Shown: positions 1 through 26,423 of the stretch, piece after piece
Layout of the letters: every line of letters begins with the position of its first letter
How positions within the stretch are numbered: the first letter of the stretch is position 1
Virus record (IMG/VR): IMGVR_UViG_3300042291_000997
Location: 1-26,423 of that record
Source: a virus
Direction: 5' to 3' (one strand)
Length of the DNA: 26,423 nt
Translations under genes and position numbers: made by a program
Notes under the pieces: generated by a model
Database searches by the model: none
Told to the model about the DNA's origin: nothing
Seen by the model: the letters and a program-made list of their open reading frames with translations, nothing else

Positions 1-1
1 T

Positions 2-574
2 GTTTCATTACGTTCATTTTGTACAAACAATAATGCCGCTTATGTTGCTGTAGAGGAAACATACGGTGATGTTACTTATAATGGCCATGCTAAAAAAGAT
101 GAAGCTTATAGAAATAATATGACCAACTTTGGCATTATTATGGAAATTAAAGACATTGAAGATCCATTTAAATGGTCACGTGATGTAGTAAATAAGTTGC
201 AATCAAATGGCACCGGTTTATATTATAGCCCGTCTCGTGAACCATCTAATACATCAGAAAAAAATACAGTAAGTGCAACACCAATTAACCTAGATACTTT
301 AACTCATGTTGTTAAACCAGTTATGGAAGGCTATTTCCAATATATTGAAGATTTTATTAAGGATATGAAAAAAGTATTCCCAACATTAGGTGATGATTGG
401 GGAATTTATATACCTGAAGTAAAGTATTTATCACCAGAACCATTAGTTGATTATACTAATTTAGCATTAACTAAATATCCAAACGTACATTTCGTAGGAG
501 ATGCGTTAAGTGCTCGTGGTATTACTGTAAGTGGTGCGCATGGAATTTATGTTGCTGAATATTTATTATCATAA
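2..574 (+). CDS. FAD-dependent oxidoreductase-like protein, C-terminal part (5' end outside window)
   Basis: The frame is open from base 2 with no stop, so the gene begins before the window; the ATG at 119 is probably internal. About 190 residues are visible. The last 30 contain FVGDA, then GITVSGAHG and a hydrophobic helix ending AEYLLS. This resembles the C-terminal FAD-contacting segment of amine-oxidase or protoporphyrinogen-oxidase-type flavoproteins (Gly-Asp, then a Gly-rich turn, then a helix). The N-terminal dinucleotide-binding GxGxxG motif that would settle it lies outside the window. No substrate can be named. It is not a known T4 head gene, so it is probably an accessory metabolic gene. 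It is followed 13 bases later by the gene at 588, and its last codons contain an ATATTTATT box that may drive that gene. Family assignment is tentative. Confidence 0.5.
   Translation, partial: VSLRSFCTNNNAAYVAVEETYGDVTYNGHAKKDEAYRNNMTNFGIIMEIKDIEDPFKWSRDVVNKLQSNGTGLYYSPSREPSNTSEKNTVSATPINLDTLTHVVKPVMEGYFQYIEDFIKDMKKVFPTLGDDWGIYIPEVKYLSPEPLVDYTNLALTKYPNVHFVGDALSARGITVSGAHGIYVAEYLLS
559..567 (+). promoter_or_regulatory. ATATTTATT late-promoter-like box
   Basis: Copy 1 of the recurrent ATATTTAT box. It overlaps the final codons of the flavoprotein-like gene and ends 20 bases before the ATG at 588. It is the only copy I noticed lying wholly inside a coding region. Confidence 0.4.
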
Positions 575-587
575 TAACATATAAACT

Positions 588-1562
588 ATGAAAAGATCAC
601 AACTACGCGAAATTATCCGTGAAGCTATTAAAAATGAATTAGCAGAAAATCAACCTAAACCGGAGCAACCAAACACACCGGCACCTACCACCACACCTGA
701 ACCAGGTACTGAAGAAGAGGAGGAGAAAAAACGCCGTAAAATTGGTAGACCAGACGTTGAACCAAAACCGAAAGCGTTAAAGGAAGAAGAAATGCTAAAG
801 AAAATTGTAGATCGCTATAAATTAAAATCATCTGGAATGAATGAAGATTTAGATTTAGGACACGAAGATGATGAGCCACATATGCTTAGAGCTGATTTAT
901 ATCGTATTGCTAAATACGCTATTGAATTATATAAAATGCTTGAGCCATTTGATAAAATGGAAGGTGAAGTAGATCTTCCACAATGGTGGCAAGAAAAAAT
1001 CATCAAATCTAAATCAATGTTGGTTGCAGCTAAGCACTATCTTGATTTTGAATTGAAAGAACCATCTATTGATGCTTCATTAAATGGCGCAGCAATGAAT
1101 GAAGCTACTCCAGAACAAGAAAAATATAGACTTAAATCTGCTAAACCAACTCAATTTAAACAAGATATTGCAGCAGCTAAAAAAATGATTGATGCTGGAA
1201 AATCGGAAAAAGAAGTAGTGTCAAAATATAGTCAAGCAGTTTTTAATGCCGTGAATGCACAAAACATGGGTGAAGGTAAAAATAGAATATACTACCATGT
1301 ATTAGAAGATGGTGGTTATGGTAATATAGGATGGCAAGGATACTATAATACTGCAGAAGAAGCACAAAAACGAGCTGATAAATTATCTGATATGTTTCCT
1401 AACTCTAGTTTTTATGTTGAAGCTGGTAACAGTCCAAAAGAACCTGTTAATGTTACTGTTGAAGGTAAAAAGAGAGATATGAATAACGATAAAAAAATCG
1501 ATTCTGAAGATTATCTTTTAACAATTGATGCTGCTATTAAAAAATCAAAACTAAAAAAATAA
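588..1562 (+). CDS. Putative capsid-targeted protein with cleavable-type leader and C-terminal EF-hand-like loop
   Basis: A 324-residue protein of unknown function. Residues 1-20 form a basic amphipathic leader: LR at 6-7, IREAI at 10-14, and LAE at 18-20. Its spacing matches the leader of the protein at 3735. The (L/I)xE ending looks like a T4 prohead-protease site, so cleavage after E20 is plausible. Residues 21-65 are Pro/Glu/Lys-rich and probably disordered. Residues 230-285 form a compact region rich in Tyr and Gly (YYHVLEDGGYGNIGWQGYY). Residues 297-308 (D, N, D, I, D, D at positions 1, 3, 5, 8, 9 and 12 of the loop) match an EF-hand or dockerin-type calcium loop. The stop overlaps the next start by one base (TAATG), indicating translational coupling. 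An internal virion protein is the favoured role, but this is inference. Confidence 0.6.
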   Translation: MKRSQLREIIREAIKNELAENQPKPEQPNTPAPTTTPEPGTEEEEEKKRRKIGRPDVEPKPKALKEEEMLKKIVDRYKLKSSGMNEDLDLGHEDDEPHMLRADLYRIAKYAIELYKMLEPFDKMEGEVDLPQWWQEKIIKSKSMLVAAKHYLDFELKEPSIDASLNGAAMNEATPEQEKYRLKSAKPTQFKQDIAAAKKMIDAGKSEKEVVSKYSQAVFNAVNAQNMGEGKNRIYYHVLEDGGYGNIGWQGYYNTAEEAQKRADKLSDMFPNSSFYVEAGNSPKEPVNVTVEGKKRDMNNDKKIDSEDYLLTIDAAIKKSKLKK

Positions 1563-2575
1563 TGGCTAAATTATTAGAAGTAAAATACGAAGATATATTT
1601 TCACCTGAAACAATAGCTTCACTAAAAGGCAAATCAGGACAATCACTACGTGATATGTTAGGTAATAAAAACCTAATGAGCGCGTTAGGAGACACTCAAA
1701 AATTACTAGATAATGTAATTGAGGCTGAATCTGATTACCATATTGAATTACCTATGATTGCTGAGATCATGGCTAGAGAAGCATATCCTATTTTAGATTA
1801 TTCTAATATTAAGATTGATGCTAAGATAGTAGATAATCAAGCAGGATTAGAATTACCCTCTCCATCAGAAAATGAAGAACCAGTAGATGCTGCAGATGTA
1901 CCTATGGCTAGTAAACGCCGTATTATAAATGGTATTACTCAAGGAGCAGCTGTACGTGGTGCTTTTGCATTTTTATTATTTAAAGAACATTTAGATGATT
2001 TAAACCCAGCATTAGTAGAAAAATACAATGAAATGATGAAATTAGTATTTGGTATCTACGATGATGAAGATGCTATTGCTATGATGTTAGCTATGCTTGC
2101 TCAAGGGCAAAAACAAGGCGGCGGTTCATCAGAAATGACATACGATGTTGAAAATGAGCAGTTTGTTATTAAAGCAAGAGCGCTTTGTTTCCCAATGTTA
2201 TTACATGAAATCATTAAAGGATTATATGAAATCGTTGGTACAGAAGGCTTTGGTTTAGATAGTGAGAAAAATAAAGAAATCATTGATAAAGTAGATACAT
2301 TACAAAACGAACCAGAAGATTTTAGATATGGTAAGTTTATATATGATGCTATATCTAATCTATACAACGAAAGCGGTATAAATGATGCTCGTATTCGTGA
2401 AATATTCTTTACAGAAGTATATAAATTAGAGGATAATGAATTTTTCCCATTTATTGATAACGTCATTAATAATAAATTAACACCAGCTCAAAAGAAATGG
2501 GCAATCGATACAATGAAAGATATTGAATCTGATTTAGCTAAAGATGATACTGGATTGAAAGATTTGGGTGAGTAA
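1562..2575 (+). CDS. Conserved-looking hypothetical protein, mainly helical
   Basis: A 337-residue acidic soluble protein; I cannot assign a function. It has no signal peptide or clear membrane segment. Residues 115-190 contain a Gly/Ala-rich stretch (GITQGAAVRGAFAF) followed by long helices with a Met/Ala run (AIAMMLAMLAQGQ). The C-terminal third is rich in charged helices. It starts at an ATG overlapping the previous stop (TAATG), so it is translated as a pair with the leader-bearing protein at 588. That pairing suggests the two products act together, perhaps as virion or assembly proteins. No catalytic motif is visible. Confidence 0.6.
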   Translation: MAKLLEVKYEDIFSPETIASLKGKSGQSLRDMLGNKNLMSALGDTQKLLDNVIEAESDYHIELPMIAEIMAREAYPILDYSNIKIDAKIVDNQAGLELPSPSENEEPVDAADVPMASKRRIINGITQGAAVRGAFAFLLFKEHLDDLNPALVEKYNEMMKLVFGIYDDEDAIAMMLAMLAQGQKQGGGSSEMTYDVENEQFVIKARALCFPMLLHEIIKGLYEIVGTEGFGLDSEKNKEIIDKVDTLQNEPEDFRYGKFIYDAISNLYNESGINDARIREIFFTEVYKLEDNEFFPFIDNVINNKLTPAQKKWAIDTMKDIESDLAKDDTGLKDLGE

Positions 2576-2616
2576 AGAAAAGATATTAGATTCATAAAAA
2601 AGAATTAGATATCAAA

Positions 2617-2865
2617 ATGGGAAATACAAACAAAATCAAAACAGCAGACGGTACTATAGTATACTATATACACATAGATGGTACAAATAAAATGCATAAT
2701 TGGAATGGACCAGCTTATATACCACAAGGCAATATTAAGCTAGCAGAATATTATGTTTTTGGAATGAAACACAATCGTGAAGATTTTTTAAATATCAAGC
2801 GAGAAGCAAATGGATTACCTTGGTATAAAACGGCCATAGGGAAAACCGCAGGTGCAAGAGTATAA
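2617..2865 (+). CDS. Small hypothetical protein (82 aa)
   Basis: A small soluble protein of unknown function. The segment HNWNGPAYIPQGN followed by AEYYVFG resembles the 'DGPA ... YYxNG' repeat seen in many phage hypothetical proteins, in a single degenerate copy. It has no membrane segment or catalytic motif. It ends 6 bases before a hairpin terminator, so it is the last gene of the first transcription block. Confidence 0.55.
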   Translation: MGNTNKIKTADGTIVYYIHIDGTNKMHNWNGPAYIPQGNIKLAEYYVFGMKHNREDFLNIKREANGLPWYKTAIGKTAGARV

Positions 2866-2871
2866 AATAAG

Positions 2872-2894
2872 AGGGCTGTCAAGGCCCTTTTTTT
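2872..2894 (+). terminator. Rho-independent terminator
   Basis: AGGGC (2872-2876) pairs with GCCCT (2884-2888), extended by a T-G wobble pair, with a short loop and a run of seven T at 2888-2894. It lies between the stop at 2865 and the next start at 2905. Confidence 0.8.
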
Positions 2895-2904
2895 AATTTT
2901 AGTT

Positions 2905-3165
2905 ATGGCAAAAGAAGAAACCCTCCGTAAATTTACTAGAGTATACAAGCATAACGATGGTGTTATAGCTACTTGGACATATGATTTAGATAAAACAACT
3001 CATGGCCCTATAGAAGTTAATCTAGATTATCCTAAAGACTATAATTTTGAAGATGAAGTTAAAAAACGAATGGATCATCAAAATAAAATAGATAAAAAGT
3101 ACTTAAATCCAAATAATGGAAAGTACGTTGGATATGGCAGAGCAAAAGCATTAGGTTTAATTTAA
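2905..3165 (+). CDS. Small hypothetical protein (86 aa)
   Basis: A small charged protein with no recognised domain. The N-terminal half reads like a short beta-sheet (TRVYKHNDGVIATWTYDLD) and the C-terminal half is basic and Asn/Tyr/Gly-rich. It starts just after the terminator at 2872-2894, so it would need its own promoter, yet no ATATTTAT box lies between them; read-through or another promoter type is likely. It is followed 15 bases later by the P-loop protein. Confidence 0.5.
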   Translation: MAKEETLRKFTRVYKHNDGVIATWTYDLDKTTHGPIEVNLDYPKDYNFEDEVKKRMDHQNKIDKKYLNPNNGKYVGYGRAKALGLI

Positions 3166-3180
3166 AATAAAAATACAGTT

Positions 3181-3702
3181 ATGAAAATAGGATTATGCGG
3201 AACAGTTAGTGTAGGGAAAACTACATTAATTAAAGCACTAGCAGAATTAGAACAATTTAAAGATTATCATGTTGCTACTGAGCGTAGTAAGTATTTAAGG
3301 GATCAAGGAATATCATTAAATGATGATTCTACAGTTAAAGGACAATTTGTATTTGCTGCTGAACGTAGTTTAGAGCTAATGCGTGATGACTTATTAACAG
3401 ATAGAACAATTTATGATGTATCAGCATTTACAATTAGTGCTAAATCAATTAGTTGGAATGATAAAGCATTATTAGTTGAAGCGTTTTTAACGTTACGTCA
3501 TGAGTATGATTTAATTGTCTACATATCGCCTGAAGGCGTTGATATTGAAGATAATGGTGTACGTACAACAGACGCTGAATATCGTGGTAAGATTGATAAA
3601 GTGTTAGTTGATATGCTAAAACAATTTCCACCTAAAAAATTAATTACTGTTAAAGGTACTACAGAAGAACGTATCGAGGCTATCATTTCCCAATTGAATT
3701 AA
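3181..3702 (+). CDS. P-loop NTPase, AAA_28 / NadR-like kinase type
   Basis: A 173-residue protein with a clear Walker A at residues 7-15 (GTVSVGKTT) directly after the first beta-strand (MKIGLC). The layout is that of small NadR-like or AAA_28 kinases: P-loop, a glutamate and arginine after strand 2 (ATERSKYL), an aspartate-bearing strand (TDRTIYDVSAF), and a late hydrophobic strand (YDLIVYISP) followed by an Arg-containing lid-like segment. Family members phosphorylate nucleotides, nucleosides or related cofactors; the substrate here cannot be read from the sequence. A nucleotide-supply role is plausible but unproven. The length is normal for a stand-alone kinase domain. Confidence 0.7.
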   Translation: MKIGLCGTVSVGKTTLIKALAELEQFKDYHVATERSKYLRDQGISLNDDSTVKGQFVFAAERSLELMRDDLLTDRTIYDVSAFTISAKSISWNDKALLVEAFLTLRHEYDLIVYISPEGVDIEDNGVRTTDAEYRGKIDKVLVDMLKQFPPKKLITVKGTTEERIEAIISQLN

Positions 3703-3710
3703 TATTTATG
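3702..3710 (+). promoter_or_regulatory. ATATTTATG late-promoter-like box
   Basis: Copy 2 of the box. It overlaps the ATG at 3708, which argues that this ATG is not the used start. The ATG at 3735 lies 24 bases downstream, a spacing seen at several other copies. Confidence 0.5.
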
Positions 3711-3734
3711 GACACAAACATTAACGGAAATAAA

Positions 3735-4652
3735 ATGCAATCTAAACACTTACGTAGTTTAATACGTGAAGCCATAACTGAAGTATTAAGTGAAGCTACA
3801 CAAGAAACCACTATAGATTATAAGGACCCAAATACCCCGGATAAAATATTAAATATTGATCCAGCAGACACATCTACTATCAATAAATTAAAAACAAATT
3901 CTAAGGTAAGTAGTGTAACTGTAGGGACTAAAAAAATTAAAGAACTAGCACGTAAAGCTAAAGGATATATTCTAGTAGACCCAGAATTCGATACTACAGA
4001 ATACGTTAAACGCATTAGTGGAGTATCATTAGCTGATATTATTAATTTCTTTAAAGAAAACCCAGGTGCTGAAAAAACAGAAGTACAAGCTCAATTTGGG
4101 TTTGTTAGACCACAAATAGCTAATGCTATAGTAAATTCATTAGTGGATACTGGTATTTTAGCTAAAAATGAGATACCAGGTGAGGAAGGCGAACCAGCAG
4201 CAGAACCTAACTATAATATTGGTGCTGAGGATTTCTTCGTTGGAAGTCGATTAACTAATATTCCGACTCGTACTGTAGGTACTGATGAGGATGAAATGGA
4301 AGATATGGAACCAGTACTAGAACCAGAAATGGCAGCTCCAGTACAATCAAACATATCGGATGATGATTATGCGGCTTGGATGGATTATTCTAAATATGCT
4401 GAGCGTTTAGGGCGCACTAAAAGTGCGATTACCCAATATAAAAAACAAAGACAGAGCGGAGACGATCTTTCTAGCGAATCCAATGAGCTCGGGCGTTTAA
4501 TCGCCTTAAAAACGTCTTTAGAGCAACGTATTGCTAATATAGTTAACACTAATGAATACGTTAAAACTAGAGCAGAACAAGGCGAAGTAGAAAGCGAAGA
4601 CGAAATTAACGAAACCGTATTAAAACGCCTAAAAAAATTAGCAAATATCTAA
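3735..4652 (+). CDS. Putative capsid-targeted protein: N-terminal leader plus scaffold-like C-terminal peptide
   Basis: A 305-residue protein of unknown function. An ATG at 3708 would add nine residues, but I choose 3735. From there LR falls at residues 6-7, IREAI at 10-14 and LSE at 18-20, matching the leader of the protein at 588, and the 3708 ATG lies inside a promoter-like box. The LSE/A junction resembles a T4-type prohead-protease site. Residues 95-145 look like a winged-helix segment (SLADIINFFKENPG ... VRPQIANAIVNSLVDTGIL). A Glu/Met-rich linker follows, then a charged coiled-coil region. The last residues (VLKRLKKLANI) closely match the scaffold C-terminus (RMQKLANIIK). Both ends therefore point to the prohead interior. 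The role is inference. Confidence 0.6.
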   Translation: MQSKHLRSLIREAITEVLSEATQETTIDYKDPNTPDKILNIDPADTSTINKLKTNSKVSSVTVGTKKIKELARKAKGYILVDPEFDTTEYVKRISGVSLADIINFFKENPGAEKTEVQAQFGFVRPQIANAIVNSLVDTGILAKNEIPGEEGEPAAEPNYNIGAEDFFVGSRLTNIPTRTVGTDEDEMEDMEPVLEPEMAAPVQSNISDDDYAAWMDYSKYAERLGRTKSAITQYKKQRQSGDDLSSESNELGRLIALKTSLEQRIANIVNTNEYVKTRAEQGEVESEDEINETVLKRLKKLANI

Positions 4653-4653
4653 T

Positions 4654-5316
4654 ATGAATAAAATTGTTACATTTATAGTTGGCCTTATCATAGGAGCATT
4701 ACTATTATTTGGTTATACTGAATATTATGATTCACCGTTCAGCAGTGATTTTAAACAAAAAACCGATAGTTTAAATAAGGTTATTGATTCACTACACAAC
4801 AACATCGTTAAAGAAGACAGTGTTATTGATGTGTTAGTTAAAAAAGATTCAATTTTAGTTATTAAAGTAGAATATTATAAATCAGAACGCGACGTTGCTA
4901 AGGCTAAAGCTAAGGATTTAGCTAGTAAATTTAAAACAGCAAACGACGATGAATTAGCTAAATTCTATATAGAACGCTACGCACCAGAAAGTCCATTAGC
5001 AATATCTGTACCTAAAGAAGCATTAATAAATGCTGCACAAGATTTAATATTATGTGATGGTACTAAAACAGAATTAGCATTAGCGGATAGCGCTATTATA
5101 ACATTAAATGACAGGATTACTGGTAAAGATAGTGTTATTAGCTCTCAAAATAAAAAAGAAGCAAACTATAACAGCATTATATTAAATCAAGATTTAAAAT
5201 ATGGTTTATTAGAGAATGAATCTAAAAGTCAAATCAATAAATTAAAGAAGAAAATATTAATGTGGAAAACCACAACGGGATTAGTTGTGTTAGGTTCAAT
5301 TTTATTAATACTGTAA
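4654..5316 (+). CDS. Two-membrane-segment coiled-coil protein (spanin-like candidate)
   Basis: A 220-residue protein with a strongly hydrophobic segment at residues 4-21 (IVTFIVGLIIGALLLFGY) and a second at about 205-220 (TTGLVVLGSILLIL). Between them are about 180 mostly helical residues with heptad-like spacing, rich in Asp, Lys and Ser. The first segment has no lipobox cysteine. Anchoring at both ends with a coiled coil between recalls spanins or other envelope-lysis proteins, but classical Rz has only the N-terminal anchor and u-spanins begin as lipoproteins, so the match is imperfect. It starts one base after the previous stop. It could equally be a virion or host-membrane protein. Confidence 0.55.
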   Translation: MNKIVTFIVGLIIGALLLFGYTEYYDSPFSSDFKQKTDSLNKVIDSLHNNIVKEDSVIDVLVKKDSILVIKVEYYKSERDVAKAKAKDLASKFKTANDDELAKFYIERYAPESPLAISVPKEALINAAQDLILCDGTKTELALADSAIITLNDRITGKDSVISSQNKKEANYNSIILNQDLKYGLLENESKSQINKLKKKILMWKTTTGLVVLGSILLIL

Positions 5317-5325
5317 ATATTTATA
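5317..5325 (+). promoter_or_regulatory. ATATTTATA late-promoter-like box, 3 bases before ATG
   Basis: Copy 3 of the box, overlapping by none and starting just after the stop of the membrane protein. The sequence ATATTTATACAC runs straight into the ATG at 5329, which leaves almost no room for an untranslated leader. Confidence 0.65.
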
Positions 5326-5328
5326 CAC

Positions 5329-5868
5329 ATGAAAAAACAATTAAACGAAATCAAAAGAATGCAGCTATTAGCTGGGTTGTTAAAAGAAAATACTGATGGA
5401 TTAGATTTTGATAAATTAGATTTTGTTAATGAGCCGTTTGGTCTTGAAGATAATATTAGCTTTAGATGGAAAAGCCAACCAGCAAACCCAAAAAGCATAT
5501 TAACAGATACAGAAAGTGGTGAAGAATTTACTAAAGAAGAATTCTGGGAAACTGATATTAAGGGAAGTGGTTCAGGGAATATGCCGCCTGACTATGGTAG
5601 TCAAAATCCAGATGGTACTTGGACTTTTGATTTTGATGAAGTTGAAATTAGTGGATTTGTTGAGGGAGAAGATTTTGAATTTGAGGAAGATGAATTAGAA
5701 GACCACAATTATGATGCTGCGTTCTTATTTAATTTTTTTCAAAGCAAAGGTAATCGTTTTATGGATGAAATGCGTGAATATGATGCTGAAGAATTAATGA
5801 ATTCTTACCCAGGCTTATCAGAAGAAGAAGCAGAAGAATTAGAAGATATGTTACAAAATTTAATATAA
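5329..5868 (+). CDS. Acidic protein with RMQ-LA leader peptide
   Basis: A 179-residue, strongly acidic protein of unknown function. The first 20 residues are basic and helical, contain RMQLLAGLLKE and end LKE at 18-20, the same place where the leaders of the proteins at 588 and 3735 end with LxE. The remainder is rich in Asp and Glu (EDFEFEEDELED), with Glu runs near the C-terminus (SEEEAEELEDML). A cleaved leader plus an acidic body recalls T4 internal core proteins such as gp67, but I see no sequence match to any T4 protein. It has its own promoter-like box and ends before a hairpin terminator, so it can be expressed as a single-gene unit. Confidence 0.6.
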   Translation: MKKQLNEIKRMQLLAGLLKENTDGLDFDKLDFVNEPFGLEDNISFRWKSQPANPKSILTDTESGEEFTKEEFWETDIKGSGSGNMPPDYGSQNPDGTWTFDFDEVEISGFVEGEDFEFEEDELEDHNYDAAFLFNFFQSKGNRFMDEMREYDAEELMNSYPGLSEEEAEELEDMLQNLI

Positions 5869-5890
5869 TATAATTAAAAACACATACAAA

Positions 5891-5913
5891 AAGCCCGCAC
5901 TAGCGGGCTTTAC
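5891..5913 (+). terminator. Hairpin terminator with a short T tract
   Basis: AAGCCCGC (5891-5898) pairs with GCGGGCTT (5903-5910) around the loop ACTA. The T tract after it is short and interrupted. The A run before the stem could let it work on the other strand too. It separates the gene at 5329 from the terminase promoter-like box at 5923. Confidence 0.7.
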
Positions 5914-5922
5914 TTGTCTTAT

Positions 5923-5931
5923 ATATTTATA
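5923..5931 (+). promoter_or_regulatory. ATATTTATA late-promoter-like box for terminase
   Basis: Copy 4. It follows a terminator hairpin and precedes the terminase ATG (5947) by 15 bases. The terminator-then-box arrangement argues for a promoter acting rightward. Confidence 0.65.
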
Positions 5932-5946
5932 TACAACATATTATAT

Positions 5947-7539
5947 ATGAGCCAAGCAGAAATTAAAGAAATAATAAAGCAGGAATACATAAAATGCGCC
6001 ACGGATCCTATTCATTTTTTCCGTAAGTATTGTTATATAACCCATCCTGTAAAAGGTCGTGTACTATTCCACCTATATCCCTTCCAAGGAGACACATTAC
6101 AAGAAATTAGAAATAATCGTTTTACGATTATAAATAAATCACGTCAGTTAGGTATATCTACACTAGTAGCTGGATATTCATTATGGACAATGTTGTTCCA
6201 TAAAGATAAAACAGTGTTATGTATAGCAACTAAGCAAGAAACCGCTAAGGGCATGGTTGAAAAAGTACAGTTTATGTACAATAACCTACCAGGATGGTTA
6301 AAAGGCAATCAAAAACCAATATCAGATAATAAATTATCATTAAAGTTAGCTAATAACTCCCAAATCGTAGCAACATCAGCTGCTTCAGATGCTGGTAGAT
6401 CATACGCAGTATCTTTACTAGTAGTGGATGAGGCGGCCTTCATTGAAGGTATTGATAAAATTTATACAAGTATTAAACCTACCATCGCTACTGGTGGAGG
6501 TATTATAGCATTATCTTCACCAAATGGTGTAGGTAATTGGTTCCATAAAATGTATACTGAAGCTGAAGTAGGTAAAAATGACTTTAAAGCTATTAAATTA
6601 AAATGGGATCTACACCCAGATCGAGTATTTCCTATAGATGAAGGATGGGAACAACGTGAACGATTAAACATGTCACCACGTGAATTTGCCCAAGAGTATG
6701 ATTGTGACTTTTTAGGCTCAGGTAATACTGTAGTAGATAGTGAGATATTATCATTCTATGAGCAAACACATATTCAAGATCCTATAGAACGTCGTTTTAT
6801 GGGTGGTGATTTTTGGATTTGGCAATACCCAGACTATACTAAAAATTATATTATATGTGCTGACGTTGCTCGTGGTGATGGAAGTGACCACTCTGCGTTT
6901 CACGTAATTGATATTGAATCTTGTGAGCAAGTAGCAGAATACAAATCACAAATCAGTACACGTGAATATGGACACATGTTAGTGTCTGTAGCTAGTGAAT
7001 ACAATAACGCATTGTTAGTAGTAGAAAACGCTAATATTGGATGGGATGTAGTTAATACTATTATAGAGCGAGGATATTCTAATCTATATTATTCACCTAG
7101 ATCATATGGTGATATTAGTATGGAAAAATATCTTGCTAAAATGGAAAGTGAACAAACCGTTCCTGGATTTACTAACTCAACAAAGACAAGACCACTTGTC
7201 ATCTCAAAGATGGAGTCGTACATTAGAGAAAGAACGTTTACCTTTCACTCTAAGCGATTATTAGAAGAACTAAGAGTGTTTATTTGGCAAAATGGTAAAG
7301 CACAATCACAAAATGGTTATAATGACGATTTAGTATTGAGTCTAGGTATAGGATTATTCGTTAGAGATACAGCATTAAAATTTAGCGCTCAGGGTTTAGA
7401 TATGACACGAGCAGCAATAATGGGAATGAGTAATAATGCATACGATAATAAATACTCAGTACATTCTTCTAATTTTCAAAACCCATATAGAATGGATAAT
7501 GGAATTGGTGGAACAGAAAGCATTACCTGGTTGCTTTAA
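5947..7539 (+). CDS. terL: Terminase large subunit (gp17-like)
   Basis: The DNA-packaging motor: an ATPase that drives DNA into the prohead and a nuclease that cuts the concatemer. It has 530 residues (T4 gp17 has 610). Motifs in order: deviant Walker A at K64-T72 (KSRQLGIST, with the usual lysine before Ser/Thr replaced by Ile); Walker B VVDEAAF with D161 and E162; coupling motif SSPNG at 190-194; then the RNase-H-like nuclease with D306 in ICADVARGDGSDH, E360 in LLVVENA and D460/D461 in NDDLVLSL. I choose ATG 5947. A TTG at 5914 would add 11 residues but starts upstream of and reads through the promoter-like box. No small terminase gene is recognised next to it. In T4, sheath and tube genes follow; here the portal follows directly. 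Confidence 0.95.
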   Translation: MSQAEIKEIIKQEYIKCATDPIHFFRKYCYITHPVKGRVLFHLYPFQGDTLQEIRNNRFTIINKSRQLGISTLVAGYSLWTMLFHKDKTVLCIATKQETAKGMVEKVQFMYNNLPGWLKGNQKPISDNKLSLKLANNSQIVATSAASDAGRSYAVSLLVVDEAAFIEGIDKIYTSIKPTIATGGGIIALSSPNGVGNWFHKMYTEAEVGKNDFKAIKLKWDLHPDRVFPIDEGWEQRERLNMSPREFAQEYDCDFLGSGNTVVDSEILSFYEQTHIQDPIERRFMGGDFWIWQYPDYTKNYIICADVARGDGSDHSAFHVIDIESCEQVAEYKSQISTREYGHMLVSVASEYNNALLVVENANIGWDVVNTIIERGYSNLYYSPRSYGDISMEKYLAKMESEQTVPGFTNSTKTRPLVISKMESYIRERTFTFHSKRLLEELRVFIWQNGKAQSQNGYNDDLVLSLGIGLFVRDTALKFSAQGLDMTRAAIMGMSNNAYDNKYSVHSSNFQNPYRMDNGIGGTESITWLL

Positions 7540-7542
7540 ACA

Positions 7543-7551
7543 ATATTTATT
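7543..7551 (+). promoter_or_regulatory. ATATTTATT late-promoter-like box for portal gene
   Basis: Copy 5, three bases after the terminase stop and ending 19 bases before the portal ATG at 7571. Confidence 0.6.
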
Positions 7552-7570
7552 AACATATTAAACACAACAA

Positions 7571-9463
7571 ATGGCAGAAAACACAAATGATGCAGGACTA
7601 TTTAGTAGACTAAGACGTCTATTTAGTACTGACGTCGTAATCCGTAATGTAGGTGGCAATCAATTAAAAGTAACTGACGTAGACCGTATTCAAGGATACG
7701 GAAATATTAAGACCAACGCATTAATCGATAGATTTACCAAACTTCATAGATATGGGGCTAATATGCCATATAACCCAACTATGAATTACCAAACACTACG
7801 TATCCAGTTATATACTGACTACGAAGCAATGGATACTGAATCAATTATAGCATCTGCTTTGGATATTATTGCAGATGAATCGACATTAAAAAACGAGCAA
7901 GGCGAGATAATCCAGATTAGAAGTTCAGATGAAAACGTTCAACGTATTCTATATAATTTGTTTTACGATATTTTAAACGTAGAATTTAACTTATGGGTAT
8001 GGATACGTAATATGAGTAAATATGGTGATTTCTATTTACATTTAGAAATTGCTGAAAAATTCGGTGTATATAATGTGGCACCTATGTCTGTTTATGACAT
8101 GGTACGTGAAGAAGGAGTAGATCCTGAAAATCCATCGTATGTTTGTTTTAAAATAGATCCAATGGTTATTGCCGCTGGTGGTATTAATAGCCGTCTTAAA
8201 GATAGAGATGGTAAAATTAAATTTGAAAACTACGAAATTGCCCATTTCCGCTTATTAACAGATGCTAATTACCTACCTTATGGTAGATCATATATTGAAC
8301 CAGCACGTAAAACGTATAAACAATACGTGCTAATGAAAGATGCGATGTTATTACATCGTATCACACGTGCCCCAGAAAAACGTATATTCTACGTTGACGT
8401 TGGTAATATGCCTTCAGCTGAAGTTGATGGATACATGGAGAGATTAAAGCAGAAAATGCAGAAAACTCCATATATTGACCAACAAACAGGTGAATATAAT
8501 CTAAAATATAACATGATGAATGTTATGGAGGATTTCTATATACCTCAACGTGGACCTAATTCAAATACTAAAATTGATACCCTTAAAGGTTTAGAGTACA
8601 ATGCTATAGATGACGTAAATTTCTTACGTGATGAAATGTTAGCAGCACTTAAGGTACCTAAAGCGTTCTTTGGATTTGAAAAAGATTTAACAGGTAAAGC
8701 TACATTAGCAGCTGAAGACATTAGATTTGCTCGTACAGTAGAACGTATCCAACGTATTGTATTATCTGAATTATATAAAATTGCATTAGTACATTTATAT
8801 GTTCAGGGATTTGATGGTGAAGCATTATCTAATTTTGAATTATCATTAACTACTCCGTCTGTTATTTATGAACAGGAAAAAGTAGCATTATGGAAGGAAA
8901 AAGTTGGATTAGCTAAAGATCTAATGGATACTAATCTAGTATCATCTGATTGGATTTACGATAATATATTCCAATTCTCAGAAGATCAATATGATGAATT
9001 ACGTGACTTAGTAATAGAAGATAAAAAACGTACATTCCGTTTAGGCCAAATCGAAAACGAAGGTAACGACCCAGCTAAATCAGGTAAATCATATGGTACA
9101 CCACATGACTTGGCAGCATTGTATGGTAAGGGTAGAACAGGAATGGAAGCACAAACTTCTGTACCTCCGGGATACAATGAAAAAGAACCAATTGGTCGTC
9201 CTAAAGAAAAATCATCTATTGTTGGTACACAACGTGACCCATTAGGTAAAGATAGATTAGGTAAAAAAGAAAACGGTACGCTATATACTGCTAATAAATC
9301 TGAGGAATCAGGTACACCAAAAGGTGGATCACCATTAGCACTAGCAGAATTAAATAAAAATAAAGCCTTATTTGAGTCGTTAAGCTCATTAAGGAAAGAA
9401 ATTATATTTGAATCTACGCCAGAATCCGATTTATTATCTGAAGAAAACATTAAGAACATATAA
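7571..9463 (+). CDS. gp20: Portal protein (gp20-like)
   Basis: Forms the dodecameric ring at one capsid vertex through which DNA enters and leaves and on which head assembly starts. The central region is clearly T4 gp20-like: RAPEKRIFYVDVGNMPS, the following helix, YNMMNVMEDFYIPQR, then the IDTLKG loop and a long helix starting near FLRDEMLAALKVPKAFFGF. At 630 residues it is longer than T4 gp20 (524). The extra length is mostly a C-terminal tail after about residue 510 that is rich in Gly, Pro, Lys and Ser and likely disordered. The tail ends in a helical, Leu/Glu-rich segment (ESLSSLRKEIIFES). The start is the first ATG after the promoter-like box. Confidence 0.95.
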   Translation: MAENTNDAGLFSRLRRLFSTDVVIRNVGGNQLKVTDVDRIQGYGNIKTNALIDRFTKLHRYGANMPYNPTMNYQTLRIQLYTDYEAMDTESIIASALDIIADESTLKNEQGEIIQIRSSDENVQRILYNLFYDILNVEFNLWVWIRNMSKYGDFYLHLEIAEKFGVYNVAPMSVYDMVREEGVDPENPSYVCFKIDPMVIAAGGINSRLKDRDGKIKFENYEIAHFRLLTDANYLPYGRSYIEPARKTYKQYVLMKDAMLLHRITRAPEKRIFYVDVGNMPSAEVDGYMERLKQKMQKTPYIDQQTGEYNLKYNMMNVMEDFYIPQRGPNSNTKIDTLKGLEYNAIDDVNFLRDEMLAALKVPKAFFGFEKDLTGKATLAAEDIRFARTVERIQRIVLSELYKIALVHLYVQGFDGEALSNFELSLTTPSVIYEQEKVALWKEKVGLAKDLMDTNLVSSDWIYDNIFQFSEDQYDELRDLVIEDKKRTFRLGQIENEGNDPAKSGKSYGTPHDLAALYGKGRTGMEAQTSVPPGYNEKEPIGRPKEKSSIVGTQRDPLGKDRLGKKENGTLYTANKSEESGTPKGGSPLALAELNKNKALFESLSSLRKEIIFESTPESDLLSEENIKNI

Positions 9464-9470
9464 CTAGTAC

Positions 9471-9479
9471 ATATTTATA
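9471..9479 (+). promoter_or_regulatory. ATATTTATA late-promoter-like box
   Basis: Copy 6, in the short gap between the portal stop and the next ATG (9504), which it precedes by 24 bases. Confidence 0.6.
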
Positions 9480-9503
9480 GGTAGTGCACATCCTTTACCA
9501 ATT

Positions 9504-10358
9504 ATGAGTAAAATAACCCACAGTAAATACAAAAATACGGGCATATTATTCGAACTATTAGTTCGCCAAATTGCTAGCGATACGGTGTCTGGCAAAGATT
9601 CAGCAGCTATTGATTTAGTTAAAAAATATTTTTCTAAAACTGAATTAAATAAAGAATATAAAACATACCAAACGTTAATAAACACTAAGTTGTTGACTGA
9701 AGGTAAAGCAGAATCATTGATTAACGCGACATTAGAAATGTCATCGCGTTTAAACAGAACGGCGTTAAAGCGAGAAAAATATAACCTTATCAAAGAAATT
9801 CGTACACATTACAACATAGAAGAATTCTTTAAATCTAAAATCAACCATTATACACAGTACGCTGCGATATATAATTTGATTGAAGCTAACAATTCATTAG
9901 AATTTATTAATCCTAATCAAATAGTTGATAATAAAATCACATTATTAGAACACATTACTCGTAATGAAATTAATAAAGAAGAAGTAGCAGATCGTTTGAT
10001 GGAAGAATATTCAGATATGGATAAAGGTACTCGTTTATTAGCATATCGTGTATTGTTAGAAAGATTCAATTCTAAATATTCAAATTTAGATAGTAAACAA
10101 AAATCAGTATTAAAAGAATACATCAACAATATTTCAAATACTGTTAAATTAAGAGAATTTGTAAACGAACAATTCGATTTCTTACGTACTAGTTTAACTG
10201 AACTAAATACATCTGTAACAGATAAAACAATCCAAATCAAAATTAACGAAGTAATCAATTTAATCCAGCCTTTAGGTAAAAACCAAAATGTAAAGGATGA
10301 AAACATTATTTCATTATTACAATATCATCAACTAGTAAACGAATTAAAAAATGGATAA
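9504..10358 (+). CDS. Conserved-looking hypothetical protein downstream of portal
   Basis: A 284-residue, almost entirely helical protein without signal or membrane segments. The N-terminus (KYKNTGILFELLVRQI) looks like the conserved start of a protein found beside the portal in distant T4-like phages. That is recollection, not a computed match. In T4 the portal-protease interval holds the prohead core genes 67 and 68, so a core or assembly role is possible. Its last 8 bases overlap the start of the next gene, suggesting coupled translation. Confidence 0.65.
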   Translation: MSKITHSKYKNTGILFELLVRQIASDTVSGKDSAAIDLVKKYFSKTELNKEYKTYQTLINTKLLTEGKAESLINATLEMSSRLNRTALKREKYNLIKEIRTHYNIEEFFKSKINHYTQYAAIYNLIEANNSLEFINPNQIVDNKITLLEHITRNEINKEEVADRLMEEYSDMDKGTRLLAYRVLLERFNSKYSNLDSKQKSVLKEYINNISNTVKLREFVNEQFDFLRTSLTELNTSVTDKTIQIKINEVINLIQPLGKNQNVKDENIISLLQYHQLVNELKNG

Positions 10359-11226
10359 TATAAAAAAATACGTTACAAAAATTATTCGTGAAGCTATGAG
10401 TGCTGATAGTCCTATAAAGGAAGTTAGTAGCTATAAAGGTATTGATGGATATTTTGATACCGCTCTTCAGTGGATTTGGTTATTTGGTGGTAAAGAATTA
10501 CTAAAAAATAAACTAGAAATCTATAGCCCCTCTAATGAATTTAGAACATTCAAAAAAGCTATGGAAACTGGTAAAATTACCATTCAAGATTTAGATAAAG
10601 TTACAAAAGGAGAACACGGACAAGTAGATAATATAGCTTTTTCACAAACAGCAGTTTGGAAACAAGATTTAAAACCATATTTAGATAATTATAACCAAGA
10701 AAAATTTAATAATTTAAATATTGATTTAGAAGAAGAATCAGCTACAGGCGCTATTGGCGTTGGTGCTGGTCCAATCAATACTCCATATGCATTTGCTAAA
10801 AAAGGACAAAAAACTAATAAAGCAACAGCAACAGCTATGAAACAAGGATTTAAAAAAGCACCTGGTATGCCTAAAAATTCTAAAATGTTTGATTATAAAG
10901 AAATGTGGCCAGGTAAAAAATCATCTATGAACGAATCATTAGTAGACATTATTAAGGAAGAATTACTTAATGAAGTAACATATAGCAAATTTAAAAATGA
11001 TGTTAAGTTACGTACTAAAAACGAACAACTTCATAAAGCTATTAAAGAAGTAAAACGCAAATTAGCTGAAATTGATCTTATTGTTGAATACACATCACGT
11101 ATGAAACAAGAGCTAAGTGAAGGCGAAGAAGGAATTAAATACTGGAAGAATACCCAAAAGAATATGGCAACTATTTCAGAAATGGTAACTAATTTAAACG
11201 ATAAAATTAAATCTTTACAAGAATAA
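10351..11226 (+). CDS. Putative prohead internal protein with N-terminal and internal IIxE tags
   Basis: A 291-residue protein of unknown function. The N-terminus contains KIIREAM (10-16) and IKE at 22-24, resembling the LR/IREAI leaders of the genes at 588 and 3735. A second similar element, SLVDIIKEELLNE, lies at residues 196-208, directly after M193 and a probable linker. Between them is a Gly/Ala/Lys-rich stretch with GAGPINTPYAFAKK (about 136-150), a motif I associate with internal proteins of distant T4-like phages. The C-terminal 80 residues are a charged coiled coil. Two tag-like elements in one chain suggest processing into two pieces. The stop overlaps the next ATG (TAATG). Confidence 0.6.
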   Translation: MDNIKKYVTKIIREAMSADSPIKEVSSYKGIDGYFDTALQWIWLFGGKELLKNKLEIYSPSNEFRTFKKAMETGKITIQDLDKVTKGEHGQVDNIAFSQTAVWKQDLKPYLDNYNQEKFNNLNIDLEEESATGAIGVGAGPINTPYAFAKKGQKTNKATATAMKQGFKKAPGMPKNSKMFDYKEMWPGKKSSMNESLVDIIKEELLNEVTYSKFKNDVKLRTKNEQLHKAIKEVKRKLAEIDLIVEYTSRMKQELSEGEEGIKYWKNTQKNMATISEMVTNLNDKIKSLQE

Positions 11227-11357
11227 TGGCAAAAGTAAAAGTAGCTAAAGCATCTAGTGTTAAAATATCATTTGGTAAACGTAGAATAGGTAAAGCTAAG
11301 AAAAGAGCTAACAAACACACAAGTAATCAATCAAAATACAGAGGACAAGGCCGATGA
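11226..11357 (+). CDS. Tiny basic protein (43 aa) with YRGQGR C-terminus
   Basis: A 43-residue protein in a perfect overlap chain: its ATG overlaps the previous stop (TAATG) and its TGA overlaps the next ATG (ATGA). It has 15 Lys/Arg (10 Lys, 5 Arg), one His and no Asp or Glu. The sequence runs VKISFGKRR, then KAKKR, and ends KYRGQGR. The double overlap and strong composition argue it is real although too short for many gene finders. Such charge suggests binding to DNA or to an acidic scaffold inside the head. The location matches that of the small core gene 67 in T4, whose product is acidic, so it is not a simple homologue. Function is inferred. Confidence 0.75.
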   Translation: MAKVKVAKASSVKISFGKRRIGKAKKRANKHTSNQSKYRGQGR

Positions 11358-11740
11358 AACCAACATACACACCAGAAAAAATTGATGAGTTTGTAGCCAG
11401 CGCTAAAAAAGACGTGGAGGCTGCTAAAAGTTTGTTTACATTAGCATACGAAAAAATAATTGATATCAATATAGGTGATGCTGTTAACTCACCTGAATCG
11501 ATAAAAGCATTAGCAGATAAAGTTAAGCAAATTAAATCTTCTATTAAGAAAAAAACAGATACATATTATGATGCTATCAACATGTATGAAACTGGAGAAT
11601 ATCCGGATAATGTAAGTGAATTAGATAGAGTAAATGATACATTAGATGGTTTAGAAGATGATATGTCTAAATTATATTATGCTTTAGAGGAGATACTAAT
11701 GGCAGTTTCTGAATTAACAGGTCAATTTTATAACAAATAA
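11354..11740 (+). CDS. Small helical hypothetical protein (128 aa)
   Basis: A soluble acidic protein that looks all-helical with heptad-like spacing, likely a coiled coil or helical bundle. It has no motif I recognise. The ATG lies inside the stop codon of the basic 43-residue gene (ATGA), so the two are probably made together; the acidic partner could pair with the basic one. Just after it comes the box at 11748. Confidence 0.6.
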   Translation: MKPTYTPEKIDEFVASAKKDVEAAKSLFTLAYEKIIDINIGDAVNSPESIKALADKVKQIKSSIKKKTDTYYDAINMYETGEYPDNVSELDRVNDTLDGLEDDMSKLYYALEEILMAVSELTGQFYNK

Positions 11741-11747
11741 AAATATA

Positions 11748-11756
11748 ATATTTATA
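11748..11756 (+). promoter_or_regulatory. ATATTTATA late-promoter-like box, 3 bases before ATG
   Basis: Copy 7. ATATTTATACGC runs directly into the ATG at 11760, as at 5329 and 20163. Confidence 0.65.
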
Positions 11757-11759
11757 CGC

Positions 11760-13256
11760 ATGAAGAGTGTAAAACAACAATACATAGCCTTAAAAGAAGG
11801 TAATTTAAGCAAGTCGAATTTCATGAGAAATGTACGTACTGCATTACCTCATTTAGTAACTAACGTAACATCATTTGATGATACTGTTAAGATCCTTAGA
11901 AATAAAGGTATTTTAACTGAAGCTGATATTAAAGAAGGATACACATACAATACCACTGGTAAAGAAATGTATTCTCACTTTAAAGAAATTGATAATGTAA
12001 ATGGCCAAGAATTAATGACTGGTATTACATTCGAACACGAAGCAAATCCAGATAAAACCAAAGCTGAAATAGTTAAGATGGTTCTTAAAAATATAAAGAA
12101 AAATCCTAACTACTATACTGACTATAAATTAGCAGGTAAAGAAGCTAAGGCTGAATACATGTATAAGATCAAGCCAGGTTCAGACCAAATGAAGGATGTT
12201 AAAGGTAACGATTTAGTTGATAAAACTAATGGAATGACATCACCTAAAGGCATTGAAAAAGCTAAAGCATCATCTAATAAAGCCAATAAAGAAACTAATA
12301 AAATGGTTGCTGGTGTTAAAGAATTAACACATAAAGCAATACGTGCTAAAGGTGTTAAAGGTGTAATGGATATGACTGGTGGTAAAATGAAAAAACTTAC
12401 TTTACAAGAAAATTTAGATTTAGATGATATTGCTGATAAAATCTATGATGAATTACAACAAATGGGTTCATATGATTCTGTAGATAAAGCAACATTAATC
12501 AGACAATACGGATTATTAGGTAAGGATGCTAAACAAGTAGAATTTATCTTATTCCAAAAAGATGCGGATGATAGATATGGTGATAATGATGATAATTATG
12601 ATTATAGCAATGATTATGATGAAAATAGTGGAGATGGATACATTGACGACAATGATTCCGAATATGATACAGGTGTAGACGAAGGTAAAAAACATACATC
12701 TGTTGTAGAAAGATTAATGAAATTAATTCGTGAAGAATTATCTGGTGACGTAGAAATAAATGGAAAAAAAGTTGATATTAAATCAATTAAAGCCGAAAGT
12801 CCTTCTTATTCTGATTATTCTAATGCTGAATTTACATATGCTAAATTTGTAGATGGTAATGAATTAAATCCTGACGAATTAGAAAAATTAAAAACCCAAG
12901 TAGATATTGGTGATTATATTGAAAATGATTATACTGGAGATGATTTTCCAGATGATTTTCCAGATGACTTTCCAGATTATTTAGAGGAAATGACTACATT
13001 AGCAGGTGGTGATAACATGACTGATGTTGATGGATACATGATGGATACTTCAACTAATAATGAATTAGAAGAAGTCATAGCCAGTACTTTAAAAGTAGGA
13101 GAAAGATTTACTTTAGGAAGTAGTTTAGGTAAATTTGTAGCAGGTGATAAAGTAGTAGTAACATCTATTAAACCATTCGGAAACGATCTTATGATCGTAT
13201 TAACCAATGGCAAAGACACAGATGATTTTTACATAGATAGAAACGACGAATTATAA
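11760..13256 (+). CDS. Large internal-type protein with acidic middle and internal LIREEL tag
   Basis: A 498-residue protein of unknown function upstream of the protease. The N-terminus (SVKQQYIALKEGNLS) contains LKE/G, a possible protease site. Residues 20-60 read as a conserved-looking region (NFMRNVRTALPHLVTN ... ILRNKGILTEAD). Residues 265-310 are a highly acidic Asp/Tyr/Asn tract. A leader-like element, ERLMKLIREELSG, sits at 317-329 in mid-chain. Near residues 394-405 there are three exact DDFP repeats. The C-terminal 75 residues look like a small beta barrel (VGERFTLGSSLGKFVAGDKVVVTSIKP). The internal tag suggests two fused or cleavable modules. It is probably a prohead-core or virion protein, by position. 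Confidence 0.6.
   Translation: MKSVKQQYIALKEGNLSKSNFMRNVRTALPHLVTNVTSFDDTVKILRNKGILTEADIKEGYTYNTTGKEMYSHFKEIDNVNGQELMTGITFEHEANPDKTKAEIVKMVLKNIKKNPNYYTDYKLAGKEAKAEYMYKIKPGSDQMKDVKGNDLVDKTNGMTSPKGIEKAKASSNKANKETNKMVAGVKELTHKAIRAKGVKGVMDMTGGKMKKLTLQENLDLDDIADKIYDELQQMGSYDSVDKATLIRQYGLLGKDAKQVEFILFQKDADDRYGDNDDNYDYSNDYDENSGDGYIDDNDSEYDTGVDEGKKHTSVVERLMKLIREELSGDVEINGKKVDIKSIKAESPSYSDYSNAEFTYAKFVDGNELNPDELEKLKTQVDIGDYIENDYTGDDFPDDFPDDFPDYLEEMTTLAGGDNMTDVDGYMMDTSTNNELEEVIASTLKVGERFTLGSSLGKFVAGDKVVVTSIKPFGNDLMIVLTNGKDTDDFYIDRNDEL
12939..12974 (+). repeat. 3 x 12-bp tandem repeat encoding DDFP
   Basis: Units 12939-12950 and 12951-12962 are identical (GATGATTTTCCA); 12963-12974 differs by one silent base. 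Copy-number change would be in frame. Confidence 0.9.
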
Positions 13257-13258
13257 TT

Positions 13259-13873
13259 ATGGATAAGCAATTATTAGTTGATCATACCCCATTCCACATT
13301 GCTAAGCTTCAGCCAATAACTGAAGGTAAAGACAGTAATGATGGTAGAATGCGTGTAAAAGGTAAACTACAGGAAGCAGATACTAAAAACGGTAATAATC
13401 GTGTATATCCTTTAGAAACATTAAGAAAACAAGTCGATCAATATATTAAAGGCCCAGTTGCTTCTAAAACATCTACTGGTGAATTAGATCACCCTGAATC
13501 ATCTATTATTAACTTAAGTAACGTTTCACATTTGATCCATAAAATATGGTGGGAAGATAATAACGTTATGGGTGAATTAATTATATTAAATACACCTTCA
13601 GGTAAAATTGCACAAGAAATTATTATAGCTGGTATTCCATTAGGTATATCATCACGCGGTATGGGTAGTGTTAGACAAATTGGTGAAACAGTTGAAGTAC
13701 AAGACGATTTTGAATTACTTTGCTGGGATTTAGTATCGGTACCATCAACACCTAACGCTTATATGTCATTAGCTGAAAGCAAGCAATATAATTTTACAGA
13801 CAAATACGATAAAGTTAATGGTTTAATCACAGAAATCATATGTACTCAAACAGGAGTATGTGCTTTGTGCTAA
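13259..13873 (+). CDS. gp21: Prohead protease (gp21-like, serine peptidase family S78 type)
   Basis: Cuts scaffold, capsid and internal proteins during head maturation. It has 204 residues, close to T4 gp21 (212). It shows the two hallmark active-site segments of this fold: the histidine in GELDHPE (H78) and the serine in GISSRGMGSV (S131 or S132). FELLCWDLVSVPSTPNA follows, also typical of the family. The N-terminal stretch has PITEGK (ITE22/G23), a candidate self-cleavage site, and GLITEI near the C-terminus is another. The end is unusual for its three cysteines (ICTQTGVCALC). It lies just before the scaffold and capsid genes, as in T4. Confidence 0.92.
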   Translation: MDKQLLVDHTPFHIAKLQPITEGKDSNDGRMRVKGKLQEADTKNGNNRVYPLETLRKQVDQYIKGPVASKTSTGELDHPESSIINLSNVSHLIHKIWWEDNNVMGELIILNTPSGKIAQEIIIAGIPLGISSRGMGSVRQIGETVEVQDDFELLCWDLVSVPSTPNAYMSLAESKQYNFTDKYDKVNGLITEIICTQTGVCALC

Positions 13874-13909
13874 CAAATAAATAAACCTCAACATAATAAA
13901 AACATATAT

Positions 13910-13941
13910 GCGCTTCCCTTAAAAAGGAGGCGCTTTTTTTT
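13910..13941 (+). terminator. Rho-independent terminator after protease gene
   Basis: GCGCTTCC (13910-13917) pairs with GGAGGCGC (13926-13933), with one G-T pair, followed by eight T (13934-13941). It separates the protease from the scaffold-capsid unit. Confidence 0.85.
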
Positions 13942-13967
13942 CGCGGTTTTTCATATCTACGTATATG

Positions 13968-13976
13968 TATCTATAA
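13968..13976 (+). promoter_or_regulatory. Possible divergent late-promoter box upstream of scaffold gene
   Basis: The segment TATCTATAACCAC resembles the recurrent ATATTTATACAC with mismatches. It follows a terminator, where a promoter for the scaffold-capsid unit is needed, but the match is weak. Confidence 0.25.
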
Positions 13977-13983
13977 CCACAAT

Positions 13984-14048
13984 GTATCACCCTTCCCAAT
14001 TGTGATACGGTAATAAAAAATTCAATATTAAGATTCCTAATAATCTTA
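13984..14048 (+). promoter_or_regulatory. Two hairpins in the scaffold-capsid leader
   Basis: GTATCAC (13984-13990) and GTGATAC (14002-14008) form a 7-bp stem with an 11-base loop. TAAGATT (14029-14035) and AATCTTA (14042-14048) form a second 7-bp stem. Neither is followed by a T run, so they are not terminators. They lie just before an AAGGA sequence and the scaffold ATG, in the longest gene-free stretch of the window (13874-14078), and could be an mRNA stabiliser or translational control element. Confidence 0.45.
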
Positions 14049-14078
14049 TTTCCAAAACAAAATTTAAGGATAAAAAAA

Positions 14079-15065
14079 ATGTCAAACAAAAATTTATTTA
14101 AAGAGGCTATCGCTGACGCTAAAGCAGTTCGCGAAGCAGCGTTATTAAACGCAAAAAATGCCCTTGAAGAAGCTTTGACCCCAAGTATTCAAAACATGTT
14201 AGCTGCGAAGTTAAATGAAATGTCAGATGATTACGGAATGGAAGAAGAAATGATAGGTATGGACAGAGAAGAAGCACCAATGGAAGAAGATTTCGATCTA
14301 GCTTCTATCTTGGCTGAATTAGAACTTGAAGAAGAAACTGAATTAGCAGAAGCTAAGAAAGAAAAAACTAAAGACGAAGAAGGCGAAGAAGGTGAAGAAG
14401 AAGAAGGCGAAGAAGAAGAAAAAGGTGAAGAAGAAGGCGAAGAAGAAGTAGAAGTTAAAGATATGTCTATCGAAGATCTTAAAGCACTAATCAAAGACGT
14501 AGTGTCTCAAGAATTAGAAGCTGAACCAGCAGCAATGCCAGCTGGTGAAGAAGAAATGGATATGGATATGAACATGGGCGACATGGGTAACATGGAAGCT
14601 GATGAAGAAGAAATTAACTTAGAAGAACTATTAGCTGAATTAGATTCATTAGATGAAGAAGCAGAATTAGAAGAAGCTAAGAAAATGAAAAACAAAGATA
14701 AAGAAGCTAAGGAAGAATTAGAAGAAGCTATCAATGTTATCAAATCACTTCGTACTCAATTAAGCGAAACTAATTTATTAAATGCTAAATTACTTTACGT
14801 AAATAAAATCTTCAAAGCTAAAAACTTATCTGAAGCACAAAAATTAAACGTTATTGCTTCATTTGATAAAGCAACTACCGCTAAAGAAGCTAAAATGGTT
14901 TACGAGTCATTAAATACAACTTTAACTAACACTGTTAAAAGAACAGCTATTAAAGAGTCATTAGGATTCGCATCTAAAGCAACTGGTATTGCTCCAAAGA
15001 AACAAATCGTTGAGTCAAACGACGTAATTAGTCGTATGCAAAAATTAGCAAACATTATTAAGTAA
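14079..15065 (+). CDS. gp22: Prohead scaffolding core protein (gp22-like)
   Basis: The internal scaffold around which the capsid shell forms, later destroyed by the protease. It has 328 residues (T4 gp22 has 269). Assignment rests on position between protease and capsid genes, extreme acidity and coiled-coil character rather than a strong motif. The N-terminus (LFKEAIADAKAVREAALL) is helical and T4-gp22-like. Residues 75-200 are low-complexity Glu runs broken by Gly, with a Met/Asp-rich patch. The C-terminal 120 residues form a Lys/Leu/Ala helical domain ending VISRMQKLANIIK. Many (L/I)xE sites are present. AAGGA 12 bases before the ATG is one of the few Shine-Dalgarno-like sequences in the window, fitting high expression. 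Confidence 0.85.
   Translation: MSNKNLFKEAIADAKAVREAALLNAKNALEEALTPSIQNMLAAKLNEMSDDYGMEEEMIGMDREEAPMEEDFDLASILAELELEEETELAEAKKEKTKDEEGEEGEEEEGEEEEKGEEEGEEEVEVKDMSIEDLKALIKDVVSQELEAEPAAMPAGEEEMDMDMNMGDMGNMEADEEEINLEELLAELDSLDEEAELEEAKKMKNKDKEAKEELEEAINVIKSLRTQLSETNLLNAKLLYVNKIFKAKNLSEAQKLNVIASFDKATTAKEAKMVYESLNTTLTNTVKRTAIKESLGFASKATGIAPKKQIVESNDVISRMQKLANIIK
14377..14460 (+). repeat. GAA-rich low-complexity tract
   Basis: A run of GAA codons interrupted by GGC/GGT, encoding EEGEEE-like units in the scaffold. The opposite strand is open here only because of this composition. Confidence 0.8.
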
Positions 15066-15088
15066 TTTAAAACCCCAAAAAAATTAAA

Positions 15089-16702
15089 ATGGACATCAAA
15101 CAATTATTAGAATCATCTAATCAATTCAAGTCTATTCAAGACGACGCACAGCGTTTAACGTCTAAATGGACCAAATCAGGCTTATTAGAAGGCCTATCTA
15201 ACATCACAGATCGTAACACAATGGCGATGTTGTTAGAAAACCAAGCAAAACAATTAGTAGTAGAAACTTCACAAACAGGTGGACAAGCTGGTGGTGCAGG
15301 TGCATATTCAGGCGAGAGCTGGAATGGTGTAGCTTTACCATTAGTACGTAGAGTATTTGGTGAAATTGCAGCGAAAGAATTCGTTTCAGTTCAACCAATG
15401 AATTTACCTTCAGGTTTAGTATTTTACTTAGACTTCAAATACGGAACAGGTGTTAGACCGTTCTCATCTGGAGATTCTTTGTATGGTGCTAGTACAACCA
15501 ACAACGTAACTGATATCACTTCTCAATCACTTTATGGTGCTGGAAGATTCGGTTACTCAATGAACCAATTCTCAGCATCTATCGGTGCAGTTACTGCTTC
15601 AGCAACTACTTGGGCAGATTTCAACAACGATGCTGATTACTCTTCATCATTCAACCAATACAAGAAAATTTTAGTAGGTATTCCTGCAACTGCAGATACC
15701 AATGCTGTTAGATCATTTGTATTTACATCTGGTTCAATCGTTGCTTCTGATATTTTACAAGCGTTTACTACACTTGATGCAACTAACACAACTGCTTCAT
15801 TCTTCGTAACTGCTTCTAAAGTAACTAACGTTACTGGTAGTGTAGCAGGAACAGTTCAATTGTTCTTCAGTGTAGCTCCAGCTACTACTTCACGTGGTGA
15901 CTTCGAAGATGCTTCAGGCGCAGGTTATCCTAACGCTCAAAGTTCTACTGCAATCGCTATTCCAGAAATTAACGTTCAGTTAAAATCTGAAGCAATTGTT
16001 GCTAAAACTCGTAAGTTAAAAGCACAATGGACTCCTGAATTCGCTCAAGACTTAAACGCTTACCATAGTGTTGATGCTGAGGCTGAATTAACAGGTATCT
16101 TGTCACAGTACATTTCAATGGAAATTGATCTTGAATTGTTAGACATGTTGATCGAAAACGCTTACACAGTTGATTACTGGTCAGCAGTAAACAACCAAGC
16201 TACAGGCGCTTCAGGTGTTGTAAATAGTAACTTAGGTTTCTACAATACTCAAGGCGGTTGGTTCCAAACATTAGGTACAAAATTACAAAAAGTATCTAAC
16301 AAAATTCACCAATTAACAATGCGTGGTGGTGCTAACTTCTTAGTTACATCTCCTACAGTTGCTACTATCTTAGAATCAATCCCAGGATTCGCTTCAGATG
16401 GTGATGGTGAGAAAATGGAATACAATTTCGGTATCCAAAAAGTAGGTTCATTAAACAGCCGTTACAAGGTTTACAAAAACCCTTACATGACTGAGAACGT
16501 TATCTTAATGGGTTACAAAGGTGCTCAATTCTTGGAGTGTGGTGCAGTATTTGCTCCATATGTTCCTTTAATCATGACTCCATTGTTATACGATCCAGCT
16601 ACCTTCACTCCACGTAAAGGTTTAATGACTCGTTACGCTAAGAAAATGATTCGTCCAGACTACTACGGAAAATTATATATTAGTGGTTTAAACACTATCT
16701 AA
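15089..16702 (+). CDS. gp23: Major capsid protein (gp23-like)
   Basis: The main shell protein, 537 residues (T4 gp23 has 521). Segments that match gp23: LVRRVFGEIAAKEFVSVQPMN (about 85-105), KTRKLKAQWTPEFAQDLNAYH with DAEAELTGILSQ and EIDLELLDMLI in the middle, and GGANFLVTSPTVATIL toward the end. An N-terminal pro-region ends at a likely protease site after E59 (QLVVE/T), near the T4 site after residue 65, and is followed by a Gly/Ser/Ala-rich stretch. Residues 165-285 hold a Ser/Thr-rich insertion typical of an outward-facing domain. The leader is A-rich without Shine-Dalgarno. Downstream are a small hairpin and a strong terminator. Confidence 0.96.
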   Translation: MDIKQLLESSNQFKSIQDDAQRLTSKWTKSGLLEGLSNITDRNTMAMLLENQAKQLVVETSQTGGQAGGAGAYSGESWNGVALPLVRRVFGEIAAKEFVSVQPMNLPSGLVFYLDFKYGTGVRPFSSGDSLYGASTTNNVTDITSQSLYGAGRFGYSMNQFSASIGAVTASATTWADFNNDADYSSSFNQYKKILVGIPATADTNAVRSFVFTSGSIVASDILQAFTTLDATNTTASFFVTASKVTNVTGSVAGTVQLFFSVAPATTSRGDFEDASGAGYPNAQSSTAIAIPEINVQLKSEAIVAKTRKLKAQWTPEFAQDLNAYHSVDAEAELTGILSQYISMEIDLELLDMLIENAYTVDYWSAVNNQATGASGVVNSNLGFYNTQGGWFQTLGTKLQKVSNKIHQLTMRGGANFLVTSPTVATILESIPGFASDGDGEKMEYNFGIQKVGSLNSRYKVYKNPYMTENVILMGYKGAQFLECGAVFAPYVPLIMTPLLYDPATFTPRKGLMTRYAKKMIRPDYYGKLYISGLNTI

Positions 16703-16717
16703 TATAGATTGTAATAC

Positions 16718-16735
16718 TTAACCCCGTAAGGTTAA
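16718..16735 (+). other. Small hairpin after capsid gene
   Basis: TTAACC (16718-16723) and GGTTAA (16730-16735) flank a 6-base loop just upstream of the strong terminator. With no T run, it may protect the transcript's 3' end. Confidence 0.4.
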
Positions 16736-16743
16736 AGAAAATT

Positions 16744-16773
16744 GACCGGACTTTACAGTCCGGTCTTTTTTTT
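16744..16773 (+). terminator. Strong rho-independent terminator after capsid gene
   Basis: GACCGGACT (16744-16752) pairs perfectly with AGTCCGGTC (16757-16765) around TTAC, followed by eight T (16766-16773). It closes the scaffold-capsid unit. Confidence 0.95.
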
Positions 16774-16775
16774 GT

Positions 16776-16784
16776 ATATTTATA
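16776..16784 (+). promoter_or_regulatory. ATATTTATA late-promoter-like box for HNH gene
   Basis: Copy 8, two bases after the T run of the terminator and ending five bases before the HNH ATG at 16790. Confidence 0.7.
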
Positions 16785-16789
16785 CACGT

Positions 16790-17353
16790 ATGAAAACATG
16801 TAAAAAGTGCAATATAGAAAAATCGTTTATTGAATATTGTAAACGTAAAGGAGAAAAAGACGGACTACATCGCTATTGTAAAGAATGTATGAAACCCATT
16901 CATAAAAAAGAATACAATAAAGATAAAAAAAGACATAATGCTCGTACTAACAAATGGTCTCAAGAAAATAAAGATTATCACAAATCTTTAATGAAATCTC
17001 ATTACCACAACAATAAAGACTACTATCGCGAATGGAATCAAAATAAAATGGATACCGATCCTCTATTTCGTCTTCGCCATGCTATTAATGCTCTTATTAA
17101 TCATCACCTTAAAGAAGGTAAATTACAAAGTAGCATTGCTTACTTAGGATGTACAGTACAAGAGTATAAAAAATATCTTGAACCAATGTTTACCTTAGAA
17201 ATGAATTGGGATAATTATGGAAAATATTGGGAAATAGATCATATATTTCCATTATCTAAAGGTGGCGCTTTTCATTATACTAATACTCAACCACTTACCA
17301 TAAATGAAAATAGAATAAAATCCAATAATTTAGATTATAATAATCAAAAATAA
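16790..17353 (+). CDS. Free-standing HNH endonuclease
   Basis: A 187-residue nuclease of homing type. The N-terminus has a zinc-finger-like pair of CxxC motifs (C4/C7 and C30/C33). The middle is Lys/Asn/Tyr-rich and probably binds DNA. The HNH site is at the C-terminus: WEIDHIFPLSKGG with D150/H151, N165 in TNTQPL, and N174 to K177 in NENRIKS. I choose ATG 16790; a TTG at 16742 would read through the terminator hairpin and promoter-like box. The gene is bounded by terminators at 16744-16773 and 17358-17384, forming a self-contained cassette between capsid and phoH. No intron or split gene is seen. The likely target is a nearby site in phages lacking the cassette, by inference. Confidence 0.88.
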   Translation: MKTCKKCNIEKSFIEYCKRKGEKDGLHRYCKECMKPIHKKEYNKDKKRHNARTNKWSQENKDYHKSLMKSHYHNNKDYYREWNQNKMDTDPLFRLRHAINALINHHLKEGKLQSSIAYLGCTVQEYKKYLEPMFTLEMNWDNYGKYWEIDHIFPLSKGGAFHYTNTQPLTINENRIKSNNLDYNNQK

Positions 17354-17357
17354 CAAG

Positions 17358-17384
17358 AAGCCCGGGCATTGCTCGGGCTTTTTT
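17358..17384 (+). terminator. Rho-independent terminator after HNH gene
   Basis: AAGCCCGGGC (17358-17367) pairs with GCTCGGGCTT (17371-17380), with one wobble pair and a 3-base loop, followed by a T tract to 17384. Confidence 0.92.
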
Positions 17385-17387
17385 GTT

Positions 17388-17396
17388 ATATTTATA
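17388..17396 (+). promoter_or_regulatory. ATATTTATA late-promoter-like box for phoH
   Basis: Copy 9, three bases after the HNH terminator's T tract and 18 bases before the phoH ATG at 17415. Confidence 0.7.
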
Positions 17397-17414
17397 TTAA
17401 ACAAATGTTACAAT

Positions 17415-18104
17415 ATGAGTAGTCACCCACACACAGCTGACGTTTACAAAGAGAAACGCACGCGTAAAAATCCAATTAAATTTCAAATATCATTAAACGA
17501 AGAGCAAAAAGATGCTAAGCAAGCTATTTTAGATAATAAAATAACAGTATTGCGTGGTGCAGCTGGTTCTGGTAAGTCAATGGTTGCTGCTCAAATAGCG
17601 CTAGATTTATTGTTTAGAAGCGAAGTAGAAAAGATTATCTTAACTCGCCCCGCAGTTACGTCAGGCGAAGAGATCGGTTTTTTACCCGGTGATAAAGACG
17701 CTAAACTCGCACCTTATACAGCCGCTATATATGATAACATGTATAGATTGTATAATAAAGATAAAATCGATAGAGAAATTACTGAAGGCCGTATTGAAGT
17801 AATACCAGTAGCGTTTATGCGTGGTAGAAACTTAACTAATTGCTGTATAGTAGTTGATGAAGGTCAAAATATTACTCATTCACAAATGGAATTAATTTTG
17901 GGTAGAATATGTACTGGATCTAAAATGATTATCTGTGGTGATACAGCACAAATCGACTTAAAAGATAAGAAATTATCTGGATTTGATTTTATCTGTAAAC
18001 ACATGAAAGACGTTGATGGGTTTGGTGTATTTGTATTAAAAACCAACCATAGAGACCCAATTGTCGAAGATGTGTTAAAAGTATACAATGACTATAGAAA
18101 CTAG
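17415..18104 (+). CDS. phoH: PhoH-like ATPase
   Basis: A 229-residue P-loop ATPase of the PhoH family, related to superfamily 1 helicases and linked in bacteria to RNA metabolism; the role in phages is unsettled. Walker A is at G48-S55 (GAAGSGKS). Next are ILTRPAVTSGEEIGFLPGD, a family hallmark, then FMRGRNLTNCCIVVDEGQN (Walker B VVDE), ICTGSKMIICGDTAQID (motif III-like) and TNHRDPIV near the end. The length is typical of the short phage form, a single ATPase domain without a PIN domain. ATG 17405 is excluded because its frame stops within six codons. It sits between the head and neck modules. Confidence 0.95.
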   Translation: MSSHPHTADVYKEKRTRKNPIKFQISLNEEQKDAKQAILDNKITVLRGAAGSGKSMVAAQIALDLLFRSEVEKIILTRPAVTSGEEIGFLPGDKDAKLAPYTAAIYDNMYRLYNKDKIDREITEGRIEVIPVAFMRGRNLTNCCIVVDEGQNITHSQMELILGRICTGSKMIICGDTAQIDLKDKKLSGFDFICKHMKDVDGFGVFVLKTNHRDPIVEDVLKVYNDYRN

Positions 18105-18113
18105 ATATTTATA
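18105..18113 (+). promoter_or_regulatory. ATATTTATA late-promoter-like box for neck genes
   Basis: Copy 10, directly after the phoH stop and ending 19 bases before the ATG at 18133; no terminator lies between. Confidence 0.6.
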
Positions 18114-18132
18114 CACGACTAATTAGTATAAT

Positions 18133-19275
18133 ATGAGTAATATTCCTATATGGACAGGCACATCAACATTTACCACTGGCTCTACGCCATTTGGTTTTTA
18201 CGATGCAGATGCCTCGTTTGCTGGTGAAGCAGACAAGGTAGCGAAATGGTGTGCTCAAAGATTAGGTTATCCGTTAATTAACATTGAATTACAAGCATTA
18301 AACTTCTACACAGCATTCGAAGAAGCTGTTACCATTTATGGTAATGAAGTTTATCAATATAAGATTCGTGAGAATTATTTCTCAATGGAAGGTAACCTTA
18401 CTGGTTCATCTTTTAATAATCAATTAGTTACTCCAAATCTAGGAAGCACAATCCGTATTTCACAAACATATGCTTCTGAAGCAGGTGTTGGTGGTGATAT
18501 TACATACTACACTGGCTCATTTATGATGTCTGCTAGTGTACAGGATTACAATTTAAAAGCTATACTATCAGGATCAGGAGTAACAGGATCAGTAGAAATT
18601 AAGCGTGTATTCTATCAAGAACCACCAGCAATTGTTCGTTATTTTGACCCATATGCTGGTACAGGTACTGGTATTCAGTCATTATTAGAGACATTTGGAT
18701 TTGGGCAATTTTCACCTGGTATTAACTTCTTGTTAATGCCTATATTCTTTGACGTATTAAAAATCCAAGCAATTGAATTAAACGACCAGATTAGAAAATC
18801 AGCATATTCATTTGATTTAGTAAATAACCAATTAAGAGTATTCCCTATCCCTACTCGTGATTCATTAATGTTCTTCCATTACATATTAGAGGATGAAAGA
18901 GCAGATGTTACACCAGACAGTAGAGCTAATTTAATTACTAACGTATCTAATGTACCATACGCTAACCCTACATTTTCTCAGATTAATTCTGTAGGTAAAA
19001 TGTGGATATACCAATATTCTTTAGCATTATCTAAAGAAATGTTAGGATATGTTAGAGGAAAATATGCTACTGTTCCTATTCCGGGAGCTGAAATAGCATT
19101 AAATCAATCAGATTTATTAACTGACGCTAGAGATGAAAAATCTAAATTGCTAGAGCAATTAAGAGCGACTTTAGATATAGCATCTCGTAAAACACAATTA
19201 GAAAATCAAGCTTTAGAATCAGAAGCAATACAGAAAACATTAAATAACTCACCATTATCAATTTACATATTTTAA
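18133..19275 (+). CDS. gp13: Neck protein (gp13-like)
   Basis: A head-completion protein expected to sit on the portal and form the neck with gp14. It has 380 residues (T4 gp13 has 309). Position after the head block and before gp14/gp15-like genes, together with the segment LGYPLINIELQALNFYTAFEE and EVYQYKIREN (about 48-80), supports the call. The region 90-150 is Gly/Ser/Thr-rich, and the C-terminal 60 residues form a coiled coil (DEKSKLLEQLRATLDIASR). I know this N-terminal motif from neck proteins of marine T4-like phages; I have not verified it by search. Confidence 0.7.
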   Translation: MSNIPIWTGTSTFTTGSTPFGFYDADASFAGEADKVAKWCAQRLGYPLINIELQALNFYTAFEEAVTIYGNEVYQYKIRENYFSMEGNLTGSSFNNQLVTPNLGSTIRISQTYASEAGVGGDITYYTGSFMMSASVQDYNLKAILSGSGVTGSVEIKRVFYQEPPAIVRYFDPYAGTGTGIQSLLETFGFGQFSPGINFLLMPIFFDVLKIQAIELNDQIRKSAYSFDLVNNQLRVFPIPTRDSLMFFHYILEDERADVTPDSRANLITNVSNVPYANPTFSQINSVGKMWIYQYSLALSKEMLGYVRGKYATVPIPGAEIALNQSDLLTDARDEKSKLLEQLRATLDIASRKTQLENQALESEAIQKTLNNSPLSIYIF

Positions 19276-19276
19276 C

Positions 19277-19615
19277 ATGACTAGTTTAATTAGTTTATTA
19301 TTAGAAGCGCTTAGTATTTTTGAGGTAGAAGTACTGATAAAGACTGAAAAGGATTCTAACAAAGTAGATATATACAATGAAATTAGAGGTATAAAGGGTG
19401 TTGTTGTTGTTAAAGTAGAGCAAAACACATACCTAAATACACTAATTACAGACAAAACTGAATACACATTATTACATATGAAGTATTTAGTTAAAACTGA
19501 TCCTATAGAAGATATTAAAGCTATAAGAAGTATAGCATTATCATCAGGAAAAATACCAGGCTTATTGAAATTTGAGCCTAGATTAAAAACATTGGAAAAG
19601 AAAACAGTACTATAG
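19277..19615 (+). CDS. Small conserved-looking protein between neck genes (112 aa)
   Basis: A 112-residue protein, probably alpha/beta. The pattern FEVEVLIKTEK, then an IRGIKGVVVVKVEQ strand and HMKYLVK, reads like a ferredoxin-type fold; the C-terminus has IPGLLKFEPRLKTLEK. No catalytic motif is evident. It follows the gp13-like gene by one base, and its TAG overlaps the GTG start of the gp14-like gene (TAGTG). A structural or assembly function in the neck is suggested by this coupling only. Confidence 0.65.
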   Translation: MTSLISLLLEALSIFEVEVLIKTEKDSNKVDIYNEIRGIKGVVVVKVEQNTYLNTLITDKTEYTLLHMKYLVKTDPIEDIKAIRSIALSSGKIPGLLKFEPRLKTLEKKTVL

Positions 19616-20151
19616 TGAGTTTATACGGTGGAAATAGGGATATTAGTTTATTTAGACATCTAAATAGAGAACTACTCAATAATATAATAGAACAGAAAGT
19701 GGGATATTATAAAATTGTATTAGATAGAACTAACTCTAACATGTATGGTGAAGCATTAAAGAAAACATACTACGACCCAGTATTAATAAACTGTTTAATT
19801 GAAAGAGGTGACACTGAACCATTAACCAACGATTTTGGTATGGATATTACTCGTAATATAAAATGTCGTTTCCTACGTGATGACTTAGCAGGCATTGACT
19901 TAAGCACTGAACTAAGTCCCGATGGAAGTGGATTTAATTACAATATATATCCCGAAGTTGGAGATGTCGTGATGTGGAATAATGATTACTATGAAGTAAA
20001 CAATGTAAATGAAAACCAATTAGTAGCAGGTAAAGACCCTAGCTACTCATATGCCTCATCTACAGATGACTTCGGTAACTCATTATCCATCATCGTTGAA
20101 TGTTTCTACATAAGACCAGACAAATTAGGTATTACTCAAAATCGCTTATAA
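19615..20151 (+). CDS. gp14: Neck protein (gp14-like)
   Basis: A 178-residue protein (T4 gp14 has 256) in the position of the second neck protein, which attaches to gp13 and the tail. It has the layout expected of this family: an N-terminal helix with the YYKIVLDRTNSNMYGEA segment, a central block with FGMDITRNIKCRFLRDDL, and the beta hairpin YPEVGDVVMWNNDYYEVNNV. T4 gp14 has a comparable 'EGDLIYFPMDNSLFEINWV' segment. The start is GTG (19615), overlapping the previous stop; it is the only non-ATG start I accept in the window. Confidence 0.65.
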   Translation: MSLYGGNRDISLFRHLNRELLNNIIEQKVGYYKIVLDRTNSNMYGEALKKTYYDPVLINCLIERGDTEPLTNDFGMDITRNIKCRFLRDDLAGIDLSTELSPDGSGFNYNIYPEVGDVVMWNNDYYEVNNVNENQLVAGKDPSYSYASSTDDFGNSLSIIVECFYIRPDKLGITQNRL

Positions 20152-20159
20152 TATTTATA
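20151..20159 (+). promoter_or_regulatory. ATATTTATA late-promoter-like box, 3 bases before ATG
   Basis: Copy 11, starting at the last base of the gp14-like stop codon. ATATTTATATAC runs into the ATG at 20163. Confidence 0.65.
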
Positions 20160-20162
20160 TAC

Positions 20163-20543
20163 ATGATTAAATTAATAGACATATTAAACGAAGATAAGAA
20201 ATATCCATTATACGATAAGGAAGGTAAATTGACTGGATTCGCTAAACCACAAGATGAAGACCCAGAATCACCTGAATTTGAAAAAGGATATAAAAGTATC
20301 AAAACATACACTGAACCTGATACAGGAGCTTCAGTAACTGAATATGAACGTCTTCCTAAATTTGACGATATTAGAAGAAAAGTAGTAGGATTTAGAAGAG
20401 AATTTCAACCATTCAAGTATTCATCTAATGCTGATGTAGCTAAAGTAGCTAAAGATTTAAATACAAAATTAACTCAAGCAGCACAATTAGTATTTGCATT
20501 ATCTAGAATGATTGAATTACAGCAAAAAACGAATGAAAAATAA
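20163..20543 (+). CDS. Small protein with LNE leader (126 aa)
   Basis: A 126-residue protein of unknown function. ATG 20100 is possible in frame but would overlap the gp14-like gene by 52 bases and read across the promoter-like box, so I choose 20163. The N-terminus IKLIDILNEDK has an (L/I)xE ending after a short hydrophobic helix, close to the length of the T4 capsid-targeting peptide. The middle is Pro/Glu/Asp-rich and the last 55 residues form an amphipathic helix (DLNTKLTQAAQLVFALSRM). The stop overlaps the next ATG (TAATG). Confidence 0.6.
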   Translation: MIKLIDILNEDKKYPLYDKEGKLTGFAKPQDEDPESPEFEKGYKSIKTYTEPDTGASVTEYERLPKFDDIRRKVVGFRREFQPFKYSSNADVAKVAKDLNTKLTQAAQLVFALSRMIELQQKTNEK

Positions 20544-21856
20544 TGGCTCGTTCTTTAAAACCAATACCTCAAAACATAGTAGATCTAGAGCAATCACAGA
20601 TTACTCCTTACTTAGCCGCTGCAGGAAAACCTGTTAGTGAAACTTCATTCTCTAAGAATAGAGGTAAGGATTTATCTTTTAAAGGTGATAAAGTAAAAGA
20701 TATTAGTGTTGGTTTAGAAGATTTAGATTACGCCGTATCATATTATTTTAATAATGTAATTAAACCTAACGTTGTACAAAATGGACAACGAATAGCAGTA
20801 CCAGTAATTTATGGTTCTCCTGAACGTTGGAAATCAGTTCAAGCAGATGGTTTTTACCGTGATGATAGTGGACGATTAATGGTTCCACTTATTATGTTTA
20901 AGCGTGAAAGTGTAGAAAAGAACAGATCACTAGGAAATAAATTAGATGGAAATACTGCTCATCTATATCAAGTAGTAGGAGCTAAATACAATACTAGAAA
21001 TGTGTATGATAAGTTTTCTCTAGTAACAAACAGAATACCATCAGAACAATATTATATAAGTGCAGTACCAGATTATGTTACTATAACTTATAGTTGTATT
21101 ATATTTACAGACTACGTTGAACAAAATAATAAATTAGTAGAGGCAATTGAATTTGCTTCTGATGCATATTGGGGTGATCCTCAAAGATGGAAATTTAAGG
21201 CTAGAATTGATTCATTTGCTACAACTACATTACTTGAAGAAGGTACTGATAGAGCTGCTAAATCAACATTCAATATTACTTTAAATGGATACATAATTCC
21301 AGACACCATCAATAAAGATCTAGCTACTGCTAGTAATAAATTCTATACTACATCACAAATTGTATTTGGATTAGAAACTATAGATACAGATGGCGTAGTA
21401 ACTAATGTTGATGAATTAAGATTTGCAAACAAACCAGCTGCAGGAAACTCAGGTGGAGCTACATCATTCATTGGAGGTGGAATTAATGTGACTAACATAT
21501 ACAACCAAGCAGATCCAATAGTTACAAATTACTTATCATTGAATACTGTAATTAGTGGAAGTAACTTAACTGGATCATATACAACGACATATCCAAGTGG
21601 ATTAATAAATGGAACATCAACAATAACAATATTAAATTATAATACATCATCAATACCAACAGGTATTACTGATCCAGGTATAATGAAATTTAACTTCTAT
21701 GTTAATGGTTTATATTTAGAACCACAAGCAATTGTGTCAGTAGTTAATAGTGGATATAATGTAGTAGTAACTGTAAATAATGAGGCTGCTAATTTTATAC
21801 AACCATTAGATTCAGGTGATGAGGTAATAGGAAATGGTAAATTTGTTGCAATATAA
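20543..21856 (+). CDS. gp15: Tail-completion / sheath-stabilising protein (gp15-like)
   Basis: Caps the tail and joins it to the neck in T4. Two blocks resemble T4 gp15: NGQRIAVPVIYGSPERW (about 80-97), like its 'FIRVPITYASKE' segment, and PDYVTITYSCIIFTDYVEQNNKLVEAI followed by FKARIDSFAT and STFNITLNGYIIPD, like its 'YELSIFTRYED ... FEVNGWMYPP' segments. Gene order 13-14-15 supports this. It has 437 residues, far longer than T4 gp15 (272). The additional C-terminal 150 residues are Gly/Ser/Thr-rich, then beta-rich (FYVNGLYLEPQAIVSVVN), like an adhesin-type domain. The stop overlaps the next ATG. Confidence 0.7.
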   Translation: MARSLKPIPQNIVDLEQSQITPYLAAAGKPVSETSFSKNRGKDLSFKGDKVKDISVGLEDLDYAVSYYFNNVIKPNVVQNGQRIAVPVIYGSPERWKSVQADGFYRDDSGRLMVPLIMFKRESVEKNRSLGNKLDGNTAHLYQVVGAKYNTRNVYDKFSLVTNRIPSEQYYISAVPDYVTITYSCIIFTDYVEQNNKLVEAIEFASDAYWGDPQRWKFKARIDSFATTTLLEEGTDRAAKSTFNITLNGYIIPDTINKDLATASNKFYTTSQIVFGLETIDTDGVVTNVDELRFANKPAAGNSGGATSFIGGGINVTNIYNQADPIVTNYLSLNTVISGSNLTGSYTTTYPSGLINGTSTITILNYNTSSIPTGITDPGIMKFNFYVNGLYLEPQAIVSVVNSGYNVVVTVNNEAANFIQPLDSGDEVIGNGKFVAI

Positions 21857-22110
21857 TGGCAAGAATAAGATTTAAAAATATAAATCCGTCAGGATCATTT
21901 GAAATTAATGGAGCAATGACCGTAACTGGTAATACTACATTAAAACAAAATGACATTTCAGGTTCTGCGCTTATAGTATCGGGGGCAATGAATATAGTGC
22001 AAGCTATGATCGGTGCTGAGGTAGAAAAAGCAAAACTAACAATACAAAACCTAGGTACATTAGGTGATACAGGATCACTCAGTGTTATAGACTTAGGCGG
22101 GTTTTTTTAA
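21856..22110 (+). CDS. Small fibre-associated structural protein (84 aa)
   Basis: An 84-residue protein whose composition resembles the fibre proteins: INPSGSFEINGAMTVTGNTTL and SGSALIVSGAMNIVQ, with repeated GS/SG turns suiting a beta-rich trimeric shaft. It is probably a short fibre component or chaperone-like adaptor; function is not established. ATG overlaps the previous stop (TAATG), so it is coupled to the gp15-like gene. Confidence 0.55.
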   Translation: MARIRFKNINPSGSFEINGAMTVTGNTTLKQNDISGSALIVSGAMNIVQAMIGAEVEKAKLTIQNLGTLGDTGSLSVIDLGGFF

Positions 22111-22118
22111 TATTTATT
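22110..22118 (+). promoter_or_regulatory. ATATTTATT late-promoter-like box for fibre gene
   Basis: Copy 12, at the end of the 84-residue gene and ending 18 bases before the ATG at 22137. Confidence 0.6.
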
Positions 22119-22136
22119 ACAAACGTATATTAGAAC

Positions 22137-24206
22137 ATGGCTCAAATAATAAAAAATAGAAGAGGTAGCATAGGTAATGCAAAAGATATAACCACGCAAA
22201 ACGGTGAAATAGTCGTTGCCTCGGGTTCAATCGGTGACTTATCTGGTCCCTTTTTATTAGTTGGTTCTCCAACGCCATCTGATAACGGCTTATCTGGTGT
22301 TTACAAACCAGCTTCTAAAATATACACTGGAAATTCTGTTCCTACAATTCTTTCTGCATCTTACGGTAACGTATTAGATGGTACTCCATTCTATGCTGTA
22401 GGAAGTAATACATTATATATATTAAGTTCTGCAGGCAATACTGTAATGAACTTAGCTGGTAACATTAATGGTAATACATTAGTGAACATTACAGCATCAG
22501 GCTCATTTAGTGGATCATTTCAAGGCGATGGTAGTGGATTAACAAATATATCTGCTTCTAGTATCGTTGGGTTAAATTTATCTAGAATATCAACAGGATC
22601 AGTAACAGCATCAGTTGATGTTGGTGCTACTACGTTTCAAGTAGCTAGTGGTAGTTCTAATTTCTTTAAAATTGCTAATAGCGGTATAATATCAATTACT
22701 GGTTCATTAGGAGTAACAAACGGCATTACAGGATCATTATTAGGTACTGCTTCATTTGCAGATAGAGCTACTACATCATCATATGCTTTATCATCATCAT
22801 ATTCAGACACATTAGGTGCTAGCCTAACATCATCAGCAAATGATCAAGTAAGATTATTAGCTAGTAATGGAGCTACATTATCAACTATAACAGTAAACAA
22901 TGTTACTTCAGCATCATACGCTTTAAGTGCATCATATGCTTCTTTCGCTACAACATCATCGTATGTAGCTACATCATCATATGTTCCTAATTTACAAGAA
23001 GTAAGTAATAAAGGTGCTACTACAACAAATGCACTTACAATGTCAGGTGCCTTCATTAATGGTACAACAGACATTAATGGTGACTTAAACGTTAAAGGTA
23101 CTATAACATATATTTCATCATCAACATTACAAATTGGTGATAATATAATTGAAATCAACGTTAATAAAACCGCTGGAAACAGTGGTATGATTGTATATGA
23201 TACATCAGCACCATTTACTGCATCATTATTATGGGATGCTTCATTAGATAGATGGATTGCTGGGCCATATACAAGTGAATCAATTATTATACTAGCCAGC
23301 GATACAAGCTCAATGTCAGTGAATTTTGCTAGAACAGCATCTTATTCAACTACATTAGGTGCTAGTTTAACATCGTCTGCAAACAACCAAGTACGCCTAT
23401 TAGCTAGCGACGGTAGTATTTTATCTACATTAACTGTAAATAATGTTACTTCTGCATCGTATGCTTTAAGTGCATCATACTCTAATACAGCAACTAGTGC
23501 ATCATATTCATTAGTAGCCACTTCAGCATCATACTCAGCTGTTGCTACTAGCGCTTCATATTCTGCTACAGCAACCAGTGCTTCATACTCGTTAGTAGCT
23601 ACATCAGCATCATATTCAGCAGTTGCTACAAGCGCTTCATACTCAGCTGTTGCTACTAGTGCATCTTATGCTGCTACAGCATCATCAGCCGATATATTCT
23701 TAGTTAGAAATGGTCTTACCGTTAATAGTGGTGCTGTAATAACAGGATCATTAAGAGTAACTAACGGTATTACTGGTAGTTTATTAGGTAATGTATTTGG
23801 AACAGCATCGTGGGCTAATAACGCTACAACAGCATCATACTCTTTACAAGCCACTTCAGCATCATACGCTTTACAGGCTACTACAGCATCATACTCTTTA
23901 CAAGCCACTTCAGCATCATATGCATCTCAAGCTACAACGGCATCATACGCTTTACAGGCTACTACAGCATCATATGCTTTAACAGCATCGTATGTTAATA
24001 CATTATTCCAAAATCTAAGTGTAACAGGATCAATATCTACTACAAATGGTATATTTGATAATTCATCAGGACCAGGTTTCCATTTTATGTTTATGTCTTC
24101 GTCTAACAAGATATCTTATATTAGCCCAGCAACACCAGGAGACTTAATTCAATGGAACGGTACAACAATGATAGCATCAAATCTTATAGACGGAGGTACA
24201 TTCTAA
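22137..24206 (+). CDS. Tail fibre-type protein with ASY repeats
   Basis: A 689-residue protein, almost without Cys and rich in Ser, Ala, Thr and Tyr. The N-terminus (RRGSIGNAKDITTQNGEIVVASG) resembles the attachment module of tail fibres and of the next gene. Then come GSFSGSFQGDGSGLTNI-type turns and SASYALSASYA motifs, a duplicated ~45-residue module (TLGASLTSSAN ... VNNVTSASYALSASYA at about 226 and 407), an IGDNIIEINVNK ... SLLWDASLDRWIAGP module, and two arrays of 9-residue repeats at residues 452-514 and 563-616. The C-terminal 70 residues have no repeats. Such proteins form trimeric shafts; receptor binding is possible but unproven. Confidence 0.8.
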   Translation: MAQIIKNRRGSIGNAKDITTQNGEIVVASGSIGDLSGPFLLVGSPTPSDNGLSGVYKPASKIYTGNSVPTILSASYGNVLDGTPFYAVGSNTLYILSSAGNTVMNLAGNINGNTLVNITASGSFSGSFQGDGSGLTNISASSIVGLNLSRISTGSVTASVDVGATTFQVASGSSNFFKIANSGIISITGSLGVTNGITGSLLGTASFADRATTSSYALSSSYSDTLGASLTSSANDQVRLLASNGATLSTITVNNVTSASYALSASYASFATTSSYVATSSYVPNLQEVSNKGATTTNALTMSGAFINGTTDINGDLNVKGTITYISSSTLQIGDNIIEINVNKTAGNSGMIVYDTSAPFTASLLWDASLDRWIAGPYTSESIIILASDTSSMSVNFARTASYSTTLGASLTSSANNQVRLLASDGSILSTLTVNNVTSASYALSASYSNTATSASYSLVATSASYSAVATSASYSATATSASYSLVATSASYSAVATSASYSAVATSASYAATASSADIFLVRNGLTVNSGAVITGSLRVTNGITGSLLGNVFGTASWANNATTASYSLQATSASYALQATTASYSLQATSASYASQATTASYALQATTASYALTASYVNTLFQNLSVTGSISTTNGIFDNSSGPGFHFMFMSSSNKISYISPATPGDLIQWNGTTMIASNLIDGGTF
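23490..23678 (+). repeat. 7 x 27-bp coding repeats (ATSASYSxV type)
   Basis: Seven in-frame units of nine codons encode ATSASYSLV, ATSASYSAV, ATSASYSAT and close variants. Codon usage varies between units, so the protein is more repetitive than the DNA. Confidence 0.9.
23823..23984 (+). repeat. 6 x 27-bp coding repeats (ATTASYSLQ type)
   Basis: Six in-frame nine-codon units alternate ATTASYxLQ and ATSASYxxQ. They differ from the first array by Gln in place of Val at the ninth position. Confidence 0.9.
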
Positions 24207-24228
24207 CGTAATAATTCAATTTTCTTCC

Positions 24229-24237
24229 ATATTTATA
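24229..24237 (+). promoter_or_regulatory. ATATTTATA late-promoter-like box for second fibre gene
   Basis: Copy 13, between the two fibre genes; its 35-base gap to the ATG (24273) is the longest in the set. Confidence 0.6.
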
Positions 24238-24241
24238 TAAG

Positions 24242-24253
24242 ACCTATATAGGT
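24242..24253 (+). other. 12-bp perfect palindrome ACCTATATAGGT
   Basis: A perfect dyad between the promoter-like box and the fibre ATG. It could be a protein-binding site or a very tight RNA hairpin; it may also be chance. Confidence 0.4.
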
Positions 24254-24272
24254 TCCTTATAATCCCATAGAT

Positions 24273-26423
24273 ATGGCCCAACAAGTAAAACTACGCAGAA
24301 GTTCTGTAGCGGGTAATAAACCTACAACCGCACAATTAGAATTAGGTGAATTAGCCATTAACACAAACGATGGTAAATTATATTTCGAGAAATCATCATC
24401 ACTTGGTGAATCAGTACAAGAACTAATTGTAACTGATGCTTGGAATACAGGATCAGTTAATATATCAGGGTCAATTACTGTATCTGGTTCTATCAATGCA
24501 ACTTCATTTACAGGATCATTATTAGGAACATCATCATACGCTAGACAAGCATTAAGCGCTTCATACGCTCTAGTATCAACTAGTGCATCATACGCTACAC
24601 AAGCCCTTAGTTCATCTTATACTAACAATGCTACAACAGCATCGTATGCCTTAACATCAACAAGTGCATCATTTGCTACAACAGCATCGTATGCTAATGT
24701 TGCTACAAGTGCATCATACTCAGCTACATCATCGTATGCTAACAATTTTACAGTTGCTGGAACATTAACAGCGCAAACACTTATAGTACAAACTGTAACA
24801 TCAAGTATAATTTATGCTTCAGGATCTAATCAATTAGGTGATGCTACAAACGATACTCAACTATTAATAGGAACTACTAAAATAACTGGTAGTTTACAAG
24901 TAACAGGCAGTAGTAATCTATCAGGATCATTAAATGTATCTAATGGCATTACAGGTTCACTACTAGGAACCGCGTCATACGCTTCAAATGCCTTAAGTGC
25001 TTCATACTCTTTAACATCAACATCAGCGTCATATGCATTAAGTGCTTCATATGCTACAACATCAACATCAGCATCATATGCCGCTACTTCAACAAGTGCT
25101 TCATATGCTCTAGTATCAACATCAGCATCATACGCTGCTACATCAACTAGTGCTTCTTATGCTAACAATGCTACAACAGCATCGTATGCCTTAACATCAA
25201 CAAGTGCATCATATGCCACAACATCTTCATTTGCTCAAAATGCACAAGATATTTTAATATATGTTAAAAATGTAACTGGTGCTCAAATAAATAAAGGAAA
25301 AGTAGTAAGAATATCAGGAGCAACAGGTGATAATGCTTTAATCTCAACTGCTTCATATGAAAGTGATGGAGTTTCTGCTAACACTTTAGGTATTACTTAT
25401 CAAGATATCCCTAATGATAATTTTGGATATGTAATAACTGAAGGTACATTAATAGGAATAAACACAAATGCATTCTCAGCAGGACAATTACTTTATTTAG
25501 GAGCAACTGGATCTATAATAGGAACAGCTCCAGTAGCACCATTACACGCTGTAAGATTAGGACAGGTATTAAGAGTCCAAATTAATAATGGTTCAATATA
25601 TGTTCGTATTGATAATGGATACGAATTAGGAGAATTACACGATGTAGTAGACACTACAACTACTTCATCATATGGAGATTTATTAGTAAAAAGTGGAAGT
25701 GTTTGGATTAATTCTAAACAATTAACTGGTTCATACTCTATAACTGGTAGTTGGTCAGCAACTTCATTCACAGGATCATTATTAGGAACAGCGTCATACG
25801 CTACACAAGCATTAAGTGCTTCTTATGCTAGTATTGCTGCAAGCGCTTCATACATCCCTACCCTACAACAAGTAACAAGCCAAGGAAATACTACTACTAC
25901 AGCTATAACATCATCTGGGTTATATGTTTCTGGTTCAGCAACTATAACAGGAAACTTAAATGTATTAGGTACTGCATCATTTGCTAGTGTAACATCATCA
26001 GTTGTTATAGTAGGAGATAGTACAATTATATTAAATACAGATGCACCCGCTGTTCGATTTGGGGGTATTGAAGTAATAGATTCAGGATCATTTGGAAATA
26101 ATTCTACAGGTTCATTGCTTTGGGACTCTGAAAATAATCATTGGATATATTCAAACCCATCAGGATCATCATACAGTGGTGGTATGTTAATTTCAGGTCC
26201 TAGAAACACAGGTAGTATAGGAGATGAACAAGGTACTACCCTTAATGCTATATTAAAAGGACAAGGAGGAGACCATTTAACGTCTTCTGCTATTATTGAA
26301 AACGGTACTTCAACTAACTTCTACAGCAACGCTGCTATTATAACATCAGCAGGATCAGTTACAGCAACCTCATTTACAGGATCACTTTCAGGTTCATTAC
26401 TAGGAACATCATCATACGCTTCA
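24273..26423 (+). CDS. Large tail fibre-type protein with ASY repeats (3' end outside window)
   Basis: The frame is open from ATG 24273 to the last base, giving 717 residues so far. The N-terminus (KLRRSSVAGNKPTTAQLELGELAINTNDGKLYFEK) is the common 'LxxGELAxNTxDGKLYF' module of phage tail fibre and baseplate proteins. Repeated ATSFTGSLLGTASYA blocks and SASYA arrays follow (about 24529-24743 and 24979-25234). A globular module starting IYVKNVTGAQINKGKVVRISGATGD and ending RIDNGYELGELHDV (about 25255-25650) is typical of fibre proteins. A later SLLWDSENNHWIYSNP module parallels one in the preceding fibre. Two long direct repeats occur inside. Function is likely host attachment, by family. Confidence 0.85.
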   Translation, partial: MAQQVKLRRSSVAGNKPTTAQLELGELAINTNDGKLYFEKSSSLGESVQELIVTDAWNTGSVNISGSITVSGSINATSFTGSLLGTSSYARQALSASYALVSTSASYATQALSSSYTNNATTASYALTSTSASFATTASYANVATSASYSATSSYANNFTVAGTLTAQTLIVQTVTSSIIYASGSNQLGDATNDTQLLIGTTKITGSLQVTGSSNLSGSLNVSNGITGSLLGTASYASNALSASYSLTSTSASYALSASYATTSTSASYAATSTSASYALVSTSASYAATSTSASYANNATTASYALTSTSASYATTSSFAQNAQDILIYVKNVTGAQINKGKVVRISGATGDNALISTASYESDGVSANTLGITYQDIPNDNFGYVITEGTLIGINTNAFSAGQLLYLGATGSIIGTAPVAPLHAVRLGQVLRVQINNGSIYVRIDNGYELGELHDVVDTTTTSSYGDLLVKSGSVWINSKQLTGSYSITGSWSATSFTGSLLGTASYATQALSASYASIAASASYIPTLQQVTSQGNTTTTAITSSGLYVSGSATITGNLNVLGTASFASVTSSVVIVGDSTIILNTDAPAVRFGGIEVIDSGSFGNNSTGSLLWDSENNHWIYSNPSGSSYSGGMLISGPRNTGSIGDEQGTTLNAILKGQGGDHLTSSAIIENGTSTNFYSNAAIITSAGSVTATSFTGSLSGSLLGTSSYAS
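24622..24672 (+). repeat. 51-bp direct repeat, copy 1
   Basis: Identical over 51 bases to 25162-25212, 540 bases (180 codons) downstream in the same frame of the same gene. Confidence 0.9.
25162..25212 (+). repeat. 51-bp direct repeat, copy 2
   Basis: Exact copy of 24622-24672. Recombination between the two would remove 180 codons in frame. Confidence 0.9.

Follow-up and report, generated by a model that had tools for sequence, protein, structure and literature searches.

The closest known system to the one described here is the T4 capsid targeting sequence (CTS) of the internal proteins (IPs) IPI, IPII and IPIII, along with the propeptides of Alt and gp24. T4 N-terminal targeting propeptides have 10–19 residues and are cut after (L/I)xE (PMC9026906), that of gp24, MAKINELLRE/, being 10 residues long (PMC9958956; a slash marks a known or predicted cut throughout). 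In the giant phage SPN3US, two head propeptides have 20–24 residues and others 111–254, and the gp21 homologue cuts C-terminal to glutamate (PMC10052503). Here, we analyze the leaders of several proteins encoded by a stretch of viral DNA of 26,423 nucleotides, hereafter the window, together with their counterparts in related T4-like phages. All window features discussed lie on the plus strand.

Results

Three proteins of the window begin with a leader that closes on LxE at residue 20. Two of these leaders form class 1 (IREAI type): MKRSQLREIIREAIKNELAE/N (588–647), residues 1–20 of a 324-aa protein (588–1562), and MQSKHLRSLIREAITEVLSE/A (3735–3794), at the start of a 305-aa protein (3735–4652). 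As the initial annotation had described, both have LR at positions 6–7, IREAI at 10–14, and L18-x-E20, and this pattern holds residue by residue; so does its account of the third, the class 2 (RMQxLAG type) leader MKKQLNEIKRMQLLAGLLKE/N (5329–5388) of a 179-aa protein (5329–5868), in which a different helix, RMQLLAGLLKE, occupies residues 10–20 and LxE again ends at residue 20. The pattern is beyond chance. Scored with an HMM of the other class 1 leaders, the 588 leader reaches 24.2 bits, its best shuffle among 1,850 reaching 7.3; with the HMM for class 2, the 5329 leader reaches 17.9 bits (3.8 for the best among 1,850 shuffles). In the 588 protein, a proline-rich linker directly follows the leader, and short relatives retain both elements, as in MKVQDLKKIIREIVDKVLAE/NAPAPSKP. 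The mature part of the 5329 protein found no homologue among the relatives searched, and the leader-bearing window proteins gave nothing above cut-off in Pfam and only weak matches in PHROG; the bare 21-aa leaders of classes 1 and 2, too short as tblastn queries, were unmatched in phages and plasmids.

The 3735 leader may have 29 residues rather than 20, since its frame is also open from an ATG at 3708, nine codons upstream, and a comparable short upstream extension is present in many relatives. In an alignment of 51 family members, the conserved part begins at 3735, with a mean identity of 50% over residues 1–20 and only 20% over residues 21–40, the 40 residues that follow the leader not being conserved, and E20 is retained in 46 of the 47 members having that column. 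AlphaFold2 predicts a helix at residues 3–21 and a low-confidence break at 20–26 (pTM 0.30; a fold search with the model returned no PDB match at E ≤ 0.001). The protein also contains a long stretch of helix, and it ends in a scaffold-like tail, INE/TVLKRLKKLANI (4614–4649, before the stop codon), where conservation within the family is highest (mean identity 59.5%; A303 and I305 invariant across 34 homologues).

A wider look through the window turned up two more leaders that the initial annotation had overlooked, one of the IREA type and one of a fourth type. The first, the class 1-like MDNIKKYVTKIIREAMSADSPIKE/V (10351–10422), opens a 291-aa core-like protein (10351–11226) whose gene sits between portal and protease; in a homologue (L009), MNVSLLKRIIKEELVNSLKE/ASSYKGIEG stands opposite SPIKE/VSSYKGIDG of the window, so that the LxE junctions fall at the same place. 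The second, MIKLIDILNE/D (20163–20192), begins a 126-aa protein (20163–20543), and its form recurs in 72 proteins of tag-bearing loci, whereas random viral contigs totalling 321 kb contain none.

Across the T4-like relatives of the window, at least four leader classes can be told apart, each ending in (L/I)xE: to classes 1 and 2 are added class 3 (FDLKKFLxEN type) and the 10-residue class 4 (MIKLxDILxE type). RMQQLAGI, the core of the 5329-type leader, was found at 120 or more loci in IMG/VR, when a scrambled 8-mer with the same codons was found at 2. As in the T4 CTS, a short N-terminal peptide is common to different mature proteins, the 64 mature parts behind RMQQLAGI leaders falling into 51 blastp families and the 97 behind FDLKKFL leaders into 49. 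Overall, the 281 proteins of classes 1–3 make up 163 families, and contigs of at least 97 kb carry 5–16 tagged genes each. The leaders are modular and their classes interchangeable: one protein of about 200 aa bears a class 1 (L296), class 2 (L168, L214, L231), or class 3 leader (L364, L354, L279) in front of mature parts that are 43–64% identical, with homology starting just past LxE, and in other families class 4 swaps with each of the other three (L246 and L030 share 88% over 113 aa). Part of the tagged cargo also looks effector-like, with Pfam matches above the cut-off to zeta-toxin-type kinases in four class 4 proteins and to a SET domain in one.

The junction itself is of the gp21 type in classes 2–4 and in the 3735 family. 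Among 68 distinct N-terminal RMQQLAGI leaders, collected with a search pattern of which LxE was no part, 63 have (L/I)xE with its E at motif positions 10–16, compared with 6.7% of the 7-residue windows inside the same proteins; for class 3, (L/I)xE is found at 87 of 101 junctions, compared with 16.6% inside the same proteins, and for class 4 the E stands at its fixed position in 71 of 97 starts, compared with 33 of 269 interior matches. Against this, acidic phage proteins often contain short (L/I)xE motifs.

The window also encodes the gp21-like prohead protease that had been recognized there from sequence inspection (13259–13873), and which belongs to the S77 family (Pfam PF03420, E 1.8e-28, 99.8 bits with a curated cut-off of 27; PHROG 207, E 1.2e-51). 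An S77 protease is present in 24 of the 29 leader-bearing contigs of at least 50 kb, and in 10 of 11 when only those found via class 3 alone are counted, as compared with 0 of 11 random control contigs, a co-occurrence due in part to the leader contigs being T4-like. The major capsid gene (15089–16702) starts with a putative propeptide (15089–15265) whose predicted cut, LVVE59/T, aligns with that of T4 gp23, FLTE65/A. The T4 gp23 cut site is conserved in these capsid proteins, with E in all 68 sequences having a letter at that position, V, I, or L at P3, and mostly A, T, S, or Q at P1'.

Directly upstream of the capsid gene lies an acidic protein (14079–15065) that we assign, by position and composition, as the gp22-like scaffold; its homologues include gp067 of Flavobacterium phage immuto (tblastn, 4e-29) and, in Mel-JY01, the ORF preceding the capsid gene. 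It ends in IVE/SNDVISRMQKLANIIK (15015–15062, before the stop codon), a tail carrying the class 2 leader motif. Of 51 distinct scaffold tails, 50 have the same motif, that of the window included, in a class 2 set partly recruited through the scaffold itself; among the 21 of these tails that were not selected via the motif, 20 have it. All 43 genuine C-terminal matches to RMQQLAGI are scaffolds with the capsid gene downstream of them. Two large proteins (L215, L178) have the motif at both ends. The class 2 leader motif and the scaffold C-terminal tail motif are one and the same. The first reading of the window had noted neither this tail on the scaffold nor the leader-like one that ends the 3735 protein. 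A matching of leader and scaffold variants (RWQ against RMQ) was set aside, since RWQ leaders number just two, both in genomes with RWQ scaffolds, and are too few to count. Classes 1 and 3 were rejected as mimics of a core protein: among the core proteins tested, none besides the leaders themselves scored above shuffled controls. The likeness of class 1 to the N-terminus of the 10351 family is weak and only suggestive (5 of 22 above 3 bits; shuffled, 0.7%), and a resemblance of class 3 to the N-terminus of the capsid protein, plausible by eye, was discarded as it found no HMM support.

Discussion

Taken together, the tags, their LxE junctions, the exchange of classes, the identity with the scaffold tail, the co-occurrence of the protease, and the conserved cut site of the capsid protein, all read from sequence, make it very probable that the leaders are prohead-targeting tags, removed once assembly is complete, and that one class of them mimics the scaffold tail. 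The docking partner, uptake into the prohead, removal of the tag, and injection into a new host are inferred from these features. A search of the literature for virion proteomics of immuto, Mel-JY01, or another phage of the group found none. Head-bound proteins would dock through a short N-terminal helix on the internal core or on the inner face of the shell; once the shell has closed, the S77 protease would cut after (L/I)xE and release the mature protein, which would stay in the head together with the DNA. Class 2 would act by mimicry of the scaffold C-terminal tail and, being the same motif, probably shares the binding partner of that tail, most likely the shell-lining major capsid protein or another scaffold subunit. 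Of the initial proposal, namely a prohead-import tag with a gp21-type cut site and a sequence type unlike that of T4, the import function is the explanation that the tests, taken as a whole, support best, but the single 20-residue code gives way to at least four classes, and the departure from T4 applies to classes 1–3 and not to class 4.

Unlikely, though the strongest of the alternatives, is a structural role in the capsid: like T4 gp67 and gp68, the tagged proteins would be minor constituents of the core or scaffold, broken down as the head matures instead of being delivered to the host, with the leader serving as a helix for core assembly and LxE as the point of degradation. Such a role would fit the conserved position of the 3735 family near the terminase gene in relatives, the helical region and scaffold-like tail of the 3735 protein, the location of the 10351 family between portal and protease, as for gp67 and gp68, and the acidity and many LxE sites of several tagged proteins. 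However, the tagged proteins are mostly small, variable, and sporadic, as the dispersal of 64 class 2 proteins over 51 families illustrates, which makes each of them unlikely as a conserved assembly part, and some have enzyme-like domains. Core parts and cargo may also travel under one common address, in which case both readings may hold.

We consider it very unlikely that the leaders are amphipathic helices with another purpose, such as membrane association, chaperonin recruitment, or oligomerization, and that the proteins bearing them stay outside the head. Class 1 is predicted as a lone helix by AlphaFold2, and the functions of T4 propeptides listed in PMC10052503 include chaperonin recruitment as well as prohead targeting; yet four unrelated sequence types substitute for each other, a protease-type site stands at the junction in genomes that encode the S77 protease, and one leader type equals the scaffold tail. 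Least probable of all, and already disfavoured, is the idea that genes have picked up a proven start region (ribosome site and first codons) by recombination, in which case the common 5' ends would be DNA copied not long ago and the peptide would have no function. Tagged genes do recombine readily, with the same leader on unrelated genes and different leaders on one gene. However, where two leaders agree in a residue, its codons are not the same in 29 of 66 comparisons within the class 2 set of one genome (G002) and in 14 of 51 within the class 3 set of immuto, so that the peptide persists although its DNA changes. In addition, conservation ends at LxE, and the motif is also C-terminal in scaffolds, where the start region is absent. 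A Sec or lipoprotein signal peptide was rejected, all four leader types being charged throughout and having no basic start that leads into an uninterrupted hydrophobic core, with class 1 modelled as a helix.

We regard it as probable that a large, mostly uncultured group of T4-like phages loads its heads with many swappable effectors that bear, at either protein end, a removable copy of the shell-binding tail of the scaffold or a docking tag from one of the three other, equivalent classes. A tag type that copies the scaffold tail suggests how head cargo is chosen, and its identity with that tail provides a concrete, testable answer for this phage group. As the tags would be a sequence signature of head-packed proteins, candidate injected proteins could be read from genomes without proteomics; the loci examined hold some 350 such candidates, kinase-like and SET-domain proteins included. 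Removable tags at either terminus are also of practical interest for putting protein into phage heads.

With the T4 CTS, this system has in common an N-terminal peptide of about 10–19 residues, its (L/I)xE end, the diversity of the mature proteins behind it, and an encoded gp21/S77 protease (PMC9026906). In sequence, classes 1–3 are unlike the T4 CTS MKTYQEFIAE/A, and the four leader patterns had no match in 59 kb of T4 covering the IP genes, the head genes, and most of alt. The system is nevertheless not wholly unlike T4, since by eye the class 4 leader MIKLIDILNE/ matches the gp24 propeptide in length and form and resembles the Alt N-terminus, MELITELFDE. The giant phages phiKZ and SPN3US likewise have N-terminal head propeptides and a gp21-related protease, but the SPN3US cleavage motif is A-x-E, unlike the (L/I)xE seen here, and neither a short tag common to many unrelated proteins nor a copy of the scaffold tail is described in the passages of PMC10052503 considered here. 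What sets the present phages apart from T4 is the use of at least four interchangeable classes, the spread of classes 1–3 over 163 families among 281 proteins, with 5–16 tagged genes per contig of at least 97 kb, and the equivalence of one class with the scaffold C-terminal tail, possible at either protein end. In herpesviruses, the shell-binding tail of the scaffold brings the protein into the procapsid and is cut off later, and the protease and scaffold, two proteins overlapping in one gene, have a common C-terminal capsid-binding tail. There, the tail is shared through gene overlap, whereas here the motif is found on unrelated genes and is usually N-terminal.

Leaders of the window and the 3735 family

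The leaders that the initial annotation had singled out in three window proteins, and whose described residues were all confirmed, read MKRSQLREIIREAIKNELAE before N (protein starting at 588), MQSKHLRSLIREAITEVLSE before A (3735) and MKKQLNEIKRMQLLAGLLKE before N (5329), the 3735 frame being also open from an ATG at 3708, so that its leader is possibly nine residues longer. The window, a virus record of 26.4 kb from IMG/VR, contains a T4-like head module, in which we located terminase (5914), portal (7571), scaffold (14079), capsid protein (15089) and the previously claimed gp21-like protease (13259), the latter borne out by a match to PF03420 (the S77 prohead protease family) at 1.8e-28. Among isolated relatives, Flavobacterium phage immuto is the nearest (60% capsid-protein identity), Microcystis phage Mel-JY01 and Rhodothermus phage RM378 standing at 48% and 38%. 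The window also holds fibre-like long ORFs rich in TSASYA(L/T) repeats (22137-26423), and a membrane-anchored, coiled-coil-like protein (4654-5316; 79 matches in the loci searched) for which a family search returned nothing above cut-off and which is possibly spanin-like or another envelope protein.

The 3735 protein family, of which 51 members were collected from terminase relatives, has a mean identity of 50% over residues 1-20, 20% over 21-40 and 26% over 41-60, conservation climbing again past residue 60. E20 is kept in 46 of the 47 members having that column, and some shorter leaders end in IxE or LxE at residue 16 (VISE before A, VILE before T). Since the leader is conserved when the next residues are not, and since similar leaders precede several unrelated segments (AEISPQEK, ETFAGIA, QATIDVS, ITIISPT, GATEDAA), the leader is one unit and the downstream part another. 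At the other end, unmentioned in the initial annotation, the family finishes in (L/I)DE followed by WTKGRMQYYAGIKK, and the window protein in INE followed by TVLKRLKKLANI; this tail is the most conserved stretch of the family (59.5%), all 34 sequences aligned have Ala303 and Ile305, and the family is, judging from its sequences, tagged at both ends. An AlphaFold2 model of low global confidence (pLDDT 68, pTM 0.30), matching no PDB fold, places the leader in a helix (3-21), then a low-confidence break (20-26), a small domain with helix-turn-helix-like content (77-146), a lengthy segment of low confidence and, at 209-302, a helical region.

Dissimilar leaders replace one another

Besides the IREAI leaders (class 1) and the RMQxLAG leaders (class 2), a third class, FDLKKFLxEN (MENFDLKKFLVENKLTTNSKLLNE up to the candidate cut), occurs in at least 120 loci, with four genes in immuto, and a fourth, MIKLxDILxE, in 72 proteins of the loci examined; class 4 occurs once in the window, at 20163, and nowhere in 321 kb of random viral contigs. 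What weighs most is that the classes change places. One protein of about 200 aa bears leaders of class 1 (locus L296), class 2 (L168, L214, L231) or class 3 (L364, L354, L279). Over some 170 residues its mature parts show 43-64% identity, and homology between the differently tagged forms begins just past LxE. A second protein family likewise occurs with classes 1, 2 and 3, and class 4 swaps with each of these. Because dissimilar leaders replace one another before the same protein, with the same site type at their end, the leader classes would most simply all share one job.

The class 2 leader motif is that of the scaffold tail

The core of the 5329-type leader, RMQQLAGI, searched in IMG/VR as DNA, was found at no fewer than 120 loci, against 2 for a scrambled version with the same codons. 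Among the matches listed, 128 sites divide into 76 N-terminal (an ATG at most 16 codons away), 45 C-terminal and 7 elsewhere, and 43 of the 45 C-terminal ones belong to the scaffold, the ORF directly before the major capsid gene; the other two, chance 14-aa frames, were discarded. When the ORF 5' of each capsid gene examined was considered (84 loci, 51 distinct tails), R(M/W/I)(Q/K)xLA(G/N)(I/L) appeared in 50 of the 51 distinct tails, and in 20 of 21 among loci found independently of the motif, the sole distinct tail without it being that of L362 (ending NRFKKLVNYNKKK). The scaffold ends in RMQKLANIIK in the window, RWQKLAGIIK in immuto, RMKKLAGIVK in Mel-JY01 and LERIKRLAGL in RM378, whereas T4 gp22 lacks the motif and ends in VSVYAKVASRF. 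The motif stands at both termini of two large proteins, one of 914 aa in L215 and one of 798 aa in L178. In L132 and L241, the frame holding DEIKRMQQLAGIKEI joins a class 2 tagged protein, with no break in the reading frame, to the end of an apparent relative of the window 1562-2575 protein (KDDTGLEDLD, then EIKRMQQLAGIKEI), so that the tag becomes internal.

By eye, the start of the T4 scaffold gp22 (MLKEQLIAEA; NC_000866, L370) resembles the capsid targeting sequence (CTS) at the IPIII N-terminus (MKTYQEFIAE before A). Perhaps T4 cargo mimics the scaffold N-terminus and the cargo of this group the scaffold C-terminus.

Protease and cut specificity

Of the 29 contigs of at least 50 kb that bear leaders, 24 contain PF03420, including all those of at least 79 kb, and none of 11 random viral contigs (36-112 kb) does; class 2 contigs having been partly selected via the scaffold, the cleaner figure is that of class 3 alone (10 of 11). 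T4 gp23 is cut at FLTE65, before A, with removal of 65 residues (PMC9958956). LVVE59, before T, aligns with this site in the window, and all 68 capsid proteins that have a residue at this alignment position keep the E, P3 being V, I or L, a conservation that supports a putative hydrophobic-x-E protease specificity in these phages.

In leader sequences that were deduplicated, yet are phylogenetically non-independent, and with the counted E excluded from every search pattern, (L/I)xE was present, among the matches listed, in 63 of 68 distinct class 2 leaders (E at motif positions 10-16, mostly 11) versus 6.7% of 7-residue windows deeper in the same proteins, and in 87 of 101 class 3 leaders versus 16.6% of 18-residue windows; for class 4, 71 of 97 starts have the E in its fixed place, versus 33 of 269 interior matches. 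At the class 2 and class 3 junctions, N, K, T and S predominate at P2, and S, N, A, G or E is frequent at P1'. By their mature parts, and among the matches listed, 64 class 2 proteins fall into 51 families and 97 class 3 proteins into 49.

Candidate cargo

Most of the tagged proteins tested had no known domain, the exceptions, in class 4, being four proteins that pass the Pfam cut-off as zeta-toxin-type kinases and one with a SET domain. These zeta-toxin-like kinases (L180, L217, L321, L334), whose leaders are of class 4 type, are candidate injected enzymes. Packed and injected proteins of T4 include an ADP-ribosyltransferase and an anti-restriction protein (PMC9026906, PMC9958956), so that, by analogy, effector-like cargo would fit this group. 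An internal lipoprotein-signal-like segment occurs in 6 of 281 tagged proteins (L301, L333, L167, L075, L098, L013; e.g., KGLLTVAMASAILASCGTAG and GLKDKIMAGVVCTILATGMVSCTKED) versus 10 of 4211 ORFs, sometimes directly after an xE site followed by G, and prohead cleavage could expose such segments. A signal-peptide-like stretch, KGLLKGAVLATLLATPNIAQAQK, is also seen in the class 3 tagged protein L340:735-2009, with a sub-threshold OmpA-like domain (E 0.0097), and the class 3 tagged protein L302:2949-3611 has a similar stretch.

Proposed mechanism and relation to T4

From these sequence facts, we infer a docking partner, packaging and cleavage as follows. The leader likely binds the tagged protein to the growing core or inner shell, class 2 leaders probably using the site of the scaffold tail; when shell assembly has finished, the S77 protease would digest the scaffold and cut each tag at LxE, and the mature proteins would remain inside the head. 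Searches of the open-access head-targeting literature, against which alone novelty was judged, turned up neither multiple tag classes nor scaffold-tail mimicry. According to PMC9958956, other core proteins lack the T4 CTS, and the localisation mechanism is mysterious. The leaders reported here would work like this CTS, and the initial suggestion of a tag type different from T4 holds for classes 1-3, which are dissimilar to the CTS in sequence, but less so for class 4, which looks similar to the 10-residue propeptide of T4 gp24 and to the Alt N-terminus.
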